From NCBI GenBank assembly GCA_001799395.1, contig MGTJ01000111.1, positions 1-42,934 on the forward strand: DNA of 42,934 bases. The letters run 5' to 3'. The notes beneath the pieces were generated by a model. That model worked only from the letters and a program-made list of their open reading frames with translations. It ran no database searches and was not told where the DNA came from. This DNA comes from Desulfobacterales bacterium RIFOXYA12_FULL_46_15 (GTDB lineage Bacteria; Desulfobacterota; Desulfobacteria; Desulfobacterales; Desulfobacteraceae). Position 1 is the first letter of the stretch; each line of letters begins with the position of its first letter. Below are positions 1 to 42,934 of the stretch, piece after piece. The position numbers and the translations under genes are program-made.

Positions 1-144
1 AAACATATTGTTTCCTTAAAAGTCATGGCAGACAACCATCCCATGATCAAAGAACTGGATATCAACCCTTTGTTTGTTCATGAAGAAGGCCTGGGCGCAA
101 CAGTGGCAGATATTATTATCCGGCTTGAAAAAGAGGAGAGCTGA
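1..144 (+). CDS. acyl-CoA synthetase (NDP-forming) ATP-grasp subunit, C-terminal end (partial)
   Basis: Frame 1 is open from the left edge to TGA at 142-144; only the last 47 residues are visible. The stretch KELDINPLFV resembles the end of the ATP-grasp domain of ADP-forming acetyl/acyl-CoA synthetases and SucC-like proteins, where the 'ELDINPL' motif contributes to nucleotide/metal binding. The family makes acyl-CoA from a carboxylic acid with ATP, or ATP in the reverse direction. Substrate and full architecture cannot be judged because the rest lies left of the window. The stop lies immediately before, and probably within, the next coding region. Confidence 0.7.
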   Translation, partial: KHIVSLKVMADNHPMIKELDINPLFVHEEGLGATVADIIIRLEKEES

Positions 145-194
145 AAATCATCCTTTATCCTTTTATATCAAAGGTTCCTGAAACCTGCCGAAGA

Positions 195-713
195 TTGGGC
201 AGTAAAGAAAGAGGGCAGGACCTGAGCTGTTTGGCAAGAGATTGCGTAAAAGCATCTGCTGTGAAATCAAAACTTGATACCAGAGGGTTTGAAAAAGATG
301 AATCCGGGGTTCCTTTGTCGTCAAACGGTATTTTCTGGTCTCTCAGCCATAAACCGGGTTATGTGGCAGGTGTTGTCTCAAGACAGAAAGTGGGAATAGA
401 TATTGAAAAGCTGAAGTATATTTCTGATCCGGTTTTTAAAAGGATTGTCGATCCGGCTGAATTTCTCCATTTTATGAATCAGGACAAAATGCTTGTTTTT
501 TTCAGGGTATTTACGGCAAAGGAAGCAGTGCTGAAGAATGCAGGCATTGGGTTTAAGGGGTTGTCAAAGGTAAAAATCCATACAGTAGTGGATAATTATC
601 ATCTGATTGTCCACTACCTGGATCAAAAATATCAGGTTGAGAATTTTTATTTTGACGGCTACATTGCATCTGTGACAAAAGATAATGTGGGTATTGAATG
701 GAATTTCAGATAA
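195..713 (+). CDS. 4'-phosphopantetheinyl transferase (Sfp-type)
   Basis: This enzyme transfers the phosphopantetheine arm of CoA to a carrier-protein serine. The family core is visible: FWSLSHKPGYV (the 'xxSHxxG' motif), VGIDIEKL (the Mg-binding Asp-x-Glu) and FTAKEAVLKNAGIGFKGL (the 'KEAxxKxxG' motif). The start shown is a TTG at 195, the first common start codon. However, the frame stays open upstream to a TGA at 126-128, and the codons from 141 read LKIILYPF, which looks like the normal N-terminus of this family. The true start is therefore probably 141-150, using CTG (overlapping the previous stop) or another rare codon behind an AGGAG at 134-138. No carrier protein or synthase gene is adjacent, so the substrate is unknown. 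Confidence 0.82.
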   Translation: MGSKERGQDLSCLARDCVKASAVKSKLDTRGFEKDESGVPLSSNGIFWSLSHKPGYVAGVVSRQKVGIDIEKLKYISDPVFKRIVDPAEFLHFMNQDKMLVFFRVFTAKEAVLKNAGIGFKGLSKVKIHTVVDNYHLIVHYLDQKYQVENFYFDGYIASVTKDNVGIEWNFR

Positions 714-738
714 GACCAATATTTCAAGGAGAAACAAA

Positions 739-1035
739 ATGGCCGAGGGAAAAGGTTTTGTGATGAGCGAGGCTGCAGCATCAGGCCCGCTGCCGAAAGT
801 TGATTTTTCAAGCTTTATATTGTCCTTATACTCATCAGGACTTGTCCAGCTGGGTAAGGTTGAAGACCCTTCAACCGGGAAAAAAGCAAAGAACCTTGAG
901 CTTGCAAAACATACCATCAACATGATTGCCATGCTGGAAGAAAAAACAAAGGGAAATCTGACAGAGGATGAAAAAAATCTTCTCAAGGCACTCCTGACTG
1001 AAATCAGAATTGCATTTGTTGAGGCAAAGTCTTGA
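739..1035 (+). CDS. DUF1844 family protein
   Basis: A 98-residue protein of unknown function. The core FSSFILSLYSSGLVQLGKV and the later EEKTKGNLTEDEKNLL match the DUF1844 family, which is common in Desulfobacterota and related anaerobic bacteria. The ATG at 739 is chosen because AAGGAG lies just upstream (726-731); the frame is open further left to 685 but overlaps the preceding gene. No signal peptide or membrane segment is visible. Its TGA overlaps the TTG start of ispE by four bases (TTGA), so the two are translationally coupled. The link to isoprenoid synthesis is positional only. Confidence 0.8.
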   Translation: MAEGKGFVMSEAAASGPLPKVDFSSFILSLYSSGLVQLGKVEDPSTGKKAKNLELAKHTINMIAMLEEKTKGNLTEDEKNLLKALLTEIRIAFVEAKS

Positions 1036-1907
1036 CAGAGAAGTTTTCATCCTGTGCCAAGATAAATCTGTTCCTGTATATTACCTCAAAAAGAGGGGAC
1101 GGGTATCATACCCTTTATTCCCTTATGACACCCATTGATCTTTGTGATGACCTTTATCTTGATTTTGAAACAGATAAGATAAAGGTCACCTGTAATCATC
1201 CGGATGTGCCAGAAGATGAATCCAATCTTGCCCATAAAGCCGCGGTCCTGTTCTATGATGCATTAAAAGAAAAAGGGTATGAAAAAAGGGGCATTGGAAT
1301 TGAAATCATAAAGCAGATACCGCCCGGTGGAGGTCTTGGCGGAGGCAGCAGCAATGCAGCCACGGTTTTAACAGCCCTGAACACTCATCACCGGCATCTG
1401 TTTTCAAAATCCGAATTAATGCATATGGGATTGCGTCTGGGTGCCGACGTCCCTTTTTTTATTTTTGGAAGCCCGGCCATTGTTCAAGGGATAGGTGAAA
1501 AGCTTGAAAAAGCCCCTGATCTTATGCGGTATCACCTTGTGCTGTGCGATCCCGGGGTTGCTGCAGCAACAGCAGCAGTATACAAAAAATATGATTTTGA
1601 ATTGACATCAAACCAAAAATATACTAAGAATGCTGGTTTGAATGTACTACTACGGGGACGGAAATTTGATGCAGGGAATTGTGCCCACAACGATCTTGAA
1701 GGACCGGCGTGCAGGCTTTACCCTGAAATCAGGGAAACAAAAGAAGAGATGGAGTTGTTACTGCACACAAAAGTGCGGATGACAGGAAGCGGCTCCTCTC
1801 TTTTTGCACTTTTTCAAGCTCGCAAAGATGCTGAAAAAGGCTGTGAAATCCTCCTGGGAAAATGGGCCGGGAGCAAAAGGAAACCATTTCTTTCTTCGTT
1901 TGGCTGA
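1032..1907 (+). CDS. ispE: 4-diphosphocytidyl-2-C-methyl-D-erythritol kinase
   Basis: IspE phosphorylates the 2-hydroxyl of CDP-methylerythritol with ATP in the cytoplasmic MEP route to isoprenoids. At 291 residues it has normal length. The GHMP-kinase glycine-rich loop PPGGGLGGGSSNAATVL is at residues 98-112. The N-terminal AKINLFL segment carries the conserved Lys10, and LGADVPFF contains the catalytic Asp139. MTGSGSSLFALF is the third GHMP motif. The start is a TTG that overlaps the stop of the DUF1844 gene by four bases. The order ispE, tRNA-Gln, prs, rplY, pth is a familiar proteobacterial arrangement and supports the call. Confidence 0.95.
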   Translation: MTEKFSSCAKINLFLYITSKRGDGYHTLYSLMTPIDLCDDLYLDFETDKIKVTCNHPDVPEDESNLAHKAAVLFYDALKEKGYEKRGIGIEIIKQIPPGGGLGGGSSNAATVLTALNTHHRHLFSKSELMHMGLRLGADVPFFIFGSPAIVQGIGEKLEKAPDLMRYHLVLCDPGVAAATAAVYKKYDFELTSNQKYTKNAGLNVLLRGRKFDAGNCAHNDLEGPACRLYPEIRETKEEMELLLHTKVRMTGSGSSLFALFQARKDAEKGCEILLGKWAGSKRKPFLSSFG

Positions 1908-1927
1908 AAATTGTGAGTTTATTGTAC

Positions 1928-2002
1928 TGGGGCGTCGTCAAGCGGTAAGACACAGGGTTTTGATCCCTGCATCCAGAGGTTCGAATCCTCTCGCCCCAGC
2001 CA
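1928..2002 (+). tRNA. tRNA-Gln (anticodon TTG)
   Basis: A complete cloverleaf is visible. The acceptor stem TGGGGCG (1928-1934) pairs with CGCCCCA (1992-1998), followed by G and an encoded CCA at 2000-2002. The anticodon stem CAGGG (1953-1957) pairs with CCCTG (1965-1969) around the loop TTTTGAT, giving anticodon TTG at 1960-1962. The T arm GGTTCGAATCC is canonical. It lies between ispE and prs on the same strand with only short gaps and is probably processed from their common transcript. Confidence 0.97.
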
Positions 2003-2033
2003 TATTTTTATATTTTAATAAGAGATTTTTTTT

Positions 2034-2972
2034 ATGAACGGCTTGTCCATTTTTGCAGGAAATTCAAATCTTCTTCTTGCAGGGAAGATTTCTGAGTATC
2101 TGTCAAAACCTTTGGGGAAAATGAAAGTCAACCGGTTCAGTGACGGAGAAATCCAGGTTGAAATTCATGAGAATGTCCGGAGGCAGGAAATTTATGTGAT
2201 ACAATCCACAAGTTATCCTGTAAACGACAATCTTGTCGAATTGCTGCTTCTGATCGATGCTTTCAAACGGTCGTCCGCCAGTAGAATCACGGCAGTGATT
2301 CCTTATTTCGGGTATTCGCGCCAGGATAAGAAAGTATCCCCCAGGGTTCCTATCAGTGCCAAGCTGGTGGCGGACCTTCTGGAGTGTACCGGTGTTCACA
2401 GGGTGATCACGATGGATCTGCATGCCGGACAGATTCAAGGTTTTTTTAACTGCCCGGTGGATAACCTTTATTCAGCCCCGGTGATCATTGATGATATCAA
2501 GACCCGTTTCTCGGATGACCTGGTAGTCGTATCCCCTGATGCAGGAGGTGTTGAAAGGGCAAGGGCCTATGCCAAGCGCCTGAATGCCGGACTGGCTATT
2601 GTGGATAAAAGAAGAAGCGCCCCGAACCAGGCAAAGGCCATGGCCATCATTGGAGATGTTCAGGATAAAATTGCCATTATTATTGATGATATGGTGGATA
2701 CCGCAGGAACATTGGCCGAGGCTTCCGGGGTTATTGCAGAGAACGGTGCAAAAGCCGTTCATGCGTATTGCACGCACCCTGTACTTTCAGGACCGGCCAT
2801 TGACAGAATAAACAAATCATCTTTAAATTCTCTTGTTGCTACAGACACGATCCCTCTTTCTGAAGAAGCAAAACAGTGTGACAAGATTAAAACGCTTTCC
2901 ATTGCCAAACTGGTGGGTGAGGCAATTGTGCGCAGTTACAGGGGTGATTCTGTAAATTCTCTGTTTATATAA
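2034..2972 (+). CDS. prs: ribose-phosphate pyrophosphokinase
   Basis: Prs makes PRPP from ribose 5-phosphate and ATP for purine, pyrimidine, His and Trp synthesis. The 312-residue length is typical. Visible motifs are the FSDGE segment (residues 35-39), the catalytic histidine in MDLHAGQIQGFF (His130), the flexible-loop lysine in IVDKRR (Lys192) and the PRPP-binding IIDDMVDTAGTL (216-227). ATG at 2034 comes 31 bases after the tRNA-Gln 3' end. Only 59 bases separate it from rplY. It is a cytosolic enzyme and there is nothing unusual in the sequence. Confidence 0.97.
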   Translation: MNGLSIFAGNSNLLLAGKISEYLSKPLGKMKVNRFSDGEIQVEIHENVRRQEIYVIQSTSYPVNDNLVELLLLIDAFKRSSASRITAVIPYFGYSRQDKKVSPRVPISAKLVADLLECTGVHRVITMDLHAGQIQGFFNCPVDNLYSAPVIIDDIKTRFSDDLVVVSPDAGGVERARAYAKRLNAGLAIVDKRRSAPNQAKAMAIIGDVQDKIAIIIDDMVDTAGTLAEASGVIAENGAKAVHAYCTHPVLSGPAIDRINKSSLNSLVATDTIPLSEEAKQCDKIKTLSIAKLVGEAIVRSYRGDSVNSLFI

Positions 2973-2995
2973 AATAAAATAGGATCTATTAGCCT

Positions 2996-3015
2996 TCTGC
3001 ATGGACATGTGCAGA
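2996..3015 (+). promoter_or_regulatory. small hairpin ahead of the rplY ribosome-binding site
   Basis: TCTGCA (2996-3001) and TGCAGA (3010-3015) form a 6-bp stem with an 8-base loop, four bases upstream of the GGAGG used by rplY. No U-tract follows, so it is not a terminator. L25 binds 5S rRNA, so a leader element is possible, but this hairpin is short and could be chance. Confidence 0.25.
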
Positions 3016-3031
3016 TACGGAGGAAAAAACT

Positions 3032-3679
3032 TTGGAATTAATTGAATTAAACGCAAAACCAAGAGTAACTACCGGTAAAGGTGCTGCAAGACAATTAAGA
3101 GCGAAACAGGCCATACCTGCCATCGTCTATGGTGAGAAAAAAGAGCCGACCATGCTGGCCCTTGATACGATTGAATTTGATAAAATCATCCGGAATCACG
3201 GATCAATGGGCCTTTTTTTCAATCTCAAGATCAGCGGTGCGGATGCACAAAAAATCGTAATGCTCAAGGATATGCATATGGATACCTTTGGGCAGAGCTA
3301 TCTGCATGTGGATTTGCAGGAAATCGATATGGACAAGAAAATTACCGTCAGTGTCCAGGTTGAAGTCATTGGTAAATCTATAGGGGTCAAGGAAGGCGGC
3401 CTTCTCCAGATTATCCGGCGTGAGCTGGATGTGGTCTGCAAGCCCATGGATACTCCGGATACCATCCAGGTTGATATCACTGATCTGGAGATCGGTGATG
3501 CGGTGCATGTCAATGACATTGATCTGGGTGAAAACATCCATATTCCTCATGATGTGAATTTTACAGTCATCACCATCGTACCGCCGTCAACAGATGCCAA
3601 GGAAAGAGGTGAAGAGGACGATGAGCCGGATGAGAAAGCCCCGGCAGCCCCAGCTCCCAAAAAAGCGGCTGAAGCATAA
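3032..3679 (+). CDS. rplY: 50S ribosomal protein L25 (Ctc form)
   Basis: L25/Ctc binds 5S rRNA in the central protuberance of the large ribosomal subunit. Residues 1 to about 95 are the L25 domain (KGAARQLRAKQAIPAIVYG, then MHMDTFGQSYLHVDLQEID). Residues about 96-185 are the CTC C-terminal beta domain. The tail from about 190 is acidic and then Ala/Lys-rich (EEDDEPDEKAPAAPAPKK), typical of the long 'general stress' form. The start is TTG at 3032, supported by GGAGG at 3019-3023 and by the conserved LIELNAKPR N-terminus. It is followed 11 bases later by pth, a widespread gene pair. Confidence 0.95.
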   Translation: MELIELNAKPRVTTGKGAARQLRAKQAIPAIVYGEKKEPTMLALDTIEFDKIIRNHGSMGLFFNLKISGADAQKIVMLKDMHMDTFGQSYLHVDLQEIDMDKKITVSVQVEVIGKSIGVKEGGLLQIIRRELDVVCKPMDTPDTIQVDITDLEIGDAVHVNDIDLGENIHIPHDVNFTVITIVPPSTDAKERGEEDDEPDEKAPAAPAPKKAAEA

Positions 3680-3690
3680 TCCCGTTGTAG

Positions 3691-4278
3691 ATGTCGGATT
3701 CGAAATATAAAATTATTGCGGGTCTGGGCAATCCTGGAAAGGATTATGCCCGGACCCGTCATAATATAGGGTTTCTGGTCCTTGACGCCCTGGTATCAAA
3801 ATCCCGCCTTATATTTGACAAAACCCGGTTTGATTCTGAATATGTGAAAGCAAGAATCAGGGATAAAGATGTCTTTCTCATCAAGCCTTTAACCTATATG
3901 AACCGAAGCGGGCTTTCCATCCAAAAATTTGCCTCATATTACAAGATCGAGATCGAAGATATCATCATTGTCCATGATGATATGGATCTTGAATTCGGAA
4001 AAATCAAGATTGTGAAAAGCAGGGGCCATGGAGGGCATAATGGTGTCCGGTCCATTATGGAAACCTTTGGCAACAATGATTATATCCGGGTCCGGGTGGG
4101 TGTCGGCCATCCATTGACCGGAAGAGATATAACCGGTCATGTTCTTGGCGGATTTTCCCCGGCTGAGACAAGCCTTCTTGATAAAACCACGGATACTGCT
4201 TCAGATGCCTGCCTTCATATCCTTGAAAAAGGTCTGATTTCAGCCATGAACATCTTTAATCGAAATACGGATCGATGA
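3691..4278 (+). CDS. pth: peptidyl-tRNA hydrolase
   Basis: Pth cleaves the ester bond of peptidyl-tRNAs dropped from stalled ribosomes and recycles the tRNA. The 195-residue length is normal. GLGNPGKDYARTRHNIGF contains the conserved Asn14 and catalytic His24. KPLTYMNRSG and HDDMDLEFGKIKIV carry the conserved Asn and Asp, and GHGGHNGVRSI is the tRNA-contact loop. It directly follows rplY, so the two form a translation-maintenance pair. Confidence 0.96.
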   Translation: MSDSKYKIIAGLGNPGKDYARTRHNIGFLVLDALVSKSRLIFDKTRFDSEYVKARIRDKDVFLIKPLTYMNRSGLSIQKFASYYKIEIEDIIIVHDDMDLEFGKIKIVKSRGHGGHNGVRSIMETFGNNDYIRVRVGVGHPLTGRDITGHVLGGFSPAETSLLDKTTDTASDACLHILEKGLISAMNIFNRNTDR

Positions 4279-4350
4279 GATTTCAAGAACTATTTGATTG
4301 ACAAGGTTGTTTAAATATGGTTTCCTGCACGAGAATGGGCTAATTGTTTC

Positions 4351-4356
4351 TATAAT
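4351..4356 (+). promoter_or_regulatory. candidate -10 element for the CarD-like gene
   Basis: A perfect TATAAT lies 19 bases before the ATG at 4375, in the 96-base gap after pth. No good -35 is found at 16-18 bases upstream; a TTGACA at 4298-4303 is too far away. This is weak evidence for an independent promoter. Confidence 0.3.
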
Positions 4357-4374
4357 GAAAAGGCGGGCTATCAA

Positions 4375-4908
4375 ATGGGTGAAAAATCCAAGAGAATCAG
4401 AGTAAAACAAGGAACGTCAAGCAAAAAAGAATTTTTAAAAGGTGATGTGGCTGTTTATCCGGCTCACGGTGTAGGTTACATTGAGTCCATCGAGAGCAAG
4501 GAGATAAACGGTGACACATTGAATTTTTACATGATGAAAATCGTGGAAAACGGTATGGTGATCATGATTCCGACATCAAACGTAGAATCGGTCGGTTTAA
4601 GGGAGCTTATCCCTGAAACAGAAGTTCCGGAAGTCTACAAGGTAATGAAGGAAAAAGCACATGGTTCTGATAACCAGACCTGGAATCGAAGGTATAGGGA
4701 ATATATGGACAAGATCAAGACCGGATCTATTTATGATGTGGCTGAGGTTTTCCGGGATCTTTTCCAGTTGAAGCTTGAAAAAGATCTTTCCTTTGGTGAG
4801 CGCAAACTCCTTGATACAGCTCAGAATTTACTGGTCCAGGAATTGTCCATGGCCAAGGATGTGGATGAAAAATCAATGATGCAGGAAATTGAAAGCCTTT
4901 TTATTTAA
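4375..4908 (+). CDS. CarD/CdnL-family transcription regulator
   Basis: CarD/CdnL proteins bind the RNA polymerase beta subunit and stabilise the open promoter complex, notably at rRNA promoters. Residues about 20-80 form the RNAP-interacting domain (GDVAVYPAHGVGYIESIES, then FYMMKIVENGMVIMIPTSN). The helical C-terminal part (residues about 90-177) resembles the CdnL DNA-contact domain, including RRYREYMDKIKTGSIYDVAE. The 177-residue length is normal. It is preceded by 96 bases after pth and followed by a strong terminator, so it may be its own transcription unit. Confidence 0.9.
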   Translation: MGEKSKRIRVKQGTSSKKEFLKGDVAVYPAHGVGYIESIESKEINGDTLNFYMMKIVENGMVIMIPTSNVESVGLRELIPETEVPEVYKVMKEKAHGSDNQTWNRRYREYMDKIKTGSIYDVAEVFRDLFQLKLEKDLSFGERKLLDTAQNLLVQELSMAKDVDEKSMMQEIESLFI

Positions 4909-4936
4909 TCTATTAATAAGTTAAAACAAATTTTTA

Positions 4937-4977
4937 ACCGGCGGACATCGGCATTGAACAGTCCGCCGGTTTTTTTA
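4937..4977 (+). terminator. strong intrinsic terminator after the CarD-like gene
   Basis: CCGGCGGAC (4938-4946) pairs perfectly with GTCCGCCGG (4961-4969) around a 14-base loop, followed by seven T (4970-4976). The stem is GC-rich and the U-tract is uninterrupted. It ends only three bases before the start codon of the next gene. Confidence 0.92.
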
Positions 4978-4979
4978 TC

Positions 4980-5909
4980 ATGCAGATACATATCCGCATA
5001 TCAGATGACCTTCAAAATACAAGGCTTGACATCATCCTCTCCCGCCATGACAAAGTTTTTACCCGAAGCCGGGCAGCAGCTCTTGTCCATAGCGGGGAAA
5101 TCCTTGTGAACGGCAGAACAAAAAAGGCAGGGTACCGGGTTAAGCCCGGGGATATCATCACCGGCCATATTTCAGAATTCACTGTAGAGCCGGAGGTACT
5201 GCCTGAAGATATTCCAACAGATATTGTTTTTGAAGATGAGCATATTTTGGTGATTAACAAAAGAGCGGGGATGGTGGTTCACCCTGCACCTGGGAATTTT
5301 TCAGGAACACTGGTCAATGCATTATTGTACCATAACCCGCTTATCCTGGGCGTTGGTGAGGAAAAACAGAGGTCAGGAATCGTTCACAGACTGGATAAGG
5401 ATACCAGCGGGTTGATGGTGATAGCCAAAACGGAACAGGCATTGGTTTTCCTGCAAAAAGAATTCAGGGAACGCAGGGTTGAAAAAAGGTATCTGGCCCT
5501 GGTGTCCGGAAATTTATCCCACGATCAGGGTGAAATTGATCTTCCCATCGGCAGGCATCCTGTAAAAAGAAAGCTGATGGCCATCAATTATGAAACCGGA
5601 AAACCTGCCGTTACCTTATGGAAAGTCCAAAAACGGTTTAAAGATGCCTGCCTGGTTGAAATAGCCTTGAAAACAGGAAGAACTCATCAGATTCGGGTCC
5701 ATTTTTATTCAATGGTGCATCCCCTTTTGGGGGATCTTGTATATCAACCCGGCAGACTCAGGAAAAAAAAGAGCATCGCGCCCCGGCAGATGCTCCACTC
5801 CTGCCGGCTTTCTTTCAGGCACCCGTATTCCGGCCAAAAAATGGAGTTTTCGTCTGGATTGCCTGAGGATTTTTTAATAATCCTGGCCCTCCTTGAATCA
5901 GAACTCTAA
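4980..5909 (+). CDS. rluD: RluA-family 23S rRNA pseudouridine synthase (RluD-like)
   Basis: The enzyme isomerises uridines to pseudouridine in large-subunit rRNA. An S4 RNA-binding domain occupies residues about 15-75 (RLDIILSRHD through VKPGD). The catalytic motif HRLDKDTSGLMVIAKT follows, with Asp139 as the nucleophile position. TGRTHQIRVHF is the other family signature. Length (309) is usual. The family-like N-terminus supports ATG at 4980, but no Shine-Dalgarno precedes it: the bases upstream are the terminator stem and its T-tract. It converges on the formate dehydrogenase with 13 bases between stops. The exact uridine target is inferred from family resemblance. Confidence 0.9.
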   Translation: MQIHIRISDDLQNTRLDIILSRHDKVFTRSRAAALVHSGEILVNGRTKKAGYRVKPGDIITGHISEFTVEPEVLPEDIPTDIVFEDEHILVINKRAGMVVHPAPGNFSGTLVNALLYHNPLILGVGEEKQRSGIVHRLDKDTSGLMVIAKTEQALVFLQKEFRERRVEKRYLALVSGNLSHDQGEIDLPIGRHPVKRKLMAINYETGKPAVTLWKVQKRFKDACLVEIALKTGRTHQIRVHFYSMVHPLLGDLVYQPGRLRKKKSIAPRQMLHSCRLSFRHPYSGQKMEFSSGLPEDFLIILALLESEL

Positions 5910-5922
5910 ATTCAAGAACTCT

Positions 5923-8685
5923 CTACACTGTCTCAATCTTAATTGCACATACTTTATATTCCGGTATTTTGGCTGTCGGGTCCAGCTTTGCGTTGGTCAA
6001 TTCATTGGCAGCCGCCTCTGCAAAATGGAAGGGAATAAAAACTGTTCCTTCCACCGCCTTTGAGGATATTTTCAGCTTTGCACTGATTTTGCCTCTGCGT
6101 GAAGACACACTCACCATTGTACCTGTATCGAGGCCCAGTTTTTCTGCATCTGCCAAGGAAATTTCCACAAAACACTCAGGTGAAAGTATATTGAGTCCTT
6201 GTGTTTTCATGGTCATGGTCCCGGTGTGATAATGGTAGAGGACCCGGCCGGTGGTCAGGATCAAGGGATATTCCATGTCCGGGAGTTCGGCAGGAGGAGT
6301 GTGATCAATGACATGGAAAAGCCCTTTCCCCCGGGTAAACTGGGTGGTATGCAGAATGGGTGTTCCTTCATGGGCTTCAGTGGGGCAGGGCCAGTGGATG
6401 CCGGCCTTATCAAGCCTTTCCCAGGTGATACCTCTGTAGGAAGGAGTAACGGATGCGATCTCTTTAAAAATATCATGGCTGGATGCAAAGGTCATTTCAT
6501 AACCCATGCGTCCGGCAATATCACAGATAATCTGCCAGTCTTCCCTGGCTTCCTCCGGGGGGGCTACGGCTTTTCTGACCCGCTGGACGCGTCGTTCCGT
6601 ATTGGTGAAGGTCCCGTTTTTTTCGGCAAAACACAAGGCCGGCAAGACAACATCGGCCAATTGTGTGGTTTCTGTTTCAAAAATATCCTGGACAACAAGA
6701 AAATCTAATTTGTTCAATGCTTTTCGGGCATGGTTTAAGTCCGGGTCGGACATCATGGGGTTTTCACCTATGATAAAAAGGGCTTTAAGCTTTCCTTCAT
6801 AGGCTTTCTGAATCATTTCCGTAACGGCAAGGCCTGGTGCCGGGGACAGCCCTGTTATGTTCCATGCCTTTTCCATGCCGGTCCTGGCCTTTTCATCGCT
6901 GACGGGCTGATAGGCCGTGAACACATTAGGCAGTCCGCCCATGTCACAGGCGCCCTGGACGTTGTTCTGGCCGCGTAAGGGGTTTACCCCGGTGCCGGGT
7001 TTTCCTATGTGCCCGCACAGCATGGAAAGGTTGGCAAGAGATTTGACATTATCCGTGCCGCAAGTATGCTGAGTAATTCCCATGCAGTAGAGGATGGATG
7101 CGGCAGGGGCCTTTGCAAAAGCTTTTGCAACTTCAATAAGATCCTCTCCCTTGATGCCTGTGATTTTTTCCACATATTCAGGTGTGTATTTTTCAACAGA
7201 TGTTTTCAGCGCATCAAAATTCTCAGTTCTGTTTTTTATAAATGTCTTGTTCTGCAGGTCTTCTTTTATAATGATGTGCATCAGGCCGTTGATCCAGGCA
7301 ATATCGGTTCCGGGCAGCGGCCTGAGCCATTTGTCGGCATATTCTGTGAGTTTGATTTTTCTCGGGTCGATGATATAGAGCTTTTTGCCTTTCAGGGTGG
7401 CCCGTTTGACAAAGGCTGAAAGAACAGGATGATTCTCTGTGGTATTTGAGCCGACCACCAGGATCATGTCTGATGTTTCAATATCTGCAATGGTATTGGT
7501 CATTGCACCGCTTCCAAATGCTGCAGCCAGACCGGCTACGGTGGAGCTGTGTCAGAGCCGGGCGCAATGGTCTATATTATTGGTTTTCAGTACGGCCCGG
7601 GTAAATTTCTGGGCAATATAATTATCTTCATTGGTGATCCTGGCAGAAGTGAGAACCCCGATGCTGTCTGGTCCGGATTCTGATTTAACGGATAGAAGTT
7701 TTTTGGCCACAAGATCCAGGGCCTCATCCCAGGAAGCGTCCACCTGTTTCCCATCTTTTTTGATCAGGGGCCGAGTGAGACGTTCCGGGGATGAAACAAA
7801 TTCATATCCGAATCTGCCCTTGACGCAAAGGCTTGCATGATTGGGAGCAAGATCGGAATCCGCACCATTGATTTTAACAATTTTGTTGTCCTGGACAAAG
7901 ACATCCATCTGGCATCCTACACCGCAAAAAGAGCAGGTTGTCCTGGTTTTTTGAGTGTCTTTGAACCTGCCGTCCCTAAAGGGTTTGTCCGGTACCAGTG
8001 CCCCCACAGGGCAAGCCTGGAGGCATTCCCCGCAGAAAACACAGTCTGAATTTTTTAAAGTCATATCATCTTTTGCAATGATTTTAAGATCAGCCCCTGT
8101 ATATCCGAATTCAATGGCATTGTTGACCTGAATTTCCCGGCAGGCTTTTACACATCTTCCGCAGAGAATGCATCTTGAAAAATCCCTGATAATAAAAGGA
8201 TTGGCCCGTTCGGTTTCATATTTGCATTCCTTTGTCGGCAGTTGCCTCGTTTTTACCTGGTACCGGTAAGCAAGATCCTGAAGCTCACAATCCCCCCAGA
8301 CCGGGCACAGCTCTTCTGCCATATCGTTTTTCAACACCTTGAGCTGAAAGGATGTCCAGTCTGCTGCATCCACTTCCCTGGCGGCACAATTATGATTGCC
8401 TGAAGAAAGAAGCTTTGTGATGGCTTCTCTGCGTGCCTGAATCACTTTTGAAGATTCAGTAAAGACCATCATGCCGTGTTTTGCTTCTGTTGCACAGGAT
8501 TCAACAAGGCAGTCCTCCCCTTTTATTTCCACCTGACAGATTTTACAGGTATGGGTGGGGGTGGTATGTTTCAGATGGCAAAGGGTAGGGATTTCGATCT
8601 TGTTGCGCTGGGCAATTTCAAGAATGGTCTCACCCGGGTTAAATGCCAGATGGTTTCCGTTGATAGTGATAGTATGATGTTCCAT
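5923..8685 (-). CDS. fdhA: selenocysteine-containing formate dehydrogenase, catalytic subunit
   Basis: A 920-residue Mo/W-bis-MGD enzyme oxidising formate or reducing CO2. An in-frame TGA at 7552-7554 encodes residue 378: the reading DHCARL-Sec-HSSTVAGLA is the classic Sec-FDH active site, and a SECIS hairpin follows. The N-terminus is NuoG-like: a plant-type [2Fe-2S] site (C36, C47, C50, C64), a region with NHNC and later CPVWGDC, then two ferredoxin [4Fe-4S] motifs (CILCGRCVKAC, CVFCGECLQAC). The molybdenum domain begins with CSFCGVGC near residue 260. No signal peptide is seen, so it is cytoplasmic, resembling NAD(P)- or ferredoxin-linked FDHs. No fdhB/NuoF-like partner is adjacent; the divergent neighbour is an RnfB-like Fe-S protein, a possible redox partner (inference). 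Confidence 0.96.
7516..7554 (-). promoter_or_regulatory. bacterial SECIS element for selenocysteine insertion
   Basis: On the minus strand, 18 bases after the TGA, GTAGCC (7539-7534) pairs with GGCTGC (7528-7523, one G-U pair) and closes a five-base GGTCT loop. The GGUCU loop and the 18-base spacing are the same as I recall for Escherichia coli fdhF. This is the expected SelB-binding hairpin. Confidence 0.9.
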
Positions 8686-8730
8686 TATTTTTTTCCAGGT
8701 ATGATATTATAACAGTTTCGATCACTTGCC

Positions 8731-8774
8731 TTGACAATAAATAGTTTAGTACACTCTGGTTTTCTGATTGTCAA
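8731..8774. repeat. inverted repeat TTGACAAT / ATTGTCAA in the fdhA-rnfB-like divergent region
   Basis: TTGACAAT (8731-8738) and ATTGTCAA (8767-8774) are perfect 8-bp inverted copies 28 bases apart, bracketing the candidate fdhA promoter. This could be a two-site operator. It may also be an accident of two TTGACA-like elements. Confidence 0.35.
8746..8774 (-). promoter_or_regulatory. candidate sigma-70-type promoter for fdhA
   Basis: On the minus strand a perfect -35 TTGACA (8774-8769) is followed after 17 bases by TACTAA (8751-8746) preceded by TG, as in an extended -10. It lies about 60 bases upstream of the fdhA ATG. The -10 match is modest, so this is a prediction. Confidence 0.4.
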
Positions 8775-8805
8775 TGAAGCTCTGTAAAAAAATTTGTTGA
8801 TATTA

Positions 8806-8835
8806 TTGACTTTTCGTTTTTGAGGGGGTTATAGA
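8806..8835 (+). promoter_or_regulatory. candidate promoter for the RnfB-like fusion gene
   Basis: TTGACT (8806-8811) and TATAGA (8830-8835) are separated by 18 bases and lie about 40 bases before the ATG at 8878. A ribosome-binding site AAGGA is at 8864-8868. The match is five of six and four of six to the sigma-70 consensus. Confidence 0.4.
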
Positions 8836-8877
8836 GAAGTGGACGAATAAACACCAATCGGGTAAGGATATATATTC

Positions 8878-10944
8878 ATGTTACAATCTATTATTTTGAT
8901 GGGGGGGCTTGGTGTCATCATCGGCACTGTTCTGGCCATTGCCTCAAAGGCCTTTTATGTCTACGAGGACCCAACTGTAGTCGCCGTAGCCGGTGCCCTG
9001 CCTGGTGCCAATTGCGGCGGGTGCGGGTACCCGGGATGCAATGCCAATGCCGAAGCAATTGTAAAAGGCCTTTCGGCTGTAAATTCCTGCGTGGCCGCCG
9101 GAGCAGAGGTGGCCTTGGAGATTGCCGCCATCATGGGTGTGGCAGTGTCGGACAGGGAACCTGAATTTGCAGGGCCTGGATGTTATTACAGCAAGGATGC
9201 GGCTGATATGGAATATCAGTATCTCGGCATAACCGATTGCAGGGCGGCTGAAATGCTTTTCGGAGGGATGAAGGTCTGCAGGATAGGGTGTTTGGGGCTT
9301 GGGACCTGTGTGAAGGCTTGTATGTTCGGTGCCTTAACCATCGGCCGGGACGGGCTGCCCAAGGTTGACCGGAGCAAATGCACGGGATGCGGGGCCTGTG
9401 AAAGGGTTTGCCCCAAACATATCATCCGGCTCAGTTCTGTAACCCGAAGAATTTTACGGGAATATACTAGGGAAGAATGCTTGACCCCTTGCCAGCGGGC
9501 ATGTCCCACAGGCATCGACATCAAGGAATATATCAGGCTGATCCGTGAGGGGGATTATGAAGGGTCTGTTCAGGTCATAAAGGAAAGAAACCCTTTTCCA
9601 ACGGTTATTTCCAGGATATGTCCAGCCATATGCGAATCTAAATGCAGAAGACTTTTACAGGATGAATCCGTTGCCATTAATGGATTAAAAAGATTTGTCT
9701 GTGATTATGAAATGAATTTGAACCGCCGTGTTTTGCCCTATAAAGCACCGGCCACTGGTAAAAAGGTGGCTGTCATCGGCGGGGGTGTTGAAGGATTGTC
9801 GGTGGCATTTTTCAGTGCCAGGCTGGGTCATGAACCCACTGTTTTTGAGGCAACAGATTCTCTGGGCGGTATTCTTAGAAAGGCTGTCAAGAGAGAGAGG
9901 CTGTCGATGGATGTTCTGGATTGGGATATTGAAGGAATACGGCAGATGGGAGTTGATATCCGGACAGGGGCCAAGGCGGGAAAAGATTTTTCCGTTGACG
10001 GTCTTCTTAAACAAGGTTTTCATGCTGTTTTTACAGCCACAGGCGGATGGGATTCCAGGCTTCTCAGGGGGGATACGGATGAAGCAGAGACTGTATTTCC
10101 GGGTGCATACCTTTTTATTGATCTTTTAAGAAGTAAAGCAGATGATCATATCCGTATTCCTTCCGGGAAAAAAGTGGTGATCGCGGGCGGAGAAAGACTG
10201 GTGGCTGAGGCTGCAGAAATTCTAAGGGAAAACGGGTCAACAAACATTACCGTTATTTCAAGAAAAACCGAATCAGAACCCCTGTTTGATCGAGATACAT
10301 TGGAAAGACTTTCAAAAGCAGGGGCTGACGTTATTTACCATTCAGGGATTACAAAGGTAAAAGGTGAAGACGGCCGGTTAACATTAATTGAATATATGGA
10401 ACTTAATACAGGCGAGAAACACGATGTGGAAGCGGATCTCCTGATTATCGGTGCCGGCAGGTTTCCTGAGCTTGTATTTATTCCTGAAATAAAAGATCAG
10501 CAGGAAGGGAAAAGCGATCAACCGGAAAATCAAGGGCCTATGCTCTGGGAAGGGTATGAACTTCAGAAAAAACCGGCCGGAAAACAGGAATCCGGTTTCT
10601 TTTCGGACCAGGATGTCATCAGTGAATACGCTTCTGCCGTTTCAGCCATAAACGGCGGGAGAAAAGCGGCTGCCGCCATCCATTACAGGGTGACCCATAC
10701 CGGGTTCCAGGATGCGTCAGATATGATTACGGAAACTTCCATGCTTCAGGATGTTTTCATACTGAACAATGTAAATATGGTATCAAGAGTTATCATGAAT
10801 CCGGTAGACCGGATAAAAGGCACTGAGGATGAATTTTCAACCGGTTTTTCAGTGGAACAGGCAAAACAGGAAGCAAACCGGTGCTTGAAATGCGGTCTTG
10901 TCTGTTATGAAAAAACAAAGATAGAAGGGCAGGCATTGAAATAA
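8878..10944 (+). CDS. RnfB-like multi-cluster Fe-S protein fused to a degenerate GltD-like domain
   Basis: This 688-residue protein starts with one membrane helix (residues about 3-25), like RnfB. Then come the RnfB cluster C46-x2-C49-x4-C54-x16-C71 and two [4Fe-4S] motifs (CRIGCLGLGTCVKAC, CTGCGACERVC). Residues about 195-680 resemble the GltD/NADPH-oxidoreductase family, beginning with CLTPCQRACPTGIDI. The dinucleotide motif GGGVEG (301-306) survives. The NAD(P)H motif is reduced to AGGERLVAEAA (436-446), and the C-terminal 'GD' FAD motif is absent (ISEYASAVSAINGG). A C-terminal C669-x2-C672-x3-C676 remains. Compared with the intact paralogue at 39557-41650, this half looks non-catalytic. 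Its divergent partner is the selenocysteine FDH; I infer an electron-relay or membrane-tethering role. Confidence 0.85.
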   Translation: MLQSIILMGGLGVIIGTVLAIASKAFYVYEDPTVVAVAGALPGANCGGCGYPGCNANAEAIVKGLSAVNSCVAAGAEVALEIAAIMGVAVSDREPEFAGPGCYYSKDAADMEYQYLGITDCRAAEMLFGGMKVCRIGCLGLGTCVKACMFGALTIGRDGLPKVDRSKCTGCGACERVCPKHIIRLSSVTRRILREYTREECLTPCQRACPTGIDIKEYIRLIREGDYEGSVQVIKERNPFPTVISRICPAICESKCRRLLQDESVAINGLKRFVCDYEMNLNRRVLPYKAPATGKKVAVIGGGVEGLSVAFFSARLGHEPTVFEATDSLGGILRKAVKRERLSMDVLDWDIEGIRQMGVDIRTGAKAGKDFSVDGLLKQGFHAVFTATGGWDSRLLRGDTDEAETVFPGAYLFIDLLRSKADDHIRIPSGKKVVIAGGERLVAEAAEILRENGSTNITVISRKTESEPLFDRDTLERLSKAGADVIYHSGITKVKGEDGRLTLIEYMELNTGEKHDVEADLLIIGAGRFPELVFIPEIKDQQEGKSDQPENQGPMLWEGYELQKKPAGKQESGFFSDQDVISEYASAVSAINGGRKAAAAIHYRVTHTGFQDASDMITETSMLQDVFILNNVNMVSRVIMNPVDRIKGTEDEFSTGFSVEQAKQEANRCLKCGLVCYEKTKIEGQALK

Positions 10945-10985
10945 GAAAAAATAATACCGTCATATTAATTCTGTTGGGATAATCT

Positions 10986-12959
10986 ATGAGACCGGAACAG
11001 ATACTAATTGTTGATGATGAAAAAAGGATCGTTGAGAATATCTCTCTTTGTCTGTTAAGAGAGGGATACCAGGCTGTCGGAGCTTACAGTGGGGATGAAG
11101 CGATTAAATTTTTTGAGCAGCAGAGATTTGATCTGGTCCTGCTTGATATCAGCATGCCCGGAATGAACGGATATGAGGTTATGGAGCATATTTACGGCCT
11201 TGATGATGAAGTATTGATTATCATCATTACCGGCCATGCATCCATTGAGTCGGCTGTCCGCGCATTAAAGATCGGGGCCTGGGATTATCTTAAAAAGCCT
11301 TTTGAATATGCCGATCTGATCAAAACGGTGAAGAACGCCCTTTCCCAGAAAAAACTGATTGCTGCTAAAAAAATTGTATCTGCCAGGCTTGAGGCTTCTG
11401 AAAGGCAGTTTGAATATATGGTGAACAATTCTCCTGATCTTATCTTCACCCTGGATCAGAAAGGGTGCTTTATTTTTGTGAATCACCAGTTTGAAAAGGT
11501 CCTGGGGTTCACAAAGCAGGATCTGATCGGGAAAAGTTTTAAAACCATTGTTCATAAAGGAGACCTGCCAAAAGTTGAGACACTGATAAATTATGATAAA
11601 TCCGGTTTTTCAGCCATAGATGGGAAAGACCTTCATTTCAGATTTTTGAGGGTGGAAAAAAACAAACCGGCCTATGGGAACTCTGACCCCTGTGCGTATA
11701 TGGAGCTTAAGACTTCTCCCATGCATCTTCCTGCCAGTGATGGGAAAGACGAATTCAAAGGCCTTTACGCCGTGGCAAGGGATGTGACGGACCGGATAAA
11801 TCTTGAAAATCAGCTCAGGCAGGCCCAGAAAATGGAAGCTATAGGCACCCTCGCAGGAGGTATTGCCCATGATTTTAATAATATCCTCATGGGCATCCAA
11901 GGGTATGCCTCTCTTGTAAAAAGCGGTTTTCCAAGAGAAAGTGATGAATATAAACGCCTTGCCTGCATTGATGACTATGTTTACAGCGGTGCTGAAATGG
12001 CCAGGCAATTGCTTGGGTTTGCACAAAAAAGCTTTCAGGAAATCTCTCTTGTCAATCTGAATTATCTTCTGAAAATGTCTGCAAAAATGTTCGGCCGCAC
12101 CAAAAAAGACATCCTGATTGAGCAATACCTTGCGAAGGATCTCTGGGGAACAGTCGTTGATGAAGGGCAGATCAAACAGGTACTGATGAACCTGTTTGTC
12201 AATGCCTGGCAGGCAATGCCCAATGGCGGCAAGATTGTTATCCGGTCCGAGAATAAGCTGGTGGATGAGCTGAAAGTGGATGAGCTTGGGCTTGAATCTC
12301 CCGGGACCTATGTCAAGGTTACAGTTGCAGACACTGGTATTGGAATGGAGGATGATATTATGTCCAGGATTTTCGATCCATTCTTTACAACCAAGGAAAG
12401 AGGTCAGGGTACAGGCCTTGGGCTTGCCACAACCTATGGCATCATTAAAAGTCACAAGGGTGCGGTAAGGGTTGAAAGCAAACCTGGAAAAGGCAGCTCA
12501 TTCATGTTTTTTCTCCCGGCCCAAAAAGCAAGGGTGGAAACTCCGAAAGAGCCTGAAGAAAAGTATACGATTATCAATGGAAAAGGGAATATCCTATTGG
12601 TGGATGATGAAAAAGGTGTAATAGAGGTTTGTTCTGAGATGCTGGAAACTCTTGGATATAACGTAACGGCAGTTTCCAGCGGGCGGGAGGCTATTGAAGC
12701 ATTAGGGTCCGGAGATGACAGACGGGATCTTGTTATTCTGGACCTGGTCATGCCCCAGATGAGCGGACAGGAAGCCTTTGAAAAGATAAGGGCCATTGAT
12801 CCGAATATAAAGGTATTGGTGTCTTCGGGCTACAGCAGGGAAGAGGAAATCGAAAAAATGATGAAGAAGGGCTGTGACGGGTATATCCTCAAGCCGTTTG
12901 ACATGGCGGCGCTTTCAAAAAAAATGGATTGTGTCTTGAAAACCCCGGAGAGGGTTTAA
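10986..12959 (+). CDS. hybrid sensor histidine kinase (REC-PAS-HisKA-HATPase-REC)
   Basis: A 657-residue cytoplasmic phosphorelay protein without membrane segments. An N-terminal receiver (residues 5-120, phospho-Asp54, Lys103) is followed by a PAS domain (about 140-270). The HisKA box GTLAGGIAHDFNNIL has His295. The ATPase domain has its N box near 402-410, ADTGIGM (448-454) and GTGLGLATTYGI. A second receiver follows (about 534-650, Asp586 in VILDLVMP). The GGIAHDFNNIL form is typical of the NtrB-like 'HDFNN' kinases common in Desulfobacterota. It begins 41 bases after the RnfB-like gene, so it may be cotranscribed and sense a redox or metabolic cue. No DNA-binding output domain or response-regulator gene is adjacent. 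Confidence 0.92.
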   Translation: MRPEQILIVDDEKRIVENISLCLLREGYQAVGAYSGDEAIKFFEQQRFDLVLLDISMPGMNGYEVMEHIYGLDDEVLIIIITGHASIESAVRALKIGAWDYLKKPFEYADLIKTVKNALSQKKLIAAKKIVSARLEASERQFEYMVNNSPDLIFTLDQKGCFIFVNHQFEKVLGFTKQDLIGKSFKTIVHKGDLPKVETLINYDKSGFSAIDGKDLHFRFLRVEKNKPAYGNSDPCAYMELKTSPMHLPASDGKDEFKGLYAVARDVTDRINLENQLRQAQKMEAIGTLAGGIAHDFNNILMGIQGYASLVKSGFPRESDEYKRLACIDDYVYSGAEMARQLLGFAQKSFQEISLVNLNYLLKMSAKMFGRTKKDILIEQYLAKDLWGTVVDEGQIKQVLMNLFVNAWQAMPNGGKIVIRSENKLVDELKVDELGLESPGTYVKVTVADTGIGMEDDIMSRIFDPFFTTKERGQGTGLGLATTYGIIKSHKGAVRVESKPGKGSSFMFFLPAQKARVETPKEPEEKYTIINGKGNILLVDDEKGVIEVCSEMLETLGYNVTAVSSGREAIEALGSGDDRRDLVILDLVMPQMSGQEAFEKIRAIDPNIKVLVSSGYSREEEIEKMMKKGCDGYILKPFDMAALSKKMDCVLKTPERV

Positions 12960-12986
12960 AAAACCTGTTTATTACCTGATTAAAAG

Positions 12987-13020
12987 ACAAGGGTCCTGGA
13001 AAACATCCAGGACCCTTGTT
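12987..13020. terminator. bidirectional terminator between convergent genes
   Basis: ACAAGGGTCCTGGA (12987-13000) and TCCAGGACCCTTGT (13006-13019) make a perfect 14-bp stem with a five-base loop, between the convergent kinase and pyrophosphatase genes. T-rich stretches flank both sides, though neither is a long uninterrupted U-tract. Confidence 0.8.
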
Positions 13021-13041
13021 ATTTATATCTTTTATGCGTTT

Positions 13042-13962
13042 TTAGGCAAATGCTTTCTCAAGCGGCGGGATGATTTCTTTTTTACGGCTCATCACACCTT
13101 TCAGCCATGCTTTTCCTCCTGAAGGAGTTACGCCGAAGGCCTTCTGAATAACGGATTCATCATCGGAAGCAATCAGAAGCTCAGTCCCTTCCTTCATGAT
13201 ATCGGTCAGCATAAGGAAAACACTGTGGTGGCCTTTTTCTTTTTTAAGGGCCTGGATGTCTTTTGCCAGGTCGGCTTTGATCCCGTCAACAATTGAAAGA
13301 TCGACCAGTTCAAGTTGTCCGATACCAACTCCTTTTCCAGCCATTTTGAAATCCTTGTAATCACGGAAAACAAGATCACGGATCGGTGTGCCTTCAACAG
13401 CGGATTTAACCTTGAACATCTGAATTCCGAGAGCCGGGAGATCGCCTTCACCACAGATTTCAGCAAGATATGCACAAATTTCTTTATCTTTATCCGTACA
13501 GGTGGCGGATTTGAAAATAACGGTATCGGAAAGAATTGCACATAGCATGATTCCTGCTATGTCTTTGGGTATGGCAACATTGAAATATTTATACATGGAT
13601 GCAACTACGGTGCAGGTACAGCCAACGGGCCAGATCCAGCATTCAAGCGGTTGTGAAGTCGTTACATCACCTAATTTATGATGATCCACAATGCCGAGAA
13701 TATTGGCTTTGGCAAGATCGTCAGGGCTCTGGGCAAGATCTGAATGATCTACAAGGTAAACGCTTTGTCCTGCATAAGAAGTTACCACTTTGGGTGCTGG
13801 AACCCCATATTTTTTCAGTACAAAATTGGATTCCGGGTTTAATTCTCCCTGGACTGAAGGGGCAATATCTTCGCCCAGTTTTTTCTTAAGATCTGCCAGG
13901 GCAATCGCTGCACAAACAGAATCGGTATCTGGATTTTTGTGGCCAAATACTAAAGTCGTCAT
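13042..13962 (-). CDS. ppaC: manganese-dependent inorganic pyrophosphatase (family II)
   Basis: PpaC hydrolyses pyrophosphate to phosphate with Mn2+/Co2+ in the cytoplasm. In sulfate reducers this would pull sulfate activation forward (inference). The DHH-family motifs are clear: GHKNPDTDS (His8, Asp12, Asp14), VDHSD (Asp72) and VDHHK (Asp93-His94-His95). The C-terminal DHHA2 domain ends with SRKKEIIPPL, which contributes the substrate-binding Arg-Lys pair. The 306-residue length fits the short form without CBS domains. AGGAGG precedes the ATG. It is convergent with the kinase gene across the terminator. Confidence 0.95.
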   Translation of the reverse strand: MTTLVFGHKNPDTDSVCAAIALADLKKKLGEDIAPSVQGELNPESNFVLKKYGVPAPKVVTSYAGQSVYLVDHSDLAQSPDDLAKANILGIVDHHKLGDVTTSQPLECWIWPVGCTCTVVASMYKYFNVAIPKDIAGIMLCAILSDTVIFKSATCTDKDKEICAYLAEICGEGDLPALGIQMFKVKSAVEGTPIRDLVFRDYKDFKMAGKGVGIGQLELVDLSIVDGIKADLAKDIQALKKEKGHHSVFLMLTDIMKEGTELLIASDDESVIQKAFGVTPSGGKAWLKGVMSRKKEIIPPLEKAFA

Positions 13963-14139
13963 GAAACCTCCTAATTAATTGGTCTTGTTTATTATGTGAT
14001 GATCCTTATACAAGTATTCGATCATCTAAAGTTCCAGTTTTTAATTCTTCGTACCAAAAACCGCAATATCTTATAGAATTAATTGGCAATATAAACAAGG
14101 AAAAATTTAAAAATTCCTTCAACCGTCATATCTGCCTGA

Positions 14140-14169
14140 TTGACTTCACCCCTTGATATCCGGTATGAA
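14140..14169 (+). promoter_or_regulatory. candidate promoter for the Old Yellow Enzyme-like gene
   Basis: TTGACT (14140-14145) and TATGAA (14164-14169) are 18 bases apart in the 268-base divergent gap between ppaC and the flavin oxidoreductase. The rest of the gap is AT-rich with no other clear element. Confidence 0.4.
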
Positions 14170-14230
14170 TATGAGAAAAAGGCAATGAACAGGATTTTTT
14201 TAAAAAATTACCACACAGCAGGAGAAACCA

Positions 14231-15334
14231 ATGACATCACTTTTTGAACCCGGCTTTATCGGGCCGCTGAAATTGAAAAACAGGATGATACGATCCGCTA
14301 CCTGGGAAGGCATGTGCGAGAAAGACGGCAGACCCACCCAAAAACTCATGGATTACTATGCCGGTCTTGTTAAGGGCGGCATAGGTCTCATCATTTCAGG
14401 ATATACCTATGTCCGGCCTGACGGTAAACAAATGCCAGGTAAGATGGGAATCTATACCGATGACTTTGCTGAGGATTTTAAAAAACTGACCCGCATTGTC
14501 CATGGCCTGGGCGGGAAAATTGCCATCCAGCTGGTACATGCAGGCGGTCAGGCTGATTCAAAAGCATTGGGACGAAAACCGGTTGCGCCGTCGGCCGTCA
14601 AGGCAGCAGCATTTCCGGAGATCCCGCAGGCCCTTCCCATCCTGGAAATCGAAGATATTTCCGATGCTTTTGCCAAAGCAGCCGGCCGGGCAAAAGACTG
14701 GGGATTTGATGCCGTACAGATCCATGGCGCCCACGGGTATCTGATCAGCCAGTTTTTAAGCCCCCTGACCAACCTGAGAACCGATGAATACGGAGGAAGC
14801 CTTGAAAACAGGGGACGGTTCCTGTTTGATGTGTATGAAAAAATCCGCAATCGGGTCGGGAAAAACTATCCTGTGTTTATCAAATTCAATGGTGCAGACC
14901 ATCTTGAAAACGGGCTGACACGGAAAGATGCCCTGGAAATTGCAAAACAGCTTTCAACAGCAGGCATTGACGCCATTGAAGTCTCTTCAGGCAATGCAGC
15001 TTCAGGCGAAAAAGGACCGGCCCGGACAAAAATCAATGTCCCGGAGAAAGAAGCCTATAATCTTGATCTTAGCCTGGGGATAAAAGAAGCCGTCACTTGC
15101 CCGGTCATTCCTGTGGGCGGGTTCAGATCCCTGTCCATTGCTGAAAAAGCAGTTGCTGAAGACGGCATGGATTTTATCTCCCTGTCACGACCCCTGATCC
15201 GGGAGCCTGATCTGCCCAATAAATGGATGGCCCGTGAAACTGATAAGGCTGAGTGTATTTCGTGCAACAAATGCTTTATACCGGGAATGACCAAAGGCGG
15301 TATCTATTGTGTGGCAAAGAAAAAGGCGGAATAA
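14231..15334 (+). CDS. NADH:flavin oxidoreductase / Old Yellow Enzyme-family protein with Cys cluster
   Basis: An FMN-dependent (beta/alpha)8-barrel enzyme that typically reduces activated C=C bonds. Family motifs are LKNRMIRSATWEG near the N-terminus, IQLVHAGGQ, the HGAHGYLISQFLSP active-site block, TDEYGGSLENRGRF and PVGGFRS. At the C-terminus C342-x2-C345-x2-C348-x11-C360 suggests a [4Fe-4S] cluster, as in 2,4-dienoyl-CoA reductase and related anaerobic enzymes. The protein (367 residues) stops there and lacks the second FAD/NADH domain of those enzymes, so another protein would have to supply electrons. A GGAG precedes the ATG. Substrate unknown. Confidence 0.9.
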   Translation: MTSLFEPGFIGPLKLKNRMIRSATWEGMCEKDGRPTQKLMDYYAGLVKGGIGLIISGYTYVRPDGKQMPGKMGIYTDDFAEDFKKLTRIVHGLGGKIAIQLVHAGGQADSKALGRKPVAPSAVKAAAFPEIPQALPILEIEDISDAFAKAAGRAKDWGFDAVQIHGAHGYLISQFLSPLTNLRTDEYGGSLENRGRFLFDVYEKIRNRVGKNYPVFIKFNGADHLENGLTRKDALEIAKQLSTAGIDAIEVSSGNAASGEKGPARTKINVPEKEAYNLDLSLGIKEAVTCPVIPVGGFRSLSIAEKAVAEDGMDFISLSRPLIREPDLPNKWMARETDKAECISCNKCFIPGMTKGGIYCVAKKKAE

Positions 15335-15357
15335 AAGTCATCCTGACATGGCACACT

Positions 15358-15430
15358 GCCGCAGTCCTGGTGTTCAAAAACCTGATTGCGGTCATGGTCA
15401 CAGGAGTTGTCACCATATCCATTCTGCGGC
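15358..15430. terminator. possible long-loop hairpin in the convergent gap
   Basis: GCCGCAG (15358-15364) and CTGCGGC (15424-15430) can pair, followed on the plus strand by ATTTTATCTTT. The loop is 59 bases, so this is only a weak terminator candidate between the convergent genes ending at 15334 and 15450. Confidence 0.25.
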
Positions 15431-15449
15431 ATTTTATCTTTATCTGATT

Positions 15450-15830
15450 TCAGACTGCCATGAATGCGACATTCCTTGTGGCGATGATATTACAGGCCGT
15501 CCCGGCCGGGTTCGGGACCAGGATGTCCCCGATGGCCACGGGGGCCTTGAGTTTTTTGTGTCTGATCACGGTCATGACCTCGAATATCTTTCCCAAGGGG
15601 ATGGGCGCATCGGTTCTGACACTGACAAGCTTGAAATCACCATGTTCCACCGGGATGCCCGAGGCAATGGTCCGCATGGGGCTGGTGAGTTCCTGCACCA
15701 CCCATTCTTTGCCTTTGTCACAGGTGCATCCGTCAATGGACAGGATTTTAATTTCCTGTCCGTCTTCCATCATCACTTCGGCATCGCAGCCGTTGGGGCA
15801 GACAATGCACACCAGGTTTTTTTTCAGCAT
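15450..15830 (-). CDS. DUF1667 small Cys-rich protein (glycerol-3-phosphate dehydrogenase-associated type)
   Basis: A 126-residue protein with CIVCPNGCDAEV at the N-terminus and GCTCDKGKEW around residue 35, a set of cysteines likely to bind an Fe-S cluster or metal. The family (DUF1667) is regularly encoded beside GlpA-like and GlpB-like flavoproteins in anaerobes, which is the context here. The ATG overlaps the end of the upstream flavoprotein by seven bases, so the two are coupled. The likely role is small electron-transfer subunit of the dehydrogenase complex, by inference from context. Confidence 0.85.
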   Translation of the reverse strand: MLKKNLVCIVCPNGCDAEVMMEDGQEIKILSIDGCTCDKGKEWVVQELTSPMRTIASGIPVEHGDFKLVSVRTDAPIPLGKIFEVMTVIRHKKLKAPVAIGDILVPNPAGTACNIIATRNVAFMAV

Positions 15831-17065
15831 TGAACGCTCACCTCCAGTTTTTCAGCATTTTCAATATGTTTGGCTTTGACCTTGATCCGTATCATTTCAG
15901 CCGGGTGAAGCCGGACCAGTTTTTTTCTTGCTATTTTTCTGTCCCCGTCCGCTACCAGGACAGAGGCATTTCTCATGGGCCGCGTCACCCGCAGGGAGAG
16001 GGTGACATCGGTTTTCCCGCTGATTTTCTGGGGAAGTACATAGCGGATATCCTCTTTTGTGACCACAGGAATGGCAGCGGCTGATTCTGTCCGGTCCAGG
16101 AGATATGCCGCTGCAGATTGTCCCACAAGGGCTGCTTCTTCAGACACATGATCCACCAGATCATGGACATGAAGGACATTGCCGCAGGAGAAAACACCAG
16201 GGATATTGGTCATAAACCGGTCATCCACGCTTGCCCCGCTGGTGGCGGGTTCCAGACGGACACCGGCCCCCAGGGAAAGTTCGTTCTCAGGGATCAGACC
16301 CACGGATAATAAAAGAGTGTCGCAGGGGACCAACCGTTTGGTTTCAGGGATCATTTGAAATTTTTCATCCACCTTGGCAACGGTGACGCCCGTGAGCCGG
16401 TCTTTTCCATGAAGTTCAAACACGGAGGTGCTTAAGAACAGGGGGATGCCGTAATCGTTGAGACACTGCTGGACATTGCGGGCAAGACCGCTGGGTGTGG
16501 GCAGAAGCTCGAACACGGCCTCGACTTTGGCGCCTTCCAGGGTCATACGCCTGGCCATGATAAGACCGATGTCTCCGGACCCCAGGATGACGATGCGCTT
16601 GCCGATCATGATGTTCTGGAGGTTGACAAAATTCTGGGCTGCGCCTGCGGTGTACACGCCGGCCGGTCGTGTGCCGGGAAGGGAGATGGCGCCTGCGGTC
16701 CGTTCCCGGCATCCCATGGCCAGGATCACGGCATTGGCCTTGATTTTTACAAATCCTTTTTTTGAACTGACCGTAAGGGTTTTCTCCTTATCCAGGGACA
16801 GTACAATGGTTTCCGGCATGGCTTCAATGCCGAGTCCATGGAATTCATCAATAAACCTCTGGGCATATTCAGGCCCTGTCAGGGCTTCTTTAAAGGTATG
16901 GAGTCCGAAACCGTCATGAATGCACTGGTTCAGAATTCCGCCCAGGATTTTATCCCTTTCAATCAAAAGGATGTCTGAGAGGCCCTTTTTCCGTGCTGAA
17001 ACAGCCGCTGCAAGCCCAGCCGGGCCGCCGCCGATAATGACCAGATCTTTTTTTATGGTTTTCAT
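15824..17065 (-). CDS. FAD/NAD(P)-binding pyridine nucleotide-disulfide oxidoreductase (GlpB-like partner)
   Basis: A 413-residue flavoprotein. The FAD-binding motif IIGGGPAGLAAAVSARKKG is at residues about 10-29, and a second dinucleotide motif VILGSGDIGLIMARRM lies near 158-175. An NQCIHDGFGLHTF stretch is typical of the subfamily that accompanies anaerobic glycerol-3-phosphate dehydrogenases and some opine/hydroxyproline oxidases. It sits one base after the GlpA-like gene and overlaps the DUF1667 gene, forming a tight three-gene operon. It probably passes electrons between the GlpA-like subunit and NAD or another carrier; the direction is not evident from sequence. Confidence 0.88.
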   Translation of the reverse strand: MKTIKKDLVIIGGGPAGLAAAVSARKKGLSDILLIERDKILGGILNQCIHDGFGLHTFKEALTGPEYAQRFIDEFHGLGIEAMPETIVLSLDKEKTLTVSSKKGFVKIKANAVILAMGCRERTAGAISLPGTRPAGVYTAGAAQNFVNLQNIMIGKRIVILGSGDIGLIMARRMTLEGAKVEAVFELLPTPSGLARNVQQCLNDYGIPLFLSTSVFELHGKDRLTGVTVAKVDEKFQMIPETKRLVPCDTLLLSVGLIPENELSLGAGVRLEPATSGASVDDRFMTNIPGVFSCGNVLHVHDLVDHVSEEAALVGQSAAAYLLDRTESAAAIPVVTKEDIRYVLPQKISGKTDVTLSLRVTRPMRNASVLVADGDRKIARKKLVRLHPAEMIRIKVKAKHIENAEKLEVSVQC

Positions 17066-17066
17066 T

Positions 17067-18536
17067 TTAAGGGGTGTCCTGACGCATTTTCCCTAAAAAC
17101 AAGGGGGATATGCGGTTTTTTAATAGATAATCTTCAGGCCTGTAACCAAATTCTTTTTCCAGGATCTGGACGATCCTCGGCAGGCAGAATCCGCCCTGGC
17201 ACCGGCCCATCATGGCCCGTGACCGGTATTTGATGCTGTTTATGGTCCTGACGCCTAATGGGTTTTCAACGGCGTCCAGGACTTCTTTTTTGGTAATCTG
17301 TTCACACCGGCAGACCACTTCCCCGTAATCCGGGTTCCCGGCCACGAGGTCTGCTTTTTCTTCATTGGAGAGTTCATGAAAATGACCGGTCATACCGGAC
17401 CGGGTGCCAATAAAATCATTTTTAAGGGTCAGGGGCAGATGTTTTCCCACCATGTCCCGGACCATGAGGGCAATGGCAGGGGATGACGTCAGCCCCGGGC
17501 TTTCAATGCCCACAAGATTGATAAACCCTTTGATATCTTCCCGGTCTTCAATGACAAAATCCTTGAACCCGCCGACTTCGGGCCGGGTCTGTTTGGGTCG
17601 TAATCCTGAAAAGCTCCGGATAAAATCCGTGGTTTTCAGTTCCGGCAAAAGGGCATGGCCTTCCTTTCGAAGCTGGGCCATAATGTCGGCCGTGCAGGCA
17701 TAGTCTTCCGGGTCTTCCAGGTATTCATTGCTGGGACCGATGAGGATATTGCCGGAAACTGTATTGGTCAGATGGATGCCTAGCCCGGCCTTGCCGTGAT
17801 GGGGAGCGGGATAAACAAGGACGTTCAGCGTTCCCTTCAAGCGTTTGTCAAGGATCAGGTATTCCCCGCGGCATGGATAGATGTTATATTCATGGATGCC
17901 GAGCATCCGGCAGACATCTGCGGAATAAAGCCCGGCAGAATTGATTAATACTTTGGCAGTTAATTTTTTCCCGCTTGCCTCAATTTCAAACCCGTCTTGT
18001 ATTTTCCGGATGGCTGTCACCCCATGGCCGAGAAAAAAATGACACCCGTTGGCATGGGCGTTTTCGGCCAGGGCAATGGTAAGGGAATAGGGGCAGATGA
18101 TGCCGGTGGAAGGCGAATGAAGGGCTTTGATCCCGCCCACCCTGGGCTGGATTTTTTCCATGGCGTTTGGGTCAAGGATTTCAAGACCGGGGACCCCGTT
18201 GGCTTCTCCCTGTTCTTTGATCATATAAAGGCTTTTGATTTCTTCTTCATCCCGGGCCACGGTGAGTTTGCCGATATAATCAATCTTTACTTTCAGATCC
18301 CGGCAAAGATCGGCCATCATGGAATTGCCCAGGACATTGAGGCTTGCCCGCAGGGTGCCGGGTTTATAATGAATGCCCGAATGGATGACTCCGCTGTTTC
18401 TGGAGCTTGTGCCCATGGACACATCCAGCTCTTTTTCAATGACGGCCACACTAACGGATGTTTTGGATAATTCTCTTGCAATGGCGTTTCCCACTACACC
18501 TGCGCCCACGATAATCACATCATATTGATTTTCCAT
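17067..18536 (-). CDS. FAD-dependent dehydrogenase, GlpA/L-2-hydroxyglutarate oxidase-like, with BFD [2Fe-2S] domain
   Basis: A 489-residue DAO-fold flavoprotein. The N-terminal VIIVGAGVVGNAIAREL is the FAD-binding motif and the RNSGVIHSGIHYKPG block is typical of the L-2-hydroxyglutarate / glycerol-3-phosphate dehydrogenase group. From about residue 405, VVCRCEQITKKEV and GRCQGGFC form a BFD-like [2Fe-2S] domain (C-x-C and C-x4-C). It is the first gene of an operon with the GlpB-like flavoprotein and DUF1667 protein. No glycerol kinase, facilitator or glycerol regulator is next to it, and the upstream gene is an AbfD-like dehydratase, so a hydroxy-acid substrate is as plausible as glycerol 3-phosphate. 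Confidence 0.87.
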   Translation of the reverse strand: MENQYDVIIVGAGVVGNAIARELSKTSVSVAVIEKELDVSMGTSSRNSGVIHSGIHYKPGTLRASLNVLGNSMMADLCRDLKVKIDYIGKLTVARDEEEIKSLYMIKEQGEANGVPGLEILDPNAMEKIQPRVGGIKALHSPSTGIICPYSLTIALAENAHANGCHFFLGHGVTAIRKIQDGFEIEASGKKLTAKVLINSAGLYSADVCRMLGIHEYNIYPCRGEYLILDKRLKGTLNVLVYPAPHHGKAGLGIHLTNTVSGNILIGPSNEYLEDPEDYACTADIMAQLRKEGHALLPELKTTDFIRSFSGLRPKQTRPEVGGFKDFVIEDREDIKGFINLVGIESPGLTSSPAIALMVRDMVGKHLPLTLKNDFIGTRSGMTGHFHELSNEEKADLVAGNPDYGEVVCRCEQITKKEVLDAVENPLGVRTINSIKYRSRAMMGRCQGGFCLPRIVQILEKEFGYRPEDYLLKNRISPLFLGKMRQDTP

Positions 18537-18566
18537 TGAATGCTGCCTGAATCCTTTATTTATAAA

Positions 18567-18592
18567 AGCGGAACCATTGATCCGGTTCCGCT
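18567..18592 (-). terminator. terminator-like hairpin between the AbfD-like and GlpA-like genes
   Basis: AGCGGAACC and GGTTCCGCT form a perfect 9-bp stem around an 8-base loop (18567-18592). Reading leftward it is followed by TTTATAAAT, an imperfect U-tract. It lies in the 75-base gap between the two leftward genes and may separate or attenuate them. Confidence 0.6.
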
Positions 18593-18611
18593 CCTTATAT
18601 TATAAAATCCT

Positions 18612-20048
18612 CTAGTCTTCAATACCGGCCAGACGTTTGGCCAGCCTTTTTTTTGCGTTCAGATCGGTTTCCCTCAGGATGGTCACCCTGTGGGCTTCGG
18701 GAGAACCGCCGCCATGGATGTCGGAAATGGTGTCAGCAGATTCCATGGCCATTTTCTCAACCAGCCTGAACATCCTGATCCGGTTTTCCACGGGTACGCC
18801 GTCAGCCCCTTTGAAATAGCGTTTCAGCATGGGCCCGATCTCGGGGTGGTTAAAATCCTTGTCCGAGGGCATGTCAGCCACAAACCCGCCGCAGATGTCG
18901 ATCATGAGGCGGATACATTCGCTGAGTTCCTTTCCTTCATGGATTTTGGAGGCATTGGACAGGATGGTGTTGATAAAATAGGCGCCGGACGGCATTTCCT
19001 TCCCTTCATAGGAAGATGCAAGACAGCACCCGTAAAGGGTTTCCGCCCGGTATATCATGTCAATGATTTTCTGTTTGTGATGGCTGATCTTGGATGTTCC
19101 GTTATAATCCATCAATGCAAGGGCAGCTCCGATCATGCAGTCGATCTTTCCGGATTTGCACCCGCCGTGGCTCTGGCGGTGAAAAGAAGAAAATTTGACA
19201 ACCATGTCCACGGCAAATTCGGTTTCCCCGCACATGAAAATTCTCTGTTTGGGCACAAAGACATTATTAAAGATCAGGGTAGGGCAGTTCTTTGAATATC
19301 TTATGTTTCCGCAGTCCACACCTTCAAGTTCCCGGCTGTCCAGGCTGGAGCGGCCAACCACATGGATGAGGCCTTCGGTGTCTGAGGGGATGGCAAAGGC
19401 CACGGCATAATCCTCATCTCCTTTTTTAAAGGCCCGTGTCGGCAGGACAATGATTTCATGGGCGGAAAGGGAGCCGGTCTGATGAACTTTTGCGCCGCTG
19501 ACCACAATGCCGTCAGACCGCCGTTCTACAATTTTAAGATACATTTCATCATCTGCCTGATCCGTGGGGCCTTTGGACCGGTCGCCTTTTACATCCGTAA
19601 CCCCTGCATTTCCCACAAGGTCGTTTTTCTGCATGTGTTTTACAAAATCGATAAAATTCTGATAATAGGGGGTGCCATATTTCTGATCAATGTCCCAGGT
19701 GACGATGGAAAGCGCTGAAAGACAATCCAGTCCTGTGCATCTCTGGTGACAGGTCCCCACATGGTTAGCCACGGTCCGGTTCAGCTTGACCCGGTGAACC
19801 AGATCACTGATGGAGGCCGGCGGCAGGGTAAACCGGTTGACAGGCTCATGGATCAGGGGGCTGACCGTTACGGCAAGTTCTTTGTATTCATCCATACCGG
19901 CCACTTCAAAGGTTGCGCCCGTGGCTTCGATGCCGGCTCTGAGCCTTGGGTTATCAACCACATTTTTAACCCTTTCACCAAACATATACACAACCGGGTT
20001 TAATTTTCTCAAGGATTCAATATACTCGTCTTTTGTCATCAGTCCCAT
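18612..20048 (-). CDS. 4-hydroxybutyryl-CoA dehydratase / vinylacetyl-CoA isomerase family protein
   Basis: The 478-residue sequence belongs to the flavin and [4Fe-4S] radical dehydratase family (AbfD), which converts 4-hydroxybutyryl-CoA to crotonyl-CoA in anaerobes. The cluster ligands described for the Clostridium aminobutyricum enzyme (three Cys and one His) are matched: C100-x3-C104 and H290-x6-C297. The N-terminal MTKDEYIESLRKLNPVVYMFG and the C-terminal DIHGGGSPEAHR are also family-typical. This makes dehydratase activity more likely than a plain flavin hydroxylase. Neighbours are a hydroxy-acid/glycerol-phosphate dehydrogenase triad and, divergently, a succinyl-CoA synthetase-like pair, consistent with CoA-thioester C4 metabolism (inference). 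The ATG at 20048 lies in MGLMTKDE; Met4 is an alternative start. Confidence 0.88.
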   Translation of the reverse strand: MGLMTKDEYIESLRKLNPVVYMFGERVKNVVDNPRLRAGIEATGATFEVAGMDEYKELAVTVSPLIHEPVNRFTLPPASISDLVHRVKLNRTVANHVGTCHQRCTGLDCLSALSIVTWDIDQKYGTPYYQNFIDFVKHMQKNDLVGNAGVTDVKGDRSKGPTDQADDEMYLKIVERRSDGIVVSGAKVHQTGSLSAHEIIVLPTRAFKKGDEDYAVAFAIPSDTEGLIHVVGRSSLDSRELEGVDCGNIRYSKNCPTLIFNNVFVPKQRIFMCGETEFAVDMVVKFSSFHRQSHGGCKSGKIDCMIGAALALMDYNGTSKISHHKQKIIDMIYRAETLYGCCLASSYEGKEMPSGAYFINTILSNASKIHEGKELSECIRLMIDICGGFVADMPSDKDFNHPEIGPMLKRYFKGADGVPVENRIRMFRLVEKMAMESADTISDIHGGGSPEAHRVTILRETDLNAKKRLAKRLAGIED

Positions 20049-20112
20049 AAAAGCTTCCTTATTTTAAAAAAAATAATGATGTAACAGTTTTTTCGATATG
20101 GAGTCGGGTGAC

Positions 20113-20136
20113 CCTGGTAAAGATGTATTTACCAGG
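20113..20136. repeat. 9-bp inverted repeat, operator or 5'-leader hairpin
   Basis: CCTGGTAAA and TTTACCAGG are perfect inverted copies separated by six bases, 65 bases upstream of the AbfD-like start. It may be a regulator-binding dyad or a hairpin in the leader RNA of that gene. Confidence 0.45.
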
Positions 20137-20215
20137 CAGAGCGGTTTAATTTAAGCAAGAGGCAAGATAATAAATTCCGTACAAATTCATTCAATCTTTA
20201 TAAAGCAAAAAATTA

Positions 20216-20250
20216 AAATCGCAGATAAAATGAATGCGATTTATTTTTGT
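20216..20250. terminator. hairpin with T-rich flanks in the divergent region
   Basis: AAATCGCA (20216-20223) pairs with TGCGATTT (20235-20242) around 11 bases. T-rich runs follow on both strands (ATTTTTGTT on plus; TTAATTTTTT on minus), so it could act as a weak terminator or as an operator. Confidence 0.35.
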
Positions 20251-20428
20251 TCTTCTAAATTAATAAAACCCTTTATCCAAAACTTTTTTCCATACGTAAA
20301 ACCAAATTATTCCAAATCTTCACACAAATCATTAGTAAGAAAAATTTTCAGGTCTTGTCAAGAACTTTTCCAACCCGTCGAAATTATAATTAATCAAATA
20401 CTATAGCAGGGCTCTTGGATTATTTTTG

Positions 20429-20457
20429 TTGACACGCCATCTGATTTTTTTTAGTGT
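20429..20457 (+). promoter_or_regulatory. candidate promoter for the SucC-like operon
   Basis: A perfect TTGACA (20429-20434) is followed after 17 bases by TAGTGT (20452-20457), a weak -10. It lies about 50 bases before the ATG at 20507; AGGAAA supplies the ribosome-binding site. Confidence 0.4.
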
Positions 20458-20506
20458 TTCTGCCTTGAATATGGATTGGATGAATATTTAGACTATACAG
20501 GAAACA

Positions 20507-21655
20507 ATGATGAGATTGCATGAATATGAGGGCATGGATATTTTTGAAAACTTCGGCATCCCTGTTCCGGAGCGGGGTGTTGCAGGAACGGTGGATGATG
20601 CATTGAGTATTGCGGAAAGGACAGGCTATCCGGCTGTTCTTAAATCCCAGGTGCTGGTCGGCGGCCGGGGGCTTGCAGGCGGCATCAGGATTGCAGAAAC
20701 CCCGGATGAATTGAGGCAAACCGCAGAGGCGCTTTTTGAGACAGACATAAAGGGGCTTCCGGTCCGGGAAATCATGGTCTCTTGGAAAGCTTCCATAAAA
20801 AAAGAGCTTTATATGGGCATCACCATTGACGGGTATTCAGGAAAACCTGTGGCGGTGGTCAGTACCGAAGGCGGCGTGCATATTGAACAAACAGCCAAAA
20901 CTTCACCGGATAAAATCGCTTCGTTCAAAATCGATCCCAAATTCGGGTTTTATCCGTATCAGGCAGCCGGCATCCTGCGCAGTGCAGGCCTTGACGGCAA
21001 CCACATATCTTCCTGTTCCAATATCCTGGTCCGGCTCTACCGGATATTTCAGCAGTATGAAGCCATGATCGCTGAGATCAACCCCCTTGTCATCCTGGAT
21101 AACGGCGGGCTCATGGCCGTGGATGCCGTTCTTGAAATTGACGACTCTGCCATGTTCAGGGTGAAGAAAATCCTTCCTCTGTCACCCGAGGGAAGAATCG
21201 GGAATCTGCTTGAGAAAAAGGGAAAAGAGATCGGGGTCACCTATGTTGACCTTTCCGGGGATATCGGGCTTATCTCTTCCGGGGCCGGTCTTGGTATGGC
21301 ATCCATGGATATCATCGGCCATCATCTTTCGCCTGCCAATTTTCTTGAAACCGGCGGGGGTATTACTGCCGATCTTTTGTACAAATGCATGGACCTTATC
21401 CTGATGAAACCGTTAAAGGCCATCTTTATCAATATCTATGGCGGGATCAACCCCATCCATGAAGGGGCAAAAGGCATTGTCCGGTACATCAAAGACCACG
21501 GTGTGACCCTTCCCATTGTGGCCAAGGCCCTTGGCAATCACCAGGAAGAAACCTGGGAGATCTTAAAATCCGGCGGTATTCATGTAGTGACCGAAGCTGC
21601 CACGGAAAAAGCTGTTGATAAACTGATTGCATTATTAAATAACCCTTCTGCCTGA
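20507..21655 (+). CDS. divergent succinyl-CoA synthetase beta-subunit-like protein (ATP-grasp)
   Basis: A 382-residue SucC homologue: N-terminal ATP-grasp (MRLHEYEGMDIFENFGIPVP, AVLKSQVLVGGRGLAGG, MIAEINPLV) and a C-terminal CoA-ligase domain. The pair should interconvert a carboxylate, CoA and NTP with the acyl-CoA. The family's phosphohistidine-loop region is altered: the usual N-G-A-G-L-A-M reads SSGAGLGM, and N-I-F-G-G-I-V/T-R-C-D reads NIYGGINPIH. This suggests a paralogue with different substrate preference rather than the TCA-cycle enzyme. Two adjacent ATGs (20507, 20510) could serve as start. It is first in an operon with the alpha subunit (36-base gap) and is divergent from the AbfD-like dehydratase. 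Confidence 0.88.
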   Translation: MMRLHEYEGMDIFENFGIPVPERGVAGTVDDALSIAERTGYPAVLKSQVLVGGRGLAGGIRIAETPDELRQTAEALFETDIKGLPVREIMVSWKASIKKELYMGITIDGYSGKPVAVVSTEGGVHIEQTAKTSPDKIASFKIDPKFGFYPYQAAGILRSAGLDGNHISSCSNILVRLYRIFQQYEAMIAEINPLVILDNGGLMAVDAVLEIDDSAMFRVKKILPLSPEGRIGNLLEKKGKEIGVTYVDLSGDIGLISSGAGLGMASMDIIGHHLSPANFLETGGGITADLLYKCMDLILMKPLKAIFINIYGGINPIHEGAKGIVRYIKDHGVTLPIVAKALGNHQEETWEILKSGGIHVVTEAATEKAVDKLIALLNNPSA

Positions 21656-21691
21656 AAATAGATTGATCAGGATAATAAGGATAAACCAGAT

Positions 21692-22564
21692 ATGAGCATT
21701 CTTTTAAATGATGATACCCGGGTGATTGTCCAGGGCATCACCGGAAAGATCGGCAGCGTCCAGACAAAATGGATGCTTCAGTACGGAACAAAGATCGTCG
21801 GCGGCGTAACGCCCGGCAAAGGCGGGAGCCTTGTGGAAGGGCTGCCTGTATTCAATTATGTGGATGATGCGGTCAAAGAGACCGGTGCCAATGCCTCGGT
21901 CTTTTTTGTTCCGGCTGCCTTTGTCCTGGATGCTTTTTTTGAAACCATTGATGCAGGCATTGAGTTTATCGTGATCGTGCCCGAGCACGTCCCGGTCCAT
22001 GATGTCATGAAAATGCGGGATTATGCCCATAAAAAACAGGTGATGGCCCTTGGCCCCACAACACCGGGCATCCTTGTACCAGGGAAAGGCAAAATGGGCA
22101 TCATGCCCGCATCTTTGTTTGCACCGGGACGAGTGGGGATTATTTCCCGGTCCGGGACCCTGTCCTATGAATTTGCCGGCATCCTCTCCGAAATAAAGAT
22201 CGGCCAGAGCACGGTGGTGGGCATGGGCGCCGATCCCGTGGTGCTGAGCAACCTGCCTAAGATTCTTCACATGTTTGAAAACGACCCGGATACGGATGCC
22301 GTCATCATTGTGGGAGAAGTCGGCGGGGAACAGGAAGAAAAAGCAGCCGAATTTATTGCTGCCAACATGAAAAAGCCGGTGGCATCCTATATTGCCGGGC
22401 GGTTTTCCCCCCAGGGTAAAAAAATGGGTCATGCCGGTGCCATTGTCAGGGGGTCTGCCGGAACCTATGAGGGTAAAACAAAGGCATTGATGCAGGCAGG
22501 GGTGACGGTCCTTGAATCCCCTATCCATGTGCAGGCCTGGGCTGAAAAATATAAATTAAGATAA
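21692..22564 (+). CDS. divergent succinyl-CoA synthetase alpha-subunit-like protein
   Basis: A 290-residue SucD homologue with the CoA-binding Rossmann domain ([13 protein letters not shown] at the N-terminus) and the ligase domain carrying the phosphorylated histidine in [10 protein letters not shown] (His247). Two normally invariant stretches differ: I-T-E-G-I-P reads VPEHVP (residues 96-101) and G-P-N-C-P-G reads GPTTPG (121-126). Both lie in or near the CoA/phosphohistidine site in the family. Together with the altered beta subunit, this points to a specialised acyl-CoA ligase. Its position next to an AbfD-like enzyme makes a C4 hydroxy-acid a reasonable but untested substrate. Confidence 0.88.
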
Positions 22565-22638
22565 AAAACCGTTGATTTGGCAGTTTCCATGATATAAGCA
22601 TAAGCATGCACCCAGGATCAGGAGGGCCTTAATACATC

Positions 22639-23265
22639 ATGTTTAAGCGATTCTTGCCAAAGGAAGACCGGTTTTTTATTCTTTTCAGACAACATGCCGA
22701 TATCGTGGCAGAAGGCATAGGCCAGTTTGAATCACTGCTGGCAGACTATTCGAGAAGAGAGGAACAAACCGCTCTCATCAAGAAAACAGAGGGCCGGGCA
22801 GATGATATTGCCCACGAAATTTTCGGATTATTGAATACGGTATTTGTCACGCCTTTTGACAGGGAAGACATCAGGATGCTGACCAACCACATGGATGATG
22901 TCATGGACATGCTGGAAAAGGCAGGCACCCGCATGGAAATTTACAATATGCCATCTCCCCCGGATGCGGTTCTGGAACAGACCGGGATTCTGAAACGGGC
23001 CTTTGGGGAACTTTCAGCAGCCATTGGCATGCTGGGGGATCTGAAACAAAAAGATGCTATCTTAAAAATCTGTATTGATGTTAACAGCATTGAAAATGAA
23101 GGAGACCTTGTCCTTCGGTCTGCCTTGCACCGTCTTTTTGAAAACCCGGCCGATCCTTTTCTGGTCATGAAGCAAAAGGAAATTTTTGAACACCTGGAGG
23201 CAGCCATTGACCGGTGTGAAGATCTGGCCAATGTCATTGAAACCATACTGATAAAATACGCGTAA
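22639..23265 (+). CDS. DUF47 (PhoU-like) phosphate-transport accessory protein
   Basis: A 208-residue all-helical protein of the DUF47/PhoU-like family (FFILFRQHADIVAEGIGQFESLL, then DDIAHEIFGLLNTVFVTPFDREDI). Members are nearly always encoded just before a PiT-type phosphate transporter and are thought to regulate it. The same arrangement holds here with an 11-base gap. A strong AGGAGG lies at the end of the 74-base gap after the SucD-like gene, so it may be cotranscribed with the ligase operon. Confidence 0.92.
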   Translation: MFKRFLPKEDRFFILFRQHADIVAEGIGQFESLLADYSRREEQTALIKKTEGRADDIAHEIFGLLNTVFVTPFDREDIRMLTNHMDDVMDMLEKAGTRMEIYNMPSPPDAVLEQTGILKRAFGELSAAIGMLGDLKQKDAILKICIDVNSIENEGDLVLRSALHRLFENPADPFLVMKQKEIFEHLEAAIDRCEDLANVIETILIKYA

Positions 23266-23276
23266 GGGAAGTCCCC

Positions 23277-24275
23277 ATGGAAATGATGATTTTTCCCGTT
23301 TTCATTATTTTACTGGCCCTGGTGTTTGATTTTCTTAACGGCATGAATGATGCCGCCAATTCCATTGCCACCATTGTGTCCACACGGGTATTATCCCCCA
23401 GGAAAGCTGTTGCATGGGCTGCATTTTTTAACCTGGCTGCCGCTTTCGGCTTTGGTGTCGGGGTGGCTAAAACCATCGGCGCCGGTGTGGTTTCCCCTGA
23501 TATGCTATCCCTGTTTTTTGTTTTGGCAGTGCTTGCCGGTGCTGTCATCTGGACTCATATCTGCACCCGGATGGGACTGCCCATCAGCGTATCCCATGCA
23601 CTTGTGGGCGGCATCATCGGCGCAGGTCTTGTAAAGGGTGGCATCAAGGCCCTGATCCTTCCCGGAATCATTAAGATCGGCATGTTTATTGTTCTCTCCC
23701 CCATTATCGGCATGGCCCTGAGTATTTTTTTTTCCATTGCAACGGCATGGATATTCAGAAACCGTCATCCGGGTGCTGTGGACCGGTTTTTCCGTATCGG
23801 CCAGCTTGTTTCATCGGGCATGTTCAGTCTTGGCCATGGTGCCAATGATGCACAGAAAACTATGGGGGTTATTGTCATGGTTCTGGTTGCACAAGGTTGG
23901 CAAAAAGATTTTTCCGTCCCGGTCTGGGTGATTTTGTCCTGCCATATGGCCATTGCCATGGGAACCCTTCTGGGCGGATGGCGGGTGGTGAAAACCATGG
24001 GCATGAGGGTGACAAAACTCACACCCGTGAATGGGTTTTGTGCGGAAATGGCTGCTGCAGCATCCATTATCGGGAATTCATTTGCCGGGATCCCGGTTTC
24101 AACCACCCACACCATTACCGGCGGTATTATCGGAGTCGGTTCCGTTCACCGTTTTTCCGCAGTCAGGTGGGGGGTGGCCGGAAATATTATTATGGCATGG
24201 GTATTGACCATTCCCGGTACGGCAATGGTTTCCGGTCTCATATACGGTGTATTCAGACTGTTCGGCGCATCCTGA
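23277..24275 (+). CDS. pit: PiT-family inorganic phosphate transporter
   Basis: A 332-residue polytopic inner-membrane protein that takes up phosphate with H+ or Na+. The duplicated PiT signature is visible: DFLNGMNDAANSIATIVSTR in the N-terminal half and SLGHGANDAQKTMGVI in the C-terminal half, each in a hydrophobic repeat of several transmembrane helices. Length fits the short bacterial PiT form. It follows the DUF47 gene closely and converges on the DUF362 gene, with 36 bases between stops and no clear terminator. Confidence 0.94.
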   Translation: MEMMIFPVFIILLALVFDFLNGMNDAANSIATIVSTRVLSPRKAVAWAAFFNLAAAFGFGVGVAKTIGAGVVSPDMLSLFFVLAVLAGAVIWTHICTRMGLPISVSHALVGGIIGAGLVKGGIKALILPGIIKIGMFIVLSPIIGMALSIFFSIATAWIFRNRHPGAVDRFFRIGQLVSSGMFSLGHGANDAQKTMGVIVMVLVAQGWQKDFSVPVWVILSCHMAIAMGTLLGGWRVVKTMGMRVTKLTPVNGFCAEMAAAASIIGNSFAGIPVSTTHTITGGIIGVGSVHRFSAVRWGVAGNIIMAWVLTIPGTAMVSGLIYGVFRLFGAS

Positions 24276-24311
24276 TTCAATTGGGTATATTTTTTAGTTG
24301 AAAGGAGATGA

Positions 24312-25442
24312 TTATGATTTATAGGCAAGGGTTTTCATCCGGATAAGGTTGTAATCCCGTGTGCCGAGCCCAATGGTTTCGGCATAGGAAAACTGGTGCT
24401 CCCAGTCTACGGAGGGGTAAAGCCCTTTAAATTTATCCTCGCCGGGGTTCAGGTTTGTCTTGAGCACGGTTCCGGGCAGTGCCGCCTGCTGGTTGACAAG
24501 GTCGACCGAAGCCTGGTCGACCGCAACCGGGTCCATGGATGCCAGTACGCCGACATTGCCCACAATGGGTGAAGTGCTGTATGGCAGGCAATCGCAGTTG
24601 GGGGATATATCCGTGATAAAATTGATGAAAAAAGCTTTGTCTTTTTTGTTTTTCAGGACACCCAGGGTATATTCCATCATTTTTTCAAGAAAAACCGGGA
24701 CGGTCTGATTCCAGTTGATGGTCACCGAACCTGTCGGGCACCGGGCGATACATTCGGCGCAACCAATACATACCTTTGGCCGGATATAGGCTTTTTTTTC
24801 TTTCAGAAAGATGGCATCGGCAGGACAGTGGCTGGCACATTCGGAACATCCGATGCAGGTTCTCCGTTTTATTTTAGGACTGACATTGGAATGCTGGTCC
24901 AGTTTGCCTCTTTTTGAAGCACATCCCATCCCTAAATTTTTCAATGTTCCGCCAAATCCGGAAATTTCATGGCCTTTGAAATGGGCAACGGAAACAAGGG
25001 CATCGGCTTCCACAACCTCGGAACCGATATACACCTGCTTGCAGTTTTTTTGATTTACCTCTATCGCGGTTTCATTTTTACCCCTGAGCCCATCCGTAAT
25101 AATGATGGGGGCGGCATCCATGGAGGAATAGGAAAACCCGTTTTCAATGGCTGTCTGAATGTGGGAGATACTGTTTGACCTTGCCCCGGCATAAAGGGTG
25201 TTGGCATCGGTCAGAAAGGGGCGCACCTTATATTCCCTGAGAGTCCGGATGATTTTCCGGATAAAGACCGGGCGGATATAGGCGGTATTGCCCTGTTCTC
25301 CAAAATGAAGCTTTACTGCGGTCAGCTCATTTTCCTTTAAGATGGACTCGATTCCTGCTGTTTTAACAAGCCTTGCCAGTTTATCAGGAAGGTTTTCCCT
25401 GGAAGTGGCTTCCAGATCCATGAAAAATACGTCAGCCATCAT
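24312..25442 (-). CDS. DUF362 protein with two [4Fe-4S] ferredoxin motifs
   Basis: A 376-residue cytoplasmic Fe-S protein. The N-terminal two-thirds is a DUF362 domain (TAVKLHFGEQGNTAYIRPVF, VSVAHFKGHEISGFGGTLKN). Near residues 190-240 lie CIGCSECASHCPADAI and CIGCAECIARCPTGSV, two complete C-x2-C-x2-C-x3-C cluster motifs. DUF362 function is unknown; a redox role is inferred. The frame is open another 18 codons upstream, but GAGGAG sits six bases before the ATG at 25442, and a second ATG follows at once, so this start is preferred. Confidence 0.9.
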   Translation of the reverse strand: MMADVFFMDLEATSRENLPDKLARLVKTAGIESILKENELTAVKLHFGEQGNTAYIRPVFIRKIIRTLREYKVRPFLTDANTLYAGARSNSISHIQTAIENGFSYSSMDAAPIIITDGLRGKNETAIEVNQKNCKQVYIGSEVVEADALVSVAHFKGHEISGFGGTLKNLGMGCASKRGKLDQHSNVSPKIKRRTCIGCSECASHCPADAIFLKEKKAYIRPKVCIGCAECIARCPTGSVTINWNQTVPVFLEKMMEYTLGVLKNKKDKAFFINFITDISPNCDCLPYSTSPIVGNVGVLASMDPVAVDQASVDLVNQQAALPGTVLKTNLNPGEDKFKGLYPSVDWEHQFSYAETIGLGTRDYNLIRMKTLAYKS

Positions 25443-25543
25443 TTTTTTCTCCTCATTGTGCCGGTTCGGATTTTGTTTTGGCGGGTATGATAACAAAACA
25501 AAAATTAAAAATCATCAGGTTTTTCTATTCTTCGGATATTAGC

Positions 25544-25572
25544 TTGACATAAACGAACGTCAAGGATATCAA
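25544..25572 (+). promoter_or_regulatory. promoter with overlapping TTGAC/GTCAA dyad for the sugar transferase gene
   Basis: A perfect -35 TTGACA (25544-25549), 17-base spacer and -10 TATCAA (25567-25572) precede the ATG at 25619. TTGAC (25544-25548) and GTCAA (25559-25563) form an inverted repeat across the -35, a plausible repressor site. Confidence 0.5.
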
Positions 25573-25618
25573 CCATATTATGACAAGGAAAGGGTATTAA
25601 AAACACAGGATAAAGGAT

Positions 25619-26974
25619 ATGGGCGGACCGGCAAAAGGCAGTCTGATCAAAAAACAGATGATTCTCATGGGAGGTGATGCCGTTTCCGCCTTGGGGATCT
25701 TACTATTGTGGATTATCGGGGCAAACGGATATGTCCCTGGTATTTTTTCAGGTTTATGGGTGACCGGGTTTGTTCCTGTCCTGGTTTTCAGTTCATATAT
25801 CTGTGAAGTTTACAATATCCGGCCCTGGTTTTTCAAAACCATTATGATCCGCTGTGCCATTGCCAATGCAGCATCCCTTATTGTGCTGATTTTGCTGAAC
25901 AAGGTATTTTCCATTCCGCTTCACATGATTTTCGGAGTATTATTTTTCTTTGTGTTTCAAATCCTGTGGCAAGCCGGTTATGAAGCCGCAAGTCAATCCC
26001 ATTTTTTTTCAAAAAACCTGTTAGTCATCGGTACAGGGCCTTCTGCAAGGGAAGTTGAACGATTAATAGAATCATCCCCGGGAAAATATGTGCTTTCAGG
26101 GTATATTACAACAGCTACAGACCTGGTTTCTGTTGAAGAAAACAAAATTGTCGGAAAGATGGATGATATCGTATCCCTTTGCCGGCAGTACCGGGCTCAT
26201 GCTATTGTCATGGCCCTGACGGAGCGGCGGGGCGGCCTGGCCATTCATAAGCTTGTGTCCTGCAAGCTCATGGGGGTTCGTATCATTGATTATCCCAATT
26301 TTTATGAATCCATGACCGGGAAAATTCCTGTGGAAAGTATCAACCCGAGCTGGCTGGTTCAAAGTAACGGCTTTTTGATTACACCCCTTATCCGTGTCAT
26401 GAAACGGGTATTTGACATTGTCTTGTCATCCCTGGTCCTTCTTTTGACACTGCCGTTTTTTCCAATTCTGCTCATCCTGGTAAAATACAAATCACCGGGT
26501 CCTGTTTTTTATTTTCAGAAACGGGTAGGCAAAGACGGCAAGGAATTTATCATTTATAAATTCCGGACCATGGGTACGGATGCGGAATCCAAAGGCGGAG
26601 CGGCCTGGGCCAGGGAAAATGACCCCAGAGTAACCCGGTTCGGCCATATCTTCAGGAAAACACGGATTGATGAACTACCCCAGCTCATTAATGTTTTAAA
26701 AGGGGAAATGAGTTTTATCGGGCCAAGACCGGAGCGGCCTGAATTCGTTGAGCAATTATGTGAGATTATCCCGTATTACAGGGAACGGCATGCGGTCAAA
26801 CCCGGGATTACCGGCTGGGCCCAGGTCATGTATCCTTATGGAGCCTCTCTGGGTGATTCTGTTGAAAAACTGCGGTATGATCTGTATTACATCAATAATC
26901 TATCCGTATTCCTTGAATTATTGATTGTTTTTGAAACCATCAAGGTCATTTTGTTCAGAAGGGGGAGCAGATAG
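25619..26974 (+). CDS. polyprenyl-phosphate hexose-1-phosphate transferase (exopolysaccharide initiation)
   Basis: A 451-residue WcaJ/EpsB-type integral membrane transferase that loads the first sugar phosphate onto undecaprenyl phosphate. Four hydrophobic helices lie in residues about 15-125, then a Rossmann-like region (LLVIGTGPSAREVERLI). A further helix (FDIVLSSLVLLLTLPFFPI) precedes the catalytic bacterial sugar-transferase domain with YKFRTMGTDAE, RKTRIDELPQLINVLKGEM, SFIGPRPERPEF and KPGITGWAQV. No other polysaccharide genes surround it. It is followed one base later by a PilZ gene, which suggests c-di-GMP control. Confidence 0.93.
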   Translation: MGGPAKGSLIKKQMILMGGDAVSALGILLLWIIGANGYVPGIFSGLWVTGFVPVLVFSSYICEVYNIRPWFFKTIMIRCAIANAASLIVLILLNKVFSIPLHMIFGVLFFFVFQILWQAGYEAASQSHFFSKNLLVIGTGPSAREVERLIESSPGKYVLSGYITTATDLVSVEENKIVGKMDDIVSLCRQYRAHAIVMALTERRGGLAIHKLVSCKLMGVRIIDYPNFYESMTGKIPVESINPSWLVQSNGFLITPLIRVMKRVFDIVLSSLVLLLTLPFFPILLILVKYKSPGPVFYFQKRVGKDGKEFIIYKFRTMGTDAESKGGAAWARENDPRVTRFGHIFRKTRIDELPQLINVLKGEMSFIGPRPERPEFVEQLCEIIPYYRERHAVKPGITGWAQVMYPYGASLGDSVEKLRYDLYYINNLSVFLELLIVFETIKVILFRRGSR

Positions 26975-26975
26975 C

Positions 26976-27617
26976 ATGGGCAAAAATCACCACCACCCGA
27001 TAGATTTCAGTCAGCGGCTTTTTATTGAACTCGGCACAGCCCTGCTCATCGAGACCGGGAAAAAGAATAACGCCTTGTCCGGCAAATTAATCGGCATGAA
27101 GGTGGGAAGCTATGTGATTGTGGATGTCTCCGGCGCCAAGCCGGATATCAGCACCTTGTCAAAGGAAGAAAAGGTCCGGGTCCGGTATTTAAACCAGGAT
27201 GATATCTTTCATTTTTCCAGCTATATCATCATGACTCTGGATCAGCCCGATAATCTTATCTTCCTGAATTATCCCGATACAGTGGAAAGCTGTAACATCC
27301 GAAGCCATAGAAGGGTGGACTGTTTTATGCAGATCCATGTAAAAAGCGCCGGCCGCCTGGACCCGGCAGTCATTACCAATATCAGTGCAAAAGGGTGCCT
27401 GTGCAGCATGGACCGGTTCCAGTCATGGGAAACCATCAACAATCAAAAGATAGAGCTTCTTTTCCCTTACGGTGACCGGGAGGTTCTGGCCCTTCCCGGT
27501 GAGGTCAAGAGCACCCAGATCAAGGGCACACAAATCAAGCTGGGTATTGAGTTTGATACACTGGATGGCTATTCCCGGTCCGTCCTGGCGACAATCGTGC
27601 CTGCCATCCGGTTTTAA
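26976..27617 (+). CDS. PilZ-domain c-di-GMP-binding protein
   Basis: A 213-residue protein. The N-terminal half (FIELGTALLIETG onward) resembles the YcgR-type PilZN domain. The PilZ domain begins near residue 107 with RSHRRVDCF, giving the R-x3-R switch, and continues with NISAKG, the [D/N]-x-S-x-x-G c-di-GMP motif. Both binding motifs are intact. The ATG at 26976 is preferred because GGGGGAG precedes it. It is one base after the sugar transferase stop, so it probably regulates exopolysaccharide synthesis in response to c-di-GMP (inference). Confidence 0.88.
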   Translation: MGKNHHHPIDFSQRLFIELGTALLIETGKKNNALSGKLIGMKVGSYVIVDVSGAKPDISTLSKEEKVRVRYLNQDDIFHFSSYIIMTLDQPDNLIFLNYPDTVESCNIRSHRRVDCFMQIHVKSAGRLDPAVITNISAKGCLCSMDRFQSWETINNQKIELLFPYGDREVLALPGEVKSTQIKGTQIKLGIEFDTLDGYSRSVLATIVPAIRF

Positions 27618-27649
27618 TAAAGGCAAACGATATAGGTTCGAAAAAGGGT

Positions 27650-29527
27650 TTATGTCATGGTCTGGAGCAGCCTGTAGAGGGTCCGGCCGGCCAGGATATC
27701 ACCTGAGATAACGCCGATGACTTTATCGTCTTCCACAATGGGCATGGCGGATATATCATAATTTTCAAGTTTCCGGATGCAGTCTATGATACCGGCATCC
27801 GGGGTGGTGGTGATGACATCGGTGGTCATGACCTTTGTCAGGGGGGCATCCATGGGCAGTTTGGAGGCCATGGCCTTGGTAATGTCCCAGTTGGTGACAA
27901 TGCCGATGAGTTTGCCTTTTTCCGATACCACATTCACGATGGATACATGCGCTTCCACCAGAAGTTTTGCCGCATCGGTTACACTCTTGTCCACGCTGAT
28001 GGTGGGGGCATCTTCCATGATATCCCGTGCCGTCCTTGATTTTTCCATGGATGCGATTCTCCGGACGCTGATTTTTTCTGCAATCTCACAGGGAAGGCTG
28101 TCTGCATCCTTACAAAGACCGTCAATGAGTTCTTCCATATTCCTGCGGATAACGGTTTCAAGTTTTAAAACAGCGGCCTTTCTCCTGATTTCAGCCAGGG
28201 ATGAAAAATCATCCCTGTTTTTTTCAAGCCACCCTTCAATGGCGGCTGAATTGCCGAAGATATCTTTCGGAATCAAAAGATGGTCCGGAGTGGGCACGAT
28301 CCGTTCATGGGCCGCATAAATAACCCCGCCGGAATTTACAAGATAATCGGTGGCGATCAGAACGCCTTTATCCCTGTAAACATGACGCTCCATTCGCCTT
28401 CGCTCGGATTTCCGCTGCGGGTTCGGGGAATAGGTGTTGGCCCCTTCCACGATGATCTGCCAGGTGCCCATGCGGCTGGTGGTCATGGAGGGATTTGTGG
28501 ATTCATCCACATCCAGATAATTGAAGACCGGAGACGCCGGGACAAGGCAGAAGGCGGATTCGGTCAGAAGATTATCGGCAGCATTGGAAAAAATTATTTT
28601 CTTCGATTCCGGACCATCCTTGTCCATGACCTGGTCATGGAAATATTTCCGGGTCACGGCCCTGAATTGTTTCCACATGTCAAAAAGTTCTTTCCAGGGA
28701 AGGCCGTCGCTGTTCAGGAGATATCCGGTTTCATCGCTGATGCCTTTTATAATGGGAGCGTTATCCGGGTCATATTCATGGAAAATCCTTGCCACATGGG
28801 CGCCGACAGCTCCGAATCCCTGGATGAGAACATCCATTTTTCCCGGTTTCGGGAGGGTCATATTTTTAAACTGGGGCAATTGCCTGAGTTTGGGCAGATG
28901 TTCCAAAAGGGCTTTGGTGGCTACCACAATCCCGTTGGCAGCCCCGCCCAGTTCATCGATACGGTTTCCGCCCATGTCAGCTGGTTTGGAAACCACATTG
29001 TTAAGGCCGTTTTCAACGGCAAAGGTTTTCATATCTGCATCATTGGTACCCACATCCGGTCCTGGAATATAAATATCCTTGTACCGTTTCAAAAGTTGCC
29101 CGAATCCTTTGATGATGGCATGCCTATCGTTTTCGGAAAGGTTCTCCGGCTTTACAATGCCGGATTTCCCACCGCCAAAGGGGAGGTCTGCAGCTGCATT
29201 TTTAAGCGTCATCCCCCGTGCCAGGTTGTGAATGATATCCGGTGTGATATCCGGCAGCATCCTTGTACCGCCCATGGAAGGCTGCCCCATGGCCAGATTG
29301 TCCACAACCAGGTATCCGCCTATTTCAACAGGGCTTTCTTCATTCCACATACAGGAAACAAGGCGGGGTCCCAGTCGGTCCACTTTTATTCCCAGGCGCT
29401 GCAGCCGGTCGATATCCAGAGGTCCGAATTCAATAAACCGTAAGGGGCCATCCTTGATGAGCCGGTTTTTCCGGACATGCTCAGGCAGGGTATCATTTAG
29501 AAACTGATTCATTCTTGATGGAATCAT
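27650..29527 (-). CDS. Glu/Leu/Phe/Val dehydrogenase-family protein fused to two CBS domains
   Basis: A 625-residue fusion. Residues about 30-480 are an amino-acid dehydrogenase: GGTRMLPD, the substrate lysine in MTLKNAAAD (Lys109), catalytic Lys121 in PFGGGKSGI, the GPDVGTNDADM segment, and the NAD-binding IQGFGAVGAHVARIF (235-249). The family performs NAD(P)-linked oxidative deamination of an amino acid or the reverse. Residues about 500-620 hold a CBS pair (ARDIMEDAPTISVD and TKVMTTDVITTTPD), which usually binds adenosine nucleotides. A C-terminal CBS pair on this enzyme class is unusual and suggests energy-charge control. It is the last gene of an Lrp-PanB-unknown operon. Substrate is not assignable from sequence alone. 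Confidence 0.9.
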   Translation of the reverse strand: MIPSRMNQFLNDTLPEHVRKNRLIKDGPLRFIEFGPLDIDRLQRLGIKVDRLGPRLVSCMWNEESPVEIGGYLVVDNLAMGQPSMGGTRMLPDITPDIIHNLARGMTLKNAAADLPFGGGKSGIVKPENLSENDRHAIIKGFGQLLKRYKDIYIPGPDVGTNDADMKTFAVENGLNNVVSKPADMGGNRIDELGGAANGIVVATKALLEHLPKLRQLPQFKNMTLPKPGKMDVLIQGFGAVGAHVARIFHEYDPDNAPIIKGISDETGYLLNSDGLPWKELFDMWKQFRAVTRKYFHDQVMDKDGPESKKIIFSNAADNLLTESAFCLVPASPVFNYLDVDESTNPSMTTSRMGTWQIIVEGANTYSPNPQRKSERRRMERHVYRDKGVLIATDYLVNSGGVIYAAHERIVPTPDHLLIPKDIFGNSAAIEGWLEKNRDDFSSLAEIRRKAAVLKLETVIRRNMEELIDGLCKDADSLPCEIAEKISVRRIASMEKSRTARDIMEDAPTISVDKSVTDAAKLLVEAHVSIVNVVSEKGKLIGIVTNWDITKAMASKLPMDAPLTKVMTTDVITTTPDAGIIDCIRKLENYDISAMPIVEDDKVIGVISGDILAGRTLYRLLQTMT

Positions 29528-29551
29528 GGTGTTTATCCTTATAATTTCTTA

Positions 29552-30817
29552 TTAATGCAGGTTCCCGGCTGCCACAACGCCGATGCCAGCTTTGATCAGG
29601 GCCCGGGCTGTCAGATTCACGGAATTGTGTTTTTCCAGATAATTGTCCAGAAGCGGGGCCATCAGGTTTTTTTCCAGGATGTCTTTTTTAGGGATAAAAT
29701 AATCGAAAATATCGGATGGATGGTCTTTTTGGGCTTCGATTTCCGGTTCCCCGCCTTCGTGCTTGGCTGAAATATTGGGGACCTGTTTTGCAATCTCCAC
29801 CAGTTCCGCTCTCCGGTTATAGGGCTGGAGAACAATGGATTTATAGGTTTCCGTGATGTGGTGTTCAAAACGAACCTGTTTTTCAAGTCCGAGTTTTTTG
29901 CGGATGACATTGGCTTCGCGAATGGTTTCATTGTTCACGGAATTGGAAAGATTGAATCCCACAAGGGAGGTGGAGCCGTCTTTTCTGGCGAACAACCTGG
30001 CCGTCATAAGGGTCCACAGGATGAACCAGGGGTTGTCATTACCGACAAAAACCGAGATCTTGAATTCAATATCCACCCCCAGCCGGTGCATGACATACCC
30101 GAGGAGGATTGTGCCGGGGTTGATATTCAACACCTGCCTGATGCCGTATTGAGTATAATAGGTCAGGTATTCTTCAGCCCATTTCAAGGGATAGTGATTG
30201 GGCTGGCCGATACCGCCGAAAAATCCGGAAAGGGTGGAAGGGCCGCCTGCCAGATGGATATTACTGCCATCGGTTCCCCGGGTGTCAAGGGATTCCACAT
30301 AGGTGGCGCCGATAATCTGCATGGCCAGGGCCGTGGCCATGATATCACCGTTGTCCTCTGCCTGTTCAGCCATGTTCCGGACCCGGATGATCCGGCCGGG
30401 CATAAGTTCTTTTTTGTCTATGGCTCGTTTTGCCTCTGCGATGAGCCAGGGGAAGAACTGCATGGCACTCACTTCAAGGGTCACGGCATGGGAAAAATCA
30501 ACAGACCCGGTATTGCCTTTTTCTCCCAGCACGGTTTTGCAGAATTCATTCATAGAAACAAAGGCTTTTTTATCCCTTTGTTCGATAAGCCATTCAAGGT
30601 CTGCCACATAGGGGGAATTCATGTCTTTCAGGCGCTTCATAAGGCTTTCCGGGTTTCTTGCCTGTTTTGCCTTTTCATTGATAGCAGGGGCTCCTCCGAA
30701 TTTTTCAATGAGCGCTAAAAGGTCGTTTACCAGTTTGTTGTCCGGGTCTGCAAAAAAACGGTTGATGATATCCAGATCTTCTTGTTCGATTTTAAGCATG
30801 TCTTTAAGATGGGCCAT
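29552..30817 (-). CDS. unrecognised 421-residue conserved-looking protein
   Basis: I do not recognise this family. It has no signal peptide, clear membrane helix or Cys cluster. Residues 1-90 are helical and charged. From about 105 the sequence alternates hydrophobic strands and helices in a barrel-like pattern: VDFSHAVTLEVSAMQFFPWL, IHLAGGPSTLSGFFGGIGQP, IRQVLNINPGTILLGYV, IEFKISVFVGNDNP, TSLVGFNLSNSVNNETI, VRFEHHITETYK. The glycine-rich and His/Glu-containing strand ends look like an active site, so an enzyme is likely. Codon usage matches its neighbours. It lies between PanB (40-base gap) and the GDH-CBS fusion (24-base gap), so it is almost surely part of the same amino-acid or 2-oxo-acid pathway. 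Confidence 0.75.
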   Translation of the reverse strand: MAHLKDMLKIEQEDLDIINRFFADPDNKLVNDLLALIEKFGGAPAINEKAKQARNPESLMKRLKDMNSPYVADLEWLIEQRDKKAFVSMNEFCKTVLGEKGNTGSVDFSHAVTLEVSAMQFFPWLIAEAKRAIDKKELMPGRIIRVRNMAEQAEDNGDIMATALAMQIIGATYVESLDTRGTDGSNIHLAGGPSTLSGFFGGIGQPNHYPLKWAEEYLTYYTQYGIRQVLNINPGTILLGYVMHRLGVDIEFKISVFVGNDNPWFILWTLMTARLFARKDGSTSLVGFNLSNSVNNETIREANVIRKKLGLEKQVRFEHHITETYKSIVLQPYNRRAELVEIAKQVPNISAKHEGGEPEIEAQKDHPSDIFDYFIPKKDILEKNLMAPLLDNYLEKHNSVNLTARALIKAGIGVVAAGNLH

Positions 30818-30857
30818 GGGGGAATCCTTTCTTTTTTATATAATTATATTTATTTTT

Positions 30858-31706
30858 TCATTTTTTCATCAGGGCAAGGAATTTTTCCTTTTCGCCGTCC
30901 ACCATATGATAGCAATGCTGATCTTCAGGAAATCTTCCTTCCCGGACATCGGCACAATAGGCTTTCATGGCATTGGTGATGATGGATGCCACATCACAGT
31001 ATTTTTTCACAAATTTCGGCGTAAAGGCCTGGAACTGGCCGATGAGATCGCTTACGATTAGAAGCTGGCCGTCGCATTCTTTTCCCGCCCCAATGGAGAA
31101 GACCGGGATGGTCAGGGTTTTGGAAATATATTGAGCCACTTCCGGGGGAACCGCTTCCACAAGAAGCATGTGGGCACCGGCCTTTTCCACGGCAAGGGCG
31201 TCTTCCACTACCAGGGCTGCATCCCTGGCTGTTCTGCCCTGGGCCTTATGGCCGCCGAGGGCTCCTGAACTCTGGGGAGTGAGCCCGATATGGCCGATGA
31301 CAACGATCCCGGCTTCCACAATGGTTCTGATCCGGGAGACAACCCTTGTCCCGCCTTCAAGCTTGACAGCATCCATGTCAGCTTCCTTGAGGAACCGGCC
31401 TGCATTTCTCACAGCGTCTTCATCAGATGCCTGGTAGCTCATAAACGGCATGTCGCCCACCACAAAGGTATTGGGGGCTCCCCGCCGGACGGCATCGCAA
31501 TGGCCTATACACTGCTCCATGGTCACAGGAACCGTGCCTTTGTAACCATAGACACACATGCCAAGGGAGTCTCCTACCAGGATCATATCAAGACCGGCAG
31601 CCTCTGCAAACTGAGCGGTCGGAAAATCATAGGATGTCAGCCAGGTAACTTTTTCACCGGCTTCCTTCATCTTATAAAAATCATGGATTGCTTTTTTCTT
31701 GGCCAT
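30858..31706 (-). CDS. panB: 3-methyl-2-oxobutanoate hydroxymethyltransferase
   Basis: PanB transfers a hydroxymethyl group from methylene-tetrahydrofolate to 2-oxoisovalerate, giving ketopantoate for pantothenate and CoA. The 282-residue length fits. Catalytic and metal residues known from Escherichia coli PanB are conserved: Asp46 in VGDSLGM, Asp85 in VVGDMPFMSY, Lys115 and Glu117 in VKLEGG, and Glu184 in LLVEAVPPEV. GLTPQSSGALGG is also typical. Unlike most panB genes it is not next to panC or panD but follows an Lrp regulator and precedes an unknown protein and an amino-acid dehydrogenase, so a catabolic role on a related 2-oxo acid should be considered. Confidence 0.93.
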   Translation of the reverse strand: MAKKKAIHDFYKMKEAGEKVTWLTSYDFPTAQFAEAAGLDMILVGDSLGMCVYGYKGTVPVTMEQCIGHCDAVRRGAPNTFVVGDMPFMSYQASDEDAVRNAGRFLKEADMDAVKLEGGTRVVSRIRTIVEAGIVVIGHIGLTPQSSGALGGHKAQGRTARDAALVVEDALAVEKAGAHMLLVEAVPPEVAQYISKTLTIPVFSIGAGKECDGQLLIVSDLIGQFQAFTPKFVKKYCDVASIITNAMKAYCADVREGRFPEDQHCYHMVDGEKEKFLALMKK

Positions 31707-31766
31707 TTTTCCCTCCTTTAAGGATTAATAAAACAAGCTTGGTTTGATATTGTTTTGAAACTGCCA

Positions 31767-32234
31767 TCATATCGGGGCTGCATCAATGGGCCATCCCTGG
31801 TCGGGTTTGACCTCTGAATAGACGATAAAGGTTTCGATTTTTCCCATACCCGGTATGGTGGCAAGCTTCTGTTTGATCAGGTCGCCCAGGTCGCCCAGAT
31901 CCGGGGCAACCACATGGAGAAGATAATCAAATCTTCCTGTGATATGGTAACAGGCGCGGACATTGGGTATTTTATTGATTTCATTTTCAAGCACTTCAAT
32001 ATCCTTTACCCTGTGCCGGTCAAGGGAAATACAGGCAAACCCCTGGGCTTTGAGGCCTATTTTTTCCGGGTCAACGACAGCCCGGTACCCTTTCAGGATT
32101 CCTTTATCTTCGAGCTTTTTGACACGATCCAGCATGGTGGATGGGGCCAGCCCGGTTTCCTTTGCCAGGTCGCTGTTCTTTTTTCGCCCGTCCTTTTGCA
32201 ATGCTTTCAGGGTGTGTCTGTCAATGTTATCCAT
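31767..32234 (-). CDS. Lrp/AsnC-family transcription regulator
   Basis: A 155-residue regulator. An N-terminal helix-turn-helix (residues about 4-60: LKALQKDGRKKNSDLAKETG, STMLDRVKKLEDKGIL) is followed by the RAM/AsnC ligand-binding domain (residues about 65-150), which usually senses amino acids. GGGAGG lies four bases before the ATG at 32234, so this start is preferred over the one six codons upstream. It is the first gene of the leftward panB-unknown-GDH/CBS operon and probably controls that operon and itself. An AT-rich dyad upstream is a candidate operator. Confidence 0.93.
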   Translation of the reverse strand: MDNIDRHTLKALQKDGRKKNSDLAKETGLAPSTMLDRVKKLEDKGILKGYRAVVDPEKIGLKAQGFACISLDRHRVKDIEVLENEINKIPNVRACYHITGRFDYLLHVVAPDLGDLGDLIKQKLATIPGMGKIETFIVYSEVKPDQGWPIDAAPI

Positions 32235-32281
32235 AAGGCCTCCCGTGGTCAATTTGTCACCAAACGGTTTCTATCAAATTA

Positions 32282-32311
32282 AATTCGATAGTTTATTATT
32301 TATATCGAATT
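32282..32311. promoter_or_regulatory. 9-bp inverted repeat upstream of the Lrp-type gene (candidate operator)
   Basis: AATTCGATA (32282-32290) and TATCGAATT (32303-32311) are perfect inverted copies separated by 12 bases, about 50 bases before the regulator's ATG. AT-rich dyads are usual for Lrp-family autoregulation. Confidence 0.5.
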
Positions 32312-32465
32312 ATAATTTAATGTCAAGGATAATTATAAAATAATTCAGTGAATTTTATAAAAAATTACCGGATTTTATTCGGAAACAAATATAAAAAATT
32401 CAGCACAGGGCAAAAGAATTAACAGCTCAGAGAAAAAAGATATATTCCCTTTACCATGAAGCAAT

Positions 32466-33599
32466 TTATGAGGCAGACATTTCATTCTCAGAGGAAGCTT
32501 TGTCAATATCCACGATGGTCTTACCTTTGCTGTATTCCCGGGTTTCATATTTAGTGATGTTCATGAGTTTCTGGGTAAGTTCCGCGATCCTTTCTACCTG
32601 GACCCTGATTTTATCTATTTTTTCAAACAAGGGAGAGTCTTTTTCAATGCTCATTAATAATATTGCAATATATCCGTCAATGATCATGGCCGGCTGACTC
32701 AGCTCGTGGCAGACGGCTCCTGCCATTTCAAGCACGCCTTTTAATTTTTCTTCCTGTTTGACGGCTTCTTCGGCTTTTTTTCGTTCCGTGATATCCTGAA
32801 GACTGATGACGCTGCCCATCACCCTGTTTTGTTTATCTTTGTAGGTGGACCCACTGATACTGACCGGGATGATATTCCTGTATTTATCATACCGGGCCGT
32901 CTCAATGCCGGAAAAAAACTCACCAACGATCACCATGTCAATCATTTTTTTTGTTTCAGACCAGTTTGCTTCAGGAACAAAATCATCCATTTTCCTGTTG
33001 ATACGTTCTGAAAGAGACCATTTGAAAACCCTTGAAAATGCAGGGTTAAAATAGATCACCCGGCCTTCATTGTCGTAAACGATAATCGGGTCGGCGGCAG
33101 CTTCCATGGCAGATCTGTATCTTTCCTCACTCTCAAGAAGCTTGGCCTCGATTTTCTTTTTTTCTGTGACATCTCTGTATATCACTGTGCTTCCGACGGT
33201 TTCACCTTTATCATCCGTATAGGTTGCACAGCTCAACAGGATATCCAGAAGGTTACCCGTTTTTGTGTACCGTCTTGTTTCAAAGGAATGGATAATTTCT
33301 CCTGCCAGCACTCGTTTCAAAGCTTGTGTAGTTTCTTCAAGGTATTCTTTTGGAACAAAGTCTATTTTTTTATTGAGCAGCTCGTAAAGTTTCCATCCGA
33401 AAACCTTTGTAAAGGCAGGATTCAGATAGGTTACATGGCCTGTGAGATCATAAAACACAACCGGATCAGGGACAGCATCAGTTGCAGAAAAAAAACGGTT
33501 CCGGTATTCATTTAAGGTTTTCTGGGTTTCATTACATATGGTTTTGTATTTTTGAAGTTGATGGGTCAGTTGCGAAATTGATTTTTTTTGACTTTCCAT
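32466..33599 (-). CDS. PAS-PAS sensor protein with HisKA domain but no ATPase domain
   Basis: A 377-residue soluble protein. A short coiled coil (residues 1-35) precedes two PAS domains (about 36-148 and 158-275), each ending in the DVTEKKK / DITERKK linker. A HisKA-like helix pair follows, with the phospho-accepting position His298 in AGAVCHELSQPA. The sequence stops about 70 residues later without the N, G1 or G2 boxes of the HATPase domain, so it cannot autophosphorylate alone. There is no frameshifted ATPase remnant downstream. It may act as a phosphotransfer or dimerisation partner of another kinase. ATG at 33599 is chosen because GGAGGG precedes it. Confidence 0.85.
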   Translation of the reverse strand: MESQKKSISQLTHQLQKYKTICNETQKTLNEYRNRFFSATDAVPDPVVFYDLTGHVTYLNPAFTKVFGWKLYELLNKKIDFVPKEYLEETTQALKRVLAGEIIHSFETRRYTKTGNLLDILLSCATYTDDKGETVGSTVIYRDVTEKKKIEAKLLESEERYRSAMEAAADPIIVYDNEGRVIYFNPAFSRVFKWSLSERINRKMDDFVPEANWSETKKMIDMVIVGEFFSGIETARYDKYRNIIPVSISGSTYKDKQNRVMGSVISLQDITERKKAEEAVKQEEKLKGVLEMAGAVCHELSQPAMIIDGYIAILLMSIEKDSPLFEKIDKIRVQVERIAELTQKLMNITKYETREYSKGKTIVDIDKASSENEMSAS

Positions 33600-33633
33600 G
33601 CTGCCCTCCTGATGAAATTTCAAGCATATTTCC

Positions 33634-33663
33634 ATCATTCCAATAATGGAGGGGTTTTGTCAA
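33634..33663 (-). promoter_or_regulatory. candidate promoter for the PAS-PAS-HisKA gene
   Basis: On the minus strand TTGACA (33663-33658) and AATGAT (33639-33634) are separated by 18 bases, about 35 bases upstream of the ATG at 33599. Confidence 0.4.
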
Positions 33664-33743
33664 GTTCTGGCTGCAACACCTTGCCGGGTGATTTGAAACC
33701 AGCTCCTGCCGGCGATGAATAGCCCGCAACCCCGGATAGTTTC

Positions 33744-33773
33744 TTGACTTAACCGCAACAACTATATTATTAA
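33744..33773 (+). promoter_or_regulatory. candidate promoter for the split purH genes
   Basis: TTGACT (33744-33749) and TATTAA (33768-33773) are separated by 18 bases, 55 bases upstream of the ATG at 33829, where GAGGAAGG serves as the ribosome-binding site. Confidence 0.4.
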
Positions 33774-33828
33774 TCTTGAGCATAAATAAGAGAATATGAA
33801 TTTTTCACAATCAAGTTGAGGAAGGCGT

Positions 33829-34512
33829 ATGACCAAGAATATAGTTGTGGCAATTGATGATAAGGTGAAAATCCGGACCGTCCTTGCAAGCGTGTCGGAT
33901 AAGACCGGGCTTGAGACCTTTATCCCAGGTCTTGTGGAAGTGAACCCCGATATCCTGATCCTGTCCACCGGCGGTACTTATGGCGTGATAAAGCAAATCC
34001 TGGGGAAAAAGGCAGACACCTGCCTGAAACAGGTATCCGATTATACAGGGCAGCCGGAAACCCAGGGCGGGCTTGTGAAAACCCTTGATTTTAAAATCTA
34101 TCTCGGCCTTTTGACCGAAACTTATAATGATGCCCACCAAAACGATCTGAAACGGACAAGGGCCCTTGCCATTGATATGGTGGTGGTCAATCTTTATCCT
34201 TTTGGCCAAACCATAGCCAAAAAAGAGGTTAGCCCGGAAGAGGCAAGGGGTAATATCGATATCGGAGGGCCCACCATGATCCGGGCCGCTGCCAAGAATT
34301 TTATCCGGGTGGCATCGGTGGTGGATCCCTTATCTTATCCGGCAATCCTTGAAAAGCTTAAGGCAGCAGGAGGATATCTTATGCTTGAAGACCGGTTTGG
34401 CCTGGCCAAAAAGGCCTTTGAACATACCGCAGTCTATGATCAAACCATTGCCGGATATTTTGCCTCAACACCCTTCAGCAGTGTCAAATCCTGCTATACA
34501 TCAGGAGAATAA
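33829..34512 (+). CDS. purH: IMP cyclohydrolase (N-terminal half of PurH as a separate protein)
   Basis: A 227-residue MGS-like domain protein equivalent to residues about 1-200 of bifunctional PurH. It closes FAICAR to IMP in the last step of purine synthesis. Motifs are LASVSDKTGLETFIPGL, STGGTYGVIK, VSDYTGQPETQGGLVKTL, VVVNLYPF and IDIGGPTMIRAAAKN, all in the expected order. It ends with its own TAA six bases before the next gene, which encodes the transformylase half. The stop is followed by a fresh ribosome-binding context and ATG in the same frame set, so this is a genuine split rather than a frameshift within a fused gene. Confidence 0.93.
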   Translation: MTKNIVVAIDDKVKIRTVLASVSDKTGLETFIPGLVEVNPDILILSTGGTYGVIKQILGKKADTCLKQVSDYTGQPETQGGLVKTLDFKIYLGLLTETYNDAHQNDLKRTRALAIDMVVVNLYPFGQTIAKKEVSPEEARGNIDIGGPTMIRAAAKNFIRVASVVDPLSYPAILEKLKAAGGYLMLEDRFGLAKKAFEHTAVYDQTIAGYFASTPFSSVKSCYTSGE

Positions 34513-34518
34513 ACAACC

Positions 34519-35769
34519 ATGTCCAGAGACCTGAAAGAAATGTACAAAACTATTATGGATGACCATTTCACCCCTCAGATGGAGATTTCCTTTATTGACG
34601 GGAAAAAGCGCCAGACCCTTTTTTATGAGAAGGTGTCATGGGTGATTGACGGGGTGAACAAGGGCTTGCGCTATGGAGAAAACCCGGGCCAGGAAGCGGC
34701 CCTGTACCGGCTGGTCAACGGGAACCTGGTTCTGGGCGATACAAAGACCATAGCCCCGGGGAGATACCTGGTATCGGATATTGAATTGCTCCAGTCTGGT
34801 AAACATCCGGGAAAAACCAACCTCACCGATGCCGACAATGCCTTGAATATTCTTCGATATTTCACCGATACCCCCTGTGTGGTCATTGTCAAGCATAACA
34901 ATCCATGCGGTGCGGCAAGGGCCAAAAGCCTTGAAGAGGCTTACCATAAAGCCTATATGGCGGACCGGGTGGCAGCCTTCGGCGGTTGTATTGCCGTCAA
35001 TAAGGCCCTTGACAAGGTCACGGCAGAAGCCATTGCCGGCCAGTATGCCGAAGTTGTAGTGGCCCCGGAATTTGAAGACGGGGTCATGGAAATCCTGGAA
35101 GCCCGGAAAAATTTAAGGGTAATCCGGATCAATGCCATGGATAAACTGCAAAATTTCATCGGTGAGCGGGTGGTGGATTTTAAAAGCCTCATGGACGGCG
35201 GCCTTGTGGCCCAGTGGTCTTTTGTTCCCGAGACCCTGTCCAAAAAAGATTTTACCCTTGCTTCCACAGAATATAAAGGGAAAACCTACAGGGTGAACCG
35301 GGAACCTACAAAAGAGGAATATGAGGACCTGCTTTTCGGATGGCTGGTGGAATCCGGTATTACCTCCAATTCCGTCATCTATGTAAAGGATAATGTGACC
35401 GTGGGCATCGGTACCGGGGAACAGGACCGGGTGGGTGTTGCAGAAATTGCCGTGGATAAGGCCTACCGGAAACTGGCAGACCGGTATTGCTTTGAGCGGC
35501 ATGGAATTGCTTTTACCGATCTGGCCGACCAGGATAAAAGGGCTGAAATCGAAAAGGATGTCAAGACAGCCAAAGGCGGTCTTATTGGGTCAGCCATGGT
35601 TTCCGATGCTTTTTTTCCCTTCAGGGACGGGATTGATGTAGGGCTGCGTCAGGGCGTCAAAGCCGTTGTTCAGCCAGGAGGGTCCCTGAATGATTACCAG
35701 TCTGTTGAGGCCTGTAACGAAAGTGGCGCTGCCATGGTCTATACCGGCCAGAGGAGTTTTAAACACTGA
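34519..35769 (+). CDS. AICAR transformylase (C-terminal half of PurH as a separate protein)
   Basis: A 416-residue protein corresponding to the formyltransferase part of PurH, which transfers the formyl group of 10-formyl-tetrahydrofolate to AICAR. RYGENPGQEAALY, the catalytic KHNNPCGAA, DRVAAFGGCIAVNK, and the C-terminal GSAMVSDAFFPFRDGID and QPGGSLND are all present. It starts six bases after the cyclohydrolase gene and clearly works with it. The N-terminal 50 residues (SRDLKEMYKTIMDDHF) replace the usual linker. It converges on the RNase gene with eight bases between stops. Confidence 0.94.
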   Translation: MSRDLKEMYKTIMDDHFTPQMEISFIDGKKRQTLFYEKVSWVIDGVNKGLRYGENPGQEAALYRLVNGNLVLGDTKTIAPGRYLVSDIELLQSGKHPGKTNLTDADNALNILRYFTDTPCVVIVKHNNPCGAARAKSLEEAYHKAYMADRVAAFGGCIAVNKALDKVTAEAIAGQYAEVVVAPEFEDGVMEILEARKNLRVIRINAMDKLQNFIGERVVDFKSLMDGGLVAQWSFVPETLSKKDFTLASTEYKGKTYRVNREPTKEEYEDLLFGWLVESGITSNSVIYVKDNVTVGIGTGEQDRVGVAEIAVDKAYRKLADRYCFERHGIAFTDLADQDKRAEIEKDVKTAKGGLIGSAMVSDAFFPFRDGIDVGLRQGVKAVVQPGGSLNDYQSVEACNESGAAMVYTGQRSFKH

Positions 35770-35777
35770 TCCGGGTT

Positions 35778-37757
35778 TTATATGAATAGAGAGAGCTGGT
35801 CTTTTCTTGCATCTGCGTGCTGGATGGTCACCTGGACAATATCCCCGTATTTGAGCCGGATGCCGGCCGGGACAAGTTTTGTTTCCAGCATGAATTCTTT
35901 TATCAGGATGAGATAATGCTCCCTGTGACATTCCAGTACCAGGGATTCAAAGGAGACGCCTTTTTTGGATTCCAGGTATTTGATGATCCAGTATCGTTTT
36001 CGCGATGCCTGGATGCGGCTTGTATTGGACACAGCCGTTGAGATCGATAAAAGGATGTCTTCAAGATCTGTTTTGGAATAGGGGGCATGATATCCGAATA
36101 TGGCCTTGATCTGGCGCTGGGTTAAAAGATCATGATACCTCCGGATGGGCGAAGTTGCAGTGACATAGGCATTGACGCCTAGACCGGCATGGGTTTCCGG
36201 GGTGGTTCCGATCATGGCCCTGCTTAATTGTTTTCTCTGCATGAAATTTAAAAGCAGGGAAGTTTCAATGCCTTTGAAAAGCCTTTGTTTGGGCTGGGCC
36301 TGGGATCTGAAAACAGCCGGCATCCGGTGGCTTGCCAGAAATTCCGCCATCAGGGAATTGGCAAGAATCATCAGTTCCGAGATCAGCATGCGGGATGGGT
36401 TTTCCCTGTCTATTTTTGAATACCCGATTTCCCTGTTTTCCTCAAGCCAGACATTGACTTCAGGAAGGGTGATCTGAACGGCACCGGCTTTGATGCGTTT
36501 TTCCCGAAACAGGAGAGCCATCCTGTAAAGTGTCGTGATGGGATCATTTTTACCGTTCAAGAGATTGGCTTCAGCATAGCTCATCTTCTGGCGGATTTTG
36601 ATAATACTGGGAACAATCTTATATTCCTGAATTTCAAAGAACCGGTTTGTCCGGACAAGGGTGCTGATACCAGGTCTTATTTCTCCTTCTTTCAAACTGC
36701 ATAGATCTTCGGAAAGTCTTGGCGGAATCATAGGGAGTTTGTCATCGGGCATGTAAATGGAGCTGCCCCTTTCCCGCGCCGATAGATCAACCGGGTCACC
36801 GTTTTTAATATAGGCATCCACATCAATGATATGAATCCCCAGGCTGTATCCGGTTTCCGTATTCTCAAGGCTGATGGCATCATCAAAATCAAGGGTGGAT
36901 TGTCCGTCAATGGTGATGAGGGGAATATGGGTCAGATCTTTTCTTAAGGGGTCATCTGAAAAATGGATGGGATTTGTGATAAGGCTTTGTTCCTGTTCCA
37001 GAACGTTACTTGAAAAAACCGTCGGGATTTTAAGGGAAAGAAGGTGGATATTTTCATCCTGATGCCAGATCCCGGCTTTGACAAAGATATGAAAGAGCTG
37101 TTCCGTCGAATGCAGGGAAGATTTTTTAATTATCTGTTTGGCTGTCTGAGCATGTTCAGAATCATTTCCAAAAAGGTAAAAGGATTTCAGTATGTCAATG
37201 GTGGCTTCATCAATGGCAGTGCTGCTCCCGTTTTTACGGTTCAGGATATCATTGATCCAGGCTGCCCCATCCTGAATCCGGCGTTCTTTTTTTTCAGCCT
37301 CCTTTAGCTGTCTTTTTTTTCCTTCAACCTGTTCAGCTGAATACGGGGCAAAAATCATCTGGCTGAATTTAAAATAGAGCCGGTCGTGGAAAAATGCCCG
37401 GATAACGGCTGCCTCATGATCCGGGGTCAGGGGAGGATCAAAGCAGAAAAGGGTCATGGTGGACAATTCAATATCTTCAGACTCTTCATGCAGGATTTCC
37501 CATAATTCCCGGATATCAATGGTTTCAGAAAGCTTTTTCCTGTTCTCTGTGAGTTGTTTTAACTGTGTGACAATGGAATCCCTTGAGAGAGTGGTATCAA
37601 GACGAGCTTGCGATATATGGGACAACCGGTTTTCAGAAAAACTGACTTCCCGGTTATGCTCATTGAGCAATCTGAGCTTACCTTGTTTTTCCTGCAAAAT
37701 GACAGCAGAAACAATTTTCTGCTGGTCGATGTATTCCACAATGTTCCCTATATTCAT
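35778..37757 (-). CDS. RNase II/R-family 3'-5' exoribonuclease
   Basis: A 659-residue RNB-domain protein degrading RNA from the 3' end. The catalytic block LITIDGQSTLDFDDAISLE lies near residue 285 with the clustered aspartates that bind magnesium. RERGSSIYMPDDKLPMIPP and the late TSPIRRYHDLLTQRQI are also family signatures, and a short S1-like tail ends the protein (LKYGDIVQVTIQHADARKDQL). The N-terminal 250 residues are not classical cold-shock domains. The frame runs 27 codons further upstream; ATG at 37757 (NIGNIVEYID) is preferred because homologues begin there, although no strong ribosome-binding site is seen. Confidence 0.88.
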   Translation of the reverse strand: MNIGNIVEYIDQQKIVSAVILQEKQGKLRLLNEHNREVSFSENRLSHISQARLDTTLSRDSIVTQLKQLTENRKKLSETIDIRELWEILHEESEDIELSTMTLFCFDPPLTPDHEAAVIRAFFHDRLYFKFSQMIFAPYSAEQVEGKKRQLKEAEKKERRIQDGAAWINDILNRKNGSSTAIDEATIDILKSFYLFGNDSEHAQTAKQIIKKSSLHSTEQLFHIFVKAGIWHQDENIHLLSLKIPTVFSSNVLEQEQSLITNPIHFSDDPLRKDLTHIPLITIDGQSTLDFDDAISLENTETGYSLGIHIIDVDAYIKNGDPVDLSARERGSSIYMPDDKLPMIPPRLSEDLCSLKEGEIRPGISTLVRTNRFFEIQEYKIVPSIIKIRQKMSYAEANLLNGKNDPITTLYRMALLFREKRIKAGAVQITLPEVNVWLEENREIGYSKIDRENPSRMLISELMILANSLMAEFLASHRMPAVFRSQAQPKQRLFKGIETSLLLNFMQRKQLSRAMIGTTPETHAGLGVNAYVTATSPIRRYHDLLTQRQIKAIFGYHAPYSKTDLEDILLSISTAVSNTSRIQASRKRYWIIKYLESKKGVSFESLVLECHREHYLILIKEFMLETKLVPAGIRLKYGDIVQVTIQHADARKDQLSLFI

Positions 37758-37882
37758 GACTGAGACAATACCAGGAAGGTGCCTGGTTGTCAAATGAACT
37801 AGCAGTCCTAAAACCTTGAAAAATAAAGTAAGATGCAATAGGATGACATCATTGGAATAGGGAAGAAAAAAGGAAAGCCCCT

Positions 37883-38452
37883 TTGAGAAAAAAAAATAAA
37901 CACAATCTGCCGGTTTTTAATTCTGATGAGGATTTTACAAAAGCCTTTGAAGAAAAACATCCTGATCAGAAATATGAAAAACAAAACAATAGAATTTATG
38001 ATACTGGCCTGCTTGGCCGGACGGAAGATGAAATTGAGAAAGAAAATGATCCGGATGAGGATTTTGAAACATTACTAGAAGAATCCTTTCAAAAAGGCAG
38101 GGCCAAACCCTTAAAAAAAGCGCCTCCCGTATCCCTTGAAAAAAGGCTCAAACGTTATCCGCCGCCTGAAAAAACACTGGATTTGCATGGGTATAATGCA
38201 ATCGGGGCCGAGGTGAGATCCAGGTCTTTTATCCACAGTTGCAAACTGCAGGGATTTTTTACCATCCGGATTATAGTCGGCAAAGGCCGTCATTCAAATG
38301 AAGGGGCCGTGTTGCCGGATGTAGTGGAAGATGTGGCAAAGGAAATGAAAAAGCAGGGTCTGGTCATTGGCTTTGAATGGGAGAATAAAATAAAATCAAA
38401 AAGCGGGGCATTGATCATTTATCTAAAACAGTTTGAACGGTTTGACGGATAA
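37883..38452 (+). CDS. Smr-domain protein
   Basis: A 189-residue protein with a charged, low-complexity N-terminal part (residues 1-85) and a C-terminal Smr domain (about 95-185). LDLHGYNAIGAEVRSRSFI and IIVGKGRHSNEGAVLPDVV are the characteristic Smr motifs. The domain has nuclease or nucleic-acid-binding activity in MutS2 and related proteins. The start is TTG at 37883 behind AGGAAAG; no ATG gives the domain with a better context. It is divergent from the RNase gene and ends two bases before the convergent mltG stop. Confidence 0.9.
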   Translation: MRKKNKHNLPVFNSDEDFTKAFEEKHPDQKYEKQNNRIYDTGLLGRTEDEIEKENDPDEDFETLLEESFQKGRAKPLKKAPPVSLEKRLKRYPPPEKTLDLHGYNAIGAEVRSRSFIHSCKLQGFFTIRIIVGKGRHSNEGAVLPDVVEDVAKEMKKQGLVIGFEWENKIKSKSGALIIYLKQFERFDG

Positions 38453-38454
38453 TT

Positions 38455-39474
38455 TCAGTTATTCAGATGGTAGCGGCGAACTGCTCTGAGATGCTCTTCA
38501 TAGGTTTCTGAAAAATAATGGGTGGTGTCTTTTTTGGAAACAAAATAAAAATATCCGGTTTGTGCAGGATACAAGGCAGCCTCAAGGGATAAAGCACCGG
38601 GATTTGCAATGGGGCCCGGCGGCAGCCCGCTAATCTGGTAGGTATTGTAAGGGGTGACGGTTTGAAGATGAATCTTTTTTATATTCCCGTCAAAATCCTC
38701 TATGCCGTATATGACGGTGGGGTCACTTTCAAGCCTCATGTTTTTTTTCAGCCGGTTATGGAAGACAGATGAAATAAGGGGCCTTTCAGATGCATCTCCG
38801 GTTTCTTTTTCAATGATGGAGGCAAGGGTGAGAATTTCATGGGCAGAGAATCCGAGTGATCCGGCTCTGCGCCGCAGGTCTTCCGTGAAAACGGAGTTGA
38901 AACGCCCGACCATGGCGCTGATAATATCTTCACAGGTATTCTGTTTTGAAAAAAAATAGGTGTCTGGAAAAAGATAGCCTTCAAGGGAAAAGACTTGGAT
39001 CCCAAGTCTTTTAATAAAGGAAGGACTATTACAGAGGGTCATGAATTTTTTCATGTCACAGAAGTTTTCCTTTTCAACCAGGGCTGCGATTTCCCTTATA
39101 TTAAATCCTTCAGGTATGGTAAGCCTGTAGAGTTTCACCTTTCCTTTAATAAAGATATCAAGAATCTCTTCAGGTGATTGGGATGCAGACAAAAGATATT
39201 CTCCGGCCTGGATCTTTTTCCCTGCCTTTTTAAAATTTGTGTATATGGAAAAATAGAGCTTATTGGAGATAATTTCTTCATTTTCAAGATGTTCTGCAAT
39301 AGCCTTGAGACCCTGGCCTGAAATAACCATAATGGTTTTTTGCTTGGCATCGGGGTTGAAGGGGGCTTTTATAAAAAAGGATATATCGAAAAAAATATAA
39401 ATACCTGCAAACAGGTCAATCATTAAAAGACCGGCAACAGAGATAATGAATATTTTTAATCGGTTTTTTACCAT
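38455..39474 (-). CDS. mltG: endolytic murein transglycosylase
   Basis: MltG is an inner-membrane, periplasm-facing lytic transglycosylase that cuts nascent glycan strands. One N-terminal membrane helix (residues about 7-30) is followed by a LysM-like segment and the YceG domain. LEGYLFPDTYFF, LTLASIIEKETG with the catalytic Glu222, VFHNRLKKNMRLESDPTVIYG and the terminal PGPIANPG are all present. The 339-residue length is normal. It lies downstream of the rnf genes across a large hairpin; in many bacteria mltG neighbours other cell-envelope or tRNA genes, so the rnf link is probably positional. Confidence 0.95.
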   Translation of the reverse strand: MVKNRLKIFIISVAGLLMIDLFAGIYIFFDISFFIKAPFNPDAKQKTIMVISGQGLKAIAEHLENEEIISNKLYFSIYTNFKKAGKKIQAGEYLLSASQSPEEILDIFIKGKVKLYRLTIPEGFNIREIAALVEKENFCDMKKFMTLCNSPSFIKRLGIQVFSLEGYLFPDTYFFSKQNTCEDIISAMVGRFNSVFTEDLRRRAGSLGFSAHEILTLASIIEKETGDASERPLISSVFHNRLKKNMRLESDPTVIYGIEDFDGNIKKIHLQTVTPYNTYQISGLPPGPIANPGALSLEAALYPAQTGYFYFVSKKDTTHYFSETYEEHLRAVRRYHLNN

Positions 39475-39490
39475 GGTTTGCCCTGAAAAC

Positions 39491-39525
39491 GGCTGAAGGG
39501 TATCTTGTGCAGATACCCTTCAGCC
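39491..39525. terminator. 14-bp perfect hairpin between rnfB and mltG
   Basis: GGCTGAAGGGTATC (39491-39504) and GATACCCTTCAGCC (39512-39525) pair perfectly around a 7-base loop. On the minus strand it is followed by GTTTTC, a short U-run, and the mltG ATG comes only 17 bases after the stem. It can act as a terminator for the rnf operon or as an attenuator for mltG. A smaller dyad ATTCCT/AGGAAT is at 39535-39551. Confidence 0.65.
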
Positions 39526-39556
39526 TATATCCGTATTCCTGATTGAGGAATCTGTA

Positions 39557-41650
39557 TCAACCCGCTTTTTTTGCAATAGGGAAATCCGTATCCGGATTAT
39601 AGCAGATTCTGCAGCAGTTAAGGCATCTCTTTGCTTCCTTATGTGCCTGATCTTCAGGCAGGACAAGATCCACTTCAATAAAAGAGTCAAGCCGTTCATT
39701 CACATGAAGTTCCGGTTGTTTTGCCCTGGAGGTTTTCTTTATGCCGTCAACTTTTTTGAAAATGGATTCATGAATCCGTTTTTTCTGGAGCGAATCTTTT
39801 ACCGGTTCAACAGCTTCTCCTTTCAGGAAGAGGTCAATGGAGCGGGCCGCCCGTCGTCCGCCGCCAATGGCTTCAACTACAAGAGAAGGCCCGGTGGCCG
39901 CATCCCCGGCAGTGAAAATATAGGGAATAGAGGCCTGAAGCGTAGCCGGGTTATTTTCAATGGTATTCCATCGTGTCAGTGCAAGTTCCTTCATTCTGGG
40001 CTGAGGGTCCTGGTCCTTGAAAGATGAATCCGGGCTCTGGCCGATGGCGGAGATGACCATGTCAACGGCAAGCAGGGTTTCAGACCCTTGAACCGGTTCC
40101 GGACGGCGACGGCCGCTTTTATCCGGTTCACCCAGTTGCATCTTAAGATATTCAAGATGGGTGACCTTGTTTTTGTCATCACCTTTCACACGGGTGGGAG
40201 CTGCAAGGAAGACAAATTCAATACCCTCATGTTCAGACGCAACAATTTCCACCTCATTGGCCGGCATTTCTTTTCTTGTTCTTCTGTAAACCATATATAC
40301 TTTATCAAGACCCAGCCTGAGAAGAGTTCTGGCACAATCCACCGCAGTATTCCCACCGCCGACAACGGCTGCGGTCCGGCCTAGTTTGATTTTTTCACCA
40401 CCAGAAATCCGCTGCAAGAAATTAATACCTGTATAGCATCCGTCGAGGTTTTCCCCTGCAATACCAAGGGAGAAATCTTCCCATGCACCCACACCAAGAA
40501 AGACAGCATTATAGCCAGCTGCCATCAATGAGCCAAGACCGAAATCCACACCGAATTTTACATGACAGAAGGATTTGATGCCAAGATCCAGTATTCCCTG
40601 GATTTCCCAGTCTAAAACTTTTTTCGGAAGCCTGTATTCAGGGATTCCATATCTGAGCATACCGCCAAGCTTGGGCATGGCTTCAAAAATGTCTGCCTGG
40701 TGACCGATTCGTCTCAGGAAAAAGGCACAGGATAGTCCTGAAGGCCCGCCGCCGACTACGGCAATCTTTTTACCCGTATCAGGTGCACATTTGATGGGTA
40801 TCCGAGACCCTGAATTCATTTCATAATCTGCTACAAAGCGTTTTAACTGATTAATGGAAACAGGCTCATCTTCAATACCTCTTCTGCATTCAGTCTCACA
40901 GGGATGGGGACAGACCCTGCCGCAGGCAAGGGGCAGGGGGTTACGCAAACGAATAGTCTGAACCGCTTCCTTATATTTGCCTTCCCTCAGCTGATTAATA
41001 TAGCGCGGTATATTGATTTCAGCAGGGCAGGTCTGGGCACAGGGCGCCAGGGGATCATATTTTTGATTGAATTTCATGATCCTTTCGGAAAGAGTCTTGA
41101 CCTCAATGATATTTTTGGGGCAGGCTTTCTGGCAGGCACCGCAACCCACACATTTTTCTTCATCCACCACAGGGTGTCCCTTGGGGCCCATGGAAACAGC
41201 ACCGAATTGACAGGCCTTTACACAGTCGCCAAGACCGATACAGCCCACACCGCAGACTCGTTTGCCGCCAAAGACAACGGACATGGCCTTACAGGAAGTA
41301 ACTCCCATATAATGGTATTTATCAGCAGCCCTGAAACCGCCTTCACACATATTATAGGATAAGGGTGTCTCGGCATTGCCGATTTCCACTCCCATGACTT
41401 TTCCGACAGCTTCAGCCCCGGCTTTGCCGGAAACAATGCAGATATTTGCAGGTGCTTTTCCGGAAACAATCGCAGTCGCAGCAGCAGAGCACCCTGCAAA
41501 GCCGCATCCGCCGCAGTTTGCACCGGCAAGGCAATTTTCCACCATAGCTATCCTCGGGTCTTCATAGACGTAAAAAATTTTGGAAGCAAGGCTGAGCACA
41601 ATAGCGCATACCGCACCAATGCCTGACATTAACAATATAGCTGGAATCAT
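39557..41650 (-). CDS. rnfB: RnfB fused to an intact GltD-like NAD(P)H:acceptor oxidoreductase domain
   Basis: A 697-residue protein. Residues 1-30 form the RnfB membrane anchor. The RnfB cluster C46-x2-C49-x4-C54-x16-C71 is followed by the ferredoxin motifs CGVGCIGLGDCVKAC and CVGCGACQKAC. The C-terminal 490 residues are a complete GltD-type flavoprotein: Fe-S cysteines (CAQTCPAEINI, CGRVCPHPCETEC), FAD motif VVGGGPSGLSCAFF, YGIPEYRLP, NAD(P)H motif VVGGGNTAVDCARTLLRLG and the terminal FTAGDAATGP. RnfB normally passes electrons between ferredoxin and the Rnf core; here it could also exchange them with NAD(P)H through its own domain. It follows rnfE and rnfA, the expected rnf order. Confidence 0.94.
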   Translation of the reverse strand: MIPAILLMSGIGAVCAIVLSLASKIFYVYEDPRIAMVENCLAGANCGGCGFAGCSAAATAIVSGKAPANICIVSGKAGAEAVGKVMGVEIGNAETPLSYNMCEGGFRAADKYHYMGVTSCKAMSVVFGGKRVCGVGCIGLGDCVKACQFGAVSMGPKGHPVVDEEKCVGCGACQKACPKNIIEVKTLSERIMKFNQKYDPLAPCAQTCPAEINIPRYINQLREGKYKEAVQTIRLRNPLPLACGRVCPHPCETECRRGIEDEPVSINQLKRFVADYEMNSGSRIPIKCAPDTGKKIAVVGGGPSGLSCAFFLRRIGHQADIFEAMPKLGGMLRYGIPEYRLPKKVLDWEIQGILDLGIKSFCHVKFGVDFGLGSLMAAGYNAVFLGVGAWEDFSLGIAGENLDGCYTGINFLQRISGGEKIKLGRTAAVVGGGNTAVDCARTLLRLGLDKVYMVYRRTRKEMPANEVEIVASEHEGIEFVFLAAPTRVKGDDKNKVTHLEYLKMQLGEPDKSGRRRPEPVQGSETLLAVDMVISAIGQSPDSSFKDQDPQPRMKELALTRWNTIENNPATLQASIPYIFTAGDAATGPSLVVEAIGGGRRAARSIDLFLKGEAVEPVKDSLQKKRIHESIFKKVDGIKKTSRAKQPELHVNERLDSFIEVDLVLPEDQAHKEAKRCLNCCRICYNPDTDFPIAKKAG

Positions 41651-41723
41651 AGTATCACCTTATAATTTTCAAATATTCTCTAACCACTGATCCGGATAAC
41701 CAGGGGATTATTCCAATCGCAAA

Positions 41724-42299
41724 TTATACCATTCCTTTAAAAGACATGAATGTCACTGAAATCATACCTGCGGTTATCAGCCCGATGGATACATCCTGTA
41801 AGGGTTTTGGGACCCTGGCCAGAAGAACTCTTTCCCTGACCCCGGCAAAAAGAATCAGTGCAAGGCCGAAACCGGCAGCATAAGCGAATGATGTTACAAG
41901 CGATTCAACAAATGTATATTCTTCTTTGATATTGATGAGGCATACACCCAGAACTGCACAATTGGTTGTAATCAGCGGCAGGAAAATTCCAAGTCCGGCA
42001 TACAGAGCAGGGATGCTTTTTTTCAGAAACATTTCCACAAACTGGACCAGGGCGGCAATGACCAGGATAAAGGAAAGTGTCTGCAAATATTCGACATTAA
42101 GGGCTTTCAGCATGTATTGGTTTACAATCCATGTGATAGCCCCGGCCAGGACCAGAACAAAAATAACAGCCATGGCCATACCGATGGCGGTTTCCATTTT
42201 TTTGGAGGTTCCGAGAAAGGGACAGTTGCCCAGGTACTGAGCAAGGAGAATATTGTTGATAAAGATGCAACTGATGACAAGAACAAATAGATCACCCAT
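41724..42299 (-). CDS. rnfA: Rnf complex membrane subunit A
   Basis: A 191-residue polytopic membrane protein with about six transmembrane helices. The sequence matches RnfA/NqrE: FINNILLAQYLGNCPFLGTSK at the N-terminus and IFLPLITTNCAVLGVCL in the middle, each with the conserved cysteine that together are proposed to hold an Fe-S cluster within the membrane. The Rnf complex couples electron flow between ferredoxin and NAD to Na+ or H+ transport. It starts 12 bases after rnfE and lies 73 bases before rnfB in one leftward operon. Confidence 0.96.
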   Translation of the reverse strand: MGDLFVLVISCIFINNILLAQYLGNCPFLGTSKKMETAIGMAMAVIFVLVLAGAITWIVNQYMLKALNVEYLQTLSFILVIAALVQFVEMFLKKSIPALYAGLGIFLPLITTNCAVLGVCLINIKEEYTFVESLVTSFAYAAGFGLALILFAGVRERVLLARVPKPLQDVSIGLITAGMISVTFMSFKGMV

Positions 42300-42311
42300 A
42301 GTAGTATCTCC

Positions 42312-42923
42312 TTATGATTTTTTACCGATGAGGTTCATCAGGCAGAGCATGAGTCCAAGGCCGACAAAAGCACCGGGAGCTGTTAACAGGAATTTGAAGG
42401 GAAGGAAATCCGGACCCATGGTAAAGGCAGGTGTTCCACCCCAGACGGTCAGGGTTCCGTTTCCCAGGATTTCCCTGACAGAAGCGAGAGCCGAAAGGGA
42501 CAACCCGTATCCGATGCCAAGTCCAAGCCCATCGGCTATGGATAAAAGGGGTCCGTTTTTGTATGCAAAGGCTTCTGCACGGCCAAGCGGAATACAATTT
42601 ACAACAATCAAAGGGATGAATATGCCGAGCGTCAGGAAAAGTTCATAGGCATAGGCCTGCATTAAAAGTTCCACGATGGTTACAAAAGTCGCTACTATAA
42701 CAATGAAACAGGCAATTCGGACTTTTGACGGAATGATATTTCTGAGAAGTGAGATAAAAAGATTGGAGCAGACCAGAACAAAGGTCAGTGCGATTCCCAT
42801 CCCGATTCCGTTTTCAAGTGATTTGGTTACCGCAAGGGCAGGGCAAAGCCCCAGAACCAGTCTGAAAGGAGGTATCTCAGCCCAGAGTCCTTTGGTAAAT
42901 TCTTTTGCTAAGGATTGTGCCAT
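42312..42923 (-). CDS. rnfE: Rnf complex membrane subunit E
   Basis: A complete 203-residue RnfE/NqrD homologue with about six transmembrane helices. The N-terminal FTKGLWAEIPPFRLVLGLCP and the central FIPLIVVNCIPLGRAEAFA carry the conserved cysteines paired with those of RnfA. The ATG is 11 bases from the right window edge, so its ribosome-binding site is only partly visible. The preceding genes of the operon (rnfC, rnfD and rnfG in the usual order) would lie outside the window. Confidence 0.95.
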   Translation of the reverse strand: MAQSLAKEFTKGLWAEIPPFRLVLGLCPALAVTKSLENGIGMGIALTFVLVCSNLFISLLRNIIPSKVRIACFIVIVATFVTIVELLMQAYAYELFLTLGIFIPLIVVNCIPLGRAEAFAYKNGPLLSIADGLGLGIGYGLSLSALASVREILGNGTLTVWGGTPAFTMGPDFLPFKFLLTAPGAFVGLGLMLCLMNLIGKKS

Positions 42924-42934
42924 ATTCTATATTC

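Follow-up and report, generated by a model that had tools for sequence, protein, structure and literature searches.

An RnfB–GltD fusion without NAD(P)H-binding signatures accompanies formate dehydrogenase in sulfate-reducing bacteria

The RnfB proteins of the solved structures 9eri and 7zc6, which we take to be those of Acetobacterium woodii and Clostridium tetanomorphum, carry an anchor helix and an FeS/ferredoxin module and have no GltD half. A larger RnfB, of about 700 aa and with a nucleotide-binding half in addition to the RnfB clusters, belongs to the Tol2-type Rnf of Desulfobacula toluolica, for which the passages on Rnf in PMC5109826 describe an RnfC without the NADH domain and an electron partner still to be identified. 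PMC4046663, in conflict with PMC5109826, assigns the Rnf of D. toluolica to the C. tetani type. As for flavoproteins of the GltD kind, parts of PMC10482914 place StnC R239 and NfnB R201 near FAD N5 and describe StnC as oxidising NADPH and carrying a NuoG domain; NfnABC/StnC subunits feed HydBC-like cores (parts of PMC10482914 and PMC9304861).

Here, we analyzed a 42,934-nucleotide contig of a Desulfobacterales bacterium (the window, meaning this whole stretch), which encodes two RnfB–GltD fusions (Table 1). B lies in the rnf operon, and A, about 28.6 kb away and not within that operon, stands beside fdhA, which is divergent from it and carries its in-frame UGA at codon 378. The initial annotation had described A in this setting, with an RnfB anchor and N-terminal cluster cysteines spaced as in B, and all of this is borne out. 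A shows the hallmarks of RnfB, namely an N-terminal membrane helix and a four-Cys FeS domain (PF04060), and it passes the TIGR01944 rnfB cut-off (74.1 vs 68.7 bits). Cysteines 46, 49, 54, 71, and 102 are at positions identical to B, and nine more (121, 134, 138, 144, 148, 168, 171, 174, and 178) are each shifted by one residue (+1) with equal internal spacing. The half with the GltD fold has its best sequence and fold matches in StnC/NfnA (8oh5, 9bov, 9n5u); whole-chain rmsd in the Foldseek alignments of the A model is 15–17 Å, so that they name domains and not pocket geometry, and the model of B (pLDDT 61) was too weak for use. A falls below the cut-off of NF009410 (PRK12771, the GltD/NfnB-type NADPH oxidoreductase; 286.8 vs 516 bits), as does B (494.1 bits). 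The reading we favor, with a probability of roughly one half, is that A would be an alternative, NAD(P)H-blind RnfB coupling FdhA to Rnf.

Table 1 Features of the window, with position, strand, and supporting evidence
Feature	Position	Strand	Evidence
A, RnfB–GltD fusion, 688 aa, NAD(P)H-blind paralogue by sequence	8878..10944	+	ORF, profile scores, tree
A, N-terminal membrane helix, residues 2–25, RnfB anchor	8881..8952	+	AlphaFold2 helix; PDB sequence matches RnfB 9eri_B, 7zc6_B
A, RnfB Fe-S module: C46/C49/C54/C71 and two ferredoxin-type clusters (C134–C148, C168–C178)	8998..9411	+	Pfam FeS, Fer4; cysteines; constraint equal to B
A, Fer4_20 (GltD/DPYD Fe-S) domain, residues 201–280, K271 aligned to StnC K170	9478..9717	+	Pfam 78.5 bits; alignment; Lys in 63/63
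A, FAD loop GGGVEG, residues 301–306, kept	9778..9795	+	Gly at four positions in 63/63
A, R341, aligned with StnC R239 / NfnB R201 near FAD N5, kept despite YGIPEY loss	9898..9900	+	Alignment; 63/63; PMC10482914 (in part)
A, degraded NAD(P)H-binding loop (VIAGGERLVAEAAEILRE)	10177..10233	+	Motif and residue counts; domain identity 0.375 vs 0.722 in B
A, C-terminal RCLxCGLVCY motif, likely remaining Fer4_20 cluster ligands	10879..10908	+	C669, C672, C676 invariant (11-row and 35-row alignments)
fdhA, 920 aa, Sec UGA at 7552–7554, NuoG-like N-terminus	5923..8685	-	Profiles, in-frame UGA; adjoins A in most family members whose flank is long enough
Divergent intergenic region fdhA/A, 192 bp	8686..8877	.	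Coordinates
B, rnf-operon RnfB–GltD paralogue, NAD(P)H and FAD motifs intact (comparison)	39557..41650	-	Profiles, motifs
rnfA	41724..42299	-	Adjoins B; as query matches 54/58 genomes at 1e-30, Nqr-like paralogues included
rnfE	42312..42923	-	Adjoins rnfA; the rnf operons of B loci share this order

Relatives were drawn from one fixed set of 58 genomes that includes many MAGs, at identity thresholds of 50% (A), 60% (FdhA), and 65% (RnfA) that were chosen after the hit lists had been viewed. At these thresholds, A and FdhA occur together in 43 genomes (three of which, G012, G022, and G041, were counted for A on fragments), A alone in none, FdhA alone in two (G024 and G051), and neither in 13. 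Counted in the same sequence, a single genome from each other family of the order gives 15/0/1/7 (p = 3e-5), and the 42 genomes with acetyl-CoA synthase give 34/0/2/6. A merely shared dependence of A and FdhA on the Wood–Ljungdahl route is weakened as an explanation because six of these 42 genomes have neither. B does not track FdhA (37/9/7/4, p = 0.25, with G024 left out).

The A-type branch to B has a support of 100 in a tree of a quick kind with SH-aLRT support only, which omits five of 102 extracted proteins as shorter than 600 aa (L062, L063, L065, L073, and L207; fdhA is beside A in the first three). An fdhA-like gene, meaning a tblastn match over at least one quarter of the query, lies within 4.5 kb of 33/63 A-clade genes and 0/34 B-clade genes, counts that are biased by contig ends and by unequal flanks (4 kb for 20 of the 34 B loci, mostly 6 kb for A loci). 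Linkage to fdhA is thus recurrent, and its absence elsewhere, which the initial annotation had named as a refutation, is not what is seen. At locus L243 of Desulfatibacillum alkenivorans DSM 16219, A stands with fdhA and RseC. The A count becomes 31 without the neighbors of L190 and L191, which are NuoG–NuoE fusions lacking PF01568 and were rejected as formate dehydrogenases; at L182, L185, L186, and L187 the fdhA match is without the NuoG-like N-terminus. On the tree, the fdhA label requires at least 11 changes, and 14/63 A-clade genes have no fdhA, HydBC, or rnf gene within 4.5 kb, eight of them with at least 3 kb on both sides.

The relation of A to Rnf was approached through constraint and gene order. 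Identity was compared per domain over 78 pairs from the 13 genomes that hold both A and B. The membrane and ferredoxin modules of A are constrained as strongly as those of B (RnfB N-part, 0.680 vs 0.684; ferredoxin part, 0.685 vs 0.648), and relaxation in A is confined to the GltD half, being strongest in the NADP domain (0.375 vs 0.722) and also seen in the FAD-2 (0.429 vs 0.689) and C-terminal parts (0.433 vs 0.600). Outside the window's order, A homologues stand in place of rnfB in rnf operons (13/63 clade members); in one of these, L194, a Sec fdhA comes 21 bp after A, giving the order rnfCDGEA-A-fdhA. Two MAGs, G001 and G018 (97% and 78% complete), keep rnfCDGEA with rnfB missing from the operon. 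In both, the gene after rnfA is the YceG gene, which in the window adjoins B, and the one RnfB-domain match at 1e-6 is A. As sister MAGs they represent one event, and they are the only cases of Rnf with A alone. Their FdhA proteins (61–62%) are encoded on other contigs; gatB stands where fdhA is expected in G018, and the contig of G001 reaches no more than 265 bp upstream of A. Because its RnfB half is constrained as in B, its homologues sit in the rnfB slot, and it is the sole RnfB-domain protein found in G001 and G018, A has probably not left Rnf. The initial proposal of a relay or docking protein repurposed for formate dehydrogenase therefore keeps its link to fdhA and probably loses the departure from Rnf.

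The same three observations weigh against a membrane anchor or relay that serves FdhA alone, without Rnf contact, and hands formate electrons to another membrane or cytoplasmic partner. Such a relay would fit the window's family, where A stands alone beside fdhA, and it would fit the 28/34 B loci in which B holds the rnf operon. It would also fit four A-bearing MAGs (G010, G029, G030, and G045) with no RnfA at 65% identity or above, but these are 68–83% complete, and we regard this alternative as unlikely. What speaks against coupling of A to Rnf is that 24/28 A-bearing genomes of the window's family have B as well, with A outside the rnf operon.

HydB or HydC lies within 4.5 kb of 10/63 A-clade genes. 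Eight of these are within the window's order, where they sit with HydBC instead of fdhA, and the gene order HydC-DRTGG-HydB-A-RseC is seen there. One could accordingly view A as the subunit that, anchored in the membrane, handles the third substrate of a HydBC (Bfu) electron-bifurcating enzyme, in which FdhA would be the BfuA-like partner, HydBC having been lost from the window's lineage; the NuoG-like N-terminus of FdhA and the kinship of the GltD half with NfnABC/StnC, its closest solved relatives, point the same way. Pfam, however, finds no NuoG or Fer2 domain in A, and five genomes with A and FdhA (95–100% complete) have no HydB/NuoF-like match at 1e-15. There is no HydBC in the window, whose genome has its sole HydB-like protein (54%) in another cluster, and a Bfu subunit is distinctly unlikely.

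The GltD half of A has neither of the GltD/NfnB-type NAD(P)H motifs, GGGN[TS]AxD and YRRTxxEMP. AGGERLVAEAA replaces GGGNTAVDCAR, as the initial annotation had reported, KAVKRERLS replaces YGIPEYRLP, and SDQD replaces AGD; what A specifically lacks is N, T, A, D, and R together with the second Arg and EMP of YRRTxxEMP. GGGN[TS]AxD is found in 0/63 A-clade and 33/34 B-clade proteins, the nearest misses in the A clade being GGGNASID (L181) and GGGNAALE (L177). A-type members inside rnf operons and beside HydBC genes share the loss, which is thus not specific to fdhA-adjacent copies. By these counts over 63 A-type and 34 B-type proteins, the signature loss is clade-wide and not local decay, and local pseudogenization of A was rejected in view of orthologues at 50–79% identity and invariant FAD and Fe-S residues. 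The sequences support the earlier view that A is not an NAD(P)H oxidoreductase. Some nucleotide binding may remain, since each loop glycine is present in 49–55 of the 63 proteins (two of three in the window's A) and the first Arg of YRRT in 53/63. Continued use of a nicotinamide or of some other nucleotide, at a modified site, would be compatible with these remnants and with the Rossmann-like region predicted for residues 421–510 (block pLDDT 74–91). The clade has nonetheless mostly lost N, T, D, R, the second Arg, and EMP, and drift of the domain to 37.5% identity, against 72% in B, is unlike a conserved new site; we hold this to be highly unlikely.

The flavin site tells a different story, and loss of FAD binding in A is not indicated by the residues. 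The GltD/NfnB-type hallmarks, the FAD-loop glycines and the FAD-N5 Arg, are present in 63/63 A-clade proteins, as is the cluster Lys K271, and the Glu after the loop (E324) is present in 62/63, with Asp in one. The phrase that the GltD domain had "lost its nucleotide-binding signatures" was right for NAD(P)H and too broad for FAD. Similarly, YGIPEYRLP is indeed lacking, but the Arg of its "RL" survives as R341, and of the terminal GD, also described as lacking, the window's A has lost the Gly and kept the Asp (Asp in 42, Glu in 19, and other residues in 2 of the 63 proteins, with Gly still in 24/63). Most Fe-S residues are likewise kept: cysteines 205, 209, 248, 252, 256, 669, 672, and 676 are invariant in 35 aligned proteins. 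The first Cys of CGRVC in the GltD half of B is Ile in A, the doubled Cys of RCLNCC in B is CG, and A has an extra Cys 201 that is absent from B. A decaying pseudo-domain that acts as a structural spacer without flavin would account for this lost Cys and for the faster divergence of the FAD-2 and C-terminal parts, but hardly for the invariant flavin and cluster residues or for conserved residues specific to the A clade (e.g., P530 and W557), and is very improbable.

We therefore return to an RnfB that couples FdhA to Rnf. A would be a second RnfB of the large type that is fused to GltD, in which the flavin site was kept and hydride exchange with NAD(P)H ended. It would form a membrane-anchored wire in which FdhA contacts A, electrons pass through the Fer4_20 clusters and a bound FAD to the ferredoxin-type and RnfB clusters, and A docks on the Rnf core (RnfA/E/D/G), with flow conceivable in either direction. 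With such a wire, the Rnf core would accept either of two cytoplasmic plugs, B serving NAD(P)H and A serving formate; if true, Rnf can switch its cytoplasmic partner through RnfB exchange. These data suggest that a sister copy of an Rnf membrane protein wires formate directly to the membrane in sulfate-reducing bacteria, which could explain how formate oxidation feeds an ion gradient in complete acetyl-CoA oxidizers using the Wood–Ljungdahl route.

A formate-driven Rnf with exchangeable RnfB plugs is a more tentative extension. The Tol2-type RnfC of G001 has Complex1_51K at 21.1 bits, under the cut-off of 31.2, and no SLBB match, and a gene for a class III cytochrome c lies next to its own. 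Plug A combined with such an RnfC might leave no nicotinamide site, so that formate or ferredoxin would be coupled both to cytochrome c and to an ion gradient, although we consider this doubtful. The idea that the RnfC NADH site is kept exactly where RnfB lost its own gave no clean pattern: Complex1_51K is under the cut-off or unlisted in 6/7 A-type operons and strong in L186, and among three B-type operons it is over the cut-off in L196, under it in L202, and unlisted in L203.

No description of an fdhA-linked RnfB–GltD paralogue was found in the titles and abstract openings searched, a scope outside which the D. toluolica Tol2 genome paper falls. Canonical RnfB (9eri, 7zc6) shares the anchor helix and FeS/ferredoxin module of A and lacks its GltD half. 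The StnABC and NfnABC transhydrogenases resemble A in that a GltD-like FAD domain of StnC/NfnA wires Fe-S clusters, with equivalents of R239 and K170 conserved; unlike StnC as described in the parts of PMC10482914 cited above, A has neither an NADPH motif nor NuoG and carries an RnfB module instead. The Bfu (HydBC-core) enzymes, Types 1–4 in PMC9304861, have in common with this system the HydBC genes that adjoin A in some members of the order and an FdhA with the NuoG-like N-terminus expected of BfuA; they differ in that the passages on them mention no RnfB–GltD subunit, the term Rnf appearing once elsewhere in that paper, and that HydBC of the window's genome is elsewhere. The nearest counterpart is the Tol2-type large RnfB as outlined in PMC5109826, which A matches in size, in pairing RnfB clusters with a nucleotide-binding half, and in bacterial group. 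B of the window resembles that protein, whereas A differs from it in having no NAD(P)H signature, in lying outside the rnf operon here, and in its linkage to fdhA. With FdhA present in 43/43 A-bearing genomes, formate becomes a named candidate for the partner that this account of the Tol2-type Rnf seeks.

The RnfB-GltD fusion protein A and its rnf-operon paralogue B are encoded on one contig (G000:C111, which the window covers entirely) of a 4.74 Mb assembly (250 contigs, 96% complete), where A and the formate dehydrogenase gene fdhA are divergent with a 192-bp gap between them. The closest locus match among named records is from a Desulfobacula sp. MAG (L208, 78% identity).

Features in the window and in comparison loci
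Feature	Position	Strand	Description
A	8878-10944	+	ORF, 688 aa
B, rnf-operon paralogue of A	39557-41650	-	adjoins rnfA and rnfE
fdhA	5923-8685	-	920 aa; in-frame UGA at codon 378; NuoG-like N-terminus and molybdopterin domain
Hybrid response regulator/PAS/histidine kinase	10986-12959	+	starts 41 bp past A; several sister loci carry a relative (cluster c3) 3' of their A gene
Glutamate dehydrogenase-like protein	27650-29527	-	C-terminal portion matches CBS-domain families (NCBIfam)
rnf operon without rnfB in slot, L288 (G001)	4007-9501		
rnf operon without rnfB in slot, L289 (G018)	1258-6896		
NuoG-like molybdopterin protein fused to NuoE/HydC domain, L190	2963-5875	-	directly 3' of rnf operon carrying A-type rnfB
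NuoG-like molybdopterin protein fused to NuoE/HydC domain, L191	8179-11157	+	directly 3' of rnf operon carrying A-type rnfB

By sequence, A is an RnfB, with 74.1 bits against the NCBIfam rnfB model (cut-off 68.7); in this window it sits outside the rnf operon. Its Pfam matches are FeS, ferredoxin, Fer4_20 and Pyr_redox_2 domains, and the GltD-type family NF009410 scores 286.8 bits in A versus 494.1 in B (cut-off 516). As the initial annotation stated, A has the RnfB anchor, and its cluster cysteines match those in the RnfB part of B with identical internal spacing; in the CGRVC motif of B, however, the opening Cys is Ile in A, which counts against full retention. All three differences from B named in that annotation (in the NAD(P)H motif, YGIPEYRLP and the terminal GD) were found, but its description of lost nucleotide-binding signatures applies to the NAD(P)H motif and not to the FAD loop, where GGGVEG is intact, as is the Glu downstream of it; likewise the terminal GD motif differs, but its Asp is still there in the window's A. 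Also retained are an Arg aligned to StnC R239 (NfnB R201) and a Lys aligned to StnC K170, which PMC10482914 places near FAD N5 and as a ligand of the cluster beside the FAD, respectively. The best PDB matches (Foldseek) of an AlphaFold2 model of A (mean pLDDT 74, pTM 0.75; GltD half mostly 74-95) are the Caldicellulosiruptor NfnABC subunit 9bov_A, StnC 8oh5_C, Thermococcus NfnA and Pyrococcus NfnI 5jfc_L; by sequence, the RnfB half matches RnfB chains 9eri_B and 7zc6_B.

A is a clade and not a product of local decay. It was found at 50% identity or more in 43 of 58 related genomes (window counted; G012, G022 and G041 rest on fragments), and 42 of 394 genomes in the phylum gave an RnfB-GltD match of either type at 1e-100. 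A 97-protein tree splits 34 B-type from 63 A-type proteins, the window's included, at a single branch (support 100). The motif GGGN[TS]AxD occurs in 0/63 A-type (closest misses L181 and L177) versus 33/34 B-type proteins. Column counts give the NADP-loop Asn in 6/63 versus 34/34, the NADP-loop Asp in 21/63 versus 34/34 and the second Arg of YRRT in 5/63 versus 33/34; the FAD loop Gly is present in 63/63 A-type proteins at each of four positions. Since the first Arg of YRRT (53/63) and each NADP-loop Gly (49-55/63) are mostly retained, the A clade may still have the fold and perhaps a ligand.

Mean identities were compared in the 13 genomes holding both paralogues (78 pairs). The values for A and B, respectively, were 0.680 and 0.684 in the anchor plus RnfB part, 0.685 and 0.648 in the ferredoxin part, 0.727 and 0.770 in Fer4_20, 0.614 and 0.718 in the first FAD part, 0.375 and 0.722 in the NADP domain, 0.429 and 0.689 in the second FAD part, and 0.433 and 0.600 in the C-terminal part. 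The membrane and ferredoxin half of A is thus as constrained as the true rnf-operon RnfB, but its GltD half is not equally constrained, the NADP domain above all.

The fdhA linkage reported for this locus recurs, with an fdhA-like gene within 4.5 kb of 33/63 A-type versus 0/34 B-type genes. The L190 and L191 neighbours were rejected as fdhA because both fuse NuoG to NuoE and lack the molybdopterin-binding domain at the C-terminus, leaving 31/63; the matches in L182, L185, L186 and L187 are without the NuoG-like N-terminus. The adjacency label changes at least 11 times on the tree, so the link is scattered and not one inherited block. For 14 of 63 A-type genes, the 4.5 kb to either side contain neither fdhA nor HydBC nor rnf genes; eight of these 14 loci have at least 3 kb of sequence on both flanks. 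Independently of adjacency, A (at least 50% identity) and FdhA (at least 60%) are both present in 43 of 58 genomes, with none holding A only, two FdhA only (G024, G051) and 13 neither. The corresponding counts are 15/0/1/7 when each other family of the order is represented by one genome (Fisher p=3e-5), 34/0/2/6 among 42 genomes with acetyl-CoA synthase, and 37/9/7/4 for B versus FdhA (p=0.25; G024 excluded as unclear). The acetyl-CoA synthase gene shares a contig with A at a distance of ~11-26 kb in 9/34 genomes having both (G005, G008, G009, G017, G026, G027, G033, G034, G047); G042 and G044 also have the two on one contig, but ~168 and ~238 kb apart.

Outside the window's order, A-type genes take the place of rnfB, behind rnfE and rnfA (13/63 in all). 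In L194, rnfC, D, G, E and A precede an A-type gene, followed after 21 bp by a Sec fdhA, and all of these share one strand (D and G named by eye; RnfC_N below cut-off). In the sister genomes G001 and G018 (97% and 78% complete), the operon reads cytochrome c (scanned in G001 only), rnfC, D, G, E, A, and then directly a YceG-family gene (64% and 62% identity) which in the window adjoins B's far side; an RnfB-half search at 1e-6 returned A as the single match in each, with no other RnfB-domain protein. G038 (98% complete) has A and an rnf operon without adjacent rnfB (L290), but an RnfB-like frame of 333 aa elsewhere makes it neutral. Adjacent rnfB is likewise missing from operons L291 (G037, with B elsewhere) and L293 (G057, which lacks both A and B and has a 271-aa RnfB-like frame at another site). 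RnfA was found at 65% identity or more in 39/43 A-bearing genomes; the remaining four are 68-83% complete.

A HydB or HydC gene is found no more than 4.5 kb from 10/63 A-type genes, eight of them within the order, where the gene order HydC-DRTGG-HydB-A-RseC (RseC/MucC homologue) recurs in L081 (no adjacent DRTGG), L083, L170, L217, L220 and L225. The L081 HydB has an FMN domain, an N-terminal thioredoxin-like domain and C-terminal ferredoxin domains, like the bifurcating core described in PMC9304861. Five genomes with A and FdhA (G005, G011, G023, G025, G034; 95-100% complete) have no HydB/NuoF-like match at 1e-15, so the A/FdhA pair exists without HydBC. The sole HydB-like gene found in the window's genome (L297, G000:C200) is accompanied by genes for a HydC-like and a small 2Fe-2S-type protein, together with FdhD-like and Etf-like genes named by eye.

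We give a probability of about one half to the reading that A is an alternative RnfB that would have dropped NAD(P)H and would pass electrons between FdhA and the Rnf core, with A and B as exchangeable plugs on that core. G001 may even have an Rnf without any nicotinamide site, as suggested, besides A, by an RnfC without a clear NADH domain (Complex1_51K 21.1 bits, below the cut-off of 31.2) and by the class III cytochrome c gene at the operon head. For Tol2-type Rnf, the partner replacing NADH is posed as a question in PMC5109826, and formate through A would be a concrete candidate for that partner.
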